Assembly: GCA_944391115.1 (NCBI GenBank)
Contig: CALXSJ010000016.1
Location: 1 to 64,000, forward strand
DNA: 64,000 nucleotides
Direction of reading: 5' to 3'
DNA from: an uncultured Victivallales bacterium
GTDB lineage: Bacteria > Verrucomicrobiota > Lentisphaeria > Victivallales > UBA1829
The notes under the pieces were generated by a model. The model did no database searches. It was given only the letters and a program-made list of their open reading frames with translations, and was not told the DNA's origin. Shown piece after piece: positions 1 through 64,000 of the stretch (positions are counted from its first letter, which is position 1; every line of letters starts with the position of its first letter). The translations under genes and the position numbers were made by a program.

Positions 1-343
1 AAAGACCGGGAAATTCATCTGTCCGAATGAGGTCATCGGCATTTTTCGGGCGCGGATGGGCAGCGATGAAATCCCGTTTTGCTGCAGCTTTCGCCGTTTT
101 CAGTCGAAGCCCTGCCGCAAGATGTTTTTGCAAATAGGAATCGTATTCCTTGCCCCAGTGAACTGCCCGTTCATTTGCCTTTTCATGCCGTCTCCGCAGG
201 AAACGTCGATAATTTTGTGCGTCATCAAAAATCTTTTGAATACGGGCGTGAAATTCTGTCTCCGGAAGATTCTGCCAGGCAAGAACCTCCTGAAGCATTT
301 CAGGCGAAAGATTCAGTTTGTCAATATGAATTTGAAGAATCAT
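1..343 (-). CDS. Hypothetical protein, partial (runs off window start)
   Basis: An open frame starts at the ATG at 343-341 and stays open to position 1, giving at least 114 residues. The product is charged and mostly helical, with a run of Arg and Lys around residues 45-55 (RRFLRRRHEKANER) and no signal peptide or membrane segment. I do not recognise the family. It lies 46 bases downstream of the winged-helix gene in the same direction, so it is probably the third gene of that small operon. No strong ribosome binding site precedes the ATG, so the start is tentative. It sits inside the putative integrative element and may be an accessory gene of it. Confidence 0.5.
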   Translation of the reverse strand, partial: MILQIHIDKLNLSPEMLQEVLAWQNLPETEFHARIQKIFDDAQNYRRFLRRRHEKANERAVHWGKEYDSYLQKHLAAGLRLKTAKAAAKRDFIAAHPRPKNADDLIRTDEFPGL

Positions 344-389
344 AGGAAAAACGGTGAACGGCAGGGTAAACCATTCACCGTATTGGGAG

Positions 390-680
390 CTACTTCTTCT
401 TTTCTGTTTCGACGAATTCCGCTTGCTGGAAGACCCGAAGCAATCCGCTTCCGGAAAGCGACTCATGCGACCGGACCAGATTCAACGTTACCAGTTCAGG
501 CAAAGCCTTTGCCGTCTGCCGCCGGGTAATGCCGCATTGACGGGCAAGTTCGTCTGTGGTCAGTACAGTCGATCCACTTCTTCCGATCAGAACCGCAACC
601 CGACCGTAAACGAGCTTGACATAAGGCGACAAATCTGCCCGCTCCAATATCTCCCGGGGGATCATGACACTGTTTTTCAC
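390..680 (-). CDS. Winged-helix DNA-binding protein
   Basis: This 96-residue protein most likely starts at the GTG at 680, which overlaps the TGA stop of the upstream gene as GTGA, a typical translational-coupling arrangement. A longer ATG start at 704 exists but lies inside the neighbour. Residues 12-80 read as a winged helix of the kind in plasmid Rep proteins and phage replication regulators: LSPYVKLVYGRV, then TTDELARQCGITRRQTAKAL as helix-turn-helix, then a short wing. The protein ends in a lysine-rich tail. It could be a replication initiator fragment or an element regulator. The DNA-binding fold is fairly clear, the role is not. Confidence 0.6.
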   Translation of the reverse strand: MKNSVMIPREILERADLSPYVKLVYGRVAVLIGRSGSTVLTTDELARQCGITRRQTAKALPELVTLNLVRSHESLSGSGLLRVFQQAEFVETEKKK

Positions 681-1030
681 CTGGCACCCGCCTTTCCATG
701 GCACTGCGGAACGATGATTTCATTTTCCGGAACGCCATGCTCCAACAGATTTTGAACACTTTCAGGTTCAATCCGAATCAGTCGCGGACTGATGTTGACC
801 GCTTTCAAACGACCGTTTTTGATGTAACGGTTGATACTGTTCACCGATACGCCGAGCAGTTGTGCGCATTCGCTCCGTGTCAGCTTTTTCCGCACGACGG
901 TTTCCCGGGAATTGCCGTATTGATCCAATGCGGTAAACAGCATTTCAGCGGTCAGCATAGGGTAGTGTTCGCGCAGCAGATTGACGATGGTGGTTTGCAC
1001 CACAACGGGAATTGGACTTTTCTTCAGCAT
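677..1030 (-). CDS. Excisionase/MerR-like helix-turn-helix protein
   Basis: The start at 1030 (MLKKSPIPV) is chosen because AAGGAGG lies upstream of it; a longer frame from 1087 lacks this. The 117-residue product has a helix-turn-helix near residues 50-75 (TRSECAQLLGVSVNSINRYI) followed by KNGRLKAVNISPRLIRIEPE, the layout of DNA-binding excisionase and MerR-type wHTH domains. Such proteins often control excision or transcription in integrative elements. It is coupled by a 4-base overlap to the winged-helix gene downstream. The recombinase is about 2 kb away on the same strand, so a recombination directionality factor is possible but not shown. Confidence 0.65.
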   Translation of the reverse strand: MLKKSPIPVVVQTTIVNLLREHYPMLTAEMLFTALDQYGNSRETVVRKKLTRSECAQLLGVSVNSINRYIKNGRLKAVNISPRLIRIEPESVQNLLEHGVPENEIIVPQCHGKAGAR

Positions 1031-1098
1031 AAAAATGCCTCCTTGATATTGATGAGGGGTTCTGTTTTGCAGACGCGCCTGCATCATGGAGACTGATT

Positions 1099-1172
1099 TT
1101 TCCGTTTTTCTCAGGAAAAATCATAAAGTTACGCTCAAAAGAAGTTTTTCCGTTTCCGGATCATTTCCGTTT
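1099..1172. repeat. Three short direct repeats upstream of the HTH operon
   Basis: The 9-base word TTTCCGTTT occurs at 1099-1107, 1147-1155 and 1164-1172, in the leader between the unknown 296-residue gene and the HTH operon. Copies one and three continue as TTTTTC(TC)AGGA. They may be binding sites for one of the neighbouring DNA-binding proteins. No function is proven. Confidence 0.3.
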
Positions 1173-1180
1173 TTCAGGAC

Positions 1181-1210
1181 AAAAAAAGACGTTCCGGGGA
1201 ATGGAACGCC
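1181..1210 (-). terminator. Rho-independent terminator of the 1240-2130 gene
   Basis: Read on the minus strand, GGCGTTCC pairs with GGAACGTC across a 6-base loop and is followed by a run of seven T. It lies 30 bases past the stop codon of the 296-residue gene, a standard intrinsic terminator layout. Confidence 0.7.
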
Positions 1211-1239
1211 ATAAAATGGGAGAATGTTTTCGGAGAAAA

Positions 1240-2130
1240 TCAGCGTTTCTTCGCACGCCGGGACATCTCATCTTCGGACATCCCGCGAACAAGATTGGAG
1301 AGCGCCTGTTTACTGCGGATTTCTCCGACTCTTTTGTTTGCCCAGGCCAGCAGTTCCAGCTCGTTGAAGAGAGGACTGTAGCCATCGTAGGGACACTTCC
1401 CGTTGTCCCAGTTCTGAATCGTCCGCGATGTAAACGAATGCTTTGCATCAATATCTTCAAGACTTTTGAAGGCTTTATTGATGATCATCACCTTGTCCGC
1501 AAGAGTCAATGGCGCTTTCCGGCGGTTCTTTTGAAGATCTGCCTGCTGTTGTGCCTGTAACTTTTTCAGCAATGCCTCCGCCAGTTGAGTTTTGGCGATT
1601 TCTTCCCGCAAAAGCATCATCATTTCCTCGCGTGTTTTGCAACGGGTTTCCAAAAGAAGATCGTCCAGTTTCTGCGTGAACAAATCCAGTTGGATCACCG
1701 GCGCGAGAAGCCCGGTCAGATAGGAATCAATCGCCAGATGCAGAATCTTCTCTTTCTGCGGGGCGGAAAGTTCCGGATCCTTGACCATCCCGTCAATCTG
1801 CTGGAGAGTTCGCCCAGACAGTGGCATCTTCCGGTCGATTCCGGTCTCAAGCGAAACAGAAAACAGCCTCATCGCCTGCACTGGATTCTCTATATTGTAT
1901 TCCAAGGAGGGAATTTGTTCAAGGACTGCAAGCGCCTCCGGCAGACGTTCTCGAATTTTTTCTGTTTCGCTCACGATTGTCGTATCAGGCGGAGGAGGTG
2001 TTCCCAACGTATTCGACATTTCAGAAAGCGCAAGTGAATAAACATCCATCAGGCGAACCGCCTTGCCACGGATTTTAGACTTCAGAAGCATCTTGATCAG
2101 TTTCCAGGCGGCCTTCCCGAGAGTTCCCAT
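1240..2130 (-). CDS. Hypothetical protein with possible C-terminal HTH
   Basis: The ATG at 2130 has AGGAGG upstream, so the start is firm. The 296-residue product is soluble and largely helical. The middle (about 160-205) is rich in Glu, Lys, Leu and Gln and looks like a coiled coil. Residues 205-265 contain LADKVMIINKAFKSLEDI followed by SFTSRTIQNW, which resembles a helix-turn-helix. I do not recognise the full-length family. It stands alone with its own terminator, between the element's HTH operon and the toxin-antitoxin pair. A DNA-binding or replication-associated role inside the element is an inference. Confidence 0.55.
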   Translation of the reverse strand: MGTLGKAAWKLIKMLLKSKIRGKAVRLMDVYSLALSEMSNTLGTPPPPDTTIVSETEKIRERLPEALAVLEQIPSLEYNIENPVQAMRLFSVSLETGIDRKMPLSGRTLQQIDGMVKDPELSAPQKEKILHLAIDSYLTGLLAPVIQLDLFTQKLDDLLLETRCKTREEMMMLLREEIAKTQLAEALLKKLQAQQQADLQKNRRKAPLTLADKVMIINKAFKSLEDIDAKHSFTSRTIQNWDNGKCPYDGYSPLFNELELLAWANKRVGEIRSKQALSNLVRGMSEDEMSRRAKKR

Positions 2131-2293
2131 ACAAATCCTCCTGTTTTACTATAACACACTCAATACGATTTCACCTTCCTGTAAAATGGTTCCTGTAACT
2201 CCGAAATCGTATCCCAACGTTTTTCATGAGAAACGTCTTGTCAACACCTTGGAAACGGGAAACAGTTATTTCCAATAGCGCAATTTTGAAAGT

Positions 2294-2701
2294 TTATTGT
2301 AATGCAAGATATGCAGTCGGGGTCAAAACCGGAATATCGTCTTGCGGAAAATGCTTGACGTTCCTTGTAATGATATAATCCGCATCACTGTATGCTGCGG
2401 TAAAATATTGAACCGCATCCTCAAAATCGGCAATGGAAGAATCAATCGCCCGGTCAAGAATGGATACGGAAAGATCAACCGGCTTGAGGATGTCGCGAAA
2501 AATCCGCAGGTTTTTCCGCATTGTTCCGGGGGCGACATTTTTACGCAGAACGTAAGCAACCGTGCAAAATGTCAGTGCGGAAACAAGACCTTCCGCTTTG
2601 CCCCTTTCACAAAGATTCAAAACTGCCTGGGAATCCGCAAGAAACGGCTCTCGACCTGCAATCACATCAATCACTACATTCGTATCAAGAAAGAGTTTCA
2701 T
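2294..2701 (-). CDS. vapC: PIN-domain ribonuclease toxin, VapC type
   Basis: This 135-residue protein is about the normal length for a VapC toxin, a Mg-dependent RNase that cleaves RNA when the antitoxin is lost. It shows the PIN pattern: FLDTNVVIDV with Asp6 at the N terminus, acidic residues Asp92 and Asp95 in ADFEDAVQY, and Asp106/Asp108 in SDADYIITRN. The glutamate expected near residue 45 is not obvious; the segment reads SALTFCTVAYVL, so activity needs care. Its ATG overlaps the antitoxin stop by four bases, the classic antitoxin-first order. Next to an integrase, such modules usually stabilise the element. Confidence 0.85.
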   Translation of the reverse strand: MKLFLDTNVVIDVIAGREPFLADSQAVLNLCERGKAEGLVSALTFCTVAYVLRKNVAPGTMRKNLRIFRDILKPVDLSVSILDRAIDSSIADFEDAVQYFTAAYSDADYIITRNVKHFPQDDIPVLTPTAYLALQ

Positions 2702-2964
2702 TTGTCAAGCCCATATTTTTCCGCAAACACATCACTCATGAATTCTTTTTCATTGAAGTCATCAGGCAGTTTTACGATTCCCGTAAGGGATTTTGTCAGG
2801 GGACCAATGCTCCGCCGCGAATGCTTTTTATTATTCAAACGCGATTTGGCAAGTATGAAATTGGAAAACATTGCCGAGATACTCGTCTTCTCGCGGAGTG
2901 CCTGCTCTTCTGCAAGGGAAATTACTTTCCGGGAAGCTGTCAGCGTAAGTTTATTCATTGGCAT
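2698..2964 (-). CDS. Antitoxin of the PIN toxin (DUF6364-like)
   Basis: The start at 2964 is set by AGGAGG six bases upstream. The 88-residue product begins with a ribbon-helix-helix-like strand and helix (NKLTLTASRKVISLAEEQA, then KTSISAMFSNFI) and ends with a segment rich in acidic residues (DDFNEKEFMSDVFAEKYG) that would wrap around the toxin. This fits the DUF6364 antitoxin family, which usually pairs with PIN toxins. It is first in the bicistron and overlaps the toxin by four bases. It likely represses its own promoter at about 3003-3030. Confidence 0.75.
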   Translation of the reverse strand: MPMNKLTLTASRKVISLAEEQALREKTSISAMFSNFILAKSRLNNKKHSRRSIGPLTKSLTGIVKLPDDFNEKEFMSDVFAEKYGLDK

Positions 2965-2981
2965 GTTTCACCTCCTGTTTT

Positions 2982-3030
2982 AATACGTGTCCGTCTGAAT
3001 ATAGAATACGTGCTGTTTTTGAAAAGTCAA
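2982..3030 (-). promoter_or_regulatory. Promoter and possible operator of the toxin-antitoxin pair
   Basis: On the minus strand TTGACT (3030-3025) is followed after 16 bases by TATTCT (3008-3003), a good sigma-70 pair. The 8-base direct repeat AATACGTG at 2982-2989 and 3005-3012 straddles the -10 and start region and could be the antitoxin binding site. Confidence 0.5.
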
Positions 3031-3039
3031 ATTGAGAAG

Positions 3040-4497
3040 TTAAAAATTTTCGATGGAAAGCAGCTTCGGTTCAGGTTGCGGGTATCTGGCGGAATCTGCA
3101 ATCTGAGCAACCAGCATATTCAGCTTCAGAATTTCCATGCTGGACGCCGTCTGAATATACTCTGTCAAATTCTGCCTGAGCAGACTGTCCGGTGTTCCGC
3201 TTCTCCCATGATTCCCGCCGGCCAATCCATGCATCAGGGCAACTCCCTGCATACGGGCCTTCCTGTCCGCATGGCTCTGGTAATGCTTCGTCATACTTGC
3301 GGTCAGGTGTCCAACGATACTCTGCACCACCGGCAGCGGAACGCCGCGCAGTCCCGCATAATAACAAAAGCAGTGACGAAGCGAATGAAAGTCCTTCACA
3401 CTCTGTTTGCGGGTCCGCCCGGGAATACTCCGTTGTGTCTGAATCCCCAGAGAATGCAGATAACCAAGAATCCGGTTGTTCAGAACATTCTGATGTTCCA
3501 GATACAGCCTTGCCGCTTCCGGGATGATATATTCCTCCTGTCCGGAGATTTCATACTGCTGACGCAGATAATCCGCCAGTTCCCGTTCAATCGGAATGTG
3601 AACCACCGCTTTCGTCTTGCGCGTCACTCGCGTAATTTCATGACGGTAGAAATCAGGATCAAGCAGATTCTGTGTATAACCTTCGATATCACTCCAGCGG
3701 AGAGTGGCAACATCTCCAAGACGCAGACCGCAGCAGATCCCGATCGTAAACAGACCGCGCATCAAAGGAGGAGGATTCTGAAAGATCAACTGCAATTCTT
3801 CTTCCGTAAAAATCTCACGTTCCGCAGGAGAAAGTTTCAGCGGACGAATGAAGTAAAACGGATTCTCCTCCACCGAATACCCGAGATCAGGCAGCAGAAA
3901 CGTGAAAACCGATTTGCAGGTCATTTGATAACGGTTCAACGTCGTGGCGCTCAAATTTCCTCCGAATTCATAATCTTTGAACTTCTTTCTCTGTGGACAG
4001 CGGGATTTTACGTAACTGATTTTTCGGTTCCACCGTCCATTTTTCCGGATATGGGCAATATACGCTTCCGCATGAGCACGTTCCACTTCATCCAACGTTG
4101 TCAAACGGTAATTGTCTTTCAGAAAAGAGACGAAATCAATCCAGTAACGCCGGGACACACGCAACACCTGTTCCGAGGCGGAACGGCTGTGCGGTTTCTG
4201 CTGTGCCAGTTCAAACGCATCGTCCAGAGTGATCGTCAGTCGCGCTTTCAGCTTTTTGAGCTTTGCCTTTTCCTCAAGGTATTCCTCGCGGGTCTCAATA
4301 TCTTTCAGTTGTTTCTCGCGTTCCAGAAATTCCCGGGCAACACTCTCCGCGCGGCGTTCCTCTGTGATCTTGGCACCGTTTTCCTCTCGCAAAATCATTG
4401 CTTTGCGCTTATGATCCTTCGTGGTGTATTGCAGGAAAAACACTCCGTTTTCCTTGTAGACACGCCCCATTCCTTTTGCGCGACGTTTCTGTTTCAT
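3040..4497 (-). CDS. Tyrosine recombinase / integrase
   Basis: The 485-residue enzyme catalyses site-specific integration and excision through a 3'-phosphotyrosine. The start at 4497 is preceded by GGAGG; the frame stays open upstream to 4644 but without such a signal. The N-terminal half has an AP2-like strand region (YKENGVFFLQYTTKDHKRK) and a SAM-like core-binding domain (about 85-205). The catalytic half (about 225-440) shows Arg259 in GLRLGDVATLRW, His371 and Arg374 in FHSLRH, His397 in VGHLTASMTKHY and the nucleophile Tyr406. It is transcribed away from the putative attachment site about 300 bases upstream, and is the strongest evidence for an integrative element. Confidence 0.92.
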   Translation of the reverse strand: MKQKRRAKGMGRVYKENGVFFLQYTTKDHKRKAMILREENGAKITEERRAESVAREFLEREKQLKDIETREEYLEEKAKLKKLKARLTITLDDAFELAQQKPHSRSASEQVLRVSRRYWIDFVSFLKDNYRLTTLDEVERAHAEAYIAHIRKNGRWNRKISYVKSRCPQRKKFKDYEFGGNLSATTLNRYQMTCKSVFTFLLPDLGYSVEENPFYFIRPLKLSPAEREIFTEEELQLIFQNPPPLMRGLFTIGICCGLRLGDVATLRWSDIEGYTQNLLDPDFYRHEITRVTRKTKAVVHIPIERELADYLRQQYEISGQEEYIIPEAARLYLEHQNVLNNRILGYLHSLGIQTQRSIPGRTRKQSVKDFHSLRHCFCYYAGLRGVPLPVVQSIVGHLTASMTKHYQSHADRKARMQGVALMHGLAGGNHGRSGTPDSLLRQNLTEYIQTASSMEILKLNMLVAQIADSARYPQPEPKLLSIENF

Positions 4498-4522
4498 GCA
4501 AACCTCCATCTTCATTGGGATT

Positions 4523-4610
4523 GTTGTTTTTTTCGTCACCATAAAAACTCTGACGAAAAAAACAACAGAAAAGCTGTCTCCCATGAGAAAATCTCCGATG
4601 ATTTTCTCAT
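4523..4610. repeat. Two perfect inverted repeats between integrase and attachment site
   Basis: The arms at 4523-4538 and 4551-4566 are a perfect 16-base inverted repeat (GTTGTTTTTTTCGTCA and its complement) with a 12-base loop. The arms at 4583-4593 and 4600-4610 are a perfect 11-base inverted repeat (ATGAGAAAATC and its complement) with a 6-base loop. Both lie in the integrase leader. They may be recombinase or excisionase arm sites, operators, or RNA hairpins controlling integrase expression. Confidence 0.6.
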
Positions 4611-4805
4611 CCCTGAAAGTTCCTGTTTTCAACTCAAACTGCACTCTGTCTCAATCACTTGCCTTCACTTGCTTTTCATGCGGCATGTCAGAACAAAACA
4701 TGAGATTTTTCTACGTAAAATGAAATTCCAACAGCAATTTTGATTTTATGAAGTATCAGAAGTAAAACTGTCTAATAATGAAATATTTGCAACTTTTTAC
4801 CTGCT

Positions 4806-4901
4806 TCACAGAATACAGATGATCGCAATCACAACAAGGAGCTCGATCAAGGTGAAATAATCCTTTGTTCTGCGGAACGGCCTTTCTGCGGGTCTTTTCA
4901 T
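4806..4901 (-). pseudogene. Truncated pseudopilin gene (5' end only), likely attachment site
   Basis: Read leftward from the ATG at 4901, 31 codons encode a short basic leader followed by [17 protein letters not shown] and then a TGA. This is the prepilin signal seen in three intact genes of this window (18343-19194, 32238-32996, 52414-53109), where the sequence continues as AAMLLPAL or GMLLPAL. Similarity to those genes runs through ATTGCGATCATC and ATTCTG and then stops abruptly. The rest of the gene, some 200 residues, is missing here and replaced by AT-rich DNA leading to the integrase. It follows the 5044-8917 operon in the same direction, where an intact pseudopilin would be expected. 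Confidence 0.75.
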
Positions 4902-4949
4902 TTTAATATCCTTTTCCTTTAGTTGAAAACGATCCAGCCATATTCAAAC

Positions 4950-4983
4950 AGCGTAAAAATGTTTCACGGACGGCATGCGTCCG
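4950..4983 (-). terminator. Possible terminator after the 5044-6906 gene
   Basis: On the minus strand CGGACG pairs with CGTCCG around a 5-base loop (4967-4983), followed by TGAAACATTTTT. It lies 60 bases past the stop of the GH101/GH129-like gene and before the truncated pseudopilin. The stem is short, so this is a moderate call. Confidence 0.4.
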
Positions 4984-5043
4984 CGTGCTGCGCTCTTTTT
5001 CAAGCCTGTTGAGCTTCTCCGTGATATGGACGCGCTGCAATTC

Positions 5044-6906
5044 TCATTCCCTCTCGATTTGAAAGGAATGAGGCGGGATGCCTTCCTCCTCGGCATTCCC
5101 GAAGTTTGCCGCAACCGCGACACCGTCGGAAAATTCGGTCCGGACCAGCTGATCGCCGCAGAACTGATGCGTCAGCATCTCCGCAAAAAACGTGGAGCGC
5201 ATCTCACGGGAGATCCGGAGGGAGTCACGGTCGAACCGGTGCGGAAGCATGCCATACAGCGCCACATAGTTCTGGAATTCGCCACCCCAAACTCCCGAAA
5301 CCCCTTCTCCCGTGAACTGAAGCACGGAATCGTGGTAAACCAGCTGAAAGAACGGGATCGGTCTGCAATTCCAGCGTCCGCCGCCTGCCTTGATGACGCA
5401 GTAGGCGCCCAGATCAATATCCCGGACGGCAAAATCATGCGGGGAGCCTTCCGTGGCGACCGCGCCGAACCGGCGTTTCGCCTCCCGGAAGATCTCCAGA
5501 CGCCACTGCGCATCATCCCGCCGGGAACCTGCATGTTCCGGATGATAGCAGGGACGGAGCGGCACACAGCCCTGCACATCCAGATAAATCGCGCCGCGCC
5601 CCGCCATTTCCGCGATTTTCGGCAGATCCCGCCTTGCATATTCCAGTGCGCATTTTCCGCACATCAGCCAGCAGCGTCCGCCGCGCCAGATTCCGCCGCG
5701 GACGGGAACGCCGTCGATATCGGTCATCAGTTCCGGAATGCGGAATTCCGGCGAATTCGCGTAGACGTCGCGGTAATTGTCGTGCACGGAATAGATGTAA
5801 TCCGGCGAAAGGGCGCGGCCCTCTTCCGCCGCACGGGTGAAATCGGCCATGCTGCCGCGTTCCGGATTGACCGGAAAGCGGGTGGGATAGCCGCTGTCGA
5901 AGCCGTAACGGTTCCAGCCAGTATTGAAAATACAGACCCGGTCGAAACCGTTGTCGTGCGCAGTCTGAAACACTTCGCGTGCGGTCCAGTTCCCGAGCCT
6001 GCCTTCCGCTTCGGCGGCTTCGCGGCTGCGGACGTAGAGGCTCCAGTCCCGTTTCACGCCGGGCGGAAGCTGCGGTGTCGAATAGACATTGTGCTTCCAG
6101 ATCACCGCGCCCGCCAGTTTTTCGACTTCCGGGCATTGTTCCGCCTTTTCGCGGAGAGAGAGAAAACGTTTTTCCGCCTTTACCTTGCCGCGGTACCATT
6201 TTGCCAGATCGGCATAGTTCCTTCCTTCCGGGAAAAAATGTGCGCAGACACTTCGCGCATATTCCGATTTCCCAGGCAGGAATTCATGTGCAAATCCGCA
6301 CCACCCCTGCGGGTTCGGCTGATTCACGGAAATCTCCAGAGAATGATCGAAGGAATTCTGCGCATAAATGCCGATCCCGCCGGACTGCCGGAACAGTCCC
6401 GCGACCGGAAGAATCCCGTCACAGCGCAAAAAGCCCGCTTCGGATGCCGGGAAACGGAACAGCTCGCCGGAAGAGTGAAAGGCGCCCGCAAGTTCGCAGG
6501 CGGTCCGGGTGTCCCAGCTCAGGAAACGGCGCGGAAAACTCAGCTGAAGCGTCTCCATGTCAAGGCCTTCGGGCGTCTCCGTTATGAAAAGGAGTTCGCC
6601 ATCCTGCAACCGTATGCGGAAAGTCAGACGGATATCCGGGCCCGGATCCGGCTTCCGGTATCCGTGTTCCGGAAAGCGGGCATACCAGAGCAGTTTCTCC
6701 ATGCGGATGCATATTTCATTTCCGTCCAGCTGCACGTTTGTCCCTGCCGTTGCGCCGGAGAGTTCCAGATTGATGCAGTTACCGTAATTCAAGGAGACGT
6801 AACAGGCTTCATCATATACGAATCCGGGAGCCTGAATGGTCAGCCGGGACCCGTCTTCCGGAATCTGCACACAAATTGTTCCGTCGTCCAGTTTCAGAAG
6901 CTTCAT
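5044..6906 (-). CDS. GH101/GH129-like glycoside hydrolase (cytoplasmic)
   Basis: The 620-residue protein has no signal peptide. Residues 1-240 are mostly beta-strand (a galactose-mutarotase-like sandwich) and 260-560 read as a TIM barrel. AIYLDVQG places Asp443 at the end of a barrel strand, and VATEG places Glu486 on the next strand, the spacing of nucleophile and acid/base in GH101 and GH129 alpha-N-acetylgalactosaminidases. A short beta-rich tail follows. The likely substrate would be an alpha-linked GalNAc or a related glycan imported by the cell. It is 13 bases downstream of the DUF5107 gene and shares its operon. The family link is from motif recognition only; it may be one of the unclassified GH101-related groups. 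Confidence 0.55.
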   Translation of the reverse strand: MKLLKLDDGTICVQIPEDGSRLTIQAPGFVYDEACYVSLNYGNCINLELSGATAGTNVQLDGNEICIRMEKLLWYARFPEHGYRKPDPGPDIRLTFRIRLQDGELLFITETPEGLDMETLQLSFPRRFLSWDTRTACELAGAFHSSGELFRFPASEAGFLRCDGILPVAGLFRQSGGIGIYAQNSFDHSLEISVNQPNPQGWCGFAHEFLPGKSEYARSVCAHFFPEGRNYADLAKWYRGKVKAEKRFLSLREKAEQCPEVEKLAGAVIWKHNVYSTPQLPPGVKRDWSLYVRSREAAEAEGRLGNWTAREVFQTAHDNGFDRVCIFNTGWNRYGFDSGYPTRFPVNPERGSMADFTRAAEEGRALSPDYIYSVHDNYRDVYANSPEFRIPELMTDIDGVPVRGGIWRGGRCWLMCGKCALEYARRDLPKIAEMAGRGAIYLDVQGCVPLRPCYHPEHAGSRRDDAQWRLEIFREAKRRFGAVATEGSPHDFAVRDIDLGAYCVIKAGGGRWNCRPIPFFQLVYHDSVLQFTGEGVSGVWGGEFQNYVALYGMLPHRFDRDSLRISREMRSTFFAEMLTHQFCGDQLVRTEFSDGVAVAANFGNAEEEGIPPHSFQIERE

Positions 6907-6919
6907 AACGGCATGTTCC

Positions 6920-8917
6920 TTATTTCCTTCTTGTGTTGATCAAACTGTTCATTCGCAGATCGAAGCCGTAAGGGATATCCATATCCTCCAGCGCCAGGGT
7001 TCCGCCCTCCCGTTCCGCCTGTTTCCGGCGGATGTGGATATAGAGTTCCGAAAGCGAATTCTCGCCTTCGCGGATGTCCGGGATTTCATCCGCGGCATAC
7101 TCCATCAGAATCTGCTCCGCCGCATCCACGTCCCCCTGCCTGGCAATGGCGTCCGCATAAAGGAAATGGATCAGGGGAACCTTCTGCATCGTTTGCGGGA
7201 GAGCTTCGTAAGTCTGAATCAGGCGCGTATAATCATGCGCTTCCAGCATGGTTTTGAACGCCTCCTTGATGAGCGGCGGATCGTTCCGGCGCATGTCAAG
7301 AACCTCTGAAAAATGCCGGGATGCTCCGGCGGGATCTCCCGTAACGCGGCAGAGATTCGCCAGTGCGTAAATATTCCATGCGTTCCGGGAAAGAGACAGT
7401 GATTTTTCAATGCATTCCCGTGCGTTTTCCCAATCCTCCCGATAGTAGTAAATTGTTCCGAGATGATACCGGACGAACCAGTCCGGTTTCGCCTTTTTCA
7501 GCAGTTCGAACCATTCGTCCTGCGTCTGATACGACTGCGGCGGAGTTGCCGGATCGTGTGCGGGAAGGGTTCCGTATTCCAGCAGATGACACCAGTCGGA
7601 CTGTTCTGCGCCGACACTTCCGAAATCCAGATGTTCCGCAAGTTTTTTCTGTCCGGACTTTTCTCTGCGCAGATTTTCCAGAGCGCCCCATCCCGAGCCG
7701 GCGGAAACGAGTTCCGCCGGTTTTTTCGCAAAGCTTTTTCCGGTTCGTTCCAGCAGGGCGTCCAATGTTCCGCGGGGGAGGAGCTCCTCAAGACGGTCCG
7801 CCGTTTCCCGGATTGCGCCGCTCCATTCTCCGAAGATTTTTCCGGGATCCGTCTGAATGGCGCCGTATGCCTCCACCCATTCCCAGACAGCGCCGGCAGG
7901 CATGGGAACATGTTCCATCTGCGTCCGGCAGAGTCCGGCCTGGATCTCCGCATAATCCACACCGTTCCCGTCGGTAAGGCGCCTCTGCCAGTGGAGACCG
8001 CCGGGAGAGCGGCCCCATGTAAACAGTTTGCGTCCTTTCAGACGGTCGGTGGATGTCTGGATCAGGCCATAGCCGTCTTCGTAGATGGACGCCTCGAATT
8101 TCCGTTCCGCATCCGGGATATTGAAAAAATGGTCTTTGCTGGTCCAGTGATTGAAGGGATACGTGCAGTCGAACCCTTCGCATACGGGAAGCGGAAGTTT
8201 TGTCAGAGTGTGCCGGGTGTCGCTGATGTAAGTGTTGGCGAATGTCGTCACCGCGGGGACAATGATGCGTTGTCTCCTGCATTCTTTCACGGCCGCATTC
8301 GACCACCAGTACATGGGCACCTCCCGCGGATTCGGATTTTCGATCCGGACGCGGACAAACAGAAAACGGGAGTTTTCCGGCAGGAAGAAATCCATCTGAT
8401 AGACCACCGCGCGGACGCGGGAAAATTCGTAGAAACGCAGGACCGGAGTGCCGTCTTCGTCCGCTGTCACGGCAGTGAACAGCGGAGAACAGGTGTAGGC
8501 ATCATGTCCGCGGCTTCCGATGTTCCATTCCACGCCGCCGGCGACCCATGCGTTCCGGACTGCGAAATTGCCCGGTTTGAACACGGGATTCTCCACGACC
8601 AGATCGCGTTTTTTCTTCTTGTCGTAAAGACTCCAGAGCCGTGCTCCGAGCCCGGGCAGGAACCGCGCCTTCAGGAATTCGTTTTCCAGCACGGCCGAAT
8701 CAAAGCTCATTTCCTCCATCTGCGTGCCGTATTCATCCTGGCGCATATGCGGCATGATGTTCGGAACAAGTCCGTAGCCGATCCGAAGTCCGTCGGACGG
8801 GTCGACGTCTGCTTTTATGTCGCGGATCAGCGCGTTGCGCATGGATGGAAAGACATTCTGCGGTCCGAGTCTGCTTCCCTGCATGACTTTCTTTTCAAAA
8901 TAAATCTGTGCGCCCAT
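6920..8917 (-). CDS. DUF5107 domain protein with TPR repeats
   Basis: The 665-residue product lacks a signal peptide. The first 370 residues are beta-rich with SDGLRIGYGLVPNIMPHM and ENEFLKARFLPGLGARLWSL, which match the start of DUF5107 proteins, a family with a galactose-mutarotase-like fold found beside glycoside hydrolases. Residues about 470-640 hold tetratricopeptide-type helix pairs (WFVRYHLGTIYYYREDW, then NARECIEKSLSLSRNAWNIY, then LIHFLYADAIARQGDVDAAE). DUF5107-TPR proteins are usually cytoplasmic partners or enzymes of glycan degradation; the reaction is not known. It heads the leftward operon and is divergent from the GntR/LacI regulator. Confidence 0.75.
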   Translation of the reverse strand: MGAQIYFEKKVMQGSRLGPQNVFPSMRNALIRDIKADVDPSDGLRIGYGLVPNIMPHMRQDEYGTQMEEMSFDSAVLENEFLKARFLPGLGARLWSLYDKKKKRDLVVENPVFKPGNFAVRNAWVAGGVEWNIGSRGHDAYTCSPLFTAVTADEDGTPVLRFYEFSRVRAVVYQMDFFLPENSRFLFVRVRIENPNPREVPMYWWSNAAVKECRRQRIIVPAVTTFANTYISDTRHTLTKLPLPVCEGFDCTYPFNHWTSKDHFFNIPDAERKFEASIYEDGYGLIQTSTDRLKGRKLFTWGRSPGGLHWQRRLTDGNGVDYAEIQAGLCRTQMEHVPMPAGAVWEWVEAYGAIQTDPGKIFGEWSGAIRETADRLEELLPRGTLDALLERTGKSFAKKPAELVSAGSGWGALENLRREKSGQKKLAEHLDFGSVGAEQSDWCHLLEYGTLPAHDPATPPQSYQTQDEWFELLKKAKPDWFVRYHLGTIYYYREDWENARECIEKSLSLSRNAWNIYALANLCRVTGDPAGASRHFSEVLDMRRNDPPLIKEAFKTMLEAHDYTRLIQTYEALPQTMQKVPLIHFLYADAIARQGDVDAAEQILMEYAADEIPDIREGENSLSELYIHIRRKQAEREGGTLALEDMDIPYGFDLRMNSLINTRRK

Positions 8918-9000
8918 CTTTCCATTCCTTGAGTTAAACTTGTATCATTTAATTGAAAAATAAAACGCCATGTTGATTCAACAAGTTTCATCCTGTCCGT

Positions 9001-9028
9001 AAAATAACATCAAACAAAATATTGTCAA
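9001..9028 (-). promoter_or_regulatory. Promoter of the 8917-5044 operon
   Basis: On the minus strand TTGACA (9028-9023) and TATTTT (9006-9001) are separated by 16 bases, a good sigma-70 promoter 85 bases upstream of the DUF5107 start codon. Confidence 0.6.
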
Positions 9029-9133
9029 GCGGAGAACCTTTTTTTTCATCCGTTTTTCATGGGGGATTCCGTATTTTTCCGCACGGCGCGGTTCTGTTTT
9101 CCCGACTATTTTCAGGGGAGGAGTTGACAATAT
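9019..9133. promoter_or_regulatory. Inverted pair of a 10-base word, candidate operators
   Basis: ATATTGTCAA at 9019-9028 and TTGACAATAT at 9124-9133 are perfect inverted copies 95 bases apart. The first covers the -35 of the leftward operon; the second covers the start codon of the regulator. A pair like this could be bridged by a dimeric repressor, giving joint control of both directions. Because part of the word equals a -35 box, chance is possible. Confidence 0.35.
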
Positions 9134-10250
9134 GAATTTCATGGGTAGATTACCGGAAAGCAAGTGGACGGACGGGATTGCAATGACAAAACCTTCATCG
9201 CAGTACAAGTATCAGGATTTGAAAGATTATCTGATCCGGCAGATTCAGACGGGACCGCAGGAGAACGGCGGGCAGCTGGAATCGGAGCCGCAGCTGTGCA
9301 GAAAGTTCAATCTGTCGCGCAATACCGCGCGTCAGGCGATGCGGGAGCTGGAGAACGAGGGGTATATCTACCGGATCCACGGGAAAGGAACTTTCATTCG
9401 TTCCGAAACCCCCGCGCGGCTCCGCAAAATCGCACTGCTGGTCTATGATACCGCTTATACGGCGCATCCGGTTACCGGCGCCTTGATCTGCGGGATCGGC
9501 GAAGTTCTCGAGCAGAACGGATATGTCCTGGATATTCTGGCAAGCAGACGCAGTTTTCATGACGAAAGCCTGAAACAGCTTGCCGCCTCCTATGCCGGAT
9601 TTCTGATCGGGTCCTACCAGCTGGATGAATTGACGCTGCGGGAACTGAAAAAAATAGCCAAACCCTGGTTTTTTGTGAAAAACTATCTGCCCGGATATGA
9701 AGAAAAAGCACTGCGGATTGATTTTCATCATGCGGGATTTCTCGCAGCAGAATATCTCGTGCGCACCGGATGCGGGAATCTGGCGCTGATCTACTCCGGC
9801 GAAGGCGTCGCAATTTCCCGTGATTTCAAAAGCGGCGTGGTCGATGCCGCTTTGGAGCATGGGGTCCGTCTCCGCCGCGAAAATATATTTTCCGCCGACT
9901 ATTCCGGCCGGACGGATGTTCCGCATATTGTGGAAGAGCTCCTGGAGCATTCCGACCGTCCGGACGGGATCATCTGCGCCTCCGATGAGCTGGGGGCCGC
10001 GGTTCTGGAGGCACTGGGGAAACGAGGCGTTTCCGTTCCCCAGGAGATGGCGGTGATCGGATGCAACAACACCGTCTTCGGCAGACTGTCTGAACCTGCA
10101 CTGACGACCATCGACATTCATATCGATGAACTCGGCAGGCTGGCGGCCGCCCGGATCATGGAGCTCATTGCCGGCCGGGAATTCACGCCGCAGCTTCTCT
10201 CCCCGTCTTGTATCATACGTGCGTCGACAAACAAGGAATCATGCTCCTGA
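9132..10250 (+). CDS. GntR-type HTH / LacI-type effector domain transcriptional regulator
   Basis: The 372-residue regulator starts at 9132, where GGGGAGGAG lies eight bases upstream. Residues 24-92 form a GntR winged helix (YQDLKDYLIRQIQ, then SRNTARQAMRELENEGYIYR, then HGKGTFI). Residues 97-370 form a LacI-type periplasmic-binding-protein fold (RKIALLVYDTAY, then HAGFLAAEYLVRTGCGNLAL, then DGIICASDELGAAVLEALG). This is the AraR-like architecture, in which sugar binding releases the operator. It is divergent from the DUF5107-GH101/129-like operon, its likely target, and the inverted 10-base pair in the intergenic region may be its site. Confidence 0.9.
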   Translation: MNFMGRLPESKWTDGIAMTKPSSQYKYQDLKDYLIRQIQTGPQENGGQLESEPQLCRKFNLSRNTARQAMRELENEGYIYRIHGKGTFIRSETPARLRKIALLVYDTAYTAHPVTGALICGIGEVLEQNGYVLDILASRRSFHDESLKQLAASYAGFLIGSYQLDELTLRELKKIAKPWFFVKNYLPGYEEKALRIDFHHAGFLAAEYLVRTGCGNLALIYSGEGVAISRDFKSGVVDAALEHGVRLRRENIFSADYSGRTDVPHIVEELLEHSDRPDGIICASDELGAAVLEALGKRGVSVPQEMAVIGCNNTVFGRLSEPALTTIDIHIDELGRLAAARIMELIAGREFTPQLLSPSCIIRASTNKESCS

Positions 10251-10283
10251 AATGCTGATGCGGGAGGTCGTCTCATCAGCATT
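10251..10283 (+). terminator. Hairpin after the regulator gene
   Basis: AATGCTGATG (10251-10260) pairs perfectly with CATCAGCATT (10274-10283), directly after the regulator's TGA. No T-run follows, so it may be a Rho-independent terminator remnant or a transcript-end stabiliser between convergent genes. Confidence 0.45.
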
Positions 10284-10348
10284 CCCGAGTGAGGATTCGC
10301 CGGCGCGCTGACGGCCGCATCTTCTTTCCGGCGGACTCCGTCCGCGCG

Positions 10349-12706
10349 TCAGAGTGAGGTTTTGAATGTCTCCCCCGCCTGCAGATATTTTTCCGTCACT
10401 TCCCCCCCGGGAAATTGTATCCGGCAGCATCCTCCGTGAAGGGATGTGATCTCAGCTTCCTTCACTCTCCCTTTCCGCATTGCAGCGGACACCAGAAAAC
10501 CGCCCTCGGCAGCCAGATTGCGGAATGAGCCTGTAAAATCCTCCGGGATGCAGGGAAACAGGCGTATCAGGCCGCCGTGACTCTGCAGCAGAGCTTCGCA
10601 TGCCATGCAGAGAAATGCTGAACTCCCCTCGAGAACAGCCGGCGCGAGCCTTTTTGCATTCTTGTTGGGGGTGACACAGATCGGATGAGGCACTTCCGGA
10701 TGATCGGGAGTCAGCACTTGTCCGTCGCAGAATTTCCGGGAACCCTGCATGCTGGCTGCATATCTGTTTTCGTTGGCTTCGGATTCCGCGGGATTGCCGA
10801 TCAGGACGGGATCATGGGAAAAGAGTCCGTTCTCTTTGGCAAACAGTTCCAGGAAACGTTCCAGTCCATGCCAGGCTCCCTTCCGGTCGCCCATGCGCAG
10901 GCGGGCGCTGGTAAGAAGGAACATGCTCCATTCATGGTTCAGATGCCATTCGCCCGCGCGGTCGGCAAAGGAACGTTCCGCCGCCTCCTTTTCGATCAGT
11001 TCCGACGTTTTTTCCGCCGCAGACATGTCGCTGTCGATCCCGGCCGGGAAAAACGGATACCAGAGATGACCGCCGAAAAAATAATGATCGAAGGGGATAT
11101 CCGGTCCGCACCAGTATGCGCCGGAGGGAGTTTTGCATACCGGCGGATAATTTTCCAGAATGTCGCGCCACAAGGGCAGTGATTTCTTATCCCGGTTCAG
11201 GAGTTCCGCCGTTTCGATCAGGGTCCGGAGCGCGACTTTGAGCATGGAGATGGAAGAGCTTTCATCGCGGGTCAGAGTGAAAATTTCCGGCGGAACGCTC
11301 CAGTCCAGATGGTAGATTCCGTCTTCCCCCTTATGCATGATGCCGGTATAGAAGATGACCAGTTCGCGCAGCAGCGGATAAATTTTCTCCTTCAGAAGGA
11401 TCGGATCACGGGAATATTGCCAGGCTTTTGCCAGCACCATGGCGGTATAGGCGCTGCCGCAGAGCGTATACCGGTAGGAACGCACGGGATATTCGAAGCC
11501 CAGCTGGTTCATGGTGAGCGGAAGAAAAATGCCGCCGCAGCCGAATAACTTTCTGGTTTCTCTGCGCAAGGTGCGCCGGATCTTCCAGTAAGTGTCCGTC
11601 AAAGCTCCGATCAGCTGTGTCCTGCCTGTCGGGAAAAGAGCCAGAGCCGGAATCTGCGCATTCTGGTCATGCGTATAGCCCTGATAGGCTGCGCCGGGAG
11701 TCTGTTCATTCAGGGGGCCGAACGAGAGTCCGTTCAATCCCGGCACGGGCGCCTTGCCGAAATGGCAGGCGAGCGCATAGAGGCTGAATGTGAAATATTT
11801 CTGAACGGTTCCGTATTTGCCGAAGTCGGCGTATCCGCCGTTCCACCACTGGCGCCACCAGTTCCGGTGTTCCGTCTCCAGAGTGTCAAAAGCCGCCGCC
11901 TGTGCCCGGTCGAGCTCCCCGAGCGCCGCGGTTTCCGGATCGGGACATTCCATGGAACTTTTGACGGATATGAAAATATCCGCATCTCCGTACTGGATCA
12001 GTTCTGCGGAAAGCATGGTCTGATTCCCGTGAAACACGGAATGATTGTGCGGGCATATTCTGATCGCGACCGCATAGTGCATATCCGAGCGGAAAAGCCG
12101 CTGCCTCATGAGCAGAGTATCATCCTGAAAGCTCCATTCCGGCTGGTCCAGCAGTTCGTTGCCCGGTCGGACCAGTTCCAGAATGTGGATCCGGTCCGGG
12201 GCTCCGGCTTCGGTGATCCGCATGCACATGAGCCCGGTGCTGCGCGGGATGAACATCCTGACCTGCGGGTGGAACGAATGAGCCGACATTTCCTCGGACA
12301 GCTCGCCGTCGTAAAATGAAAGATGCTGATGCACCGCGGGCATGGCGGGGGATGACCAGCCGATGCCGTTCCAGAAACGCAGGCGGAGAACTGCCGGACT
12401 GACTGTATCGCGGATGACCTTCCCGGATGCCGGCGCGCGCTCCGCTTCATTCAGGAACAACGTGTTTTTCGGAGACATATTCCGGATCCTGCGCATGACT
12501 TCCGCATGCGGCAGACGCTTGTCCAGCATGGCTTTTGCTGTTGTCGGATCAAATACGTCAACTTTGTTCAGCACCCATTCCAGATGTCCCGGCGCATAGG
12601 CGACGGCGGCAAGGTTGCCGTTTCCCAGCAGCAATCCGTCCCGCCAGTCTTTTCCTCCGGGACGTTTCCAGTCCTGTGCCCGGATCAGGCGTTCTCTTGT
12701 CTGCAT
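10349..12706 (-). CDS. GH95-like glycoside hydrolase (cytoplasmic)
   Basis: The 785-residue protein has the layout of GH95 alpha-L-fucosidases and alpha-L-galactosidases: an N-terminal beta-sandwich opening with GLLLGNGNLAAVAYAP, an (alpha/alpha)6 barrel from about 290 to 690 (GYTHDQNAQIPALALFPTGR, then LNHEWSMFLLTSARLRMGDR) and a C-terminal beta domain with LFPCIPEDFTGSFRNLAAEG followed by GGFLVSA. No signal peptide is present, so it would act on imported oligosaccharides. It is the last gene of an eight-gene operon and starts three bases after its neighbour. The sequence is divergent from typical GH95, so substrate specificity is open. Confidence 0.6.
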   Translation of the reverse strand: MQTRERLIRAQDWKRPGGKDWRDGLLLGNGNLAAVAYAPGHLEWVLNKVDVFDPTTAKAMLDKRLPHAEVMRRIRNMSPKNTLFLNEAERAPASGKVIRDTVSPAVLRLRFWNGIGWSSPAMPAVHQHLSFYDGELSEEMSAHSFHPQVRMFIPRSTGLMCMRITEAGAPDRIHILELVRPGNELLDQPEWSFQDDTLLMRQRLFRSDMHYAVAIRICPHNHSVFHGNQTMLSAELIQYGDADIFISVKSSMECPDPETAALGELDRAQAAAFDTLETEHRNWWRQWWNGGYADFGKYGTVQKYFTFSLYALACHFGKAPVPGLNGLSFGPLNEQTPGAAYQGYTHDQNAQIPALALFPTGRTQLIGALTDTYWKIRRTLRRETRKLFGCGGIFLPLTMNQLGFEYPVRSYRYTLCGSAYTAMVLAKAWQYSRDPILLKEKIYPLLRELVIFYTGIMHKGEDGIYHLDWSVPPEIFTLTRDESSSISMLKVALRTLIETAELLNRDKKSLPLWRDILENYPPVCKTPSGAYWCGPDIPFDHYFFGGHLWYPFFPAGIDSDMSAAEKTSELIEKEAAERSFADRAGEWHLNHEWSMFLLTSARLRMGDRKGAWHGLERFLELFAKENGLFSHDPVLIGNPAESEANENRYAASMQGSRKFCDGQVLTPDHPEVPHPICVTPNKNAKRLAPAVLEGSSAFLCMACEALLQSHGGLIRLFPCIPEDFTGSFRNLAAEGGFLVSAAMRKGRVKEAEITSLHGGCCRIQFPGGEVTEKYLQAGETFKTSL

Positions 12707-12709
12707 TTT

Positions 12710-14671
12710 TCATGTTCCAGTTTTTTCAAATACCAGCAGCGCATATCCCTGCAGCAGCGGCAGCGTTACCGTGCAGTAGCCATCCTGTTCCGTAAACGGC
12801 AGTTCCTCTCCCGAGGGCGCGAGGCGCACTTTCCGGAATGGTCTGCCGTCGATCCGGAGCGAAAGTTCGCTGTTCACCAGAGTGCCGCGCTCTTCCAGGG
12901 CCACTGCGCAGCCGCGGAGCTCGGGCGTGTAGCATAGCACATGCAGCAGTTCCATATTGTCCTTGTACTGGACGAATGCGCGTGCATAGCTCGGCAGCGT
13001 GGAGGACCGGAATTTCGGTCTCGGCATGAATTCGCGGATGATATTGCCCAGCAGAAGCCGGAGCTGATAGGGAGAACGGTTGAAATAGCCTTCGAAGATT
13101 CTGCCGCTGCAATAGGCGATGCGCCCCTTGAATGCAAGGAACGGCGAGTTGGTCTTTTCCTGCGGCGGCGTATACCAGTTGGAGTGAATCCCGTCCCACT
13201 CATGGTTGTGGTAGGGTTTGACGCTCCACATTTCCGTCTTCGCTCCGTCCGCCTCCCGGACTTCGGCGCCAAGAGCATAGACGGAAAGCGGAAAAAGCGC
13301 CAGGCCTTCCGCGAGTTTCCCTTCCGGCGCAAAATACAGCGGATTATGCGGCGTGGGACCGAGATATGTGACCGGCCAGGAATCAATCACGAAACGCTTC
13401 AGATCAGGATCAAGACCGGAATTGCCGGAGGCGATTACGGAACCGCCGCGTGCAAGATGCTTCCGGACGCGCCGTGCCGTTTCGTCGGAAAAAGGGACGT
13501 TGTCCGGAAAAATCAGAAGTTCATACTGATCCCAGGCGGATTTTTCCGTCACGACATTGAATTGCAGTTTCAGCTCCGACAGCATGCGCACCGCCGCTTT
13601 CAGGGAAGTGTCCGTCCGCAGTTGCGAACCGCCGTGTCCATAGACTACCGCGATTGACGGACGGTTGACCGCGTCCAGACACCACGGATCATACTGTCTT
13701 ACCGTTCCGTAGGTTCTGCGGATCAGGTCGAACACTTCCGGATAATTGTCTCCGCGCGGATGAAAATGATCGCTGATTTCCGGACGCATTCCGTTTGCCA
13801 TTCCGTAGAGAAGATCGTATTCCAGACTCTCTTCTTTCCGGAGCCCCCCGAAATCTCCCCAGCGGTAAAAGCGTCCGGTCATGCAAAGGACGGAGTTGTC
13901 CCCTGCAATCGTGCGGAGATAATGCGCCTGCACCGGCAGATAATCGTATCCCAGATCCATGCATGGAGGAAGGCATTCGCACTCCAGATGGGTGTTGCGT
14001 CCGATCATTTCCTCTTCCCATGCTCCGTTCAGGAAGAAAAACAGTCCGGGATTGACGGAATGAATCACGTCATAGAGTTCCTTCACCAGCTTCAGGATGG
14101 AGTCATATGTGAACTTCCTGATCTCCTTCTCATCCCGGAAGTCGATTCCCCTGCGTTTCATTTCCGCTGCACAGGTCGGGCAGATGCAGGTGTAGTAAGC
14201 TCCCATGCAGTCAAAGAAAAATCCGTCCACCGGATAGTTTTCCGCAACTTCCCGGACCATGTTCTTGAGATGTTCGCGATAGGGGGAGTTGTAACATGCC
14301 GCCCGCATTTCCGCGGACGGGCGCGTTTCCGTAAGGCAATGACCGTCGGGAGCGATGCGCATCCAGGAAGGGTTGCGCAGAAGTTCCTCATCGCTGAGGC
14401 CTCCGTTGAAATACGCGCTGATCCGGATGTTTTTCCTGCGGCAGGACTCCGCGATTCTGCCGAACAGATCGAAATCCAGCGATGGATGGCGCCAGCCGAT
14501 TTTTGTGTCATAATAGGCATTGCCCTGATTGCAGCGCGCATGCCATGTCAGAAAATCGATCCCGCAGGACTTGAGATCGTCGGTGAATTTTTCCACGTCG
14601 AAATTTTTTCCGACGTCGGGAATTACCGTGCTGGTGTGAAAGTCATAAAAGAGCGCATACTTTGTTTTCAT
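12710..14671 (-). CDS. TIM-barrel glycoside hydrolase with beta-galactosidase-trimerisation-like domain
   Basis: The start at 14671 overlaps the upstream stop as ATGA and has a purine-rich AGGCGG site; a longer frame from 14734 is inside the neighbour. Of 653 residues, 1-330 look like a TIM barrel (TWHARCNQGNAYY, then VDGFFFDCMG with Asp154) with a C-x-C-x2-C cluster at 162-167 (TCICPTCAAE) like the metal-binding loops of GH42-type enzymes. Residues about 350-500 resemble a flavodoxin-like trimerisation domain (YELLIFPDNVPFSDETARRV, then GGSVIASG). The end is a small beta domain. There is no signal peptide. It is related to the uncharacterised GH29/GH42-like group; the exact reaction is unknown. 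Confidence 0.6.
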   Translation of the reverse strand: MKTKYALFYDFHTSTVIPDVGKNFDVEKFTDDLKSCGIDFLTWHARCNQGNAYYDTKIGWRHPSLDFDLFGRIAESCRRKNIRISAYFNGGLSDEELLRNPSWMRIAPDGHCLTETRPSAEMRAACYNSPYREHLKNMVREVAENYPVDGFFFDCMGAYYTCICPTCAAEMKRRGIDFRDEKEIRKFTYDSILKLVKELYDVIHSVNPGLFFFLNGAWEEEMIGRNTHLECECLPPCMDLGYDYLPVQAHYLRTIAGDNSVLCMTGRFYRWGDFGGLRKEESLEYDLLYGMANGMRPEISDHFHPRGDNYPEVFDLIRRTYGTVRQYDPWCLDAVNRPSIAVVYGHGGSQLRTDTSLKAAVRMLSELKLQFNVVTEKSAWDQYELLIFPDNVPFSDETARRVRKHLARGGSVIASGNSGLDPDLKRFVIDSWPVTYLGPTPHNPLYFAPEGKLAEGLALFPLSVYALGAEVREADGAKTEMWSVKPYHNHEWDGIHSNWYTPPQEKTNSPFLAFKGRIAYCSGRIFEGYFNRSPYQLRLLLGNIIREFMPRPKFRSSTLPSYARAFVQYKDNMELLHVLCYTPELRGCAVALEERGTLVNSELSLRIDGRPFRKVRLAPSGEELPFTEQDGYCTVTLPLLQGYALLVFEKTGT

Positions 14672-16284
14672 CGTGCCGCCTTTCCTTCGTTCGAATGACT
14701 TGTTTTCCCCTTGTGCAGACAGTATTTGAGCCATGCGTAAAGCGTGTCGCCAAGCTGATTGCCGCCGGAGGGCGCCGGATGCAGACCGTCGCTGGGCATC
14801 GGAATTTTCACCGGATTTCCGGAATTGACCGGATATTCCGCCATGGGGAAGTTGTTTTCGCAGTCAAGGTTGTGATACATCGGGATGATCTTCACATTTC
14901 TGCACTGTCCGTTTCCGTATTTGCGCATGACCATATCGCTGAGCATGAAACGGTTTCTGTCATACTGGTATCTGGTCTGTCTGCAGCGGTAGACCCGGCC
15001 GATCCCGTCCTGGGAGGCGCCGGGGGTTGGCAGGCCGATGCCGATCACAGCATTCGGCGCGGCCTTGACGAAGGCTCCGACAAGCTCATCCATATTGCGG
15101 GAAATCCGCTCAATCGTATGGTAGATGCGGAAGTCATCCGATCCGAACACGTCGTTCACTCCCAGCTGAATGGTGATGAAGTCCGGCGCACGGCCTCCGC
15201 AGACCCGCTTGAAATATGATTCCACGTCCAGTTTTCCGGATGCCGGATCAATGAAAGGACCCTTTTCAAGAAAAGTGGACCATGCCCATCCCGCGTAGCC
15301 CTCATGCGCCATGGAGCCGTTCTTCGCCGGTGAGGGCCGGGTGCCGACCATGGTCAATGCAGGGTTGCCGGGCTTTTTGAAAAGTTCGCGGACGCGCTTC
15401 GGAAATGTCGTGACATCGGTGATGCTGTCGCCGACCATCAGCAGGGAGATGTTTTTCCCTTTTCCCGCATCGGCGGGTGCGACAGCCAGTTTGAAACTCT
15501 TTTTGGCAACGATTCCGCTGTCGTTTCTGACACGCAGCGTCCAGTCGTGGATTCCCACATCCTTTTTGCCGGGAGTGAAGCTCCACCTGTTTTTGAAATT
15601 ATGCCCTTTGGAGCAGTCCACGTCAAAAAGATAGAGATCGGGATTCACCGCAAGAAAAATATTGCGGAAATAGACATTTGTTTCCACGCCTTCAACGGCG
15701 TAGATGGTGCCGCTCATTACCAGACGGTGCTGAAGCGGCGGAACGCCCGGCCGCGGTTCCGGATCGGCAATCGGGGATGTCGTGTCCGGCGGATCGGGGG
15801 AGACTTCCATGCTGAAATTGGTCAGAACCCCTTCCGTTCCCGGTCCCGCGTAAATGCAGAGAAGTCCGTATGCCGGCAGTTTGTCCGCCGGGGTGAAGCC
15901 GTCGGAATAGCGTCCCAGTTTCTGAACGGTCTGCACCCGGATGAATTTCCCCCCGGTGTCCAGTTCCCGACCGCGCCACGGAAACGTTCCGCAGTAATTG
16001 TTCTTCCCGTAACAGTGAAATCCGGCTCTGATGGTTCCTTTCCCTTTGAAATCCGCACGGACTTTGACCGTGGAAAATTCCGAGAGCGGTACTTTTTCCT
16101 GCCGGGTCATGAGAACCGTTCCGCGGGGAGAGTTGATGCGGATCAGATTTTTCCCGTTTTCCGCAAGGCATGACACTTCTCCCGGAACGGCGTTGCGAAC
16201 CACCCAGTCAGGCGGCATGCCGTCGGCGGCGGAAGCGATTCCGGCACAGAGCGCAAATACAAATACAATGAAATATTGTCTCAC
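14668..16284 (-). CDS. Secreted SGNH/GDSL hydrolase with N-terminal beta-sandwich
   Basis: The 538-residue protein has a signal peptide (YFIVFVFALCAGIASAADG). Residues about 25-165 form a beta-sandwich with TVKVRADFKGKGTIRAGF, a carbohydrate-binding-like module. Residues about 278-530 are the SGNH hydrolase: VGDSITD with catalytic Ser287, QLGVNDVF with Asn377, and a final SDGLHPAPSG carrying the Asp-x-x-His dyad. Such enzymes remove acetyl or other ester groups from polysaccharides. It overlaps both neighbours by four bases and is the third of three SGNH genes in a row. The ester substrate is not known. Confidence 0.85.
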   Translation of the reverse strand: MRQYFIVFVFALCAGIASAADGMPPDWVVRNAVPGEVSCLAENGKNLIRINSPRGTVLMTRQEKVPLSEFSTVKVRADFKGKGTIRAGFHCYGKNNYCGTFPWRGRELDTGGKFIRVQTVQKLGRYSDGFTPADKLPAYGLLCIYAGPGTEGVLTNFSMEVSPDPPDTTSPIADPEPRPGVPPLQHRLVMSGTIYAVEGVETNVYFRNIFLAVNPDLYLFDVDCSKGHNFKNRWSFTPGKKDVGIHDWTLRVRNDSGIVAKKSFKLAVAPADAGKGKNISLLMVGDSITDVTTFPKRVRELFKKPGNPALTMVGTRPSPAKNGSMAHEGYAGWAWSTFLEKGPFIDPASGKLDVESYFKRVCGGRAPDFITIQLGVNDVFGSDDFRIYHTIERISRNMDELVGAFVKAAPNAVIGIGLPTPGASQDGIGRVYRCRQTRYQYDRNRFMLSDMVMRKYGNGQCRNVKIIPMYHNLDCENNFPMAEYPVNSGNPVKIPMPSDGLHPAPSGGNQLGDTLYAWLKYCLHKGKTSHSNEGKAAR

Positions 16285-17147
16285 TTTTGACTCCTTTCCC
16301 TTTCAATGAAAGCGGCAATGATTTCCTTTACCAGTTCATTCACGCCGGTTCCCCGCTTTTCCGCAGCGCGGTAAAGAACCTCGTAATCCGGGATGGTGAC
16401 TTTATACTGCGGATTGTACCATGCGTTGGCGATCGGCATCATGGAGGGGATACGGTCCCACTCCCTGCGCAGTTCCGCGATCTTTTCCTCCGGAATGCCG
16501 AAGGTCTGCAGAATGACAGCCGCGAGCGCCCGGTTGCCGTAGCCGTCGAGATGAACGCCGTCAATTGTGGCTTTCAATCCCCGGATGCTGCTCCGTGCGG
16601 CGATCAGTTCCTGTTCCGCCTTGTTCCAGTCCGCCAGCAGACATTTGCGCTTGCCAGACTCTTCCCGGAGGAAGGTGCCGAGTTCCCGGAGTCTGATATT
16701 TTCCCTGCCGTCCGGATTTTCCCCGCGCATGGAGGGGGTGACCAGCATGATGCGGATTTCCGCTCTCTCCGCGGCATCCAGGACGGTGCGGATGTTCTTC
16801 CGGTAATTTTCTGCGGACAGGCCTTTCGGCGCGGGACCGACATCATTGGTTCCGCATTGCAGGATCAGCCAGTCCGGCTTTTTTTTCAGGATTCCCGGCA
16901 GACGTTTCAGGATATCGGCGGAATTATTGCCGCCGACTCCTGCGGGAATGGCAGCGGCGGCAATTCCATTCCGCTTCAATCCGTTCATGACCAGATGGAT
17001 GAAGCCGTCCGGACGATTGCCGAACTGCGTGATGGAATCCCCGGCAAAGGCAATTTTCTCTCCGTCTTTCACCAGACACTCCCCGGCCTGCAAGCTGCAG
17101 AGAAACGCGGCGGCCGCAGAAATCGCAGGAAACCATTTGTTCCGCAT
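16281..17147 (-). CDS. Secreted SGNH/GDSL hydrolase
   Basis: The 288-residue protein begins with a signal peptide (FPAISAAAAFLCSLQAGE) and is almost entirely one SGNH domain. The nucleophile block is AFAGDSITQFGN (Ser38), block III is QCGTNDVGPAP (Asn101, Asp102), and the dyad is in TIDGVHLDGYGNRAL. Glycine block II is in AGVGGNNSADIL. This is close to rhamnogalacturonan and xylan acetylesterase-like enzymes. It overlaps the downstream SGNH gene by four bases and follows the third SGNH gene by nine bases. Confidence 0.85.
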   Translation of the reverse strand: MRNKWFPAISAAAAFLCSLQAGECLVKDGEKIAFAGDSITQFGNRPDGFIHLVMNGLKRNGIAAAAIPAGVGGNNSADILKRLPGILKKKPDWLILQCGTNDVGPAPKGLSAENYRKNIRTVLDAAERAEIRIMLVTPSMRGENPDGRENIRLRELGTFLREESGKRKCLLADWNKAEQELIAARSSIRGLKATIDGVHLDGYGNRALAAVILQTFGIPEEKIAELRREWDRIPSMMPIANAWYNPQYKVTIPDYEVLYRAAEKRGTGVNELVKEIIAAFIERERSQK

Positions 17148-17156
17148 CGTCCATCC

Positions 17157-18317
17157 TTATTTCTGAAGCGCCTTGATTTCTTTTGCGAGTTCCGGAGCGA
17201 GCAGCGCATATGCTTCCGGGGAGAGATGCACGCCGTCGCGGAAGATCTCCCGGGTGACTTTCCCGCTTTTGCCGAGCAGAAGGGCGGAGTAATCCCTGTA
17301 AATCACATTTTGATTCCAGGGATGTTTTGCGAGCATGGCATTGATTGCCGGAATCGGGAAATCCGAGTGGTTGTCAAGCGCTTTCCGCGGAAATACGCCG
17401 AGCAGAATGATTTTTGTCTCCGGCAGCTGCTTCTGGATCACATTCACCAGATGAATGATGCCTTCGGCCGTTTCCGCCCCGCTGTTGATGATCTTCTGAT
17501 GATGCAGATTGTTCGTTCCGATCAGCAGGACAATGATTTTCGGATTGCAGGCAAGCTGCCGGCCTTCCGTGACGCGCCAGAGAAGATTGCTTGTCGTGTC
17601 GGCGGCGATTCCGAAATTCAGAGCGCCCATCGGCTCGAAATATTGGTTCCAGGAATCCCGTCCTCCCGGATATTTCGCCTTCGGGGAGGAAAGCCATCCG
17701 ATTGTAATGGAATCCCCGAGAAAAAGTACTGGAACGTTTTTCCTGCGCGCCGCTTCCTGTGTCAGTCTGCTGCTGTAGGCGGCGGACCAGTCTTTGCGGC
17801 ATTCCGCGCGGATCGCACTGTTTTCCCCGATCGTTTTCCGGCAGTCAAAAGCAAAGTTGTCCACTGCGGCTTTCGAATTTTTGGCGATGTATGCGCAAAT
17901 GGAGACGGAAGCGGGAATCTGGTTTTTATACGTTTCCCCGATGCGGAAGGCTCCCTTTGTTTCCAGTTTGCCGTTTTTGAATGCGGGAAGGACTGTTTTA
18001 TATCCGATTCTCCGGCCCTCTTTGTTGTAGAAATAGATGACGAAACCGAATTTTCCCGTTCCTTCCGCGGATATCTCATACCGGATCAGTGAAAGAGGTT
18101 GAATTCCGAACTTCTCCAGGACCGGAACGGCAAGCGATTTTGTTTTTGTTTCCAGCGTGATTTTTCCTTTTCCGTCCAGAACAGCGGAACCGCCTTTTTC
18201 CCGGACCTCCTGAACCGTCTTTTCCGAAAAGAGGGAATCTGCGGGCATGGTCTCCGCCGGAGCGGAAACCGAAAGCAGGAGAACGAGCGAGACAAGCGGG
18301 AAGAAGAATGGTTTCAT
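17157..18317 (-). CDS. Secreted SGNH hydrolase, PAF-acetylhydrolase-like, with N-terminal module
   Basis: The 386-residue protein has a signal peptide (FFPLVSLVLLLSVSAPAE). Residues about 30-160 form a beta-rich domain (LIRYEISAEGTGKFGFVIYF) similar in style to the module of the 14668-16284 protein. The SGNH domain covers about 190-386: VLFLGDSITIGW with Ser203, LLIGTNNLHH as block III, and FRDGVHLSPEAY with the Asp/His pair. The GDSIT-x-GW and GTNN patterns match the platelet-activating-factor acetylhydrolase-like group. AAGGAATTCAAG precedes the ATG. It sits just after the pseudopilin gene in the operon. Confidence 0.85.
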   Translation of the reverse strand: MKPFFFPLVSLVLLLSVSAPAETMPADSLFSEKTVQEVREKGGSAVLDGKGKITLETKTKSLAVPVLEKFGIQPLSLIRYEISAEGTGKFGFVIYFYNKEGRRIGYKTVLPAFKNGKLETKGAFRIGETYKNQIPASVSICAYIAKNSKAAVDNFAFDCRKTIGENSAIRAECRKDWSAAYSSRLTQEAARRKNVPVLFLGDSITIGWLSSPKAKYPGGRDSWNQYFEPMGALNFGIAADTTSNLLWRVTEGRQLACNPKIIVLLIGTNNLHHQKIINSGAETAEGIIHLVNVIQKQLPETKIILLGVFPRKALDNHSDFPIPAINAMLAKHPWNQNVIYRDYSALLLGKSGKVTREIFRDGVHLSPEAYALLAPELAKEIKALQK

Positions 18318-18342
18318 CTTGAATTCCTTTCTTTGTTTTATA

Positions 18343-19194
18343 TTATTGAGGACAGTAATCCGAATAGGTGAGTTTGTCCGTGTAATGCCACACGGAGGTC
18401 AGACTGGCCTTTGACGCCGCCTGGTTGTTCGCAGCGCCCAGCCAGGCTGATTTTGATTTTATCGCGCTGCCGTCAACAAAACAGGCATTGGAACCGCCGC
18501 TGTGACAGTTCAGCCTGCCGAGGCAGAGATCGGCAGCTGTTGAAAACGTATAGACAGCCGACGTGCTTTCTCCCTTTTTTATCTTGTAGTCGCTGCGTTT
18601 CCAGGTTTCGGCAAAGACCATTGTCTTGTTCGCATTCTTTTTTAAATCTGAAAGCTTTCTGGCGTTGACGCCTCCGGCTGCCAGATTGGGCAGACGGTTG
18701 AAATTGTTCTGATATCCGACACTTGCATAGGCGAAAATATAGTTCCATACTGTCATGCCCTGCGTATTTTTCATCGTGGCATTGCCGACGGCGGAGGTCG
18801 TGTCGGAGGGGCAGTGCAGGAGGATCGTTTTCTTTCGCCATAACGGATCGTTGCTGGCTTTTGTCCAGTCATAGCCGTTCTGATACCATGCGAAAAATTC
18901 AATGCATCCGACAACTCCCCGGGAGCCGTAAACATTTGCATAGTTGAAACTGGACGGCATGAGGTATTCATTGAAGTCGTTGGAGTATCCGGCCCAGACA
19001 AGGTAAAGCTGCCTGAAATTATTGAGGCAGGCGATGCCGCGGGCCTTTTCCCGCGCCTGATTCAAGGCCGGAAGCAGCATGGCCGCCAGAATCGCGACGA
19101 TCGCAATTACGATGAGAAGCTCGATCAATGTAAATGTCTGAATCTCCCTTCCTCTTGCCGGCGGTGTAAATTTTCTGTCTTTTTGACAATCCAT
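18343..19194 (-). CDS. Pseudopilin with type II/IV prepilin signal
   Basis: The 283-residue protein starts after GGAGGAG. A 20-residue basic leader is followed by the signal [20 protein letters not shown] and [12 protein letters not shown]. It would be cut before the Phe by a prepilin peptidase, leaving a long hydrophobic helix and a soluble C-terminal domain. The tail contains [23 protein letters not shown] and NACFVDGSA, typical of the DUF1559-like pseudopilins abundant in Lentisphaerota and Planctomycetota. No pilus assembly gene is nearby. It lies in the middle of the eight-gene hydrolase operon, 17 bases after the large unknown gene. Its role in glycan use is unknown. Confidence 0.88.
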
Positions 19195-19211
19195 GTATGC
19201 GCCTCCTCCTT

Positions 19212-22142
19212 TCAGCGTTCTCTGACAGAGAGAATGCCTTTTTCCGTGATTGCTATTCTATAAATATTCCCGTTTTGCGTATAAACGGCTTTCTTTTTTC
19301 CCAGTCGGATTTCTGCGGGATGCGGCAGAAGGAGTTCCAGAAATGCGTCTTCCGCCAGAGGAGTCACTTCCAGTTCCGGCAGGGCGGTCTTCCCGAATTT
19401 CACGGCGAACCAGCGCAGCGCCTTGGGTTCTCCGGCGTGCCGGATCTGGTCCTTCAGGTAGACTTCCGTCCAGTGTTTCGGGATCCTCCTGTAGGAAAAG
19501 GCGTGCGCGCCGAGGAACTCGCGGGAAAGGCGTTTGTTTTCCGCCGCCTCGGCGGTCATGGCAAGAAGTTTCTTTCTGTCGAACCGGCGGCTCATGAGGG
19601 AGAGCATCAGATAGCTGTAAACTTCCTGCTCTCCGAACTGTTCCCCGTGCGTGCTGTATTCACTTTCCGCACTCCCTTTCAGCGGACCGGTTATTTTCCC
19701 GTCGCTTTGACTTTCCTCGGCCGCCTCCAGAAGTTCCCGCAGTCCGTCCGGACAGTAGCGGGCATACATGGCGAACGTTTCCGGATAATGTCCTTCCGTC
19801 GTCATATTGTAAATGGACTGCTCCCGGTAGTGACCGTGCAGGATGTCCGTCGGGCAGGAGGCGGCCGCAAGGCACGGCCCGGCTTCATCCGGAAACGTCT
19901 TTGCCGAATACCACGGTTCCGCGGCAAAATATCTGCACAGATATTTTTGCGACGCATAGAAGAGTCCGATGCGCTCGGCGCACATCTTCCCGTAGGCGTA
20001 AAGCGCCGTTTCAAACCGTTCTTTTTCCCCCAGTATCTCCATCATGTTGACATATCCGAGGTATCCGCCGTAATTGGTGCCGTCGCTCCAGCCGCGCCCG
20101 TTTTCGCAATAGGGGGCGCACATGCATGCCCAGTCCATTGTGACGAGATAATAGTCGAATGCTTTCTGCAGAGTGTCAAGATTCCTCCGGATGACATCCC
20201 AGTCTCCGGTGAACAGGGCCGCAAGCCAGATGGAGTAGAGGGCAATTCCGTTGCCCCAGTCCACCTCGATGAACGGACGTTCCGCATGAAGGATGGTGTC
20301 CCGCCTGCAGTCGGGAAGATCCAGGATTCCGGACACATGCAGATAATTGATCGCATAGGAGACGCCGGAACAGGGGTCCTTGCGCTCATACCACATGAAA
20401 CAGCGCTTGTTCTGCGGTCCTGTGTATGAGCTGTTCCAGCGGCAGGCCTTCTTCAGATTCCGGCGCAGAATCGCAAGCAGCTGTTCCCGTTCGTCTTCGG
20501 TCAGCTCGTTGAAGGTGAGAAGGGGAACCGCAAAGGGGAAGAGAAACTGATGAACTCCGGGATTCGGAATGAAAGGAAGTTCCTGATGATACTTCAAATA
20601 GGCTCCGAAATCTTCGGAAAGCGCATTTCCGGCACGCTCCGACAGCACGAATTCCCTGCGGTATTCCGGGATCGGGACGGTATAGACCGAATACGTGGAA
20701 TGTTTCACCGCATGAAACGGCCCGTATTTGGTCGGGAAGCAAATGTCTTCCGCGTCCCTGTCCAGGACAACTCCCTGTCCGTGCAGTGCGGCCAATGCCG
20801 CAACCGGCGGGAGGGGGGCGCAGGGAAGGGGAGGGGTGTTGAAGGCATCTTTCAGGATCCGGTGCCTGAAGCGCTGCACGATTTCCATGGAATCGCCTGT
20901 CCTGCGGAAATATTCTCTGCATGACCCCGGGCGCGCCAGCGCCATGCGCGAGTGCCGGCGGCAGAGAGCCACGGCATGTTCCATCCATGTTTCCTCCGCA
21001 ATCCGGCCGGGAGTCAGGCTTTCAAAGCCGAACGGCGTCAGAGTCGCCGCCCATCGGACCGGCGAGTCAAACTCGATCAGGATGCGTTCCGCCTTGCCGT
21101 CTGCTCTTCTCCGCACGGTTATTTTTTCCGGGGAAGTCCGGAGGATCCACTCGATCGGAATCTCCGGAAACTCCCGGTTGTCAAAGAAAAGAAGCCAGTT
21201 CTCCGCAAGAGGGCCGTCTTTTTCACGGTCGTAAAAGATTCCGCAGTGATCCGGACGTTCCACGATTCCCCGTTTCAGCGGCAGCAGAATGCGGCGGCAG
21301 GCGCACGCGGAGGAAAGACGGCTCAGAGAGAGCGTTTTCTCATCGGTCTCGATCAGGATGGAAGGCGAAAGCAGGGAATAGCTCATGCGGAAGAACGACT
21401 GCCCGCGCCGCTGTTCCCAGGAAACTCCGTTCCAGTCCGCCGTGACGGTTTCATTTTTTCCGGGATGAAAGCTCCGGGTGACGTCTCCTGTTTCCCGATA
21501 GCCGTCCGGGAGAACCGAATAGTGCCAGAGGAGATTTTTCCGGTAGCGCGGATCCCCGAAAATGTAGGCTTTCGTAATCAGTCCGAATTGGGAAACCGCA
21601 CAGTCGAGAAGTCCGTCTCCCTTTGTATGGCAGAATCTTCCCGCGCTTTTGAACGCCGCGCCGGCTCCCGGGGAATACCCTTTCAGAGAGGGGATTCCGC
21701 GTATTCTTTTTCCCGCTTTTTCGTTTTCTCTCCGGAAATGATGCACGATTTCCTGTCTGACAATTTCACCGTCCCCGTCAATGAAGCGGAGATGAAAACG
21801 GGCCGGCAGAATCTCTCCGCCTTCCGGCAGGGGATTCCTCAATGTGACTTTCAGGAGTCCCCGCCCCCGTTTCATCGGGATGGACACCGACGGAAGAAGG
21901 CCGGCGCGGGACATCGGATCATACGCTTTGTAATCCGTATCGTTGAATCTGATTTTCAGAAGGAAATGACATTCAAACTGAAGTGTGTAGATCCCGTCTT
22001 CCGGAAAGCGGACCGGAATCTCCGCCTGAAACGTTTCCCCCGGTTTCAGCGTCTTCTTTTCTCCGCAATCGGCAAAAAATCCGTCATCCATGCTGCAATG
22101 ATGATGGACATCCGCTCCGCCTGTGTAATTATACCACAACAT
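19212..22142 (-). CDS. Large protein with probable (alpha/alpha) barrel, function unknown
   Basis: The 976-residue product starts at 22142 after GGAG with a seven-base spacer and has no signal peptide. The first half is beta-rich ([20 protein letters not shown], then [16 protein letters not shown]). The second half, about 500-930, has helix pairs and tryptophan-rich loops typical of (alpha/alpha)6 glycosidases ([20 protein letters not shown], then [17 protein letters not shown], then [13 protein letters not shown]). I cannot place it in a CAZy family. It is the second gene of the operon, 15 bases after the secreted TIM-barrel protein. A cytoplasmic glycosidase or lyase role is an inference. 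Confidence 0.65.
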
Positions 22143-22157
22143 GCCGCCGCTCCGCGG

Positions 22158-24101
22158 TTATTTCAGAATGTCGCAGCTGAATGCCTTGCCGCGGAAAAAC
22201 CATTTTCCGTTTTTCCATGCGGAAAGTCCGGTATATGAATTTTTCACCTGGTATTTTTCCGGCGGAACAAAGGAGCATTCATTGTCTTTCTGCAATCCGA
22301 TTACAAGGATTCTGCATGCCCCCCTGCCGTCGGTCAGTGCGACAACCCGGCTTTTCCCCTTCAAGTCATCATGGGGAATTTCGGTGATTCCCTCACCGGA
22401 AAGGATGAACGGCTCCAGGCTTTTCATCGTCTGTCCGATGTAGCGCATGGCCTCCAGACGTTTCGGGATCCATTCCGGAACTTTCCCTTTCCAGATGTCT
22501 CCGTAATGATAAAAGAAGAACCCTGTGACTCCGTGCGAGGCCTGGTGCAGGGCGACTGCAAGAAGCTCATGCGCGGAAGGCTCCGGAGCCGCTTTCCGGT
22601 AGGCCTCCTCGGAATCCATGGCCCCTTTCCGGTAATTCGCCCAGTTCATGGCCTGCGGCGCATACCACAGTCCCGTGGCGCATGCCGCGGCCTTGCGCAT
22701 TTTGATGTCGGAGCTCATGAGATCCGGCGCCTGACCGACCGGATAGATGCCGCCGCCGGGCATGTCGGCAGCCGCAAGATAGGGGGGGACTTCAAAGACG
22801 TTGTAGGACCATGTCACTTGTCCCGGCGTCATTTCATTGAGCATTTTCCGCATCCTGATGATGGCCGGAAGCTGTTCCGCATGCGCCTCGTCCATGATAT
22901 ACCATCCGATCACGGCGGGATGATCCTTGATCTCCAGCGCGCGCTTCCGGTATTTCGTCTCGATCTGTTCCGGGTGGTGAACGGCGCTTGTGAAATTGTA
23001 GAGCATGCGGATTCCGTTGCGCTGCATCATGTCGAGAAGCGTCCTGATGTTTCCCCTCCAGCTGTCGCCGAGATATTCCACCACCGCATTGAATCCTGCA
23101 TCATGCATCCATTTGAGATGCCTTGCGGCATCTTCCGGTTTGTTTCCGGGAAAGCCTGTGAAGAAGCCGAGGGGCATGAATGGTTTGCCGTCTATGATGG
23201 CGCGTCCCTTTTCATCGATGATGATTTCCCCTTTCTTCGGGAGATAACGCTTTGCTATCCGGATTTCAAGTTCTCTGGAAACGACGGTTCCGGAGGTTTC
23301 CGCATCAAGCAGGGAAACCCGGAGAATCGCAGGGCCGCACCGGTTCTGTCTGCCGAACGCCGCGCGGATGACACCGTTTTGATCCTTCAGGACCTGCGTG
23401 GCAATGACTTGTCCGTCGACAAGCAGTTCCAGTTTGTAAAGAGGGTGCGCGCCGGGTTTCAGGAAGGAACCGTCAAATGCGGAGTAGAGACGGATTTTTC
23501 CGTCTTCCGCCTGGAGTTTGTTGTGCGTCGGCCAGACGTTTGCAAGATGCCAGACCGGCACATCCTCGCGGATTGACAGATTGTCATAGTCTACCCAGGC
23601 ATCCTTTCCCGCGGAGTCTTTGGCGGTGGCGATTGCCAGATAGCGGAATTTCCAGTCTTTTCCGGAGACGTCATCATCGGTTTTGATATATACCGGAAGC
23701 TCGCATTTCGTCCAGCCGCCCTCAAGAGGCGTCCTGTTGACATTCCAGTTGCCGAACTGATGCCTGGAATTTTTATATGCCTCCCAGGCAATGTGAGATA
23801 CGACTTTTCCATGTTTTTTTTCATAGATGGTCAGAAGGTATCTTTTCCCTTTTTCCGGTTTGAAATTGAGGGGAAGCTCATATTGCGCCTGTTTGCCGTG
23901 GGGGGAAAGCCTGAGTCCCGCACTGCCGTTAAAACCGAACCGGGCGGATATTTCAGCGTTTTTGCTGATGACCCGATGTTTGGAGGCGTCTTCAAAATTC
24001 TCGAAAATGACCATGCCCGTGTTTTGCTTTGGCGCGGCATCACCGATCAGCGGGAGACAGAAAAGAATCATAAAACAGGGCGGGAGAAGAATTTTTTTCA
24101 T
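22158..24101 (-). CDS. Secreted clan GH-A-like hydrolase with N-terminal carbohydrate-binding-like module
   Basis: The 647-residue protein has a signal peptide (LLPPCFMILFCLPLIGDAAP). Residues about 28-180 form a CBM4/9-like beta-sandwich ending in DAWVDYDNLSIRE. A short sandwich follows, then a TIM barrel from about 290 (KGRAIIDGKPFMPLGFFTGF) with DAGFNAVVEYL and IGWYIMDEAH. The GWY-x-x-DE pattern, with Glu405, resembles the acid/base strand of clan GH-A enzymes such as GH2 and GH5. It is the first gene of the eight-gene operon and faces the AraC regulator. Family and substrate are open. Confidence 0.7.
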   Translation of the reverse strand: MKKILLPPCFMILFCLPLIGDAAPKQNTGMVIFENFEDASKHRVISKNAEISARFGFNGSAGLRLSPHGKQAQYELPLNFKPEKGKRYLLTIYEKKHGKVVSHIAWEAYKNSRHQFGNWNVNRTPLEGGWTKCELPVYIKTDDDVSGKDWKFRYLAIATAKDSAGKDAWVDYDNLSIREDVPVWHLANVWPTHNKLQAEDGKIRLYSAFDGSFLKPGAHPLYKLELLVDGQVIATQVLKDQNGVIRAAFGRQNRCGPAILRVSLLDAETSGTVVSRELEIRIAKRYLPKKGEIIIDEKGRAIIDGKPFMPLGFFTGFPGNKPEDAARHLKWMHDAGFNAVVEYLGDSWRGNIRTLLDMMQRNGIRMLYNFTSAVHHPEQIETKYRKRALEIKDHPAVIGWYIMDEAHAEQLPAIIRMRKMLNEMTPGQVTWSYNVFEVPPYLAAADMPGGGIYPVGQAPDLMSSDIKMRKAAACATGLWYAPQAMNWANYRKGAMDSEEAYRKAAPEPSAHELLAVALHQASHGVTGFFFYHYGDIWKGKVPEWIPKRLEAMRYIGQTMKSLEPFILSGEGITEIPHDDLKGKSRVVALTDGRGACRILVIGLQKDNECSFVPPEKYQVKNSYTGLSAWKNGKWFFRGKAFSCDILK

Positions 24102-24134
24102 GAAACGCCTCTTTCAAGTCCGTTTTTTCTTTGA

Positions 24135-24169
24135 TTGACAGGAATTTTTTTTGTTCTATATTAATTATA
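24135..24169. promoter_or_regulatory. Overlapping divergent promoters of the AraC gene and the eight-gene operon
   Basis: Rightward: TTGACA (24135-24140), 16 bases, TATATT (24157-24162), a near-consensus sigma-70 promoter for the AraC gene. Leftward: TATAAT on the minus strand (24169-24164) would be the -10 of the operon starting at 24101, though its -35 is weak. A weak -35 is usual where an AraC-type activator is needed. The two promoters overlap, so use of one may affect the other. Confidence 0.6.
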
Positions 24170-24190
24170 ACTTTGAAAGGGCGATTGGAA

Positions 24191-25018
24191 ATGTCTTTTC
24201 CTCCTAAAAAAATACGGAAAAATCCCATTATTAAAAAAATATCCCCTCTCTTCTGGGAGCAGAAGGATTCCGCTTCCCATCCGAATCTGCAGATCTGCAA
24301 TTATAATTTCATGATGCTTGAAAAATGGGAACATCCCCGGAATTTCGGCCAGTTCTGGCGTCTGTACTGGAACCAGAAGAAAGGTGCGCAGATTATTTTT
24401 CAGGATACGATATATGAAATCACGCCGGACAGAGTGTTTCTGATTCCCTCCCATATCGCGACCTCCACGCATCTGAGGAATATGGTCCCGCACTTTTCGA
24501 TCAATTTCAAAGTCGGCGGTCCCTTTGAGAAAATCAAGCACAAGATTTTTATCATGGATCCGGATTTTCTATACGCCAGACTGCGGGAGTTTGCCCGGCT
24601 GACGGACGAAACCGCCAGACAGATGATGATCAGCAGCATTGTCGCCTATTATCTGAGCCGGATTCCGCAGGAGGATTTCCAGACGACCGGAAGGGAGGAT
24701 CTCGACCCGCGGATTGCCCGCGCCGCTTACATTCTGGAACATGAACTGGCTTCCCCTCCTTCCAACGAGGAGCTTTGCCGCAGAGTCAATATGTCCCGCA
24801 ACAATTTCTACCGGCTGTTTCTGAAGGAGACCAAAAAGACTCCTAAATTTTTCCTGCTGGAACTGCGGATGCATCGTGCAGTGGCGCTGCTGGCGAATAC
24901 GGAAAAATCACTGGACGAGATTGCTCTTGAAACCGGATACAGCAACCGTTATCATTTCTCCAAAGTCTTCCGTGATTACAACGGAATATCCCCCATCCGT
25001 TACCGGAAGGAAAGCTGA
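24191..25018 (+). CDS. AraC-family transcriptional regulator
   Basis: The preferred start is the ATG at 24191 (MSFPPKKIRK), with AAAGGG upstream; a longer frame starts at 24131 inside the promoter. The product has 275 residues. The N-terminal half is a cupin-like sensor (RVFLIPSHIATSTHLRNM). Residues about 175-275 form the double helix-turn-helix: NEELCRRVNMSRNNFYRLF, then EKSLDEIALETGYSNRYHFS and a final KVFRDYNGISPIRYRK, the AraC signature. It is divergent from the eight-gene operon, its likely target, and would respond to a sugar released by those enzymes. Confidence 0.92.
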   Translation: MSFPPKKIRKNPIIKKISPLFWEQKDSASHPNLQICNYNFMMLEKWEHPRNFGQFWRLYWNQKKGAQIIFQDTIYEITPDRVFLIPSHIATSTHLRNMVPHFSINFKVGGPFEKIKHKIFIMDPDFLYARLREFARLTDETARQMMISSIVAYYLSRIPQEDFQTTGREDLDPRIARAAYILEHELASPPSNEELCRRVNMSRNNFYRLFLKETKKTPKFFLLELRMHRAVALLANTEKSLDEIALETGYSNRYHFSKVFRDYNGISPIRYRKES

Positions 25019-25530
25019 CCTGCCTTTCCGGAATGCGCAGCACGCCGGCGCGCTCACGGCGGGAATGCGGAGTCAGCGGGTTTTCCCGCGGATTGCATCC
25101 TGCCGCAGGCCTGAAATCGGCATGACGCCGGATTGCGGAAGGAGAGGAAAAGGCCGCCTCCGCGCGGACAATGAAAAAAGTCCCGCGCGTCTCCGCGTTA
25201 TGCGATTTCCTCACGGGAGACAGGGCGTCCGTCATGATTCCCCGGCAGCGGCGCAAGTCCGGCACTCCCCGGAACAGGAAGAGAGGCGCCATCTGTCGTC
25301 CGCCGGAATCCGCCCCCGATTTGCTTTTCCCGGTTTTGAATCTGTGATGCCATATTCCGATGAGACTTTCTTTCCGATCTCAAAAAGAATCGATAACACA
25401 TCCCCTTCATCCGTCCGGCGGAAACTGGCCGCGCTGAGAAACCTGGTTTTCGCCGAAGGAGTATCGTTTCCGCGCATTCCGCCGAACTTGCGGCATCGGG
25501 AGCCCGTCATGCGGCGGAAATTTTTCCGTG
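25019..25530. other. Intergenic region without a supported gene
   Basis: This 512-base stretch lies between the convergent AraC and metallo-beta-lactamase genes. It is GC-rich. Frames of 70-220 codons exist on both strands but none has a ribosome binding site or a recognisable motif. It may hold a decayed gene. I see no clear terminator. Confidence 0.4.
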
Positions 25531-26142
25531 TCAGAGTTTTTTGATTTCCCGGCGGAAAGCCGGAAGCGTATCGGTATAAAGATAAGGATTCGTCCGTTTC
25601 TGTGCGCCGAGCGATTCGAAGGGTGCATATCCGTAATCATGTCCGGAATACACGATCAGGGAGTCCGGCAGGGGATGCAGAACCTCGCGCATGGTGTGAA
25701 ACATGAGATCCGGATCGCAGTAACCGCAGCAGTCGATGAACAGCGTGTCCCCGGTGAAAATCGCGGAATCGTCTCCCAGACGGTAGCAGACGCTGCTGTC
25801 ATCGTGCCCGGGTGTAAAAAGACATTCGATCCAGGAGTCGCCGAACGGCAGACGCTGACGGTCGGTCAGTGCAATGTCCGGATGCGCCCGGCATGCCGGA
25901 TGGGCGGCGACCGGTGCGGGAAAAACCTTCCGCACCTCCTCCAGTCCGGAGATATGATCCCTGTGCCCGTGGGTAATGAGAATGTATGCCGGATTGACCC
26001 GGGCATGGCTTTGGAGCGCGGCGAAGATTTTTGAGAGATCGCCGCAGGGATCCACGACTGCGGTGTCACCGTTTGCGGCATGAATCAGATAGGAGAAATT
26101 GTCATCCAGTCCGCCGACGGCAAGCTGTGTCACCTCGAACAT
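25531..26142 (-). CDS. Metallo-beta-lactamase-fold hydrolase, glyoxalase II-like
   Basis: The 203-residue protein starts after AGGAGGGATGA. It carries the binuclear metal motif THGHRDH (His58, His60, Asp62, His63), His113 in FTPGHDDSS, Asp132 in FTGDTLF and a final His in YSGHDYG. This is the small MBL-fold group that includes glyoxalase II and persulfide dioxygenase (the ETHE1 group). The FIDCCGYCDPD segment after Asp132 resembles the region of that group. A thioester or persulfide substrate is plausible but not shown. It is the last of three co-directional genes, 18 bases after the small membrane protein. Confidence 0.85.
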   Translation of the reverse strand: MFEVTQLAVGGLDDNFSYLIHAANGDTAVVDPCGDLSKIFAALQSHARVNPAYILITHGHRDHISGLEEVRKVFPAPVAAHPACRAHPDIALTDRQRLPFGDSWIECLFTPGHDDSSVCYRLGDDSAIFTGDTLFIDCCGYCDPDLMFHTMREVLHPLPDSLIVYSGHDYGYAPFESLGAQKRTNPYLYTDTLPAFRREIKKL

Positions 26143-26160
26143 TCATCCCTCCTGGCAGAA

Positions 26161-26364
26161 TTAGAATATGATGAAAAAGAGTCCGGTCAGAAGAAAGAGG
26201 GAGGCGATGCCGCAGAAGAGGAGGCGCCGCCGGCGGAAATCTCCTCCCAGTTCCTTTGATCCGGCAATCTTTTTGAAATTTCCGTTGCGCAGATATTCCG
26301 TGAGACGCCGCCGTTCGTCTTCGCTCCTGAAATAGTCGATTCTCTCGTGTGGTCTGCGGCGCAT
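26161..26364 (-). CDS. Small single-pass membrane protein
   Basis: The 67-residue product has a basic, hydrophilic N-terminal part (MRRRPHERIDYFRSEDERRR) and one C-terminal membrane helix (LLFCGIASLFLLTGLFFIIF). Its ATG comes one base after the stop of the upstream gene, so the two are probably translated together. I do not recognise the family. The topology suggests a tail-anchored protein with the body in the cytoplasm. Confidence 0.6.
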   Translation of the reverse strand: MRRRPHERIDYFRSEDERRRLTEYLRNGNFKKIAGSKELGGDFRRRRLLFCGIASLFLLTGLFFIIF

Positions 26365-26365
26365 G

Positions 26366-27019
26366 TCAAATTCCCAGACGGAAAGTCAGAATGATGACTC
26401 CGCCGATCAGAATGCTGCTGATGAACAGGGCAATCAGCAGCGGCAGTCCGACGCCCAATCCGATCCGGAAGAGCTGCGAAAAGGAAACGGAGGCCATTTC
26501 CGCAAAAAGATTGACTTCCGTTTTTGCGGCCGGACTGGGACGGTGGTCGGGAGATTCCAGACGTCCCTGCCGGGAGATCATTTCCAGACGGATCAGCTCC
26601 AGGCTGCGGCAGGCTTCCGCAAGACGGATCTGATAGTCATGAGCGTTGACATCCGGTTCCCTCAGTTTTTCAATTTTTTTCAACGCCTCGGCAAACTGCA
26701 TTTCCGCGGCATAGAATTCATCCGCCGATTTGCGGTAACGGGCGGATGCGGCGGCAACTTCCGCCTCCGCCTCCGTCAGGCGTGCCGTCAGATCGGATTT
26801 GAAACGCAGGAACTCCTCATGGCGCAGGCGGAGGGCATGTTCCGTTTCAGAACTCATCTTCTCCCTTGTTTTGGGCGGAAGCGGCTGCTGCGGTTCCTCC
26901 GGATGTGTTTCCTGGATATTTTCTCCGTCTCCGGGCGCGCCGGACGGTTTGCGCGCGGCCTCCGCGATCTGACCGCTGATCCGATGCAGGTTGTCTGTTA
27001 CAAAAACTTCTTTGCTCAT
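26366..27019 (-). CDS. Coiled-coil protein with C-terminal membrane anchor
   Basis: The 217-residue product has a flexible Pro- and Glu-rich segment (about 20-50), a long coiled coil rich in Ala, Glu, Arg and Lys (about 55-155: SDLTARLTEAEAEVAAASAR) and one membrane helix near the end (IGLGVGLPLLIALFISSILI). There is no N-terminal signal. I do not recognise the family. It heads a three-gene leftward operon with another tail-anchored protein and an MBL-fold hydrolase, which suggests a small membrane-bound complex, though this is only positional. Confidence 0.6.
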   Translation of the reverse strand: MSKEVFVTDNLHRISGQIAEAARKPSGAPGDGENIQETHPEEPQQPLPPKTREKMSSETEHALRLRHEEFLRFKSDLTARLTEAEAEVAAASARYRKSADEFYAAEMQFAEALKKIEKLREPDVNAHDYQIRLAEACRSLELIRLEMISRQGRLESPDHRPSPAAKTEVNLFAEMASVSFSQLFRIGLGVGLPLLIALFISSILIGGVIILTFRLGI

Positions 27020-27226
27020 TCCGAAGTCATCCCGTTTTCCTTGATCCCCAATATAACATTCTCCCCGGGAAACTCAAGAAAAAAAAGGAAAACCCTTTCA
27101 AAAAAGTTTGCGATATCCGGAAGAGATGGTACATTGCCGGATGAAAAAATCAGGATGCGGAGTGAATTCCTCCTGCCGTTCTCTTTCCTGAAGCATGGTA
27201 TTTTTCCTGATTTTTTTGCGCGCTTC

Positions 27227-27265
27227 TTGATTTTAACACTTTTTTGTGTATACTAAAATATACAC
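27227..27265 (+). promoter_or_regulatory. Promoter with overlapping palindromic operator for the regulator-oxidoreductase-cupin operon
   Basis: TTGATT (27227-27232) and TATACT (27249-27254) are 16 bases apart. A perfect inverted repeat GTGTATA/TATACAC (27246-27252 and 27259-27265, 6-base spacer) covers the -10 and the start region, the usual place for an autorepressor site. The regulator begins 13 bases further on. Confidence 0.65.
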
Positions 27266-27278
27266 TTGTGGGGAGCTT

Positions 27279-28370
27279 ATGTCAGCGAGGAGTGGAAAAG
27301 TTGTCCGGCAGGCGGAAATCATGCGGTACGTATACAGCTGTCTGATGCACAATCCGTCCGATGAACCGCAGCCCCTCGGCGAACTGGAACTTGCGAAGAA
27401 GTTTCGGACAAACCGTTTGACGATCCGCCGCGCGCTTTCCGCTTTTGAAAACGACGGCAGGCTGATCCGGATTCCCGGACGGCGCGGTCTCTTCATGAAT
27501 CCGGCGGCGGCAAGAGCAATCGGCGACTATTATTTCCTCGGGATTATGACGCAGGAACGTGCGAATCGTTATCTGGACAGCGGGACGCAGCTTCTCATCA
27601 GCGGTTTCGCCGGCAAACTGCGGAATTTGTCCGCCGACTATCATTATCTGGAAATCGCGTCGTCGGAACCGCAGGATGCCGTGGAGGAAATTCTGAACTG
27701 CGGACTGGACGGACTGCTCTGGTGTTCTCCGCCGTCCCGCGACATTCCGGTCATCGAAGAACTTTCACGCCGGAACTTTCCTTTCGTCGTCGTCGCGCCT
27801 CCGCACAAATCCAGTTATCCGCTCCCCGCAAAGAACTGCATTCAGCCTGATTTTACCCAGATCGGCATCCTTCGGGCGCAATGCGTGAGGGATGCAGGAT
27901 GTGGCAGAATCGCGTATTTCGGAACGGAAAGCCCCACCTTTCAGGCCTTTCTTGATTTTTTCCCGTGTTCCGAACGGGAGTATATCATGAATCATCGCTG
28001 CACCAGACTGGAAAGCGGAATTGCCGGAATCCGCATGATTCTTGCCGACGGAGCGGATTGCCTGGTTGCCGACGGAAGAATTTTCTTTTTCCTGCCGGAA
28101 CTGCACCGCTCCCTGCCGGAATTGCGGAATGTGACCCTCGTTCTGGATCCGGTACCCCATGCGTTTCAGGTGCAGCGGAAATATCCGGATTTGAAGATCC
28201 GCATTCCCTCCTACGACTGGTCCGCTGTTCAGTGGAAACTGGGGGAGCGCGCAGCCATTCATTTGCTGAAATCGATGCGCGGGGGAGGGGGATTCCATTC
28301 GGAAATCATGCCCGTCCGCCATCCGGTGCGGCATAACGGTATTTTTAACAAAGGAGCAGATTCAGAATGA
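27279..28370 (+). CDS. GntR-type HTH / LacI-type effector domain transcriptional regulator
   Basis: The start is placed at 27279 (MSARSGKVV), with GGGGAG upstream; the frame opens at 27246 inside the operator. The 363-residue protein has a GntR-like winged helix (about 15-85: LGELELAKKFRTNRLTIRRA, then LIRIPGRRGLFM) and a LacI-type binding domain (about 90-345: YYFLGIMTQERANRY, then LNCGLDGLLWCSPP). It overlaps the downstream dehydrogenase by four bases, so it is co-transcribed with its probable targets and likely represses its own operon through the palindrome at 27246-27265. The ligand-binding half is divergent from typical LacI proteins. Confidence 0.85.
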   Translation: MSARSGKVVRQAEIMRYVYSCLMHNPSDEPQPLGELELAKKFRTNRLTIRRALSAFENDGRLIRIPGRRGLFMNPAAARAIGDYYFLGIMTQERANRYLDSGTQLLISGFAGKLRNLSADYHYLEIASSEPQDAVEEILNCGLDGLLWCSPPSRDIPVIEELSRRNFPFVVVAPPHKSSYPLPAKNCIQPDFTQIGILRAQCVRDAGCGRIAYFGTESPTFQAFLDFFPCSEREYIMNHRCTRLESGIAGIRMILADGADCLVADGRIFFFLPELHRSLPELRNVTLVLDPVPHAFQVQRKYPDLKIRIPSYDWSAVQWKLGERAAIHLLKSMRGGGGFHSEIMPVRHPVRHNGIFNKGADSE

Positions 28371-29473
28371 TCAGACTCGGACTCTATGGAACGGGGAACC
28401 GGACGAAGGCTCTGCTGGATTCCCTGTGCAACGACGATTTCTACAAGGTGCATGGAGCTTATGATCTCAACCGGGACTCCGCGGAAGCTCTCACGTCGAA
28501 ATACGGAGGAACCGTCTGCCGGACTCCGGAAGAGCTTGTTTCACTGGAAGGCGTCGATGCGTTTCTCATCAGCCTTTCGCCGTTCGCCCATGCGGAGGCC
28601 CTCAGGAAAACCATCCCCGCGGGCAAGCCTGTGTTTGTCGAAAAACCGGTTTCCTTCTCCGCGTCGGAAGTGGCGGAACTCGCCGCGCTCGCGGAGCAGC
28701 ACCGCGTTCCGGTTCAGGTGGGATTCATGCGGAGGTATCTGCCGGAATCAATCGCCGCGCTCGCCTATCTGAGGGAGAACGATCCGGGAAGACTTTTCTG
28801 CGTGGACTGCAACTGGTTCCATCATGGCGACACGGAGATGAATTTCTGTTTATTCCAGCAGCCGGGAAATTTCCGGCTTCAGGTTTCGCAGATCCCGTTT
28901 CACTGCTGCCACATGCTGGATCTCCTTCTGCTGATGGGCGGACCGGTGCGGCGTGTCTCCTCGCAGCGGATCAAAGTGACGGAGCGTCCCTATCCGAGTC
29001 CGGACGATCTGATTGCGAACCTTGAATTTGCAAACGGGGCAAACGGGCGTTTCCACTATTCGAGCATGGTGTATTATACGGAGATGTCCTATCGTTTCCA
29101 TGCGGAGAACTACAGTTTTAAAATGAATGCGGGCATGAATCAGCTGGAGTTCTTCCGCCGTCCCAGATTCCGGACCTCGCAGATCGGAAGCGCGCCTTCC
29201 GAGCGCAGGGACTTCCACAGTTTCAACGAATCGTATGAAAGTTTCTGCCGTCCGCAGATCGTCAATTTTTCCCAGTCTCTGAATGCGGCGAATGAAAATA
29301 TCATGTATGATTTTGTGCGCATGGTCCGCGACGGAGTGCCTCCTGCGGCGGATCTGCGGACCGCCGTCCGGGTGCAGGGGCTTGCCGAAGCGATCGAGGA
29401 AAGCGGACGCCTCGGCCGTCCCGTGGAGCTTGCCACGGACGGACAACCACTCAAAGAGAAAGGCCAGTCATGA
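28367..29473 (+). CDS. Gfo/Idh/MocA family oxidoreductase
   Basis: The 368-residue enzyme has an N-terminal Rossmann fold with LGLYGTGNRTKALLD as the dinucleotide loop and the family hallmark FVEKPVSFSASE around residues 89-100, whose lysine is catalytic in relatives. The C-terminal alpha/beta domain includes PFHCCHMLDLLLLMGGPV, where the conserved His follows a substrate-binding strand. These enzymes oxidise or reduce a hydroxyl of sugars, inositols or sugar acids with NAD(P). It is coupled by four-base overlaps to the regulator before and the cupin after. The substrate is unknown. Confidence 0.9.
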   Translation: MIRLGLYGTGNRTKALLDSLCNDDFYKVHGAYDLNRDSAEALTSKYGGTVCRTPEELVSLEGVDAFLISLSPFAHAEALRKTIPAGKPVFVEKPVSFSASEVAELAALAEQHRVPVQVGFMRRYLPESIAALAYLRENDPGRLFCVDCNWFHHGDTEMNFCLFQQPGNFRLQVSQIPFHCCHMLDLLLLMGGPVRRVSSQRIKVTERPYPSPDDLIANLEFANGANGRFHYSSMVYYTEMSYRFHAENYSFKMNAGMNQLEFFRRPRFRTSQIGSAPSERRDFHSFNESYESFCRPQIVNFSQSLNAANENIMYDFVRMVRDGVPPAADLRTAVRVQGLAEAIEESGRLGRPVELATDGQPLKEKGQS

Positions 29474-29817
29474 TGGAAAAGAGATTCCGGAAACTGAAAA
29501 TGTCCGAGATTCCTCCGCTTCCGTGCCCCTGCGGGATGACCCGCCGCGCTTTTGCCGAAGAGTCCGGCGCGCGCATTTCCTTTCATGTCGTTGAAATCAA
29601 AAAGGACGCGCAGCTGCATTATCACAAAAACCATCTGGAGATTTATTATATTCTCGAGGGGAGGGGCGCTCTGGAAGTGGATGGGGAAACCGTGCCAGTG
29701 GAACCCGGCGTATCGGTTCTGATCCGGGAATACTGCCGCCATCGCGCGGTCGGCGAGCTGAAGGTCGTGAATGTCTCTCTTCCCGCGTTTGATCCGGCGG
29801 ACGAGTGGTTTGACTGA
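29470..29817 (+). CDS. Small cupin-domain protein
   Basis: The 115-residue protein is a single cupin barrel. Motif 1 reads QLHYHKNHLEIYYILEGRG with metal ligands His, His and Glu, and motif 2 has VPVEPGVSVLIREYCRHRA with the later His. Such small cupins act as sugar isomerases, mutarotases or sensors. It overlaps the oxidoreductase by four bases as the last gene of the operon, which suggests it handles the same sugar or sugar acid. Confidence 0.85.
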   Translation: MMEKRFRKLKMSEIPPLPCPCGMTRRAFAEESGARISFHVVEIKKDAQLHYHKNHLEIYYILEGRGALEVDGETVPVEPGVSVLIREYCRHRAVGELKVVNVSLPAFDPADEWFD

Positions 29818-29836
29818 CGCTCAGCCTTATTCTCTG

Positions 29837-29856
29837 CCCCGCCGGACACGGCGGGG
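29837..29856 (+). terminator. Hairpin after the cupin gene
   Basis: CCCCGCCG (29837-29844) pairs perfectly with CGGCGGGG (29849-29856) over a 4-base loop, 20 bases past the stop codon. Only TT follows, so the call as a Rho-independent terminator rests on the strong stem and position. Confidence 0.55.
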
Positions 29857-30312
29857 TTCCGCCGCCGGCTTTTGAGATGGGGAATTGATCCTTCCGCGCC
29901 GGAATGACGTTTGACGGAAAGACGGAAGCGGAAACGCTCAAACGGGGTTCCTCGTCTGATTCCCCCTCTGTACCGCACGGCGCGGAATGGAATTTTTCCT
30001 CCATTGAAATCCGACTGATCCAGTGAAAAGTCGCCGACTGCCGCGGTCTGAATCGGAGCCGCTGGATCGTTCCGTTTCCGCACGGCGCGTTCGGCGTCTC
30101 CGTTCCCGTCCTTCCGTTCCTGACACCGTATGTTTGAAATCGGGAAAGGAACTCCCGGGCGCATGCCGGGGGGCGCCCACCCTGATTTTTAAATGTGAAA
30201 AATAGGGCGCTCACCTTATTTTTCCATCAAATCCGGCGCTCCATTTCTTGCAATTGCCTCTCCATACATTTAATTATGGAATCAGAGACCCCGGATGCAC
30301 AGGAGAACAGGC
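29857..30312. other. Intergenic region with a repeated 12-base word and weak promoter
   Basis: No supported gene is seen. CCGCACGGCGCG occurs at 29973-29984 and 30078-30089 (and once at 9079-9090). The last 60 bases become AT-rich, with TTGCAA and TAATTA 17 bases apart at about 30249-30277, a weak promoter for the next regulator. Confidence 0.4.
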
Positions 30313-31590
30313 ATGGGAAGCAAAGCGGAACGCATCGCGCAGGAGCTGCAGAAAAGGATGAGCGGAATGAGTGGCGGGGAAAGACTGCCCTCGGAATCTC
30401 AGCTTGTCCAGGAGTTCGGAATCGCGAAAATGACGGCCGCCCATGTTCTGAATCTTCTGAAACAGCGGCATCTTGCGGAAAGAATCCCCGGCCGCGGAAC
30501 TTTCGTGGCGGAACGTCGGCGCCGGACCATAAATGTCATTGGCGGCTGCGCCCCGTTCTTTGATGTGCTGAGCAGTCTCGTCATGAAAAAATTTCCGGAA
30601 CTGTCGCTGCGGCGTTCCTCCGATCCCGATGCGGAACTGATCAATGCGGTCACGAATATGCCTTTCTCATATGGAAGCATGTTTGCACCATTTCCGGACG
30701 AGATGGTTGCCAGACTGAAATCGGAAAGGCGTTTTTTCCCTTTTGCCCTGGACATGCATGAGCAGGACGGATTCATTTACGGCATACCCGCCTTTTTTTC
30801 TCCGGTGGCGGTCGCCTGGAACAAGCATCTCATGTATGAAATTGAACCGCATTTCGATCCGCGGATGCTGACGCAGGAGTCTTTCCCCGTTCTCTGCCGC
30901 AAGGCATGTGACCGGGGATGGTACGGATTCGGCAATCTTTTTGCCCGGCTTATCATCACCTCTTCAATGCTGTCCGCAGCCATGGTGCGCAATGATGACA
31001 GCGTGATTCACCGGGCGCTTGATCTTGTGCTTCCCTGGTTTCAGTATAAGGATCCCGGGGATGATTTTTCCGGCGGCCGGACTCTCTTTGAATTTGTGCC
31101 TCGTCCCCGTCTTCAGTATTACATGCGGCAGGGGCTTGATTTCGAGCTGGCTCCGTTTCCTTCTTTTTTCAACCAGAAAATCCTGCCTGTCATTTCGGAA
31201 TCTCTTTGCGTCAGCCGCCAGGCCCGGAACAAGGAGCTGCTTTTTCAGATCTGCGAATATACGCTTTCTCCGGAATTTCAGCAGGCGATGTGCAATCGCT
31301 ATCAGGGGCTCTCCGCAGACAGAACAATCACGGTGTCACTGATGGAGGTCCGTTCTTACCGGGATGATTTTTATTTTGCAGGTTTCAACCGGATCAGACT
31401 GATGAAAGATTTTTTCCCCGCCGCATTTTACCGGGAATTTCATCTTCTGTGCGATTCCTTTCTGCGAAATCAGATATCCGGGAAGGAATTCAAGCGGGAA
31501 CTGGACGGATGCTGTAAGATCATTATGCGAAGGGCTGAGTGGTTTCGGAAACTGCGCAGCAATATGCATCATCAGCTTCAGGAACAATAA
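30313..31590 (+). CDS. GntR-type HTH fused to a solute-binding-protein domain
   Basis: The start at 30313 (MGSKAERIAQ) has AGGAG upstream. The 425-residue protein has an N-terminal GntR winged helix (about 1-72: LPSESQLVQEFGIAKMTAAH, then RIPGRGTFVAE). The rest does not look like a LacI fold. It reads like a family-1 extracellular solute-binding protein: YGIPAFFSPVAVAWNKHLMY matches the hinge motif of MalE-type proteins, and ELLFQICEYTLSPEFQQAM matches their C-terminal helix. No signal peptide is present, so the binding domain is cytoplasmic and probably senses a sugar. It is the first gene of the operon ending in the beta-helix protein and may control it. Confidence 0.75.
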   Translation: MGSKAERIAQELQKRMSGMSGGERLPSESQLVQEFGIAKMTAAHVLNLLKQRHLAERIPGRGTFVAERRRRTINVIGGCAPFFDVLSSLVMKKFPELSLRRSSDPDAELINAVTNMPFSYGSMFAPFPDEMVARLKSERRFFPFALDMHEQDGFIYGIPAFFSPVAVAWNKHLMYEIEPHFDPRMLTQESFPVLCRKACDRGWYGFGNLFARLIITSSMLSAAMVRNDDSVIHRALDLVLPWFQYKDPGDDFSGGRTLFEFVPRPRLQYYMRQGLDFELAPFPSFFNQKILPVISESLCVSRQARNKELLFQICEYTLSPEFQQAMCNRYQGLSADRTITVSLMEVRSYRDDFYFAGFNRIRLMKDFFPAAFYREFHLLCDSFLRNQISGKEFKRELDGCCKIIMRRAEWFRKLRSNMHHQLQEQ

Positions 31591-31642
31591 TGAAATCTCA
31601 ATAAGACAGGAAAGAATCACCTTAAAAAAGGAGTCTGCACAA

Positions 31643-32176
31643 ATGAAAAAAGAGATTCTGGTTCTTTCGGCTCTCGTTACGCTTTCCGCACTGGCAGAGC
31701 CGGTTGATCTGCAGATGCCTTTCAAGCCGGGGGGTGAAACTCCTCTTGCGGCCTGGGAAGGCAGAAGCTTCGAACTTGTTACGGAAAAAGACGGAACGGC
31801 CGTGAAACTGCCGAAGGGACAGGGACTCCGCTTCAAGAATCCGATTCCCGGGAAAGCCGGCGACAAAGTCGCTTATGAAATTACCATGAAGAAAACGGCC
31901 GGCAATCTTTCCGTTCGTCTGGCGCAGTGGAGCAAAGAAGGTCATATCGGGGAGGTTGTCGGTTTCCCGGGCGGAGTCTGGAATCCGGAACGTTCGAAGG
32001 CCATCTCCGGCTATACCACGTTCAAGGGGGAGATTGTGCTCAGGGATGCCGACAAGCCGGACAAGAAAGGAATCATGCGCAAAGTCAACCGTTTTTATCT
32101 TACCGTCTATGCGCATCGTGATTCGGAAAATGTCATGGTGAAAGACGTCAAACTGAATCTTATGCCCGGACAATGA
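31643..32176 (+). CDS. Secreted beta-sandwich protein
   Basis: The 177-residue product starts after AAAGGAG and has a signal peptide (ILVLSALVTLSALAEPVD). The remainder is a single beta-rich domain (KVAYEITMKKTAGNLSVRLA, ending ENVMVKDVKLNLMPG) with the look of a CBM4/9-like carbohydrate-binding fold. I cannot name the family. It lies 52 bases after the GntR-SBP regulator and 61 bases before a pseudopilin gene. Sugar binding at the cell surface is an inference from fold and context. Confidence 0.65.
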   Translation: MKKEILVLSALVTLSALAEPVDLQMPFKPGGETPLAAWEGRSFELVTEKDGTAVKLPKGQGLRFKNPIPGKAGDKVAYEITMKKTAGNLSVRLAQWSKEGHIGEVVGFPGGVWNPERSKAISGYTTFKGEIVLRDADKPDKKGIMRKVNRFYLTVYAHRDSENVMVKDVKLNLMPGQ

Positions 32177-32237
32177 TGGTTCTTTCCGTCATTGCCGCAG
32201 CAGAAAATCCGGTTTTCTGCCGGGAAAGGATGGCTTC

Positions 32238-32996
32238 ATGAAGAGAAAATTCACCCTGATCGAACTGCTTGTCATAATTGCGATCATCGCGATACTGGCG
32301 GGAATGCTTCTGCCGGCTCTGCAGAAGGCGAAGGAACAGGCATACAAAATCAAATGCATTGCGAGTCTTTCGCAGATCGGCAAAGCCTGCAGTTTCTATT
32401 CCGATGACAACAAGGACTATCCCGTATTGCTCCGGAACGGGGACAAGGCGTCCACCTCCACGCAGTTCTGGTACAAGGCAAGTGAAAGTGAAGGCATGCT
32501 TGCCCCGTATCTCCGTCTGTATTCTTCCGCCCCGCTGGGCGGATTTTACAAGTCCGCCGCTACGACCAGCCATTCCCAGTTTGCCTGCCCGTCACGCGAC
32601 TTTTCCGGACAGAGCGGATATGTTTACGCACTGGGACTCCATGGGCAGCTGAATGTTGCAGGCATGCAGAGCGGCGAAGCCGGAAAAGTCGGAAGTGTCC
32701 TCCGTCCTTCCCGCAGCTGTTATATCGCGGAATCTCCATTCGGGAATACCAGCATTTCCTACTCGAAAGCGGACTGGCCTGCTTTCCCGCACGGCAATCC
32801 GGCCTGCGGAACCGGCGATGGCGCGGGCACCGACACCCCGCTGCTGAACGGCCCCGGCAGCTGCAATGTTCTGTTTTTCGATCTGCATGTCGAATCCATT
32901 GCCCGCAACCGGATGCCGAGTTATCAGCGGAATCCCGGCGATTACAAAACAACCTTCTGGAAACCCTGGGACCGCAATGCGGACGACAACTGGTAA
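32238..32996 (+). CDS. Pseudopilin with type II/IV prepilin signal
   Basis: The 252-residue protein has a very short leader, MKRK, then [20 protein letters not shown] and LPALQKAKEQAY, the full prepilin signal and hydrophobic helix. The C-terminal domain has KCIASLSQIGKACSFYSDDN, FACPSRDFSGQ and NVLFFDLHVESI, matching the DUF1559-like pattern of the 18343-19194 protein. It is the third gene of the operon between the secreted beta-sandwich protein and the dipeptidase homologue. It would need a prepilin peptidase and assembly system encoded elsewhere. Confidence 0.88.
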   Translation: MKRKFTLIELLVIIAIIAILAGMLLPALQKAKEQAYKIKCIASLSQIGKACSFYSDDNKDYPVLLRNGDKASTSTQFWYKASESEGMLAPYLRLYSSAPLGGFYKSAATTSHSQFACPSRDFSGQSGYVYALGLHGQLNVAGMQSGEAGKVGSVLRPSRSCYIAESPFGNTSISYSKADWPAFPHGNPACGTGDGAGTDTPLLNGPGSCNVLFFDLHVESIARNRMPSYQRNPGDYKTTFWKPWDRNADDNW

Positions 32997-33013
32997 AAGA
33001 AAGGATCGGAAAC

Positions 33014-34267
33014 ATGGGATGCAATTATGACGATGACGTGAAAAAGAATGCCGAACGCTGCTGGCAGACGGCGCTGAACATTCTGCGTCCGGATAAAAAA
33101 ACACTGGAACACGGACTGGAGCTTCATGCCGATGCTTTTGTCGCGGAATCCTACGGATTTCTGCCTGCCGCGCATGTCCGGATTGATCTTTATGACGGGT
33201 GGATCGATCAGGGACTGCACGGAATGGAACTGCGCGACCGCTATGAAGAATATGTCCTTCTGAATTTTCTCAAGGATGGAACGAACCTGCAGGATTTCCA
33301 GTATGCCATCCGGAAAGCCGGTGTCAACTGCATCGGAGTCAATGCCGGAATTGAAAACAATTCCGTTTCGGAACTCATCAAGCGTCTGAGCTATTATACC
33401 TGCCTCTGCGACAGCTTTCCGGAAATCCTGCGGCGCTGCACGACGCCGGAACAGATGCTGGAAGCGAAACGCGACGGAAAACTGGCACTTGCCTTTGACA
33501 CCAATGCCGTTCCGCTTCCCGGACACCTTGAAAACCTGGAACAGGCGCTTTCCTTCCTCCGGGTATTTGCCCGTCTGGGGGTGCGCATGATGCATTTGAC
33601 CTATAACCGCAGGAACCTTATCGGAGACGGCTGCGCGGAATCCGGGGATGCCGGCCTGAGCGGTTTCGGACGCTCGGTAATCGAGGAAATGAACGCATGC
33701 GGGATTATCCCCGATCTGGCGCACAGCGGCAACCGCACTGCCATTGAGGCGGCGGAGCACTCCCGGAAACCTGTGGTCATCAGCCACAGCGCGTCTGCGG
33801 CTCTGAGCGATCATTACCGCTGCAAGCAGGACGACGCGGTGCGCGCTGTGGCAAAGTCCGGCGGCTTCATCGGAGTCTGCGCCTATCCGAAGTTTCTGCG
33901 AGGCAGCGGAGATATCGCGGCCATGCTCGATCACATCGGGCATTTCGTGGAGCTTGTCGGCGCGGATCATGTCGCCATTGCCACGGATTCCGGAGCGATG
34001 GTCGGTCCGCTGCGCTACTCCCGGAAAACATATCGCAAACTGCCGCTCTTTGATTCCTGGTGGGCGAAGGATGCGGACATATCCCCGTTCGAGGAGACCG
34101 GGGAAATGTGGGACTCCATGGCATGGACCAATTTCCCGCTGTTCACCGTCGGCATGGTGCAGCGCGGATTTTCCGACGGGGATATCCGGAAGATTCTGGG
34201 TGAAAATTATCTGAGGGTATTGAAGGCGACGCAGACTGACGACTTCTCTTCAGTGAAAAATCATTAA
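33014..34267 (+). CDS. M19 (membrane/renal dipeptidase) family protein
   Basis: The 417-residue protein matches the M19 amidohydrolase family: ELHADAF gives the first metal ligands (His38, Asp40); GVRMMHLTYNRRNLIGDGCA is the family's conserved strand-loop; GIIPDLAHSG and KPVVISHSAS carry the two later histidines. M19 enzymes cleave dipeptides or related amides and need two zinc ions. The usual bridging glutamate (IEGG) seems replaced: the matching segment reads LAFDTNAVPL, so metal binding or activity may be changed. There is no signal peptide. It follows the pseudopilin by 17 bases. Why a dipeptidase homologue sits in this operon is unclear. Confidence 0.82.
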   Translation: MGCNYDDDVKKNAERCWQTALNILRPDKKTLEHGLELHADAFVAESYGFLPAAHVRIDLYDGWIDQGLHGMELRDRYEEYVLLNFLKDGTNLQDFQYAIRKAGVNCIGVNAGIENNSVSELIKRLSYYTCLCDSFPEILRRCTTPEQMLEAKRDGKLALAFDTNAVPLPGHLENLEQALSFLRVFARLGVRMMHLTYNRRNLIGDGCAESGDAGLSGFGRSVIEEMNACGIIPDLAHSGNRTAIEAAEHSRKPVVISHSASAALSDHYRCKQDDAVRAVAKSGGFIGVCAYPKFLRGSGDIAAMLDHIGHFVELVGADHVAIATDSGAMVGPLRYSRKTYRKLPLFDSWWAKDADISPFEETGEMWDSMAWTNFPLFTVGMVQRGFSDGDIRKILGENYLRVLKATQTDDFSSVKNH

Positions 34268-34291
34268 TTTCATAATCCGCTGGAGAATAAT

Positions 34292-37200
34292 ATGATGCGG
34301 CAAATCCTGTTGAAATCCTGTTTCTGTTTCCTGACTGCAGCCCTGCTGCATGGCGCGGAATATTATGTCGGAGAGAACGCGCAGTTCAAAACGATCGGAG
34401 AAGGTATCCGGGCGATGAAGCCCGGCGATACGCTGACGATTCTTCCCGGCACATATTTTGAATCCGTGGAACATGCCGGACTCGGCAATGCGGAGAAGAA
34501 AACCGTGATTCGTGCGCAGCGGGCAGGAAGTGTCCTGCTGCGGGGCGACAAGGAGGCGCCGGTCTTTCATCCTGTTTTCGGCACCAGATTCACCTTTGTC
34601 TGCGACTGGAAGGAGAATGCCCTTGCCGTCAATGAACGCGACTCTCTCAAGATTCTGCTGCCGTCGGCGACACTTCGCGATCTGGAATTTGAGCGCGGAC
34701 GTTTTTTTCATGACAGGAAGAACGGTAAACTGTATATTTCCACAACTGACGGCGAGCTTCCGTCCCGGCATTATTACACGGTCTCCGTGATCCGCGGCAG
34801 CGGAATTTTCCTGAAAAATCCGGTCAATGTGACAATCGACGGCCTTTATGTCACGGGATTCTATTCTCATGAACGGGTGGAAAACCGCATGAGTTCCGCG
34901 CTTTACGGAATCCGCATCAATTTCGGAATCAACTGCACGATTCGCAACTGCCGCGCGTTTTTCAATGCCAACGGGATCCACAGCGGACACGGCGACGGCA
35001 ATATTCTGGAAAATTGCACCGTCTACGCAAACGGTTCCCACAATCCCTCCTCCGGCGGGCAGCTGGTGATCTGGGGGCCGGTCAAAAACAGTGTGATCCG
35101 GAACTGCGTCTCTTTTTTCAGCGCGAAACCGGACGGTCCCGTCGGCATCCGCATTTACGGCGGCCGGGGTGAAAACTGCCGCATTGAAAATTGCATTTCA
35201 TTCGGAGAACAGGCAACCGCAATCAAACTGAATGAGAACATCAACAGCTGGTGCATCGGCAATTACAGTGAAGGCGGTCTGGACGCGCTCTATACCCGCG
35301 GCAATACCGCGGGAGGGATTAACGGATATAAGACAAATGATCCCGATCTGCTGAGAATTGACCGCATCCGGCGCGATCAGCGGAATGTGCTGTTTGCCGA
35401 TCCGGATCGCCACGATTACCGTCCGCAGGAGGGGGCGCCGGGCGTCTCCAGAGGGCTGCCCGACCGGAACAATGTCTTTTTCGTATCGCCTTTCGGCAAT
35501 GATTCCGCTTCCGGACGCTCCCTCAAAAACGCCTGGAAAACCTTGAGGAATCTGAAACCGGATTCCACCGTTTACCTGCTGCCCGGCGTTTACGGGGCGC
35601 AGAAGATCACGGTTCCCCGTGTCCTGCTTTCCACGCGCGGCACAGGAGCGAAAGCCATTTTCAACGATACTTTTTCCATTGCGGCTTCCGATGTGCGTCT
35701 TCGCGACCTGAACTTCATCAAAGGCAAGGTTTCCGTGTCCGGAGCGAATGCCCGCATCGAAGGATGCGGTTTTCATGTCCCGTTGAAAATCACGGGAAAA
35801 AACGCGCAGATTTTTCACAACGCCTTTACCGTGGCTCCGGAATGGGATGGGACAGCGTCGGCGCACAGCAATCTGCTGCCGGACACGAGGCCGGAACCGC
35901 TCTATTCCGATGCGGCGGGAGGTGATTTCACTCTGAAAAATGCGGAGATGTTCGCCGGGCGCGGCTTTGATGCTCTGCCGGTCGGTCCGTACCGGCTGCT
36001 GCGCGAAGCGAAGCCTGCCAGAATTACCGGTCCTTTTGTCCGCTCTGTGACGGCGACCACCGCCAACATCGAATGGTGGACCGACCGCAGCGACGTCAGT
36101 TCCGAACTTTACTGGGGAGCGGATCCCTCCTGCGGGAAAAAAGTCGGGAAAGGATATGCGGGAGGCAGTTATCATTCCGCCGCGATTACCGGACTGGAGC
36201 CGGGGAGGAAATATTATTTCCGCATTGCCTCCCGTTCCCCGCTGCGGGAACACCATTCCAACACGGAACTTGCCATCGCCGACAAATTCAAGGCGCGCGA
36301 ACTGGTCAAATCGGAAGTTGCGGAATTCAAAACGGCTTCCGCGGAGGCGCCGCGCCGGGAATATTTCGTGTCGCCGGCAGGGAATGACGCCAATCCGGGA
36401 ACAAAAGGCGCCCCCCTGGCTTCCATTTCACATGCCATGGATCTTGCTCTCGCCGGAGATACCGTTACGGTGGAACCGGGGATCTACAGCGAACATGTCA
36501 TGTTCCGGTCCGGCGGGGACCAGGGACGTGAAATTCTGCTTCGTTCTGCGGTTCCGGGCCGGGCCGTTATTGACGGACGCCGCAGGATCCCCGTCATTAT
36601 GACGCTGGAGAACAAATCGCATGTCACGGTGGATGGATTCACCTTCCGGAATGTGGCGGGGACACAGGGCGCCTGCCTGCGCATCAGCAACGGCAGGGAG
36701 ATTGCGGTCCGGCGCTGCTTTTCGGACGGACGCTCCAGCAGCTATACCCCCGGACTGGTGAGGGCGGAGTTTGCAGAAAATCTGCTGCTGGACAATTGCG
36801 TAATCATCAGCAGTTTTTTCGGCGGCATGTTCATGCGCTGTCCCGGTCTGGTCGTGAAAAACTGCGTCTGGTATCTGAATGCCCGGCATATTTATGTACA
36901 CAATCAGCCGGATGAACCCATGCTGTTTGAAAACTGCCTTATGGCGGAAAACCTTGCACTGAAACATGTTCTGGAATTCTTCCGGGTATGGCATCTGGAG
37001 GCTCTGAAGGTAAGAAACTGCGCATTCCATCTGCGGATGCCGAAGGAGCATCGCACAATGGTTGCCTTCCTCCGAAAAAACGGTGACCGGGTTGACCGCC
37101 AGCTCAAATGGCCGGAACTGAAAGCGGGCGGAGTCGATATGAGCGGCACCATTTTCGGAGATCCCCAATGGAACATCCTTCCGAAGGGGCTGATGATGTT

Positions 37201-37414
37201 TTCCACTCCGCCGGAACTGGAAAAGAACCCGGAGGCTCTGGTCCGGCATTATTACAAAGAGGCGGCGCGTTTCAGCCGCACATACCGTGAAGCGGAATTG
37301 GGGGAGAAGCAGACTCCTTATGATTATGCAGCATGGAAGATCGAGGATTTCATTTCGCGCAATCCGGAATTTCTGAAAAGGAAAATCGGTTTGCTTCCGG
37401 AAGCGTTTCAGTGA
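34292..37414 (+). CDS. Secreted multi-module right-handed beta-helix protein
   Basis: The 1040-residue protein has a signal peptide (LLKSCFCFLTAALLHGAE). Three beta-helix modules follow: about 22-340 (FKTIGEGIRAMKPGDTLTIL), about 390-560 (FFVSPFGNDSASGRSLKNAW) and about 690-1010 (YFVSPAGNDANPGTKGAPLA); the FVSP-x-GND opening is typical of DUF1565 and pectate-lyase-like folds. Between the second and third lies a fibronectin-III-like domain (about 575-685, ITGLEPGRKYYFRIASRSP). Proteins like this are polysaccharide lyases or glycosidases acting on the surface or outside the cell. Catalytic residues cannot be assigned. It ends the five-gene operon. Confidence 0.8.
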   Translation: MMRQILLKSCFCFLTAALLHGAEYYVGENAQFKTIGEGIRAMKPGDTLTILPGTYFESVEHAGLGNAEKKTVIRAQRAGSVLLRGDKEAPVFHPVFGTRFTFVCDWKENALAVNERDSLKILLPSATLRDLEFERGRFFHDRKNGKLYISTTDGELPSRHYYTVSVIRGSGIFLKNPVNVTIDGLYVTGFYSHERVENRMSSALYGIRINFGINCTIRNCRAFFNANGIHSGHGDGNILENCTVYANGSHNPSSGGQLVIWGPVKNSVIRNCVSFFSAKPDGPVGIRIYGGRGENCRIENCISFGEQATAIKLNENINSWCIGNYSEGGLDALYTRGNTAGGINGYKTNDPDLLRIDRIRRDQRNVLFADPDRHDYRPQEGAPGVSRGLPDRNNVFFVSPFGNDSASGRSLKNAWKTLRNLKPDSTVYLLPGVYGAQKITVPRVLLSTRGTGAKAIFNDTFSIAASDVRLRDLNFIKGKVSVSGANARIEGCGFHVPLKITGKNAQIFHNAFTVAPEWDGTASAHSNLLPDTRPEPLYSDAAGGDFTLKNAEMFAGRGFDALPVGPYRLLREAKPARITGPFVRSVTATTANIEWWTDRSDVSSELYWGADPSCGKKVGKGYAGGSYHSAAITGLEPGRKYYFRIASRSPLREHHSNTELAIADKFKARELVKSEVAEFKTASAEAPRREYFVSPAGNDANPGTKGAPLASISHAMDLALAGDTVTVEPGIYSEHVMFRSGGDQGREILLRSAVPGRAVIDGRRRIPVIMTLENKSHVTVDGFTFRNVAGTQGACLRISNGREIAVRRCFSDGRSSSYTPGLVRAEFAENLLLDNCVIISSFFGGMFMRCPGLVVKNCVWYLNARHIYVHNQPDEPMLFENCLMAENLALKHVLEFFRVWHLEALKVRNCAFHLRMPKEHRTMVAFLRKNGDRVDRQLKWPELKAGGVDMSGTIFGDPQWNILPKGLMMFSTPPELEKNPEALVRHYYKEAARFSRTYREAELGEKQTPYDYAAWKIEDFISRNPEFLKRKIGLLPEAFQ

Positions 37415-37841
37415 GAAAATCCGCCTTCCTGTCACGGCGCCCGGCGGCCGGTTCAGGCCTGTGTCGGAAGATCGTCGGGAACATCGGGAAATGCAGCGGA
37501 ATCCTTCTGATTTCACCACCGTATCGTTCCGGCGTCATCTCCCCGCATCCTGCTTGACATGGAAGATTGCCCTCCTGCGGACCGGAGCGGAAAAGCTCCC
37601 CGGATATTTTCCGGCTGAGATGCTGGATGGAGTCATCACTCTTCTCCGCGGGATTGTGGACGGGCACGATCCGCCGCGGCGGAATGCCTGAAGGGAAAGA
37701 TACTGTGCGGCAAGTTGAAATAGCTGTGCAGGCAGGTTCCGGAGGTGCAGTCCCGATCCCTCGCGTGCCCGGCTCCGGGCAGTTCCTTCATGTTTGAAAT
37801 CCGCCCCTTTCTTGCCCTGTGGAATATGCATGTCAGCCAAA
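37415..37841. other. Intergenic region without a supported gene
   Basis: Between the beta-helix gene and the next operon lies a GC-rich stretch with frames of 75-105 codons on both strands, none with a ribosome binding site or known motif. After about 37830 the sequence turns sharply AT-rich and regulatory. Confidence 0.4.
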
Positions 37842-37974
37842 TTGATTAAGTCAAGATTTCTTATAAAAAAATTAATTCCCCATGGTAAAATATAAAAGGC
37901 ATGCTAAAATAGAATCTGGCGGATCAGGATTATATTAATATTGACTTAGTCAATATGTCAAAGCGTGGAGTCAA
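37842..37974 (+). promoter_or_regulatory. Regulatory region with two palindromic 13-base sites
   Basis: TTGATTAAGTCAA (37842-37854) and TTGACTTAGTCAA (37941-37953) are versions of one palindrome 99 bases apart. The second extends to a perfect 8-base-arm palindrome, ATATTGAC-TTA-GTCAATAT. GTCAA recurs at 37957-37961 and 37970-37974. The AT-rich DNA between them has promoter-like TATAAA words. These look like operators for a dimeric regulator of the 38084-42629 operon. Confidence 0.6.
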
Positions 37975-38083
37975 GGCAGGCCCGGCCGGCCGGAAGAACG
38001 TGTTTCATGGCTCGTTTTATCAGCGGCCTGGCCGTGTGGCATACGCTTTGCACATGAAGCAAATAACCACGGACTGTTTTTTC

Positions 38084-38650
38084 ATGGAATGGAATCGCAA
38101 ATTTCCTGCGGCGGCACTCTGCGGACTTTTTTTCTGCGGAATGCTTGACGGACGCGAATATTGTTACCCGATGGAGAAAGACAGTGATTTCAGGGCGACC
38201 TTCAAACGGGATTTTGACAAAGTCTGTTATGTTCCGAACGGAGTGACAGGCCGTTGTTTCAAGGCAGTGGTTCCTGCGGACAGCGGAAAGGGATTCACGG
38301 TGCATTCCGGCAATCGTCAATACACCCGTTTTCCCGTGGAACTGCATGTTTCAGGCATGTTCAAAGGGAAAGGAACTTTTACCATCGGTTTCATTGTCTA
38401 CAACCGTCAGGGGAAAATCTACTGGATTACCAAAGCGCCGGGTTCCTCCTCTCCTCCTTTTTCCATTCATTCCGACCGTTGGGAGAAGAAATACTTTCTA
38501 TTCCGCCCTTCCGAGGAAAATGTTCAGGAAATCACCGGCTTTCTGACCATGGTTTCTCTGTCGCCGGGTTCGGAGATCTATATGGATGACATTCGGACAA
38601 GAATCATGGAGCGGCCTGCCGCTGCCGGTAGAGATGGATCCGGACGATGA
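38084..38650 (+). CDS. Secreted beta-sandwich protein
   Basis: I place the start at 38084 (MEWNRKFPAA) because the next residues form a signal peptide (AAALCGLFFCGMLDGREY); the frame is open from 37955, but that ATG overlaps the palindrome and none of the candidates has a good ribosome binding site. The 188-residue product is one beta-rich domain: FPVELHVSGMFKGKGTFTIG, then FIVYNRQGKIYW, ending PGSEIYMDDIRTRIM. This follows the CBM4/9-like pattern and shares the GKGT-x-x-x-GF element with the SGNH protein at 14668-16284. It heads an operon with a NagA-like enzyme. Confidence 0.6.
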   Translation: MEWNRKFPAAALCGLFFCGMLDGREYCYPMEKDSDFRATFKRDFDKVCYVPNGVTGRCFKAVVPADSGKGFTVHSGNRQYTRFPVELHVSGMFKGKGTFTIGFIVYNRQGKIYWITKAPGSSSPPFSIHSDRWEKKYFLFRPSEENVQEITGFLTMVSLSPGSEIYMDDIRTRIMERPAAAGRDGSGR

Positions 38651-38690
38651 ATCGGGAGCAAAAGGCGAACAGGGATTCAGGAAGCAGCTT

Positions 38691-39611
38691 ATGTTTTTCG
38701 AATATCATTTTCACGGATGCATCGGTCACAAGACCACGGAACTGAACCGCGAGGCGTATGAGGAGATGTCCGTCTTCCTGAAAGAGGAGGGAGAGACCGA
38801 CGCCTTTCTTGCCGCATTTTCCGCTGCCCCGATCGACAATCTGACGGCATGTCTGGAATTCTGCGGGGAACTGATGCATGGGCCGCCGCTCTCCGGAGCG
38901 CAGCTCACGGGCGTTTATCTGGAAGGACCGTTTGTCCGTCTGGCGGGCGGCATGACCGAATCCCTGCTGGCGGCGCCGTCCCTGAAAGCGGCGAAACGCC
39001 TGGTTTCCGCCGGACGCGGCATCATCAGAAATGTAACCGTAGCCCCGGAACTCTCCGGAATCCTGCCTGTCATTGAATGTTTTGCTTCGGAGGGGATTCC
39101 TGTTTCCGCCGGTCATTTTTCCTGTTCCCCGGAAATGCTGAATACGGCGGTTTCCGCCGGACTCTCTTCAATTACGCACTTCTGCAACAATGGCGAAGGA
39201 GCTTTGCGGAACGAAAACGGGGTCTATTTCACAGAAGGTCCCTTCCTCGATATTCTTGCCGACGACCGTCTGACGGTGGAAATGATCTGCGACGGCATAC
39301 ATGTGAATCCGAAATTAATCAAAACCGTCTGGCGCGCCAAAGGCCGTGAACGGTTCATCGCCATCACGGACGGGTGTGCCGCCACCGGACTTCCCGGCAA
39401 ACGACTGGTCTTTCCGGATCCCGCCGGAACTCCGGCGGAATTCGACGTGCGCAACGGCGCGCTTTATATCGCCGGAACCGGAAAACTCACGGGAAGTCTG
39501 GCAACCATGAAGCGGATTCATCAAAACTTAATTCAATTCTGCGGAATGACCGATGCAGACGCCGCATACGCCTGCTCCGGCCTGCCGCGCAAAAAAGCAG
39601 GAGTTCTTTAA
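38691..39611 (+). CDS. NagA-like amidohydrolase (N-acetylglucosamine-6-phosphate deacetylase family)
   Basis: The start at 38691 (MFFEYHFHG) follows AGGAAG; the longer frame from 38586 overlaps the upstream gene. The 307-residue protein keeps the NagA metal and catalytic residues: His6 and His8 in EYHFHG, Glu78 in VYLEGPF, His142 in AGHFS, His163 in ITHFCNN, His204 in DGIHV and Asp227 in ITDGC. NagA removes acetate from GlcNAc-6-P. At 307 residues it lacks the beta-sandwich domain that flanks the barrel in typical NagA (about 380), so the substrate may differ. It is directly followed by the alpha/alpha-barrel gene with no gap. Confidence 0.8.
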   Translation: MFFEYHFHGCIGHKTTELNREAYEEMSVFLKEEGETDAFLAAFSAAPIDNLTACLEFCGELMHGPPLSGAQLTGVYLEGPFVRLAGGMTESLLAAPSLKAAKRLVSAGRGIIRNVTVAPELSGILPVIECFASEGIPVSAGHFSCSPEMLNTAVSAGLSSITHFCNNGEGALRNENGVYFTEGPFLDILADDRLTVEMICDGIHVNPKLIKTVWRAKGRERFIAITDGCAATGLPGKRLVFPDPAGTPAEFDVRNGALYIAGTGKLTGSLATMKRIHQNLIQFCGMTDADAAYACSGLPRKKAGVL

Positions 39612-41870
39612 ATGCATGAGGAAATCTGGGCCCGCCAGCGGATGATCGCGGACTACACAGGCAGGGCGCGTTATTACAAGCTGGCGGAGCTGCCGGAACG
39701 TCAGGCGGAACTGATCCGCGGAGAAAAAGCCGTGGTGGTTTGCGGAAATCTGCTGCGCGCCTATGTCTTCGAACGGAATCTCTGGCGCAAAAAAGCGGAA
39801 TCCGATCTGGGCGAAGTCCGGGAAGTGACGTCCGGCAAAGATCACATTCTGATTGAAAGCGCCGCCGGTTCCGAGCGCATCACCGTTGCGGAGGATCCAC
39901 TTGAAAAGGAAGTTTATTTTGTGCGTGATGTGCATTACCGCAATGCCGGAGAGGCCGTTTTCCGTTCCAGTTATTTCAATGAGGGGCCGATCGCCGATTT
40001 CACTTATGTCTCTTACAAATGGATGTCGCGCAAGATGAATCAGGGCGGATATCCCTTCAGCAAAGAGTGGAGCGATTATCTCGCCACTGCGGCGAACAAC
40101 CGGATTTTCTACACCTGTTCCGGCCATCTCTACTTCGGGGAAGCCTATCTGGAAACGGAGCTGGACCGCATTTCCGACACGGAGCGCGAAGATACGGAAC
40201 TGGCGCATGTTTTCAGACTGCGCAGGCCCGTGAACGGTCCGCTGGATCTGCGGTATTTCTGGTTTTTCGGAAAAGGCGGCGAGGAACATGCCGGCGTGCT
40301 TTCCAATGTGATGTGGCATCTGGACAAATCGCCGGTGCACGTTCCGCAGACCGATATGCACGACTTCGTGGAAAAACTGGTTTCGATCTGGCCGCGTTCC
40401 GAGCTCAAGGGGGAGGAAGAGGCGGATCATTACGCCGCACACTATTTTGCGGAATTCTTCGGACAGTTCAAGAATGGTTATCGTCCGCCGGATCAGTTCG
40501 GCTGCTCCTGGCTGGAATACGATCTGCTCAAAGCCAACGAGTTTTACCGCCGCTGGAAACTGACGGGAAAAGCCGAATACCGGGAACGCACGGTGAAACT
40601 GCTGAACTTTTATCTTTATCATCATTACGCCGGCGCTTCGAAACTGACTTATCCCTTCCATACCGGCGACTTCATGAAAAACATCATGCCGTTCTGCGAA
40701 AAAACCGGCTGGGGGGCGCCTTTCGAGGCGGAGGCGCTGGATTCGCTGGCTCTGCCGGAAATGATCTTCGACGCCATGACGCTGTATCTGCAGGACGAGA
40801 CGCTGTTCCAGAGCCAATATCCGTTTGACATTCTGGATGATGTGCTGAAACTGCAGCAGCCGGACGGACATTTCCGCCGTCTCTACAATTCGGATCTTGC
40901 GCCGAAGGAAAAAGCAGGCTGGATCAGCCAGTATTCCGAGACACAGACCTGGATCCCCGCGCTTGTCAAGCTGTATCAGGCGACAGGAGACGAACGGCTG
41001 CGCGCCGCTTATCTGAAAACTGCGGAACGCTGTCTTCTGGATCTGGAGGAATCGGGGATGTTTTCCATGGGGGGCTGTGAAACGGATTACCCGGATTTCT
41101 GGGATGTGGACGGCTACCGCACCATGCTCTGGGCGTTCCTGGATCTCTACGATCAGGAAAAGGACGCCAAATGGCTTGCCGCCGCGGAAAAGGTCCAGCT
41201 CTACGGCAATATCATGCAGATGGGTTACAATGTACCGAATGTGCCGGGCAGTTTCTACGACCGTATCTCCTGGAAGTCCCGCGGCATGATCGCAACAAGT
41301 TATTACACCTGGCCGGATTACTCCCGCACCCAGTGCACCGCCACCGGCAATCAGTCCGTGGCATGGGTCGCGTATCTGCTGATGCGTCTTTACAGAGCCA
41401 CCGGAAAGGCCGTTTACATGGAACGCGGCATCGCGGCATTCCGTCAGGTCATGCTGCACCGGGACGGGAAGAGTCTGGAAGGGAATCCTCACAGGGATCA
41501 GATCCTTTACAGCATCTACGAGAACAATCCGCAGATGGACGACGAATCCGGTCTTTACAAGCACAGCTACCCGGAAAACAGCTATTCCCTCTTCATCGAC
41601 CTTTATCTGTATCTCGGCGTCATTCTGCGGGAATTCGGCGGCGTCAGCGTCGATACCCGGCGGAAACAGGCATTTGGACTGGATTGCGTCAAAATTGTGA
41701 GCGCGGACTGGAACAAAGGAGTGCTTGTCATTCAGAATGAGCTGAATCGGGACCACATCACCTCTTTGTTCATGAACGGAAAAGATAGCGGCAAGATTTC
41801 TTTCTGCGCAGGGGAAGTCAAACGCATTTCGCTTGCAGAACAGGCAGAAACAGCCGGCTGTCAATTTTAA
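39612..41870 (+). CDS. Probable (alpha/alpha)-barrel glycan-active protein, family unknown
   Basis: The 752-residue protein begins on the base after the NagA-like stop codon. There is no signal peptide. Residues 1-250 are beta-rich (VYFVRDVHYRNAGEAVFRSS). Residues about 285-690 show repeated helix pairs of an (alpha/alpha)6 barrel (NGYRPPDQFGCSWLEYDLL, then YSETQTWIPALVKLYQATGD, then TATGNQSVAWVAYLLMRLYR). The last 60 residues are a small beta domain. I cannot assign a CAZy family; the layout is like GH127 and related enzymes. A cytoplasmic glycosidase role for an amino-sugar glycan is inferred from the neighbours. Confidence 0.65.
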   Translation: MHEEIWARQRMIADYTGRARYYKLAELPERQAELIRGEKAVVVCGNLLRAYVFERNLWRKKAESDLGEVREVTSGKDHILIESAAGSERITVAEDPLEKEVYFVRDVHYRNAGEAVFRSSYFNEGPIADFTYVSYKWMSRKMNQGGYPFSKEWSDYLATAANNRIFYTCSGHLYFGEAYLETELDRISDTEREDTELAHVFRLRRPVNGPLDLRYFWFFGKGGEEHAGVLSNVMWHLDKSPVHVPQTDMHDFVEKLVSIWPRSELKGEEEADHYAAHYFAEFFGQFKNGYRPPDQFGCSWLEYDLLKANEFYRRWKLTGKAEYRERTVKLLNFYLYHHYAGASKLTYPFHTGDFMKNIMPFCEKTGWGAPFEAEALDSLALPEMIFDAMTLYLQDETLFQSQYPFDILDDVLKLQQPDGHFRRLYNSDLAPKEKAGWISQYSETQTWIPALVKLYQATGDERLRAAYLKTAERCLLDLEESGMFSMGGCETDYPDFWDVDGYRTMLWAFLDLYDQEKDAKWLAAAEKVQLYGNIMQMGYNVPNVPGSFYDRISWKSRGMIATSYYTWPDYSRTQCTATGNQSVAWVAYLLMRLYRATGKAVYMERGIAAFRQVMLHRDGKSLEGNPHRDQILYSIYENNPQMDDESGLYKHSYPENSYSLFIDLYLYLGVILREFGGVSVDTRRKQAFGLDCVKIVSADWNKGVLVIQNELNRDHITSLFMNGKDSGKISFCAGEVKRISLAEQAETAGCQF

Positions 41871-41882
41871 GGAGGAGGAAGA

Positions 41883-42629
41883 ATGCAGTATCTGAACATG
41901 CTGCCCTATCAGCTGCGCGAGGCTCTGGACAGAAATTATCCGGCGGTTCTGCCGCTGGGGGTCATCGAATATCATGCGGAACATCTGCCGCTTGGCGTGG
42001 ACTGTTTCACCTGTATTGAGGCGATCCGGCGCGTTGAAAAACGCCGTCCGGAACTGGTGGTGCTTCCGCCGTTCTATTACGGCGCGGCATCGCTTGCCGT
42101 CGCCGGACCGGAACGCAACGGCACAATCCAGGTGGATTCGGAAAAGATCATTCCTGTTGCCGAAGAGATTTTCCGCGGACTGCTTCGGGTCGGATTTCGC
42201 AACATCCATGCGTTCATCGCACATCAGACGGAAGGGTTTGAGCAGGGCATGCCGACGGATCTGGCATTCCGTTTTGCGGCACGTCATGTGATCTTCGAAT
42301 GGCTGGAGAAAGAATCCGGCGAAGGATGGTGGGGAACGGAGAAGTTCAGTTCCTATTATTCCGGCAGCAATGATCCGTTCCAATGGATTGGAGTGCATCC
42401 GATCCGGAGCAGGGAAACGACGGCGGCATATGGGTGCGACCACGCGGGGAAACTGGAAACCAGCGAAGCCATGGCCATCTGTCCGGACCATGTCGAAATG
42501 CATCGTCTGGATGAGTCGCTCTGGTTCAGCCGTCCGGGAAAAGAGGCCTCGCCGGAATGGGGCGACGGTGCGCTTGAGGCTTCTTCCCGGGACATGGAAA
42601 AAATTCTGTTCGGCGGGATGAGGCAGTAA
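41883..42629 (+). CDS. Creatininase-family amidohydrolase
   Basis: The 248-residue protein starts after GGAGGAGGAAGA. It carries the family signature PLGVIEYHAEHLPLGVD (metal ligands Glu29, His31, Asp40) and HAGKLETSEAMA, the HAG-x-x-ETS motif. The usual central NGHGGN motif is replaced by FIAHQTEGF, keeping the His. Creatininase-family enzymes open cyclic amides or hydrolyse amide-linked sugar derivatives. It is the last gene of the operon with the NagA-like enzyme; an amide or amino-sugar substrate is an attractive but unproven link. Confidence 0.85.
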   Translation: MQYLNMLPYQLREALDRNYPAVLPLGVIEYHAEHLPLGVDCFTCIEAIRRVEKRRPELVVLPPFYYGAASLAVAGPERNGTIQVDSEKIIPVAEEIFRGLLRVGFRNIHAFIAHQTEGFEQGMPTDLAFRFAARHVIFEWLEKESGEGWWGTEKFSSYYSGSNDPFQWIGVHPIRSRETTAAYGCDHAGKLETSEAMAICPDHVEMHRLDESLWFSRPGKEASPEWGDGALEASSRDMEKILFGGMRQ

Positions 42630-43007
42630 CCGGCCTCGGAATGCAATCATCCCGCTCATGAGAGATCCGTCTGCTGTCACTGTCATTTCGCCGTGGCGGA
42701 TAAGCTCTTTCTGCAAGCAACGGAGTCCGCCGTTTGATCATGCAGCGGAGAACGAATCTTCCTGTGTGTTACGCCGCCAAGCTGGCGGCTCAACTCCAGA
42801 AGTTCCGGTTTCGGTTTCATGATTTTCGCCTCAGGATTCATCTGATCTTCCTTTTTCTTTTCGATGCTCTTTCCATATGCATCTTCTTCCTGTTTTGTCA
42901 GATGAAGTCTTATGTTTTACGCAAATCGCAGAGCCTCCAGCGGATGAACATTCCGGAACGGGCATTGGGTGTCCAGCTCTGGGCCATAAAAAATCTTCGC
43001 AGTACCG
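42630..43007. other. Convergent intergenic region with a hairpin
   Basis: This 378-base stretch separates the creatininase gene from the F5/8-type gene. GCCGCCA (42773-42779) pairs with TGGCGGC (42783-42789) over a 3-base loop but has no T-run. One small leftward frame with a ribosome binding site lies inside (42683-42841). Nothing else is supported. Confidence 0.4.
42683..42841 (-). CDS. Possible small protein
   Basis: A 52-codon frame starts at the ATG at 42841 with AAGGA seven bases upstream and ends at TGA at 42683-42685. The product is basic (MNPEAKIMKPKPELLELSRQ at its start). There is no homology I recognise. The gene overlaps the hairpin at 42773-42789, which argues against it. Listed only because the ribosome binding site is good. 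Confidence 0.2.
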   Translation of the reverse strand: MNPEAKIMKPKPELLELSRQLGGVTHRKIRSPLHDQTADSVACRKSLSATAK

Positions 43008-43835
43008 CTATTTCACAATCAGTTCCGACGGTGCGCTCCGGTAGGAGGCCTGCACTTCGATTTTCAGATAGCGTGCAGTCTGCTTCGGGAATTCCAGCAT
43101 CTGTTCGCTGGCGAGTTTCACTTGTTCTCCGGCTTTGATCCAGTTTTTCCCGTCCGGAGAGGTGGATACCACGACTTTGTCAAAAGGCGCCATGCAGCAG
43201 AATCCGACTGCGGAGACCTCTTTATTTCCGCCGAGATCAACTGTCAATGTGGATCCCCGGTAGGCGCTGTAATGATTTCCGCGCGGCATGGAGTTGCCGT
43301 CCACCAGGAATTTTGGAGAAAAACGCCAGTTCATTCCCTGGCCCTTTTCGTCGATGGTGCAGAAGGTTGCAAGATTGACCGGGACATCGGGAATGAAACC
43401 CGCCATTTCCGAGATGCTGATCGCCTGTTTTTTGTCGGCGGCCCCTCTGAGTTTCAGCCGGATTCCCCTGACAGATACCGGCTCAGGCAGATACAGTGAG
43501 AGCATGCCGTTCCCGCATGTGGATTTCATCTTCCCGAGTTCTTTCCAGTTCTTTCCGTCCCCGGAGGCTTCCGCCACGCCTCCGGCAAGATTGGCTCCGA
43601 TCAATGTAACCGCCTGAATTTGCAAGGTTTCCGGAAGCTGACATGTCAGAGTGGCAGTGGCATCCTCCCTGGTATAGCTTTGCCAGCGCGTGTCCATCCT
43701 GCCGTCGAAGGCCTGGGGGATGCTTTTCGGGTATGCGGTGGCACTCCAGGAACCCGAGGTGAAAATGTTTTCTGCTCCGGAGACTCCTGCCGCGGTCAGC
43801 AGGACGGCGATCATGGTGAAAACTGCTTTGTTCAT
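43008..43835 (-). CDS. Secreted protein with two F5/8-type-C-like (discoidin) domains
   Basis: The 275-residue protein has a signal peptide (VFTMIAVLLTAAGVSGAE). Two discoidin-like beta-sandwich domains follow: about 22-145 (PQAFDGRMDTRWQSYTRED, then GDGKNWKELGKM) and about 155-275 (PKFLVDGNSMPRGNHYSAYR, then SPDGKNWIKAGEQV). The FDG-x-x-DTRW and DGKNW motifs are typical of the F5/8 type C (CBM32-like) family, which binds galactose or GalNAc-containing glycans. There is no catalytic domain, so it may act as a surface sugar-binding protein. It is the last gene of the chondroitinase-like operon. Confidence 0.8.
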   Translation of the reverse strand: MNKAVFTMIAVLLTAAGVSGAENIFTSGSWSATAYPKSIPQAFDGRMDTRWQSYTREDATATLTCQLPETLQIQAVTLIGANLAGGVAEASGDGKNWKELGKMKSTCGNGMLSLYLPEPVSVRGIRLKLRGAADKKQAISISEMAGFIPDVPVNLATFCTIDEKGQGMNWRFSPKFLVDGNSMPRGNHYSAYRGSTLTVDLGGNKEVSAVGFCCMAPFDKVVVSTSPDGKNWIKAGEQVKLASEQMLEFPKQTARYLKIEVQASYRSAPSELIVK

Positions 43836-43863
43836 GATTGGACTTCCTTTCCAGGTTGTTGAA

Positions 43864-45138
43864 TCAGCAGGTTACTTTTATGACCGGAAGGTCTATGAGT
43901 GACGCTTCCGGCGGCAGCTCCAGGCACAGCTGTCCATTGTTCCATGAGAACGGGACGGCTTCTCCCGATTCCAGAAGGACGGCAGAGTGCGGTTTCTGTT
44001 CCATTCCGGCAATGACGATGCGCCTGTCATCCGGCGGCGTCATCAGATGACAGTACAGCGAACCGTCCTTTCCGCGGGTGATTCGTCCCCATTCCGGTTC
44101 CGGGAGCCCGGATGTGCCCGTGCCGTAAACGGCCTCGCCGTTGACGGCGAGCCATGCGCCGATTTCCCGCAGCCTGCGGATGGAAGCTCCCGGAATGGCT
44201 CCGTTCGGCAGCGGTCCGATATTCAGCTGGTAGTTTCCGTTTTTCGAAGCATTTGAAATCAGATTGCAGAGTAGTTCTCTGACGGATTTCCAGTGAAAAT
44301 CCCGTTTGCTGTATCCCCAGGATTCGTTGAAGGTGCCGCTGGTCTCCCAGGGGCGGCTGATACTTTCCGCAGGAAATGTATTGTCCGGCATGGAGAGGTA
44401 ATCAATTCCGGCATTGTTTCCGTCCGGATGATTCCATGTCACCCCGATTCTGCTGTTGACGATTCCGCCGCGGGAATGAATGAGATCCATCAGGCGCTCC
44501 AGGCGTTCCGGAGTCAGCAGGGGACTTTTCGCCCAGCAGTCAAGCCAGAAGAGGCGGATGCCGTAATTGTCCAGCAGTTCGCGAATCTGGGGAAGACATT
44601 TTCCCGAGAAATATTCCCCGTATGCCTGCTGTGACGGCTGAACGATTTCAGGATCGCCCGGAATCGCCGGCCAGTGAGGTTTCCCTCCGCCCGCCTCATG
44701 CCAGTCCAGCCAGTGGGAATAGTATGCGCCGAAGAGAATGCCTTCATGGTCGCATGCCTTTTTGAATTCTCCGATCAGGTCGCGTCCGAACGGCGTTTTT
44801 CTGACGACATTGTAACTGCTGACGGAGGTATCATACATGGCGAATCCGTCATGATGCTTTGCCGTTATCACAACATATCCCGCGCCGGCATTCCTGATTT
44901 CCCGCGCCCATGCCGCCGGATCGAATTCCTCTGCTGTGAATTCGTTGGCCAGGGCATCGTATTCCTCATCCGGAATCGGCCCGCCGTCCGGCCAGAGCGC
45001 CTGATATTTGATCCATTCGGCATAGGCGTTGCGTCCCTGCGCTTTTCCTTTCCAGATTCCGCCGGGAATGGAGTAGAGTCCATAGTGGATGAAAATGCCG
45101 AACCGCAGGTCTGTGAATTGCTGCAACAGATCTTTCAT
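43864..45138 (-). CDS. GH29 family alpha-L-fucosidase (cytoplasmic)
   Basis: The 424-residue protein has the GH29 barrel: FGIFIHYGLYSIPGG at the N terminus, AGYVVITAKHHDGFAMYDT with His95 and His96, GILFGAYYSHWLDWHE, and IRLFWLDCWA placing the nucleophile Asp200. Later come SWGYSKRDFHWKS and NYQLNIGPLPNGAI, both family marks. GH29 enzymes release alpha-L-fucose with retention. There is no signal peptide, so it would act on imported oligosaccharide. The usual FDGG after the nucleophile strand is LDCW here, so it is a divergent member. It is 15 bases downstream of the second PL8-like gene. Confidence 0.9.
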   Translation of the reverse strand: MKDLLQQFTDLRFGIFIHYGLYSIPGGIWKGKAQGRNAYAEWIKYQALWPDGGPIPDEEYDALANEFTAEEFDPAAWAREIRNAGAGYVVITAKHHDGFAMYDTSVSSYNVVRKTPFGRDLIGEFKKACDHEGILFGAYYSHWLDWHEAGGGKPHWPAIPGDPEIVQPSQQAYGEYFSGKCLPQIRELLDNYGIRLFWLDCWAKSPLLTPERLERLMDLIHSRGGIVNSRIGVTWNHPDGNNAGIDYLSMPDNTFPAESISRPWETSGTFNESWGYSKRDFHWKSVRELLCNLISNASKNGNYQLNIGPLPNGAIPGASIRRLREIGAWLAVNGEAVYGTGTSGLPEPEWGRITRGKDGSLYCHLMTPPDDRRIVIAGMEQKPHSAVLLESGEAVPFSWNNGQLCLELPPEASLIDLPVIKVTC

Positions 45139-45153
45139 AAGAAAGGGTCTCCT

Positions 45154-47919
45154 TTATTGTTTCGGTACAACGATTGTATTGCCAAGAGGATAGCGCGGAT
45201 CCACATGGACACTGTCCACACCGGTCAGTTTGATCTTCAACGGGGAGCGGTCCGCCGGATCGCTGATGGCCACGCTCAGTTCGTAGGCATGGGCAAGCTC
45301 TTTCACGCCAATGAATGCCGGACGGCTGACCGATTCCAGCGGTTTCGGATAATTTCCGGGAGCGAAAATCACATATCCCGTTGTCTTTGTCCTGTCGTCC
45401 CGGACGGCATGGACGGTTCTGTCGAACCGCAGGACTTTCATCTGCGGATTCGCCGCGAATGCCTGCGCCTTTGTCTGGTCTGCCTGGATCAGAATGGTGT
45501 AGGCACAGCTTCTCCCCATCGGATTGCGTCCGTGGTCGATGTAGGCGAGGGCAAATTCCCCCCGGGTGGGGGTGTAATACTTTTCATTGTCTTCGTATTT
45601 CTTTTCCCGGAATGATTTGGAGGCCATATCCTTCAACGGATTGTTGTCCGGATTCCTGAGATAACGTTTGTAGAAGTAGGTCCAGCTCTGCCGGCCTTTC
45701 TGGAATTTTACCTGAGGCGCTCCTTTCCAGATCCGGTAACTGTTGCCGAGATTGTCGCCGAGCAGACTGCCGTCCTTCCAGGCCGAAATCCTGTTTCCGG
45801 AGGGAATCTGCTGAAAGATTGTGGTAACGGCGCTGCCGCCGGGGGAATTCCCGGGACGGGGGTTGGCTTTGACGATGTCGCTGACGGTAATTGTGATTCT
45901 GTCATCGAAGAAAAAAATTCCCTGCCTGAAACTGACATCGCTTCCTGTGAAATACATTCCCCAGACTCCATTGCCTTCCGGAATCGTGACACCTCCGGCA
46001 AAGTTGTTTCCATTGCCGTACATCGCATACCCTTCAAAAATTTCGGCGGGAGTCCGGATTACGCTGGTTGCTCCGGGAATATGATTCCAGTTCCACCCCC
46101 CGGTCCGGAAGGCGTCTTCGCCGTCGATGGAGAGGAACAGGGAGCCGTTGCGGCTGTTGCGTCCGTAGTTGTTGTTTTCGAGCCAGCCGTAAATTTCCAG
46201 CCCCCGGTGACATGCAAGCATTCCGGCGGCGGCTGCCATGACTTTACCCCGGCGGTGAACCGCCAGGGCGGCCAGATTGAACGTCATATGTCCTTCCAGC
46301 GGCAGAGGAGTCAGGCCTTCCGCAAGGAAGCGGCTGCTTTCTCCGGTTTTCCTTCCGTTGAGCGCGCTCAGATAGAGACGCGCCATCCGGCGGTCGGGCG
46401 TATCGATTTTTGAAAGAAGCAAAGCTATTTCGCTGCCGTCAATTGTCAGGCGGTCACCCGCCCGCATGGGCAGATTGATTGGAGTTTTTCCGTGATCGAG
46501 CTGGAAATTCAGCGCATACGCATATCGGTAAAGTTTTTCGCGGGTGCTTCCGGCGACGGCGAATTGCGTTCCCTCCAGCGGAAGAAGCTGGAACCTGATC
46601 AGCGCCGGAATGGCGTAGCTTCCGTAGGCGGGATGATGTCCGCCGTGATGATGAACCGTCCCATCCTCGCCGAGCGGCGACTGCGAGGCAAGCGAGAGAT
46701 CGTAAAAACGTTTCAGGACGCGGAAACGCTGATAACGCTCCGCCGGATCTTCCATCATTGCAATGCAGAGCGGCACCTGTGACGTGTAATTGAAATAGAA
46801 ATCGCAATTGCCCTGCGGAGATTCCATCATCATCTCCTTTCCACCTGACAGCCAGCCTGCAGCTTTTGCCATTTCGTCAAGAAGCCCGGCCCGCTTCAAC
46901 TCCTCCCGGAGCGCATGGAGCGCGGGAGGCCAGTGACGCCAGCCGTATCCGTTGCCGATCCATCCGAGATTTCCATTGCCCTGGGCATATCCCTGAACCA
47001 GCATATAGCGGCAGAGCGCCGTGCCGATCTCCGCGGCACGTCTGCGTTCCGTTCCCTTGAGGCGGGGCAGGAGAAACTGAATTTTACGAAAGAGCGGAAG
47101 AAGTTTCTGCTTGAAATCAATGGAGCCCTTCACCGTCAGCGGGATCGTGTTCTTGAAACCGAATTCCAGCGCGGGGCCGGAACCGTTTCCGGAAATTCCC
47201 AGTGCGGAAAATTCTTTTTCCAGTTTTTCCACGCTGTCACAGGAGAGCGGCGAACTGTGCATGAGCGGATGACTGAAACGTTCCGTCACCAGTTTCAAAT
47301 CTCTTTTCCCCTGTTCTGAAATCTCTGTTTCGGGAAGGAATTCCGGAAGATACGGACGGTTGAAGGCGATGTCGCGGCTGCTGAAAATGGTCTTCCCTGG
47401 TGGGAGTTTCAGCATATCCTTGTGTCCGATCCACGGCTGGACATGGTCGGCGCGCCAGGCGTTTGTCACATAGACGGGGCGCAGTTCGTCGATCCGCGCA
47501 CTGCCGGCTTCCGGCGGAGCGGTCAGAACAATCCTGCTGATGGCTGTGCCCGGTTTGATCCCGATGTCGGAAAAGGGGCCTCCCATCGGGCGCCAGTAAC
47601 GGAAATTGAGGTTGAACCAGGCCTTTCCAAGAGATTTGCCTCCATCGAAGAATTCCACATGAAGCCTGCCGCTGCACGGCTTTTCCAGATAGAACCACAT
47701 GCCGAAGGCTCCATCCCTTTCCGGAACGGTGACACGCGGGAAGCGGATTTCCAGTTTCCCCGATCCGTTCCACTTCCAGAGACGCGATGACGGCGGGCTC
47801 TTGAAATGGTCGCGGACCTCTGCGGTTTCCCCGGATTCCGCGCGCCAGATTTCATTTGCGCCTGATGCCGCTGCCGCCGCAAGAAACAGCATCGGGATAA
47901 GAAGAAAACAACTTTTCAT
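45154..47919 (-). CDS. Secreted PL8-type chondroitin-ABC-lyase-like enzyme (second copy)
   Basis: The start at 47919 has GGAGAA upstream and overlaps the previous stop as ATGA; the longer frame to 48165 lies inside the neighbour. The 921-residue protein has a signal peptide (LLIPMLFLAAAAASGANE), a jelly-roll N domain (about 25-150), a helical toroid (about 200-540) and beta-sandwich domains. Aligned by eye with Proteus chondroitin ABC lyase, the catalytic set is present: His425 and Tyr432 in HHHGGHHPAYGSY, Arg486 in NLPMRAGDR and Glu575 in GLEIYGW. These enzymes cut glycosaminoglycans by beta-elimination. Its N domain is more divergent than that of its neighbour. Confidence 0.82.
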   Translation of the reverse strand: MKSCFLLIPMLFLAAAAASGANEIWRAESGETAEVRDHFKSPPSSRLWKWNGSGKLEIRFPRVTVPERDGAFGMWFYLEKPCSGRLHVEFFDGGKSLGKAWFNLNFRYWRPMGGPFSDIGIKPGTAISRIVLTAPPEAGSARIDELRPVYVTNAWRADHVQPWIGHKDMLKLPPGKTIFSSRDIAFNRPYLPEFLPETEISEQGKRDLKLVTERFSHPLMHSSPLSCDSVEKLEKEFSALGISGNGSGPALEFGFKNTIPLTVKGSIDFKQKLLPLFRKIQFLLPRLKGTERRRAAEIGTALCRYMLVQGYAQGNGNLGWIGNGYGWRHWPPALHALREELKRAGLLDEMAKAAGWLSGGKEMMMESPQGNCDFYFNYTSQVPLCIAMMEDPAERYQRFRVLKRFYDLSLASQSPLGEDGTVHHHGGHHPAYGSYAIPALIRFQLLPLEGTQFAVAGSTREKLYRYAYALNFQLDHGKTPINLPMRAGDRLTIDGSEIALLLSKIDTPDRRMARLYLSALNGRKTGESSRFLAEGLTPLPLEGHMTFNLAALAVHRRGKVMAAAAGMLACHRGLEIYGWLENNNYGRNSRNGSLFLSIDGEDAFRTGGWNWNHIPGATSVIRTPAEIFEGYAMYGNGNNFAGGVTIPEGNGVWGMYFTGSDVSFRQGIFFFDDRITITVSDIVKANPRPGNSPGGSAVTTIFQQIPSGNRISAWKDGSLLGDNLGNSYRIWKGAPQVKFQKGRQSWTYFYKRYLRNPDNNPLKDMASKSFREKKYEDNEKYYTPTRGEFALAYIDHGRNPMGRSCAYTILIQADQTKAQAFAANPQMKVLRFDRTVHAVRDDRTKTTGYVIFAPGNYPKPLESVSRPAFIGVKELAHAYELSVAISDPADRSPLKIKLTGVDSVHVDPRYPLGNTIVVPKQ

Positions 47920-50903
47920 TGACGGTTCTCCCTGTATTTGAAAACCGCTGTCGCGGCTTCCAGATTGTAGTTCTGAATCTCGAATTCGGAGCGTCCAAGC
48001 GCCCGGATCTGTCCGGAGGAAGCGGCAGGCTCCCAGCCTTCTTTCAGCCGGATGCGGGTTGTGACATTTTTCTGCATCCGATATCCCGGGCCCGGGGCAT
48101 CCAGAAGCGGATTGAGCAGATCCATGCGCAGCATTCCGTTTTCTGCATGTGCCATGACAATACACGGGGCGGAAACCGCGCAGAGCTCCCCGAAATTCAC
48201 TTCTCCCGCTTCAAACAGAGCGTATCCGGCAAGATTTTTTTCCGGAATATGGACGATGTGGGCGTTCCGGTCGCGCCGGACGATCCGGAAGGGAAGTTTT
48301 TCCGGGGAGCTCCTCCAGAGTTCCGCAATCCGTTCCGCGCGTTCCGCCCGCGACGGGAGGAAGACCATATATTCGTATCCGGCATTTTCCGGCGCCGGAC
48401 CGTGATCAAAGTAAGCCAGTTCCATTTCCCCTTCGTTGGAGATGATTTTATTGTGCAGTTCCGGATTTTTCTCATTCCAGTAGGGATGGAACGGCCAGGC
48501 TGTTTTCCCCCGCCGGAACCGGACATTGCCATTGCGGAACGCATAGCCGTTTCCTGCCGAATCAATGAAGAAACCTTTTCCCGCTTGAAATTTCGTTTTG
48601 TCCAGTTTTTCAAGGGAGTTCTGAAAGAGCGTCGTTGCCACGGGCGCGCTGTCCGAAGCTCTGATTGCGCTTCCCAGCATCAGCATCATGCCGTCGAAGG
48701 CGAAAAGGGATTTGCGCGCCCGGAAGCTCGTGTCGATCCGCGACTCCGCACAGCGTTTTGCATATTCGGCGCGCCCGAGATACCAGACCGGCGGACCGAC
48801 CCGGAGCGGGTCATCGAGTTCCGGAAGTTCCTCCTGCAGTTTCATCGCCCACATTCCGGCGTCGCCCTGTGCGACGGCGCCTGCAAATGACTCGCCTGTC
48901 AGAGCTTCGACGTTTTCAAAGTGCTGGCGCAGCGCCTCCGCGGGGAGAACGCGTGCGGTGGTTCCCGGCCAGAAGTTGTAGTTCCAGCCCCTGTTCAGAA
49001 TGAAACCGCTTTTTTCCGGAGTCTCGCCAAGAATCTGCATCTGCCCGAAATTGAGATAGCGTCCCATGGTGTTTCCATCTTGAAATGCGTAAATCTCATT
49101 GGCGAACATGCCGTTGCGCTGTCCGCGCACAACCGCCATTCCACTGCCCTGCCGGTGAATCATGGAAACCGCATAGTTCAGCGCGGCACTTCCTGTCATG
49201 GGATCCGGCAGGATTCCCGCTGCGCGGAATCGGTCTCCCGCCGGAGTTTTCCTGTTGTAAAAGTGTTCAAATGCCAGATAGCGCGCTGCGCATGCCCTGT
49301 CCAGTTCTCCCGGCGCTTCGGCGATCCACGCCAGAGCGGAGGCATGGGCGAAAGTGAATTTCGCGCACTCTCTCCAGCGTCCGGAGAACATATGCGGTCC
49401 GTACGGATTGGAATAAAAGGCCATTGCCATCACCGCTTTTCGCATCAGGCGATGCATCCGCTCCGGAAAGAAGGGGGAATTCCGCAGCAGATGAACCGTC
49501 CGGCAGATCGGTTCGAGAGCCGGCAGATTGTATCCCGCATAAATCATGGAGTGATGCGTCATCGTGCCATCCGGCCATAAATCCCCGTTTCCGGCGGTGA
49601 GATTGAGCCAGCGCTTCAGCGCAAGAAGGTCTCTCCAGCCGGTGCGCGGATCATCCTGAAGGAAAATCACGCCGATGCAGCTCTCCAGGAGTGTGTTATA
49701 GAAGTCGGCGTTGCCGCTGCACTCCTTCCGGTAAAGTTCATCGACTCCTGCAATGAAGCGAAGACGGGCGATCAGTGCGTCGAAGCGTCCGGCTTTTTTC
49801 AGCTCCTCCCGAAGCAGACGCACCGGGGCGATGAAGCTGGTCCGCATGCCGTAAAAACTGCCGTGCCCCTGCTGGATGACCAGATCGGTCATATCCAGCA
49901 TCAGGCTGTGCCACTGTTTGCGTTCCCCTTCCGGCATTTCGCCGAAATTCAACGCCCGCCCGACGGTATGCAGATCGCCGTAAAACGCCGGGATGTCGCG
50001 AATCTGTCCGCTGACGAATGTTCCCGTCCGCCGGAGCGCCCAGCGGTTCCGGATCTCCTGCAGTCGATTCTTTTCATCCGGCTGAAATGTGGTGCCGGCA
50101 GGAAATCTTTGCAGAAACTCTTGTCCGATGCGTTGTAACATCCGCATTTGTCCCGGGGAAAGCTTCTCCGGTGTTTCGATTGCAATGCGGGGCGCCGCGG
50201 GATCAAACAGGGCAACGGAAAACGGGGATTCGTAAGCGTCCGCCTCCATCCAGAGAGGTTGTTCGGAACTCAGATCGCGCCTGGCGACATAAGGCATTCT
50301 TGATGACGGCCGTACCGCGCGCACATCCAGTTCGCGGCGCGGCGCGAAATCATCAAGGAAAAGGCATCCCTTTGAGAACCCCCGCGGAGCTGTGATACGC
50401 ATCACCGCCGCACCGGAAGCGGGAAATTTTGCCAGATCGCGTCCGTAAAGAAGCGAATTGAAGGTCCAGCCCGTGAAATTCAGATTGATGTAAAAGGTGC
50501 TGCCGCCGATTTCAAAGCGAAGGTTTCCTCCGATTTTTTCCGGGCAGAAGATCCAGGCAGAAAAGCCGCTCAGATCGCAGAAGGTCACCCATTCGTAAAC
50601 AATGGGATCCGGGGATTTTCCCGTCAGATGGCGGAAGGCTTCCGGGTTGCGGAATGCAATCCATGCATCCGGTTTGTCCCATTCCCAGCGCAGCGACCGT
50701 GAGCCGTTTTTCGCGTAATCCGCCGAGATGGTCAGTTCCGAACCCGGCCCTGCGGAGAAATCCCCAGGAACCGAATCCGATTCAAAGGTATAAGTCATAA
50801 AGTCCGGTCTGCGTATTTCATAGGGAGCTGCCGCGCCCGCCAGCGGCGCCGCTGCAAGCAGCGCTCCGAGGTGCCATGCGTTTTTTCCGATATTCTTTTT
50901 CAT
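47916..50903 (-). CDS. Secreted PL8-type chondroitin-ABC-lyase-like enzyme (first copy)
   Basis: The start at 50903 (MKKNIGKNAW) has GGAGGAAGAG upstream; the frame runs to 50999 without one. The 995-residue protein has a signal peptide (LGALLAAAPLAGAAAPYE), a Lyase_N-type jelly roll (about 30-190, with GSELTISADYAKNGSRSLRW), a toroid (about 230-560) and a C-terminal beta-sandwich region (about 580-995). By eye against Proteus chondroitin ABC lyase, His451 and Tyr458 in THHSMIYAGYNLP, Arg509 in MFSGRW and Glu603 in ANEIYAF correspond to the four catalytic residues with nearly the same spacing. FDHGPAPENAGYEYMVFL matches the conserved C-terminal strand. A glycosaminoglycan lyase role is likely; the exact polymer is not proven. 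Confidence 0.88.
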   Translation of the reverse strand: MKKNIGKNAWHLGALLAAAPLAGAAAPYEIRRPDFMTYTFESDSVPGDFSAGPGSELTISADYAKNGSRSLRWEWDKPDAWIAFRNPEAFRHLTGKSPDPIVYEWVTFCDLSGFSAWIFCPEKIGGNLRFEIGGSTFYINLNFTGWTFNSLLYGRDLAKFPASGAAVMRITAPRGFSKGCLFLDDFAPRRELDVRAVRPSSRMPYVARRDLSSEQPLWMEADAYESPFSVALFDPAAPRIAIETPEKLSPGQMRMLQRIGQEFLQRFPAGTTFQPDEKNRLQEIRNRWALRRTGTFVSGQIRDIPAFYGDLHTVGRALNFGEMPEGERKQWHSLMLDMTDLVIQQGHGSFYGMRTSFIAPVRLLREELKKAGRFDALIARLRFIAGVDELYRKECSGNADFYNTLLESCIGVIFLQDDPRTGWRDLLALKRWLNLTAGNGDLWPDGTMTHHSMIYAGYNLPALEPICRTVHLLRNSPFFPERMHRLMRKAVMAMAFYSNPYGPHMFSGRWRECAKFTFAHASALAWIAEAPGELDRACAARYLAFEHFYNRKTPAGDRFRAAGILPDPMTGSAALNYAVSMIHRQGSGMAVVRGQRNGMFANEIYAFQDGNTMGRYLNFGQMQILGETPEKSGFILNRGWNYNFWPGTTARVLPAEALRQHFENVEALTGESFAGAVAQGDAGMWAMKLQEELPELDDPLRVGPPVWYLGRAEYAKRCAESRIDTSFRARKSLFAFDGMMLMLGSAIRASDSAPVATTLFQNSLEKLDKTKFQAGKGFFIDSAGNGYAFRNGNVRFRRGKTAWPFHPYWNEKNPELHNKIISNEGEMELAYFDHGPAPENAGYEYMVFLPSRAERAERIAELWRSSPEKLPFRIVRRDRNAHIVHIPEKNLAGYALFEAGEVNFGELCAVSAPCIVMAHAENGMLRMDLLNPLLDAPGPGYRMQKNVTTRIRLKEGWEPAASSGQIRALGRSEFEIQNYNLEAATAVFKYRENRQ

Positions 50904-50947
50904 TGCTCTTCCTCCGGCATGCTGCGGTTCCGGGAACGCGGCATCTC

Positions 50948-52360
50948 CTATTCCGTGCACGGCGGCTGATAATTCTTTTCCCCGCCGTACTGTTTCCATT
51001 TGAAATAGACATAGATCAGCGCCGCGGTCGCGATCATGGTGAAAACGGCGTCCCAGACAAAAATGAAACGGTATCCGAAAAAATCGACCGCCACTCCCCC
51101 CAGATAATTTCCCAGAATCAGCAGAAGGGAGCGCACGATGGCATTCGCACTGCAGAACTGTCCGTATTTATCCTTCGGAAAGATCATGACGCCAAGCGGC
51201 GCGGAACAGACGTTCTGCATGGCATAGACGACACTGATCGCAATGCCGACAGCGAAAAAGGACCCATAGTCCGTCGTGAAGAAATATCCCCAGATGTTGG
51301 CGGCGAGAATCGGCACGGCGCTGAGCAGATACAGGAGCATCGGCGAGAACCGGTCGACGATGAATCCCATGGCAAAAATCACGCCCAGCGACACGAGAGC
51401 GCCGACCGCGCCGACTTTTCCGAACTGTTCCACTGTCATATGCAGGTCTTCGGTGGCGAAAAGCAGATTGAATACGCTGCGGCAGGTGGTCGAGACGCTG
51501 TGAAGTCCGAGTCCGAGGAAGAACATGAGGAAAAAGGGCTGGCGGTAGCATTGGCGGAAATAGATGACGATCCACTCCAGAAGCCGCCGCAGGAGGGAGT
51601 TCCGCTCCTTCTGATACTCGGCCGCCGGCGGATATTCCCCCTCCCGGACAAACACGCACATCAGCATGAAAATCACAAAGTAGGCCGCTCCGACGCCGGT
51701 GAACACCCATGCCGTATTGATTTTCACCAGAGGAAGAACATAGAGGCTGAATACCAGCGTCGTCAGGATTCCCGCGATGTTCGAGGCCGCAATAAATCGC
51801 CCGAAGAAACGCAGCGGAATCACATCCGGGGCAAGATAATAGTAAACCGATCCTACAATCAGGTCAAAGAACTGAAACAGAACCGCGCAGAGCGCAATCA
51901 GGAGAATCACCAGAGCATTGCCTGTGAGCCCCATGTTCCAGGAGTGCGCATCCAGAAAGGCGGCGAACTGCGGCATCCAGCCGAGCAGAATCACAAAAAG
52001 CGCAACGAAGGGGGTTGCGAACATGAGATAAGGCCGCCGTCTTCCCCAGCGCGAACGCGTCCGGTCGCTGGCAGTCGAGAGCACCGGATTCATCACGGCG
52101 TTCATTGCCGAAGGCAGATTGCCGACGACGAGTCCGATCAGCGCGGCCGAAGCATGGTAGTCCTTCAGAACCAGAGGAAGCACCGTCGGCACCATCATCC
52201 ATGCCATCAGCGAAAAACAGCATCCGCCCAGAATCAGCCAGAATCCGACGAGGATGACGCCGAACAGGGAATAACGCAGCGTTCCGATCTGATAAGGTTT
52301 ATGCTCAGTTTCTGTCTGGCAATCCGTCATATGCCGTTCTCCGGAGGCAAGTGCCTGCAT
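50948..52360 (-). CDS. MFS transporter, GPH/sugar:cation symporter type
   Basis: The 470-residue protein has about twelve membrane helices. The first loop contains VMNPVLSTASDRTRSRWGRR followed by RPYLMF, the hallmark of glycoside-pentoside-hexuronide symporters and related sucrose-type carriers. The second half repeats the fold with SPMLLYLLSAVPILAANIWG. It would import mono- or oligosaccharides with H+ or Na+. GGAGAA lies before both candidate starts (52360 and 52330). Its position just before two glycosaminoglycan-lyase-like genes suggests it takes up the unsaturated disaccharides they release. Confidence 0.85.
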   Translation of the reverse strand: MQALASGERHMTDCQTETEHKPYQIGTLRYSLFGVILVGFWLILGGCCFSLMAWMMVPTVLPLVLKDYHASAALIGLVVGNLPSAMNAVMNPVLSTASDRTRSRWGRRRPYLMFATPFVALFVILLGWMPQFAAFLDAHSWNMGLTGNALVILLIALCAVLFQFFDLIVGSVYYYLAPDVIPLRFFGRFIAASNIAGILTTLVFSLYVLPLVKINTAWVFTGVGAAYFVIFMLMCVFVREGEYPPAAEYQKERNSLLRRLLEWIVIYFRQCYRQPFFLMFFLGLGLHSVSTTCRSVFNLLFATEDLHMTVEQFGKVGAVGALVSLGVIFAMGFIVDRFSPMLLYLLSAVPILAANIWGYFFTTDYGSFFAVGIAISVVYAMQNVCSAPLGVMIFPKDKYGQFCSANAIVRSLLLILGNYLGGVAVDFFGYRFIFVWDAVFTMIATAALIYVYFKWKQYGGEKNYQPPCTE

Positions 52361-52413
52361 CTTCTCTTTCTCCGCCTGATTGTTCCTGTCATGCCGCAGG
52401 GGGAAAAGTGCCT

Positions 52414-53109
52414 TTATTGAATCCAGACGGATTTTCTGCCGACGAAATCGACCCGGAGAACCCCGGTCATCTTCTGTTCTTCAAACTTATTGTAATAACG
52501 CGGAACTCTGACCGTGTTGCCGTCCAGTGCCTGGGAGGGCGACAGGCTTGCGGCATGTCCGTCAAGGAATATGATATTGCCGCTCGTTCTGTGGAACAGT
52601 GCAAATACGCCGCTTGCCGTTGTTTTTCCTCCTTCCATTACACAGAAGGGACCGTTCCAGTCAAAACGCCAGGCTTCTCCCAGAAGAAGCATCCGCGATG
52701 TGTTTTTGAACTGATTCAGCGGCATATACTGAAAAACATTCTGCATATGGCAGCGGGGAACGGCATAGGTGTGAACCTCGCTGATGCCCTGATAGAGGCT
52801 GAAGGCCTCCGGGCAGATTTTCTGTTTCAGATCACTGTTTTTCTGAAATCCCGGCAACCCGGCTTTTTGGTAATAGAAGAACCATGACGTTTTACGTCCT
52901 ACCGGCTGTTGGGCAAAAATAAAGCCTTTGTTGTCCTCCGCGTAATTCAGGAGCAGTAAACTCAGCTGTCGTTCCTGATTCAGGCAGCTGATCTTCCGCG
53001 CGTTCATTCTGGCATTGTTCAACGCCGGCAGCAGCATGGCCGCAAGAATGGAAATGATTGCAATAACGACAAGAAGCTCGATCAAAGTGAAATTTTTCCA
53101 GCGGGACAT
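52414..53109 (-). CDS. Pseudopilin with type II/IV prepilin signal
   Basis: The chosen start is 53109 (MSRWKNF), with AGGAG upstream; the frame stays open to 53283. The 231-residue protein has the prepilin signal [20 protein letters not shown] followed by [20 protein letters not shown]. The C-terminal part shows [31 protein letters not shown] and [17 protein letters not shown], in line with DUF1559-like pseudopilins. It is the first gene of the six-gene leftward operon with the MFS symporter and the PL8-like lyases, and is divergent from the GntR/LacI regulator at 53903. Confidence 0.88.
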
Positions 53110-53518
53110 GAATAGATTTCTCCTTTTATTTGTGAATGATTCTGCAAGTGCAGGAATGTTCTGTTTCTGGATACGGTCACCGGCAGCAGTGCGGAGCGGC
53201 ACCGCGTAAGCCCGCTCCATGATTTTATTCTTGAAAGAAAACGTTCCGGTCATGGCATTCTCCTTTTTTTTGATTGCAGGCATTGCCGGCTTTCCTGTTT
53301 TTCATATGGCAGTCATGCTTTTTGCTTCCGCGGATGGAATTCCCGTGCTTCGAACAATTCATGTTTTCAAGTCCGTCGTAATGCAAACCCGCATTTTGAC
53401 TGCCGCAGAAAATCCTTTTTTGTTTTCTGGAAGCGTCGGGACAGGAGTCTGTTTTCTGTTCTTCCATGCTGGAAGGAGATGCTGCCGAGTGCCGCCAGTT
53501 TTTTTGTTACGCTATTTA
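53110..53518. other. Long leader or non-coding region before the pseudopilin operon
   Basis: About 410 bases separate the best leftward promoter from the pseudopilin ATG. The pseudopilin frame is open back to 53283, and an 80-codon leftward frame (53225-53467) exists but has no ribosome binding site. It may be an untranslated leader. I see no clear RNA structure. Confidence 0.35.
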
Positions 53519-53545
53519 ATTATAATGCAGTTTTTGTTTTGTCAA
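53519..53545 (-). promoter_or_regulatory. Candidate promoter of the chondroitinase-like operon
   Basis: On the minus strand TTGACA (53545-53540) and TATAAT (53524-53519), both perfect consensus, are 15 bases apart. The -10 is followed by TAAATA, similar to the TATAATTAATA at the eight-gene operon (24169-24159). Confidence 0.6.
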
Positions 53546-53902
53546 GATTCAGTTTTCATTTTTTTTAAATATCTGATTCGTTAATTGAAAAGAGCGGGGG
53601 TTCATGCTTCGTCGTTTTTGGAAAAATGATTCGGGGAAAGGCTTTGAAATTCGTAAAAATAAGATTTTTCTGCGTAAAAAACCATTTTTTCTTTAAGATG
53701 TTCCGGAGCTGTTTTTTTCTATGTTCCGGTGGATGAGGAATCTGTTTTCTCTTTTTTCAGAGGGTCTGATTTTTCTTTTTATTATTTAAAAAGAAGAAAA
53801 AATAGGATTTTTTTGATTTAGATTATTGTAATTATGATACAGTTTTGCTATTTTACATCAAAAATAAATGGAATGTCTTGAAATTCAGCTCGGAGGTGTC
53901 TT
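53546..53902. other. AT-rich regulatory region upstream of the GntR/LacI regulator
   Basis: No gene is supported. The region is rich in T-runs and contains an imperfect inverted repeat of TTTTTCTTTTT and AAAAAGAAGAAAAA at 53771-53805. Promoter-like words (TTGATT, TATGAT) occur near 53813-53839. The ribosome binding site GGAGG lies at the end. Confidence 0.35.
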
Positions 53903-54985
53903 ATGACGGAAAAGGGAGAGAAAAACAAACGGGGGCGGAAAACCGATAAGCGCGATTCGCTCCGGGAACGTATTTCCGAGGATTTGCGCAATGGCGTCTT
54001 TTCCGGCAAGCTGCCGGGACTGAACGTGCTGGCGCAACGCTATGGAGCGTCTCCGGCAACCGTGCAGCGTTCCCTGCGTGAACTTTCGGCATTGGGATTT
54101 GTCGATATCCGGCCGAGAAGCGGGACATATGTGAAACTTTCGCGCGAAGTGAATTTTGTCTTTTTTGAAGATCATATGGCGGATTCTGCCAAAGGTGTCA
54201 GCCGTCCTTCCGGTTTCCAGGCGGAGTATGGAATTCTGTATGACGGACTCCATGATACCCTTCGTGACGCCGGGGTCGTATGCCAATTTTACCAGGTTGA
54301 CGGCAGTTCTCCGCGTTTTCTGAACGACAATGCTCTGGTGGTTGCTCTCTTCACCCAATATGTGCAGGAGTTTGCCTACCGCTTTTTGGAGAATACGAAC
54401 TGGATCCGTGTGATGGGGGCTCAGGACTATAATTGTCCCGGCGGTCATATCACTTACGATAATCTCCGGATCGGCAGGATGGCGGTCGATTATCTCGCTT
54501 CCGCCGGATGCCGGAGAATCGCCTGCATCGGAAGTCCCCGCCTGCTGCTTTTCCGCCAGCGGATCGATTCGGTTCTCGAAGAGTGCCGTGTCCGCGGAAT
54601 TGAAATCCAGCAGTGGGAGGTTGACCTTCAGTCGATGCCGCTTTCGGAAATCTGCCGGAGGATCGGGAACGGCATTGCGGCAGACCGCGAGGCCATCGCG
54701 TCCGGCGAACTGGGCATTTTCTGCTGTGCAGACCATTTTATGGTGCCTTTGCGGCAGGAGATGGCGGCTGTGGGGCTTTCTCCGGAAACAATACACCATC
54801 TGTCATGTGACAACAATCCCTGTTTCCTGCGGGGCATCTATCCTCCTCCGGCAGAAATAGATATCGGAATGTACCGGATTGGAGTAGCTGCGGCGCATCA
54901 GATTCTCGGACCCGCCGGGCAGATCAAAAACAAATCGATGATTTCTCCGGAACTGATCCTCCCGGATCCCGGCGAATATAAATGA
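53903..54985 (+). CDS. GntR-type HTH / LacI-type effector domain transcriptional regulator
   Basis: The 360-residue protein starts after GGAGGTGTCTT. After a very basic tail (EKNKRGRKTDKRDSLRER) comes a GntR winged helix (about 18-80: LPGLNVLAQRYGASPATVQR, then GFVDIRPRSGTYVKL). Residues about 85-355 form a LacI-like effector domain (YDNLRIGRMAVDYLASAGCR, then IACIGSPRLLLFRQRIDSVL). It is divergent from the six-gene pseudopilin-MFS-PL8-GH29 operon and probably controls it in response to a released disaccharide. A 108-base gap separates it from the next rightward gene. Confidence 0.88.
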   Translation: MTEKGEKNKRGRKTDKRDSLRERISEDLRNGVFSGKLPGLNVLAQRYGASPATVQRSLRELSALGFVDIRPRSGTYVKLSREVNFVFFEDHMADSAKGVSRPSGFQAEYGILYDGLHDTLRDAGVVCQFYQVDGSSPRFLNDNALVVALFTQYVQEFAYRFLENTNWIRVMGAQDYNCPGGHITYDNLRIGRMAVDYLASAGCRRIACIGSPRLLLFRQRIDSVLEECRVRGIEIQQWEVDLQSMPLSEICRRIGNGIAADREAIASGELGIFCCADHFMVPLRQEMAAVGLSPETIHHLSCDNNPCFLRGIYPPPAEIDIGMYRIGVAAAHQILGPAGQIKNKSMISPELILPDPGEYK

Positions 54986-55093
54986 AAGAGGCGGAACAAA
55001 ATCGAAAACATACGCTGTTCTGGGGGAGAGCTTTCAGAACCACAGGGCGCGGACATACTATCGGACTTTAAACGGAAATGTGATGATTTGCAA

Positions 55094-56320
55094 ATGATTT
55101 TAGCGGATTTTGTGCGGGAATGCGGATTCCCGGCGGAGGTCGAGGAGCTCTTTGCTCCATACTGGAAGCCTGAGAAAATATCGGATGTGATGCCGGAGCA
55201 TCTGACAATGGAATTTTTCCATCACTGGATGCCATTGCTCGAATTGAAGAATGAAATTCCTGAATCCCGGATGGAATCTCTTTCTGCTGCTGTCCGCTCG
55301 AATACGGCATTGCGCATATATGCGAATCTTCTTGCGGGCTGGCTGCTTGAGAGAACTCCTTGTCCGGACGCCCGTAAACTGCCTTATCCGGTTGCGCTGC
55401 TCGGTGAAGAGGGGGCTGGTCTGTTTTCGCTCATGTCGGCGATGGCTTCGTTGCCGCGGATTGCCGAAACTTATGCCCGGCTCGGACTTGACGGATCATA
55501 TGTGAGAGGAACGGCAAAATGGATTTCCGGAACAACCTCAATTTATGCTGCGGCTCATCACGGCATTCCCGGAACCGACTTCCGTCAGCATCGCTGGCTG
55601 AAACTCTCAATTGATGGATGTCTTTTCCGAATCGGGCGTTTTGAGTTTTTGATTCACACGACGCCGGATTGGGTGCCGGCACTCTACCGCGATCGCTTCT
55701 CCGGGCGCATTGAAGCATTCTGCCGTGACGGCTGGCGTATCGATGAAAATGGGTTCCGCTGCAACGAAGGCGGCATGGCTGTAACGCTTGATCAAGCTGG
55801 CCTGGCGGTGACAGGAACCCCCGTCGACCCCGAAACCGGACGAGCGCTTCCCGGCGTGCGAAAGACGATCAATCTCAGATTTTTCGAACCGTTTCTGAGT
55901 CCGCATGAGTGGGTCCCGAGCGTCCATATCCCCGGGGGAGGTGGCATGACTCCGGAGGTTGCCGGGGAATCGCTGCGCGAGGCCGCCCGTTTTTTCCGGA
56001 AACAGTTCCACAAGGAGATTCAACTGTTTGTCTGTGAATCCTGGATTCTCAATCCTGCCTGGCTGGAACTGCTGCCGGACTCAAATCTTTCAAAGTTCAT
56101 GCGTGAAGTCTTTCTTTTTCCGGGGCCGCCGGAGGATGGCTCCGGACTGTTTTTCGTTTTCGGGCGGGATGACGGGGATTTCTCCACGTATCCGGCGGAC
56201 AATTCGTTGCGCCGCGCATTTCATCGTCTCCATGAATCAGGGGGAACCTTTCGTTCCGGCGGCATGCTGGTCCCTGTTGACGGTCTGGAACGATGGGGTG
56301 AGAGCCTGTACCGTTCCTGA
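55094..56320 (+). CDS. NAT_N/GNAT_C-type acyltransferase-like protein
   Basis: The 408-residue protein starts at the ATG at 55094; a TTG at 55088 is also possible and neither has a strong ribosome binding site. The C-terminal third has WVPSVHIPGGGGMTPEVAGE, then ARFFRKQFHKEIQLFVCESW and ILNPAWLELLPDSNLSKFMR, the pattern I know from the GNAT_C domain that follows an unusual NAT_N domain (DUF5596 group) in acyltransferase-domain proteins. The N-terminal part is mainly helical. It may acylate a sugar or small molecule. It follows the GntR/LacI regulator in the same direction and may share its transcript. Confidence 0.65.
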   Translation: MILADFVRECGFPAEVEELFAPYWKPEKISDVMPEHLTMEFFHHWMPLLELKNEIPESRMESLSAAVRSNTALRIYANLLAGWLLERTPCPDARKLPYPVALLGEEGAGLFSLMSAMASLPRIAETYARLGLDGSYVRGTAKWISGTTSIYAAAHHGIPGTDFRQHRWLKLSIDGCLFRIGRFEFLIHTTPDWVPALYRDRFSGRIEAFCRDGWRIDENGFRCNEGGMAVTLDQAGLAVTGTPVDPETGRALPGVRKTINLRFFEPFLSPHEWVPSVHIPGGGGMTPEVAGESLREAARFFRKQFHKEIQLFVCESWILNPAWLELLPDSNLSKFMREVFLFPGPPEDGSGLFFVFGRDDGDFSTYPADNSLRRAFHRLHESGGTFRSGGMLVPVDGLERWGESLYRS

Positions 56321-56482
56321 TATGGAGTTTGGGTTTCGGGAGGTATTGTTGCACCCGGAAATGGAACACCTTGTCCCGGCATCAAATGCCTGAAGAGATA
56401 TAGATCCGTATTTCGCATTCCAAATGCGACTTCAATCCCCAATATGGATTTCTTTATTTTTTTGAAAAAATAAGCTTGAAAA

Positions 56483-56502
56483 ATATTTCCATATGGTAAT
56501 AT
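56483..56502. promoter_or_regulatory. Near-perfect 20-base palindrome, probable MarR operator
   Basis: ATATTTCCATATGGTAATAT equals its reverse complement except at two symmetric positions. It lies 48 bases before the MarR start codon and overlaps promoter-like sequence (TTGAAA, then TAATAT and TATTATATAA). This is the normal size and position for an autoregulatory MarR site. Confidence 0.65.
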
Positions 56503-56549
56503 ATTATATAAAAGAAAAAGAGGCCCTGAAATCATTGCAAAGCGGAAAA

Positions 56550-56993
56550 ATGCACAGGCAAATCGGTTTTCTCATTTCCCTTCTGAAACAGTTCGGGGGC
56601 AGAATTTTTGAAAAAATGCTGCAGGAATACGGCATAGGAGAATTCAATGGCCCGCAGGGGCGGATTTTATACATTCTCTGGGAACAGGAGGACATTTCTA
56701 TTCAGGAGTTGTCTCAGAGAAGCGGGCTGGCCAATGCGACCCTGACCAGTATGCTGGATCGAATGGAGGCAAAAAAACTTGTTTTCCGGAAGGCGGACAA
56801 ACATGACCGGAGGAAATGTCTGATTGGACTGACGGAAAAAGCCCGATCTTTGAAAAGCGCCTATGAAAATGTATCAAAACGGATGACGGACATCTATTAT
56901 CAAGGGTTTTCCGATTCCGAAATCGAACAGTTGGAGTATCAGCTCCGCCGGCTGTTGGAAAATTTGCGGAACCATGCGGAAAACAAGGATTAA
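56550..56993 (+). CDS. MarR-family transcriptional regulator
   Basis: The start is placed at 56550 (MHRQIGFLIS), after GCGGAAAA; the frame opens at 56493 inside the palindrome. The 147-residue protein is a classic MarR: dimerisation helices (about 1-35), winged helix (ISIQELSQRSGLANATLTSM, then LDRMEAKKLVFRKADKHDRR, KCLIGLTEKA) and C-terminal helices. It lies 32 bases before the nitroreductase gene, so both are likely repressed by MarR binding at 56483-56502 and released by a phenolic or oxidative signal. Confidence 0.9.
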   Translation: MHRQIGFLISLLKQFGGRIFEKMLQEYGIGEFNGPQGRILYILWEQEDISIQELSQRSGLANATLTSMLDRMEAKKLVFRKADKHDRRKCLIGLTEKARSLKSAYENVSKRMTDIYYQGFSDSEIEQLEYQLRRLLENLRNHAENKD

Positions 56994-57025
56994 TCACGGA
57001 AGATTGCTCAGGAAAGGATTCTGCC

Positions 57026-57646
57026 ATGGAATTGTATGAGGCCATTCGGAAACGCCGGACGATCCGGGATTTTTCAATGAAACGCGTCCCGGAAGAGGTC
57101 CTGACGCGGATTCTGGAAGCCGGAATGAAAGCCCCTTCGCATGATCATGCCAGGGACTGGCATTTTGTCGTACTTCATGATCCGGAACATATTGCCGACG
57201 TGCTGCGGCATGTCGGACACGGTGCGGAGGTCCAGACCGACATCATCGATCACTGGGATACAGCGACAAAGTGCCAGAAAGCCATGTATTACGACGCACT
57301 GCCGAAACAGGTCAAAATGCTCTCGCGGAGCCGTTGCCTGGTGCTGCCGTTTTTCCGGGCGGGAACAGATTTGATGTCTCCGCGCGACATCAGTTCATTG
57401 AATTCATTTGCATCAATCTGGTGTCTGATTGAGAACATTCTTCTGGCCGCAACCGCAGAGGGATTGCATTGTGCTTTGCGCATTCCCATCCAGGGAGAAG
57501 AAGAGTATGTGCGGAAGACGATTCATGCTCCGGAGGGATACCGCCTTCCATGTTATCTTGCCGTCGGATATGCCGCGCCTGATGCAAAAATTATTCAGCA
57601 GCAGGAGATTTCATTCAAAGAACATGTCCATTGGGAAAACTGGTAG
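57026..57646 (+). CDS. Nitroreductase-family protein
   Basis: The 206-residue protein has the FMN-dependent nitroreductase fold: IRKRRTIRDFSMKRVPEEVL at the N terminus (Arg-rich FMN phosphate site), APSHDHARDWHFVVL, and a C-terminal EGYRLPCYLAVGYAAPDAKI. Members reduce nitro, quinone or flavin substrates with NAD(P)H. The family normally acts as a homodimer. It is the second gene of a MarR-controlled pair, which suggests a role in detoxification. The actual substrate is unknown. Confidence 0.88.
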   Translation: MELYEAIRKRRTIRDFSMKRVPEEVLTRILEAGMKAPSHDHARDWHFVVLHDPEHIADVLRHVGHGAEVQTDIIDHWDTATKCQKAMYYDALPKQVKMLSRSRCLVLPFFRAGTDLMSPRDISSLNSFASIWCLIENILLAATAEGLHCALRIPIQGEEEYVRKTIHAPEGYRLPCYLAVGYAAPDAKIIQQQEISFKEHVHWENW

Positions 57647-57682
57647 CCCTTTCTTTTTCTGTCCGCATTGTCAGCGTCCCGG

Positions 57683-57720
57683 ACGGCGTTTCTATTCCGC
57701 ACTCGGACGGAGAACGCCGT
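57683..57720. terminator. Hairpin after the nitroreductase gene
   Basis: ACGGCGTT (57683-57690) pairs with AACGCCGT (57713-57720), and TCCG pairs with CGGA inside the loop. It begins 37 bases past the stop codon. No T-run follows, so termination is only probable. Confidence 0.4.
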
Positions 57721-58069
57721 AAAAGGCATGTTTTCCTGGTGACGTTTCACGCTTGACTCCGGATTCTGGCCGCTTATTTGAGTTTTTCTGGATTCAAGCC
57801 GCAGGATGCGGACGCACTTCGCAAAAGGCCATTCCCGATTTCAAGGCGTCCGATTTTTCTCATCAGATCATACCCGGTATTCGGCTTGTTCCCGTTCCGC
57901 TCCGCCCTGGACGGGAAAGTCGAGGGAAATATTTGGAGTCATACGACTTTTTCCTAAAAACGCCCTCCCTTTCCAGGCTGGTTGAACAGGCATTTCTCAC
58001 CAGGTCATGTGGTCCCGTTTCCGGGGACAACCGCTGCCAGGAGATATCCCGCGAAACGGGTGTGGACAG
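57721..58069. other. Convergent intergenic region without a supported gene
   Basis: This stretch lies between the nitroreductase gene and the 3' end of the leftward isomerase gene. Short frames are present, but none has a ribosome binding site or known motif. Confidence 0.4.
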
Positions 58070-58834
58070 TTACGGTGCGCTCCAGATTGCCTTGAATTTT
58101 TCCCATGACCCGCGTGACCAGTCGCCTGATTCCGTTTCCGCATGAAGCATGCGCGGCGCTTGTTTCAGTTCGGATACGAGTTTTCTCCAGTCCAGATTGC
58201 CTTCTCCGGGCGGATTATGGTCGTCGAATGCGCCGTAATTATCGTGCATGTGGCAGGTAACGGCCTCCGCACCGAGATCGAGCCAGGACCCCTGCCAGTC
58301 CCGTTCCCCGTAGCAGTTGGCGTGGCCGGTGTCGAAACAGATTCCCAGCATCGGATGGGAGAACTTGTGGATCAGCTGGATGAGCTTCATCCTGGCGGCA
58401 TGGTCATCCGTGCCGTTTTCAAGGGCAAGTGCGATTCCGCATTCCGCCGCGGCGGGAAGCAGTTTTTCCACGGCAAAGGCGACGCTTTCCCACTGATCCC
58501 ATGTGATGTGCAGCGTATAGCTCCGGATGCCCCACGGGGCAAGTTTGCGTAAAAAGGCGGCATGTTTTTCTACAATCTTCTTCAGCGCCTCCCGGTCCGG
58601 ATTGGATATGTCGAACTGCGGCCCCCAGTAGGCATGACATGCCGGAAGGTTCATGCCATGGCTTTTCACCGCCCGTGCCGTTTTTTCCAGATACCCCGGA
58701 GTTTCCTCGTCGCGGAGTCCCCAGACGGGATGCGCCACAAGATCGGAGACTCCCCACGAGGCAAGTTCTTTCAGTGTCGTTTCAAAAGCTTCGTCCGGCA
58801 CCTTTTTCCATTCGACAAAATGAACGAGTTTCAT
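58070..58834 (-). CDS. Sugar phosphate isomerase/epimerase-like TIM-barrel protein
   Basis: The 254-residue protein is a xylose-isomerase-like (AP endonuclease 2 superfamily) barrel: CGIALALENGTDDHAARMKL with the metal-binding Glu, PMLGICFDTGHANCYGERDW with Asp and His, AVTCHMHDNYGAFDDHNPPG with the catalytic histidines, and a final HAETESGDW. Members isomerise or epimerise sugars and inositols. The ATG overlaps the upstream stop by four bases. It closes a leftward operon with a ceramidase-like protein and a beta-propeller. Confidence 0.85.
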   Translation of the reverse strand: MKLVHFVEWKKVPDEAFETTLKELASWGVSDLVAHPVWGLRDEETPGYLEKTARAVKSHGMNLPACHAYWGPQFDISNPDREALKKIVEKHAAFLRKLAPWGIRSYTLHITWDQWESVAFAVEKLLPAAAECGIALALENGTDDHAARMKLIQLIHKFSHPMLGICFDTGHANCYGERDWQGSWLDLGAEAVTCHMHDNYGAFDDHNPPGEGNLDWRKLVSELKQAPRMLHAETESGDWSRGSWEKFKAIWSAP

Positions 58835-60171
58835 TCCTTGTTTCTCCTAATGATTTCAGTGGCACTTTCCAGCAGAAGGCGCATGGCATGGATGGAAAGC
58901 GGATTGGAGCGGGGCGTTGTCTCATAGCCGCCCCGTCCGTAATTCCAGGCGTTGGGGATGTATCCGGTTCCGCTGCCGTTATTCAAGATGGCGCACATGG
59001 CAATCTTGTCTGCGAGCAGGAGTTTGCGGAGGATCAGTCCGGCTTCCGCAAACGGTTCGCACGGAACGCCGAGCACTGCCGCTGGTCCGAAATCGAGAAG
59101 GGAAAGTTCAAACTCCCCTTTTTTCGGATGTGCGGCGAGATCCAGAAGGCATTGTGCAAAATACTTCAATACAACCGGGCTTTTCTTTGCCAGATCCTCG
59201 GCGGTGAGATTGCCGACGGTGCCCGGGGAGAACTCCACATCCTGATAAACTTGCAGAATGTCTTCGGCTTCCGCGATTTCCTCCTGGGAAATTTCGCGCC
59301 CCGGCACATTCAGCTTCGTATTTCGGAAGCGGATATCAAAACAGGGAGACGCCTTGAGCGTCTTGAAACCGCGGATCACGGCGTCCGCGTAGATCCGGCC
59401 GATCCGTTCCGCCTCCTCCGGGCTTGTCTGCGGGCGGGGATCACGCACATCGAAGTGGTTGATGTCTCCGGAACAGCCGATGACCGGCATGACCATCGAG
59501 CCCGTTCCGAGTTTTTCCTCGCTCAGGCGGCGTGTCCATCCGGGCCAGTCGCCGGAGACCTCGTTTCCTCCCGTGGTGTCGGCGTGGTTGCAGATGCCCG
59601 CGAGCAGAAGTGTTTTCCCGTCGCTCGAAGTGAATTCCAGCAGCGGGATTTCCGGATCAATCTCCCCTTCCGGACGCAGAATGTCAGGATTCAATTTTCC
59701 GGGATTGCTCCATACGGAACCGTCGCGCATCCAGAAACGGCGGTTGAAGCAGCATCTTCCCTCGGAACTCATTCCACTCCGGAGGGTTCCAGGAGTCATT
59801 CCGGAAAGGGCTTCTCCGACGGCCTCCATGGTTCTGGCGACCGCGAACGGCAGATACTTTTCCTCATACCCGCCGCGTCCGATCCGGACTTCCGGCGCAG
59901 TATGGCAATGGGTGGCCGTGACGCAGAGCACCGCCGGGATTCCCTCACGCCGCAGCTCCTCTTTCAGCATCGCGAACATCGGCGGCGGACAGGCGATGAG
60001 ATCATATTGAATGAGCAGGGCCAGATCCTTTCCGCTCCGGAACGCCGCGACCCGGACTTCAAGGGTGTCGCGGATTTTTGTCCAGATTCTCGTGTTGAAA
60101 TATCCCGCCAGACCCATTTTAAACGGCGGATTGATCTCTCTCCGTGCATAGTTGAAATGCAGTTCACTCAT
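58831..60171 (-). CDS. Neutral/alkaline ceramidase N-terminal-domain-like protein
   Basis: The start at 60171 (MSELHFNYA) follows AGGTCTGTC; the longer frame to 60249 lies inside the neighbour. The 446-residue protein matches the neutral ceramidase N-terminal family: REINPPFKMGLAGYFNTRIW, VLCVTATHCHTAPEVRIGRG (metal-binding His-x-His), AGICNHADTTGGNEVSGDWP and VIGCSGDINH. There is no signal peptide and no C-terminal domain. Many such short proteins in this phylum and in Planctomycetota are uncharacterised and sit beside sugar genes, so a lipid substrate should not be assumed. Confidence 0.8.
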   Translation of the reverse strand: MSELHFNYARREINPPFKMGLAGYFNTRIWTKIRDTLEVRVAAFRSGKDLALLIQYDLIACPPPMFAMLKEELRREGIPAVLCVTATHCHTAPEVRIGRGGYEEKYLPFAVARTMEAVGEALSGMTPGTLRSGMSSEGRCCFNRRFWMRDGSVWSNPGKLNPDILRPEGEIDPEIPLLEFTSSDGKTLLLAGICNHADTTGGNEVSGDWPGWTRRLSEEKLGTGSMVMPVIGCSGDINHFDVRDPRPQTSPEEAERIGRIYADAVIRGFKTLKASPCFDIRFRNTKLNVPGREISQEEIAEAEDILQVYQDVEFSPGTVGNLTAEDLAKKSPVVLKYFAQCLLDLAAHPKKGEFELSLLDFGPAAVLGVPCEPFAEAGLILRKLLLADKIAMCAILNNGSGTGYIPNAWNYGRGGYETTPRSNPLSIHAMRLLLESATEIIRRNKE

Positions 60172-62608
60172 GACAGACCTCGGATTGCATTGTACCGCGG
60201 ACCGGCGGCAGGTAGGCCAGCAGATGCGCGATATCGTCGTTTTCACCAATGAAAATTTCCCCGTCGGAGCCGGCGAGCATCACGTCGGCGCGGTGGACGA
60301 TCCAGGTCTTGGGCATTCTCGCGCGCAGGATCCCCTCGTCGGTCATTCCCTCCTCCGGCGTGTAACGGAAGAGATGGCAGACATCCGCATCCAGCCCGGA
60401 GATTCCCCAGAGCACGCCGTCGCGGTTGAAGCAGAGCGCGCGAATCCGGTTTTCAATGCCCGGCTTGCCGAGCGGGATCAGGCGCTTTGCATGCAGGTCG
60501 AGTCTGGCAAGGATGCCGTCCGCGGACGTTCCAAGATAAAACGTTCCGTCTCCGCACGGCGCCGCTGCCGTGAGCGTATTGAGATATTCGCGTCCCGCCC
60601 CGCACGGCAGTTTCAGGAGTGTCTCTTCAAATTGTTCCGTATCCGTGCGGAAGGCGGTCAGATAACCGAGCTGTCCGGAAAAATAAATTGTATCCCCGTA
60701 TGCAAAAAGGACTTCGGAAAGGTTTGCCCTGCGGACAATATAACGTTTGAAGCAGGGATATATGCGGAAGTGCCCAGATTCCGGGTCGAAACGGAAAAAT
60801 TCGCCGCCGGGGAAGGTCAGTCCATAGATTTTCCCCCGGTGCTCAATCATCCGGTAAATGCCGTCGCCGGGTGCTGCCGTGCCGCAGTCGCTGATTGCCT
60901 GGAGCGCATGCGGCGGAAGCGTGTAATATTTGGTGAATTCGCCCCGGTCGGTGGCTTCCCGCTCGTGGAAATACGCTCTTGCTTCCACCGTATTCAAGCA
61001 GTGCAACCTTCCCGCTCCGCCGTCCGGAGAAAAGGTGCCGAAATAGAGTTTCCCGTCCGGCAGGAGAACCATGCTGCGGCAGACTTCGGAGGGATTCCCG
61101 AATTCCGTCAGCGGCTGGAAATAACGAATCACGGGAAAATAGACGAACAGACGCGGCGTGCCGCCGTAAGCGGCGCCGAACAGCACATGGGAGGACGGTT
61201 CCTGAATCAGCGCTCCGATCCTGCCGCATCCGCGTGGAATCAGGGGGGTGGTTCCGGACATTCCTTCCTCCTGCGCAATCAGGGTGCCGCGCATCACGAA
61301 CGGCGAATTGTCGCGCGGCGTCACCGCGTAATATTCCCAGCGGTCGGCGGGAAGCCCTTCCGAGGGCGGCACGACATCCCTGCCGTAAAGAAGGCGTGCC
61401 TTCTCCTCCGGACGCTTGTCCACGCCGTTCCGGTTGTAGATGAAAAGGGAAAGCGCGTCGCTGCTGCCCTGCCGTTCGCCGCCGAAATACAGTGTGTTGT
61501 CCGAGGTGCAGCAGGCGGACGCCACCACGTTCAGGCAGGCGAACCCCTCAACTTCGATGCGCCCGAGGTCCTCCTGTTCCAGTGTTTCCGGATCCAGCGA
61601 GAAGATGTGCGGCGGAATCCGCTTGATTCCCTGCGCGTTGTAGGCGCCGAAGTAGAGCTTTCCATCGTGACCGACGATCAGCATGCGCGGGAAGAAGCGG
61701 TTGACCGGATAGCGGTCATGTCCGGGCGTCTCCTTTCCGAGAATTCCCAGATCGCGTATCGTACCGAATTTGCCCCGGCGGGGATCGTATTCAAAAATAT
61801 GATGGGTCATCCACGTGGTGCCGTAGAGTTTCTTTCCGTCGCGCGACGGAAGAAGATTGAAGATTCCCCGCCCGTTGTATGACGCCCAGTAATCGTCCGG
61901 GAGTCCGACGGGAAGCGTTTCCAGTTTTCCTTTGTCCGGAAGGAAGCGCAGCAGATTGCCCTGACTGTCGGAGGTGTAGACACACCCGTCCGCCGGGGAA
62001 TAGCAGGGACCGAGAAAATCGTGTTCGGCAATGCGCCCGTAATCGCGGATCTCGCCCGTTTTCAGATTGACGGCATGGAAGTGGCAGCGCAGAAATCCTG
62101 TGATGTAGACTTCGTCGCGTTCGGGATTGTAAGTCATCCATCGCGCCCCTCCGCCGGGAACGACGACGCCGAAGTCCGAGGTCGTTCCGCGTGCAGGATC
62201 GTGGATAATCAGGTGCGAACCGGTGAATTTCCGTTCCGGATCGTTGCAGACATGCCAGTAATGATAGGCGTCCTCTCCGACTGGCGGGGCCGTCATATGG
62301 GTGGCGGCGAGCAGCTTTCCCTCCGGAGTGAAACAGATCGCGGTATGGATTTTCGAATGCGGGTGACGGAGGCGGTCGCTTTCGCCGTAACGGATGACCT
62401 GTTCCAGATCCGCGACCTGCCGGATTGTGTCCGTCTGCGGATCATAGCACATCAGACGGGCGAATGATCCGGCGAATCCGACTTCGGCGCACAATGCGAA
62501 GTAGACTTTGTCGTCAGGCGAGGCCGCGGCGGCGTAGATTACGTCGTGATGCGCCTGATGTTCCGCAAACCGGATGGTGATGTTTTTCTGATCCGCGATC
62601 TGATCCAT
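60164..62608 (-). CDS. Double beta-propeller protein
   Basis: The start at 62608 (MDQIADQKN) follows AGGAGACAGCC; the frame is open to 62683 without a site. The 814-residue protein is built of repeated blades with FTPEGKLLAATHM, SPADGCVYTSDSQGNLLRFL, VGHDGKLYFGAYNAQGIKRI, LPDGKLYFGTFSPDGGAGRL and FNRDGVLWGISGLDADVCHL, enough for two propellers. There is no signal peptide. It could be a lactonase- or lyase-like enzyme or a binding scaffold; I see no catalytic signature. It overlaps the ceramidase-like gene by eight bases. Confidence 0.7.
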   Translation of the reverse strand: MDQIADQKNITIRFAEHQAHHDVIYAAAASPDDKVYFALCAEVGFAGSFARLMCYDPQTDTIRQVADLEQVIRYGESDRLRHPHSKIHTAICFTPEGKLLAATHMTAPPVGEDAYHYWHVCNDPERKFTGSHLIIHDPARGTTSDFGVVVPGGGARWMTYNPERDEVYITGFLRCHFHAVNLKTGEIRDYGRIAEHDFLGPCYSPADGCVYTSDSQGNLLRFLPDKGKLETLPVGLPDDYWASYNGRGIFNLLPSRDGKKLYGTTWMTHHIFEYDPRRGKFGTIRDLGILGKETPGHDRYPVNRFFPRMLIVGHDGKLYFGAYNAQGIKRIPPHIFSLDPETLEQEDLGRIEVEGFACLNVVASACCTSDNTLYFGGERQGSSDALSLFIYNRNGVDKRPEEKARLLYGRDVVPPSEGLPADRWEYYAVTPRDNSPFVMRGTLIAQEEGMSGTTPLIPRGCGRIGALIQEPSSHVLFGAAYGGTPRLFVYFPVIRYFQPLTEFGNPSEVCRSMVLLPDGKLYFGTFSPDGGAGRLHCLNTVEARAYFHEREATDRGEFTKYYTLPPHALQAISDCGTAAPGDGIYRMIEHRGKIYGLTFPGGEFFRFDPESGHFRIYPCFKRYIVRRANLSEVLFAYGDTIYFSGQLGYLTAFRTDTEQFEETLLKLPCGAGREYLNTLTAAAPCGDGTFYLGTSADGILARLDLHAKRLIPLGKPGIENRIRALCFNRDGVLWGISGLDADVCHLFRYTPEEGMTDEGILRARMPKTWIVHRADVMLAGSDGEIFIGENDDIAHLLAYLPPVRGTMQSEVCHE

Positions 62609-62679
62609 GGCTGTCTCCTGCTGCTGTTCTTCCCGGACGGGAAATTTTCCCCGTCCGGAGCTTTGTTTTATCACCTGGT

Positions 62680-64000
62680 TCACTCAATCTCCTCCAGACG
62701 GATGTCATCAAACCAGACCGTGCCGGACGCTCCGATGATGCTCGGCGCCAGATAGGCGACTCCCCCTTTCATGTCCGGAGGCGTCTGCACGACAAAACTC
62801 TGACGGAACCATCCGCGAGTTCCGATCAGTCCCTGCCATGGATGGAAATTGTTTTTCCCGGGAAGGGAAAGACGCATCCGTCCGCCGCAGTTGTTCTTTT
62901 TCGGGACGACATTTTCGAGGCGGATAAAATAGGAAAGGCAGTATTTCGTCCCGGGTTTAAGTCCGGAAATCGCCTGTTCCGCACTTGCATTTCCCACGGA
63001 GGAAAGCTGAATTCTGAGACTCTGTTTTCCCGTGACGAAATGATCCTTGTCAAGAGAAAGACTTCCCGACTGAATGCCCCACGCCCCGGCGCGGCGCCGT
63101 CCGTTCCGGATAACCGGATCGCTGCCGAAATCGGGATCCTTCACCAGATTTTTCGGACCATCCACATTCCGCAGAAGTTTTCCGAAGGAGTCAATGTCGT
63201 GATAATCCCTGACGAAGGGCCCCCAGACATACCGTTCGGCGGGATTGTGTGCGCGGCAGCGCGTGAAGTTCGCACGGAAATCCCCTTTTTCGATTCCCCG
63301 CATGTTTTTCTTGGGGATCGCAATTTCCGCAAACCATTTGCCGGGAGCGGACGAGACGGCTACTTTTGCCTCGCTGTCCCAGGTCCGGTCGCAGTCGAGT
63401 CCCGCGCCGATTTTCCGGCATTTCTGGTCGGCGAGCGAACCGGCGGCGTTGATCATCAGCTGGTAGTAGATTTTCTCGCTGTTTTCCGGATAGAAAAAGA
63501 GTTCGATCGAGGTGTCGCTCCACATCTGGAAATCGTCGCGGGCGCGGGGAAGCGTCCGCTTCACAAGTATTTCATCCGGTTCCGCGCAGACATACGCGAT
63601 ATAGAGTGTTTCCGCATCTTCCGTCACCAGGACGAACGTCTCCGGATAGCTCCCGCCGACTTCCCGATTCAGCGCCTGCAGTTTCAGCATGACTGCGTCT
63701 TTCCACGCTTTCTCATCGGGATTTCCGTCAATGGCAATCCGTTCCTTGGCGGGAAGCTGTTTCATCGGGACGGCAACCACCGCTTTGTTCCTCCTGTTTT
63801 CCAGATATTGCTTCGCACGATTGCGCATACCATCAAGAAAATGCTTCCGGATGTATTTGACGCGCGCCAGAGCGTCCGGATCCTTTGCCGCAAGCTTTTC
63901 GGCGAGGTCATAGCGCTTTGCAAAATCAGCAAGGCGTTCCGGCGAATAGATTTCTGTCCAGACCTCGTATTCGGAGGGCGCCACCGGCCGGGGACCGAGA
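62680..64000 (-). CDS. Protein with CBM9-like domain and C-terminal beta-sandwich, partial (5' end outside window)
   Basis: The frame is open from the window end to the stop at 62680, giving about 439 residues of the C-terminal part. The first 60 residues are helical (YSPERLADFAKRYDLAEKLA). Residues about 75-260 form a CBM9-like domain (KERIAIDGNPDEKAWKDAVM, then FQMWSDTSIELFFYPE, KWFAEIAIPKKNM). The last 150 residues are a CBM4-like sandwich ending SGTVWFDDIRLEEIE. This layout occurs at the end of large glycan-active proteins such as those with DUF4838. Without the N terminus, catalytic function cannot be assigned. It is 71 bases upstream of the propeller gene. Confidence 0.7.
   Translation of the reverse strand, partial: LGPRPVAPSEYEVWTEIYSPERLADFAKRYDLAEKLAAKDPDALARVKYIRKHFLDGMRNRAKQYLENRRNKAVVAVPMKQLPAKERIAIDGNPDEKAWKDAVMLKLQALNREVGGSYPETFVLVTEDAETLYIAYVCAEPDEILVKRTLPRARDDFQMWSDTSIELFFYPENSEKIYYQLMINAAGSLADQKCRKIGAGLDCDRTWDSEAKVAVSSAPGKWFAEIAIPKKNMRGIEKGDFRANFTRCRAHNPAERYVWGPFVRDYHDIDSFGKLLRNVDGPKNLVKDPDFGSDPVIRNGRRRAGAWGIQSGSLSLDKDHFVTGKQSLRIQLSSVGNASAEQAISGLKPGTKYCLSYFIRLENVVPKKNNCGGRMRLSLPGKNNFHPWQGLIGTRGWFRQSFVVQTPPDMKGGVAYLAPSIIGASGTVWFDDIRLEEIE

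Follow-up and report, generated by a model that had tools for sequence, protein, structure and literature searches.

Organization of the locus

Within the 64-kb stretch of DNA analysed (hereafter the window), a reading frame that starts with an ATG at 30313, stays open to 31590 and is preceded by an AGGAG is, judged by its sequence, a real gene. It encodes a regulator in which an N-terminal GntR winged helix-turn-helix (HTH) is joined to a region with the predicted fold of a family 1 (MalE-like) solute-binding protein (SBP). Four genes follow on the same strand (Table 1). The first, whose 177-aa product matches no Pfam family above cut-off, probably belongs to the operon of the regulator. Further downstream, the proteins encoded at 38586-39611 and 39612-41870 match no Pfam family at E 0.01, and the former reads like a diverged NagA-type amidohydrolase.

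Table 1. Features of the GntR-SBP locus (positions in the window)
Feature	Position	Strand	Evidence
Second inverted repeat upstream of the gene, AAAATAGGGCGCTCACCTTATTTT	30199..30222		sole site in window
Candidate operator CCATACATTTAATTATGG (CCATA-N8-TATGG), 34-51 bp upstream of regulator start	30262..30279		sole window match
Ribosome-binding site AGGAG, 7 nt before ATG	30301..30305	+	sequence
GntR-SBP regulator gene, 425 aa	30313..31590	+	domain, profile and fold evidence
GntR winged helix-turn-helix, residues 5-65	30325..30507	+	PF00392, E 5e-11
Predicted family 1 (MalE-like) solute-binding-protein fold, residues 69-417	30517..31563	+	AF2 model, VIA-align Z <=26.1, profile matches to sugar SBPs
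Small secreted-looking protein, 177 aa, 52 bp downstream	31643..32176	+	ORF with N-terminal hydrophobic leader
Pseudopilin-like protein	32238..32996	+	weak N_methyl/DUF1559 matches
M19 dipeptidase without apparent signal peptide	33014..34267	+	PF01244, E 9e-65
Secreted right-handed beta-helix protein, 1040 aa, polysaccharide-lyase-like	34292..37414	+	DUF1565, Chondroitinas_B and Pel9A-like matches

The match to PF00392 scores 42.4 bits against a Pfam cut-off of 27, and the GntR domain is also found by Pfam in all members of A1, an alignment of ten full-length relatives from whole genomes that served as the source of profiles. Neither a signal peptide nor a lipoprotein leader was found in the regulator, whose N-terminus is the HTH, without hydrophobic leader, and no transmembrane segment was detected. 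Because no stretch exceeds 1.6 (19-residue Kyte-Doolittle) and the HTH is N-terminal, the sequence places the protein in the cytoplasm.

The regulator has no Pfam match to UTRA, the mark of the HutC subfamily; HutC models match residues 8-71 only, far under cut-off, and in the predicted structure the region behind the HTH has another fold, which sets the protein apart from that subfamily. It likewise has no Pfam match to Peripla_BP, the LacI/PBP1 domain of the AraR subfamily. SBP_bac_5 and SgrR_N, which define the SgrR family, have no Pfam match in the regulator or in the members of A1.

The effector domain

In the regulator taken by itself, the C-terminal part has no Pfam match, and a single-sequence search of the PDB with the regulator returned only marginal matches to maltose-binding proteins (E about 1-2). 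The A1 profile retrieved the sugar-binding proteins 4r9f (E 2e-6), 7c14 (3e-5) and 3uor (2e-4), and Pfam matched three A1 members to SBP_bac_1 and two to SBP_bac_8. A protein of the sister clade described below (L040) exceeds, in one chain, the Pfam gathering scores for GntR, SBP_bac_8 and SBP_bac_1, and the fusion is thus no artefact of modelling.

In the AlphaFold (AF2) model of the regulator (pLDDT 83.8, pTM 0.73), residues 70-417 align with the beta-1,2-glucooligosaccharide-binding protein 5ysf at Z 26.1 over 337 residues; the cycloalternan-binding protein 5f7v and UgpB (6r1b) follow at Z 25.8 and 25.3. The alignment to family 1 SBPs, also seen in the Foldseek list, spans residues ~69-417. 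On the model, this region is a complete two-lobed family 1 (type II) SBP fold, and its closest structural neighbours are oligosaccharide binders. That it should instead have a LacI-type (PBP1) fold or some unrelated one, making the protein an ordinary AraR-like GntR-LacI regulator, is extremely improbable. Such regulators are very common in the genome of the window, but the model matches family 1 SBPs at full length, the profile matches are sugar SBPs and sister proteins pass the SBP_bac_8 and SBP_bac_1 cut-offs. LacI/PBP1 folds were absent from the structural match lists; such lists cannot exclude a fold, and it is the positive match that carries weight here.

The original prediction, which had read the gene as a GntR HTH joined to a MalE-like rather than LacI-type effector, is thus borne out by domain, profile and fold evidence and by the sister protein; since residues 70-417 align to 5ysf, the structure prediction that it had proposed did not yield the LacI/PBP1 or unrelated fold named as its refutation. 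It had also counted three other GntR-type regulators of the window as LacI-type. Two of these (9132-10250 and 53903-54985) do have a detectable LacI-type domain, but the third (27246-28370) has a weak GntR match only. The C-terminal part of this GntR-like protein is without Pfam match, and its gene heads a Gfo/Idh/MocA oxidoreductase gene and a cupin gene.

Distribution and clades

A single-protein query with the regulator of the window against the genome contigs returned no relatives. Profile searching recovered full-length relatives in many genomes of Lentisphaeria, some of the 37 positive genomes being matched by the HTH only. The family comprises two sister clades, A, which includes the protein of the window, and B. 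An alignment of the two clade profiles runs from end to end through 401 columns and takes in the HTH (E 2e-40), in keeping with a single ancestral fusion. For pattern searches the A1 alignment proved too diverged, whereas the sister-clade alignment was usable.

A clade-A paralogue is present in the genome of the window (G000:C1:289087-290301). Victivallis vadensis DSM 14823, of the same order, carries five clade-B copies. Clade B also occurs in many uncultured Lentisphaeria, in other classes of Verrucomicrobiota, and in Planctomycetota (Phycisphaerae included), with Phycisphaeraceae NAT22 and Planctomycetes bacterium syqfu as examples. Two clade-B-like regulators (L133 and L163) lie on contigs labelled Smithella and Spirochaetia, reflecting either transfer or misbinned MAG contigs. 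The search for the same fusion in other genomes, suggested at the outset, has uncovered a two-clade family that is widespread in Lentisphaeria. The fusion had been expected to be uncommon, which holds in so far as descriptions of it are scarce; as a family, it is large and multi-copy in Lentisphaeria and in some other Verrucomicrobiota and Planctomycetota.

These two deeply split clades have both kept the two-lobed fold in full, as well as the signature segments YGIPxxFSP, FDxxPMP and FQ...GIP, which suggests that the binding cleft has been preserved. This makes it quite unlikely that the SBP domain has ceased to bind a small molecule and become a dimerisation or protein-interaction platform, docking for example a transporter or a PTS-like protein, so that the regulator would answer to protein contact. 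What speaks for such a platform is the low sequence identity with true SBPs (10-15%), together with the small number of domain residues that are invariant in the small alignment.

Gene neighbourhoods

HMMs from the clade-A set were used to compare the neighbours of 21 clade-A loci with those of 20 mostly clade-B loci and of 20 GntR-LacI controls; as the seeds were taken from clade-A loci, the counts apply to that gene set and should not be read as an unbiased survey. Members of the beta-helix family of the 1040-aa protein lie near 16 of the 21 clade-A regulators, whereas the 20 controls have none (Fisher p 2e-7). An M19 dipeptidase is a neighbour in seven clade-A loci, the window included, and an AspA/AstE-like hydrolase (deacylase) in nine; neither occurs beside any of the 20 controls. 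Clade-A loci (L051-L069 and the window) have one or the other of these enzymes but in no case the two together, and the palindrome upstream of the regulator differs between the two types. Genes for CapA-like proteins and metallophosphatases sometimes also recur beside clade A.

Among the neighbours of clade-B regulators are beta-helix proteins, polysaccharide lyase 8 (PL8) and rhamnogalacturonan-lyase-like, GH88 and GH127 proteins. The beta-helix proteins adjacent to clade B are not recognised by the clade-A beta-helix HMM and constitute a different family. It is therefore only that beta-helix family, and not beta-helix proteins in general, that is specific to clade A. The pseudopilin was considered as a specific partner and dropped, being equally common beside the GntR-LacI controls. 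Pseudopilin-like genes with FTLIELLV leaders, in the window at 18343-19194, 32238-32996 and 52414-53283, lie beside most GntR-type regulators of these genomes, SBP- and LacI-type alike.

On the contig of the window (C16) there is no match to the ABC permease family BPD_transp_1 or to SBP_bac_1, in agreement with the earlier view that the regulator leads an operon without an ABC transporter. The genome holds about six SBP-permease sets, all located off this contig. Two frames, G000:C7:110314-112635 (897 codons) and G000:C4:160041-162500 (933), combine SBP_bac_1 and BPD_transp_1 in one open frame and look like importer SBP-permease fusions.

Candidate operators and promoters

Conserved palindromes upstream of the regulator genes are candidate operators of GntR-SBP regulators. 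CCATA-N8-TATGG has a single match in the window, whereas shuffles gave 0. In three other genomes M19-type relatives have the same pattern at a distance of 21-44 bp upstream, and these positions make up 2 of 2 genomic sites (G092), 2 of 2 (G379) and 1 of 1 (G374); agreement between the window and these relatives is confined to the outer 5+5 bases, and the arms were fixed after the relatives had been seen. The genome of the window contains three such sites, the other two away from GntR-SBP genes. For AspA-type clade A, eight genomes (~34 Mb) contain exactly four copies of TAAYCTANNNTAGRTTA, all of them upstream of GntR-SBP genes at a distance of 26-57 bp; the four sites cover two genera, and one belongs to the paralogue in the genome of the window.

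In clade B, 12 of 21 regulators have TGACNNNGTCA (TGAC-N3-GTCA) no more than ~120 bp upstream (best shuffle count, 7); in a second set, which shares part of its loci with the first, about 26 of 43 full-length loci have it upstream. The motif, sometimes present twice, marks sister-clade promoters in Lentisphaeria (L118-L160), Victivallis vadensis included. The inverted repeat AAAATAGGGCGCTCACCTTATTTT has no conserved counterpart in relatives. ATAG-N6-CTAT was rejected as a family operator, since it is present in three relatives only and absent from the window.

Most GntR regulators act as repressors. The palindrome of several relatives overlaps or directly follows a consensus TTGACA-N17-TATAAT promoter, as expected for a repressor, and this position suggests autorepression; the window's own promoter is a poor sigma-70 match. 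Both the usual behaviour of GntR proteins and the placing of the palindromes over or just behind the -10 box, the customary site for a repressor, make a ligand-dependent activator an unlikely alternative, even though SgrR, the best known HTH-SBP regulator, has been described as an activator of sgrS (PMC3901232).

A model for regulation

The reading that we favour, and regard as probable, is that of an autoregulated one-component repressor in which a GntR winged helix is coupled to a cytoplasmic family 1 SBP sensor and is released from its operator by ligand. A dimer of the regulator would bind the palindrome CCATA-N8-TATGG within the promoter region of its own gene and repress its operon, with the genes for the 177-aa secreted protein, the pseudopilin, the M19 dipeptidase and the beta-helix protein. 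A small molecule derived from the polymer attacked by the operon may then enter the cytoplasm through a transporter encoded elsewhere and close the two lobes of the SBP domain. This movement would be passed to the winged helices, freeing the operator. The conserved upstream sites support the DNA side of this model; dimerisation, repression as opposed to activation, and ligand-driven lobe closure are what we infer for the rest. A cytoplasmic SBP domain acting as a sensor, as originally predicted, finds support in the sequence and fold, the absence of export and membrane signals, the conserved neighbours and the candidate operators.

The fold and the neighbours point to an imported oligosaccharide or an amino-sugar/peptide conjugate (glycoconjugate) as the presumed ligand. 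Given the M19 dipeptidase and the AspA-like deacylases, a pure sugar is uncertain: these enzymes suggest that a peptide or acyl-amino-acid moiety belongs to the ligand, and they hint at an amide-linked part in the ligand or in its parent. A variant of this model that differs in the ligand has the operon acting on peptidoglycan or glycopeptides, with a muropeptide-like effector instead of a plain oligosaccharide. The recurrence beside clade A of M19 or AspA/AstE-like genes, at times with CapA-like and metallophosphatase genes, would fit it. It is nonetheless unlikely, as the beta-helix protein resembles a polysaccharide lyase or hydrolase and the sister clade neighbours lyases of plant and glycosaminoglycan type.

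Comparison with known regulators

On balance, we lean towards the view that these proteins form an undescribed, clade-wide class of the PVC group, in which family 1 SBPs serve as cytoplasmic sensors on GntR, each with its own operator and enzyme cassette, and replace LacI-type sensors for dozens of polysaccharide-use operons. The solute-capture fold of ABC importers would thereby have been recruited inside the cell as a GntR transcriptional sensor across a whole bacterial class. Regulator, operator and operon together may provide a handle on how Lentisphaeria sense polysaccharide breakdown products, an almost unstudied field, and the proteins may represent ready-made sugar-sensing modules for synthetic biology. 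In annotation they could easily be mistaken for extracellular solute-binding proteins.

No description of a GntR and family 1 SBP fusion was found in the literature searched, which omits most subscription journals. HTH-SBP regulators are already known and, as far as could be found, it is this particular pairing that appears undescribed, although the architecture is visible to Pfam. A survey of SBPs reports that SBP Pfam domains also act as sensor domains of transcriptional regulators (PMC9602780), and DsvR/SgrR are one-component regulators with an N-terminal HTH and a C-terminal SBP_bac_5 domain (PMC13060122). Compared by domain make-up, SgrR of E. coli and DsvR of Vibrio cholerae share this general plan with the regulator studied here but combine an SgrR-type HTH with SBP_bac_5, in place of GntR with a family 1 SBP.

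AraR-type regulators likewise link a GntR winged helix to a periplasmic-binding-protein-like sensor and occur in the same genomes with the same pseudopilin neighbours; their sensor, however, is of the PBP1 (LacI) type and not a MalE-like type II SBP. MalE-like family 1 SBPs (5ysf, 5f7v, UgpB) have the fold predicted for residues 69-417 (Z 25-26), but they are exported and serve ABC transporters, whereas the regulator is without signal peptide and has a DNA-binding domain attached. Btr of Bacillus, which joins an AraC HTH to a siderophore SBP domain, also has an SBP-like cytoplasmic effector domain, and differs in its HTH and in the class of SBP.

Follow-up and report, generated by a model that had tools for sequence, protein, structure and literature searches.

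Two strongly diverged ABC-type PL8 lyase genes in a conserved fucosidase cassette of a Victivallales bacterium

Two adjacent genes of an uncultured Victivallales bacterium encode proteins resembling the chondroitin ABC lyases of polysaccharide lyase family 8 (PL8), and they lie among genes for a GH29 α-L-fucosidase, a sugar symporter and a regulator. Which polymer would such a pair of lyases degrade, and does their setting point to ordinary chondroitin sulfate or to another target? The sequence-only reading of the 64,000-nt window (the whole stretch of DNA analyzed) had noted neither a sulfatase nor a GH88 unsaturated glucuronidase beside the lyases, and had suggested an unsulfated or fucosylated glycosaminoglycan (GAG)-like polymer rather than chondroitin sulfate.

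The adjacent lyase A and lyase B frames are joined by an ATGA overlap (Table 1). The Pfam domains Lyase_catalyt, Lyase_8, Lyase_N and Lyase_8_C all score above cut-off in lyase A; the same four domains are found in lyase B, where three pass and Lyase_8_C, at 18.3 bits, stays below its cut-off of 22. The closest PDB sequences are ABC lyases for both proteins: 7eip/1hn0 (7.7e-29, 1.4e-28) followed by 2q1f (2.9e-25) for lyase A, and 2q1f (5.7e-44) followed by 7eip/1hn0 (1.5e-43, 1.7e-43) for lyase B. Against the cut-off of 1000 bits of the NCBIfam chondroitinase-AC equivalog NF043001, A scored 32.5 and B 33.5 bits. AlphaFold2 models were computed from 23-row alignments (mean pLDDT 78.0 for A and 77.2 for B) and compared with solved structures using VIA-align 2. 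Model A matched 2q1f best (Z 44.3, 839 residues, rmsd 5.1), then 7eip and 1hn0 (both 43.7), and model B matched 7eip best (Z 38.9, 843 residues, rmsd 6.0), then 1hn0 (38.6) and 2q1f (38.0); these matches span 828–856 aligned residues, and AC, xanthan and hyaluronate lyases rank behind the ABC lyases for both models. The models give good support for placing A and B in the PL8 fold, and domain content and nearest relatives mark them as predicted full-length PL8 lyases of the ABC type. Signal-peptide-like N-termini were seen by eye on A, B and the neighboring F5/8 protein. The third PL8 protein of the same genome is AC-lyase-like.

The Proteus residues H501, Y508, R560 and E653, located by counting along the alignment, fall at the positions that had been given before, and the corresponding columns are filled in A and B in both a 10-row and a 61-row multiple alignment. 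These two alignments thereby bear out the earlier claim of a conserved His/Tyr/Arg/Glu tetrad with matching spacing (7/54/89 in A, 7/51/94 in B, 7/52/93 in Proteus). A pairwise phmmer alignment shifts Arg487 of lyase A by four residues from R560; in the two multiple alignments it falls on the column. Retention of the tetrad is typical of the family, not automatic: all four residues are kept in 58 of the 61 PL8 rows, and the set is incomplete in L031, L078 and one of the three L056 proteins. Both lyase genes carry all four residues in each of the two genomes that hold the cassette.

Between themselves, A and B share 23–24% identity. Of all stems in the 61-protein PL8 tree, theirs are the longest, at 3.3 (A) and 2.23 (B) changes per column; the tree pairs the two, a grouping from which we claim no duplication, as the tree tool flags the joining as possibly false owing to long branches. 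We then scored 68 columns whose conservation reaches at least 85% among 54 PL8 rows; these 54 exclude A and B, the orthologue of each, and the three rows with a broken tetrad. Lyase A keeps 50 of the 68 (73.5%) and lyase B 53 (77.9%), and these two and their orthologues score lowest of all 61 rows; exclusion from the column definition lowers the A and B scores somewhat, but the three broken rows, equally excluded, score higher. Among the replaced residues is a Trp that stands three positions ahead of the catalytic Glu: lyase A has Arg573 there, lyase B Phe601. In A and B, respectively, the GRHP motif reads MRAG and GRWR, with the Pro lost in both. Such divergence at family-conserved positions, some of them near the active site, is consistent with altered specificity. 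The sequence-only reading had described tandem chondroitin-ABC-lyase-like enzymes that differ strongly from each other and stand beside GH29, F5/8-type and MFS genes; the first point is confirmed by open reading frames, Pfam, nearest PDB sequences and structure models, the second by the identity of ~24%, and the third by Pfam.

Table 1. Features of the cassette and its surroundings, in window coordinates; residue numbers of lyases A and B count from one codon before Met.
Feature	Coordinates	Strand	Remarks
NagA-like deacetylase gene	38586-39611		TIGR00221 143 bits, below cut-off 225.65
752-aa protein	39612-41870		no Pfam, NCBIfam or significant PDB match
Exported-looking protein, two F5/8 type C (galactose-binding-like) stretches	43008..43835	-	Pfam F5_F8_type_C, F5_F8_type_C_2; 80% in G026
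GH29 alpha-L-fucosidase	43864..45138	-	Pfam Alpha_L_fucos 257 bits vs 25.2; PDB 9s0x 7.6e-73; 89% in G026
Predicted lyase A (PL8, chondroitin-ABC-lyase architecture)	45154..47919	-	921 aa counted from its ATG; 81% in G026
Lyase A tetrad: His426, Tyr433, Arg487, Glu576	codons 46645-47, 46624-26, 46462-64, 46195-97	-	
Predicted lyase B (PL8, chondroitin-ABC-lyase architecture)	47916..50903	-	995 aa; 79% in G026
Lyase B tetrad: His452, Tyr459, Arg510, Glu604	codons 49551-53, 49530-32, 49377-79, 49095-97	-	
MFS / GPH-like sugar symporter	50948..52360	-	Pfam MFS_1, MFS_2; 84% in G026
Pseudopilin-like exported protein, N_methyl motif	52414..53283	-	Pfam 21.5 bits vs 21.2; 69% in G026; true start probably internal to this frame
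Candidate operator copy 1, operon side of intergenic region	53518..53534	+	conserved in alignment with G026
Candidate operator copy 2, beside regulator	53830..53846	+	conserved in alignment with G026
GntR-type HTH + LacI-like periplasmic-binding-protein regulator, divergent	53903..54985	+	Pfam GntR, Peripla_BP_3; 74% in G026

The pseudopilin-like, MFS, lyase B, lyase A, GH29 and F5/8 genes follow one another in this order on one strand, with gaps of at most 53 bases. The MFS symporter is the predicted importer of lyase products, and an Opitutaceae MAG (L067) has a relative of it immediately following a PL8 gene; the F5/8 protein is presumed to bind glycans. In the GH29 protein, Asp200 aligns with the WYD aspartate of 9s0x, and Glu265 with a Glu of 9rzx and a Gln of 9s0x; we take Asp200 to be the nucleophile position and both residues to be catalytic. 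In its stop-to-stop frame (43864-45153) only five codons precede the ATG, which leaves no signal peptide; the enzyme is expected to be cytoplasmic and to act on oligosaccharides after their import.

A second carrier from another genus (G026) has all seven genes in unchanged order, at 69–89% identity, and a second GH29 gene adjoins its cassette. Comparison of the two carriers (YN00) gave dN/dS values of 0.139 for the F5/8 gene, 0.107 for GH29, 0.128 for lyase A, 0.134 for lyase B, 0.104 for the MFS gene and 0.085 for the regulator, the six genes compared being all but the pseudopilin-like one; the cassette is under purifying selection. Among 137 genomes of the order, two have lyase A at E up to 1e-30, one of them being its own; at 1e-20, five of 148 relatives match, a count that takes in distant paralogues. 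The gene is absent from the three congeners searched. This patchy distribution suggests transfer or repeated loss.

The intergenic region between the operon and its divergent regulator holds common AATTATRATRCAGTTTT-like words in both carriers. Exact matches are confined to this region, occurring twice in the own genome and once in G026, and the remaining hits have two mismatches; totals against a reversed-pattern control were 5 vs 4 in the own genome and 6 vs 2 in G026. A wider regulon was considered and set aside, as the exact words are restricted to the cassette and the two-mismatch hits of the own genome do not exceed the control; the regulon of these putative operator words looks local. 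Promoter-like sites, at 9 against 5.7 expected, and terminator-like sites, at 22 against 14.6, give no usable signal.

We next asked how far the want of downstream enzymes extends. Profile searches for sulfatases and GH88 across the 64,000-nt window found neither. The GH88/GH105 family PF07470 gave no match in the own genome, whose assembly is 95.39% complete, so that single genes could be missing, and GH88/GH105 is likewise not found in G026 (89% complete). The family is present in 18 of the 61 genomes of the relatives search; among five genomes with PL8 relatives it is missing from G000 (the own genome), G026 and G090, and counts four matches in G144 and five in G141, two of the latter being pieces of one open frame. 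As no GH88 or sulfatase was found in the own genome, none stands there under the same control as the cassette.

PF00884, the sulfatase family, matches three proteins of the own genome, two LtaS-like membrane proteins and one EptA-like, whose sequences suggest phosphoglycerol or phosphoethanolamine transferases. The C/S-x-P/A-x-R motif was not found in the two LtaS-like proteins by motif search nor seen in the EptA-like one by eye, the search expression being imperfect in that one of three S1-like control proteins gave no match; an S1-sulfatase profile did not pick up the three loci (L034–L036) at 1e-6. Elsewhere, PF00884 matches number two in G026, one in G090, and 125 and 124 in G141 and G144, both Lentisphaera-type genomes with PL8 relatives. 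KduI, which would handle the released keto-uronate, was tried as a sign of a hidden pathway, and both carriers have a strong match to its family, PF04962; the sole such protein in each is IolB by NCBIfam equivalog, above the curated cut-off, and the lead was dropped. This test covered the PF04962 family, to which isomerases such as DhuI are unrelated. By these searches the own genome lacks a recognizable S1 sulfatase, GH88 and KduI, and G026 lacks a recognizable GH88 and KduI. The earlier observation of no sulfatase and no GH88 beside the lyases thus holds and extends genome-wide, and no complete chondroitin sulfate pathway appears elsewhere in the 95%-complete assembly.

Could the fucosidase itself act in place of the missing unsaturated uronidase? 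A parallel with α-L-fucose is suggested by the α-L-threo name of the unsaturated residue. β-D-Glucuronate is 1,2-trans and α-L-fucose 1,2-cis; this stereochemistry and the standard fucosidase motifs kept in the GH29 protein make such a role very unlikely.

How unusual is this gene content? We fetched 68 loci with the PL8 family alignment, with flanks of up to 10 kb that are often cut; BLAST with lyase A or B finds a PL8 frame in 55 of these loci. By our own profiles a sulfatase is present in 33 of the 68, and its absence near PL8 is only moderately unusual. GH88 was found in three loci (L060, L065 and L102) with a profile built from 11 sequences of relatives, which may miss distant members; its local absence gives no clue, because the other 65 loci lack it too. 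GH29 occurs in seven loci (L039, L053, L057, L064, L069, L070 and L083), the last six of these near PL8 relatives in four other phyla. A sulfatase accompanies GH29 in five of the seven, so that in other loci the pairing of GH29 with PL8 is for the most part tied to sulfated polymers.

For the proposed unsulfated or fucosylated target the outcome is mixed: the missing sulfatases fit a sulfate-free chain and the conserved GH29 fits fucose, and the missing GH88 lends no support. Sea cucumber fucosylated chondroitin is heavily sulfated and would need sulfatases; ‘fucosylated’ and ‘no sulfatase’ together therefore point away from that type of chain. Unsulfated unsaturated disaccharides are GH88 substrates as well, according to the available portions of PMC9067506 and PMC12269599, and for this reason a missing GH88 cannot indicate an unsulfated GAG.

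Taken together, a model for the cassette emerges, to which we give about an even chance: a small, self-regulated carbohydrate-use operon for a sulfate-free, fucose-bearing uronate polymer, not for ordinary chondroitin sulfate. Lyases A and B would be exported and, by analogy with their relatives, would depolymerize a uronic-acid polymer by β-elimination through the established PL8 chemistry, in which Tyr would serve as general base/acid, His and Arg would assist, and the charge of the uronate would be neutralized. The two may complement each other in specificity or mode of action, perhaps through an endo/exo division like that of other bacteria that pair PL8 lyases. Oligosaccharides would be imported by the MFS protein, and the cytoplasmic GH29 would remove α-L-fucose from them; the target, most likely sulfate-free and fucose-bearing, would be a bacterial capsule or a host-derived GAG-like chain. 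A GH29 by itself is no proof of fucose on the lyase substrate. Further, a bacterium lacking GH88 has no known route for using the unsaturated disaccharide, sulfated or not. A narrower reading takes the polymer to be an undescribed sulfate-free fucosylated GAG-like one and has an enzyme outside GH88/GH105 release the unsaturated uronate; neither carrier would then need GH88 or KduI, nor the own genome sulfatases. We consider this reading rather doubtful.

PL8 lyases cut sulfated chains without sulfatases, which leaves room for scavenging or cross-feeding. In that case A and B would cut ordinary chondroitin sulfate, dermatan or hyaluronan, neighboring organisms would desulfate the products and take the unsaturated sugars, and the bacterium would keep a part, for example the HexNAc. 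We give this account a real if minority chance. The closest solved relatives of A and B are chondroitin sulfate, dermatan sulfate and hyaluronan lyases, the genome's third PL8 protein fits as well, and a NagA-like deacetylase gene lies 3.4 kb past the operon end; that gene, however, is outside the conserved cassette (no match in L026/L027), and scavenging leaves both the conserved cytoplasmic GH29 and the strong divergence of the two lyases unexplained. Known PL8 enzymes act on hyaluronan, chondroitin sulfate or dermatan sulfate, as far as the available text of PMC7793863 goes.

Divergence can also be read as a sign that the substrate is no GAG at all, being instead a plant or algal polysaccharide containing fucose and glucuronate, or a bacterial exopolysaccharide, comparable to PL8 action on xanthan or alginate. 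Xanthan and mannuronate lyases are among the relatives of the PL8 fold, and the long stems of A and B and the residues replaced beside their active sites agree with such a shift, but the Lyase_N architecture is of the ABC-lyase type and ABC lyases rank first by sequence and by structure; we regard a non-GAG target as unlikely. Taken further, the low scores of A, B and their orthologues at conserved columns, and the existence of homologues that have lost catalytic residues (L031, L056 and L078), could mean decayed or repurposed proteins devoid of lyase activity. This is highly improbable given intact reading frames, a conserved operon, dN/dS of 0.13 and a complete tetrad in both genes of both carriers.

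If active, A and B would represent deep branches of PL8 whose active-site surroundings have changed, and could help to find new specificities for uronate polymers; the sulfate-free, fucose-bearing model makes the cassette a concrete candidate operon for the breakdown of fucosylated, unsulfated uronate polymers. Because neither GH88 nor KduI was found in two carriers, the fate of unsaturated uronides in bacteria with GAG-type lyases and no known unsaturated uronyl hydrolase becomes a testable matter. In titles and abstract openings of the literature on PL8/GH29 with fucosylated chondroitin, or on chondroitin lyases of Lentisphaerota or Victivallis, we did not find this cassette described. What appears new is a strongly diverged, putative ABC-type PL8 pair set in a fucosidase cassette, in genomes lacking the usual downstream enzymes.

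Lyases A and B share the four-domain architecture, fold and tetrad of Proteus vulgaris ABC lyase I (1hn0, 7eip) and the Bacteroides thetaiotaomicron ABC lyase (2q1f), but are only 20–25% identical to them in structure alignments and have several family-conserved residues replaced. A Lentisphaera marina locus (L028/L065), from the same bacterial class, likewise has two ABC-type PL8 genes close together; unlike the cassette, it includes S1 sulfatases and GH88, in a genome with 124 sulfatase matches. Chondroitin use by B. thetaiotaomicron requires PL8, sulfatases and GH88, with a division of labor between exo-acting BT3324 and endo-acting BT3350, in the excerpts available of PMC9067506. As far as that description reaches, its chondroitin sulfate PUL resembles the present cassette in combining several PL8 lyases with an importer and a regulator, but contains an HTCS regulator and SusC/D-like proteins along with GH88 and sulfatases, where the cassette has an MFS protein, a GntR/LacI-type regulator and GH29, and neither GH88 nor sulfatase. 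Closer in substrate, which is a prediction for the cassette, is PUL25 of Bacteroides caccae, presented in the accessible part of PMC12269599 as a lyase system for unsulfated chondroitin whose locus has no dedicated sulfatase; it uses PL35, GH88, GH109 and a GH154-type dehydratase, in contrast to PL8 without GH88 here. Two chondroitinases, endo and exo, are also described for P. vulgaris in the available portions of PMC7793863 and PMC9067506. The founding PL35 chondroitinase came from Victivallis vadensis (PMC12269599, same part), so chondroitin lyases were already known in the phylum.

The bacterium's own genome encodes a third PL8 gene, of the chondroitinase AC-like type, on C1 of its assembly. 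A GntR/LacI-type regulator lies with it, as do a pseudopilin-like DUF1559 protein and a symporter of the SSF type; the module matches the window cassette in kind, with a regulator, a pseudopilin, a lyase and a transporter.

Features located around PL8 relatives and in the window
Feature	Coordinates	Remarks
Third PL8 module, own genome	L033:7199-14137	C1 about 25.2-32.1 kb
ABC-type PL8 gene and MFS gene	L067:9734-14514	Opitutaceae MAG
PL8 homologue	L031:5500-8475	G050, same order
Regulator beside hydrolases and lipases	window 9132-18317	
1040-aa protein	window 34292-37414	weak matches to beta-helix families (chondroitinase B, Pel9A-like)
Four-gene run	window 37955-42629	plus strand

Among loci retrieved around PL8 relatives, the Opitutaceae MFS protein is 30.6% identical to the window MFS protein, and the start of its gene is overlapped by the ABC-type PL8 gene; a sulfatase was not found within this locus. 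GH29 shares a locus with an ABC-type PL8 relative in L053, L057, L064, L069, L070 and L083, hosted by Flavobacteriaceae, Arthrobacter, a planctomycete and a verrucomicrobial MAG. These loci, five of the six additionally carrying a sulfatase, are candidate loci for fucosylated chondroitin sulfate. The PL8 homologue of the related genome G050 has lost both the catalytic Tyr and Arg, and is likely a non-catalytic relative.

In the window itself, two products of the four-gene run can be named by family, a NagA-like deacetylase and a creatininase-family protein; of the other two, one is an unknown protein and one, of 752 aa, has zero matches in Pfam or NCBIfam. Elsewhere in the window, a LacI/GntR-type regulator has GDSL lipases and hydrolases of GH95-like and GHL6/GH42-like types as neighbours, possibly a second cluster linked to fucose or galactose.
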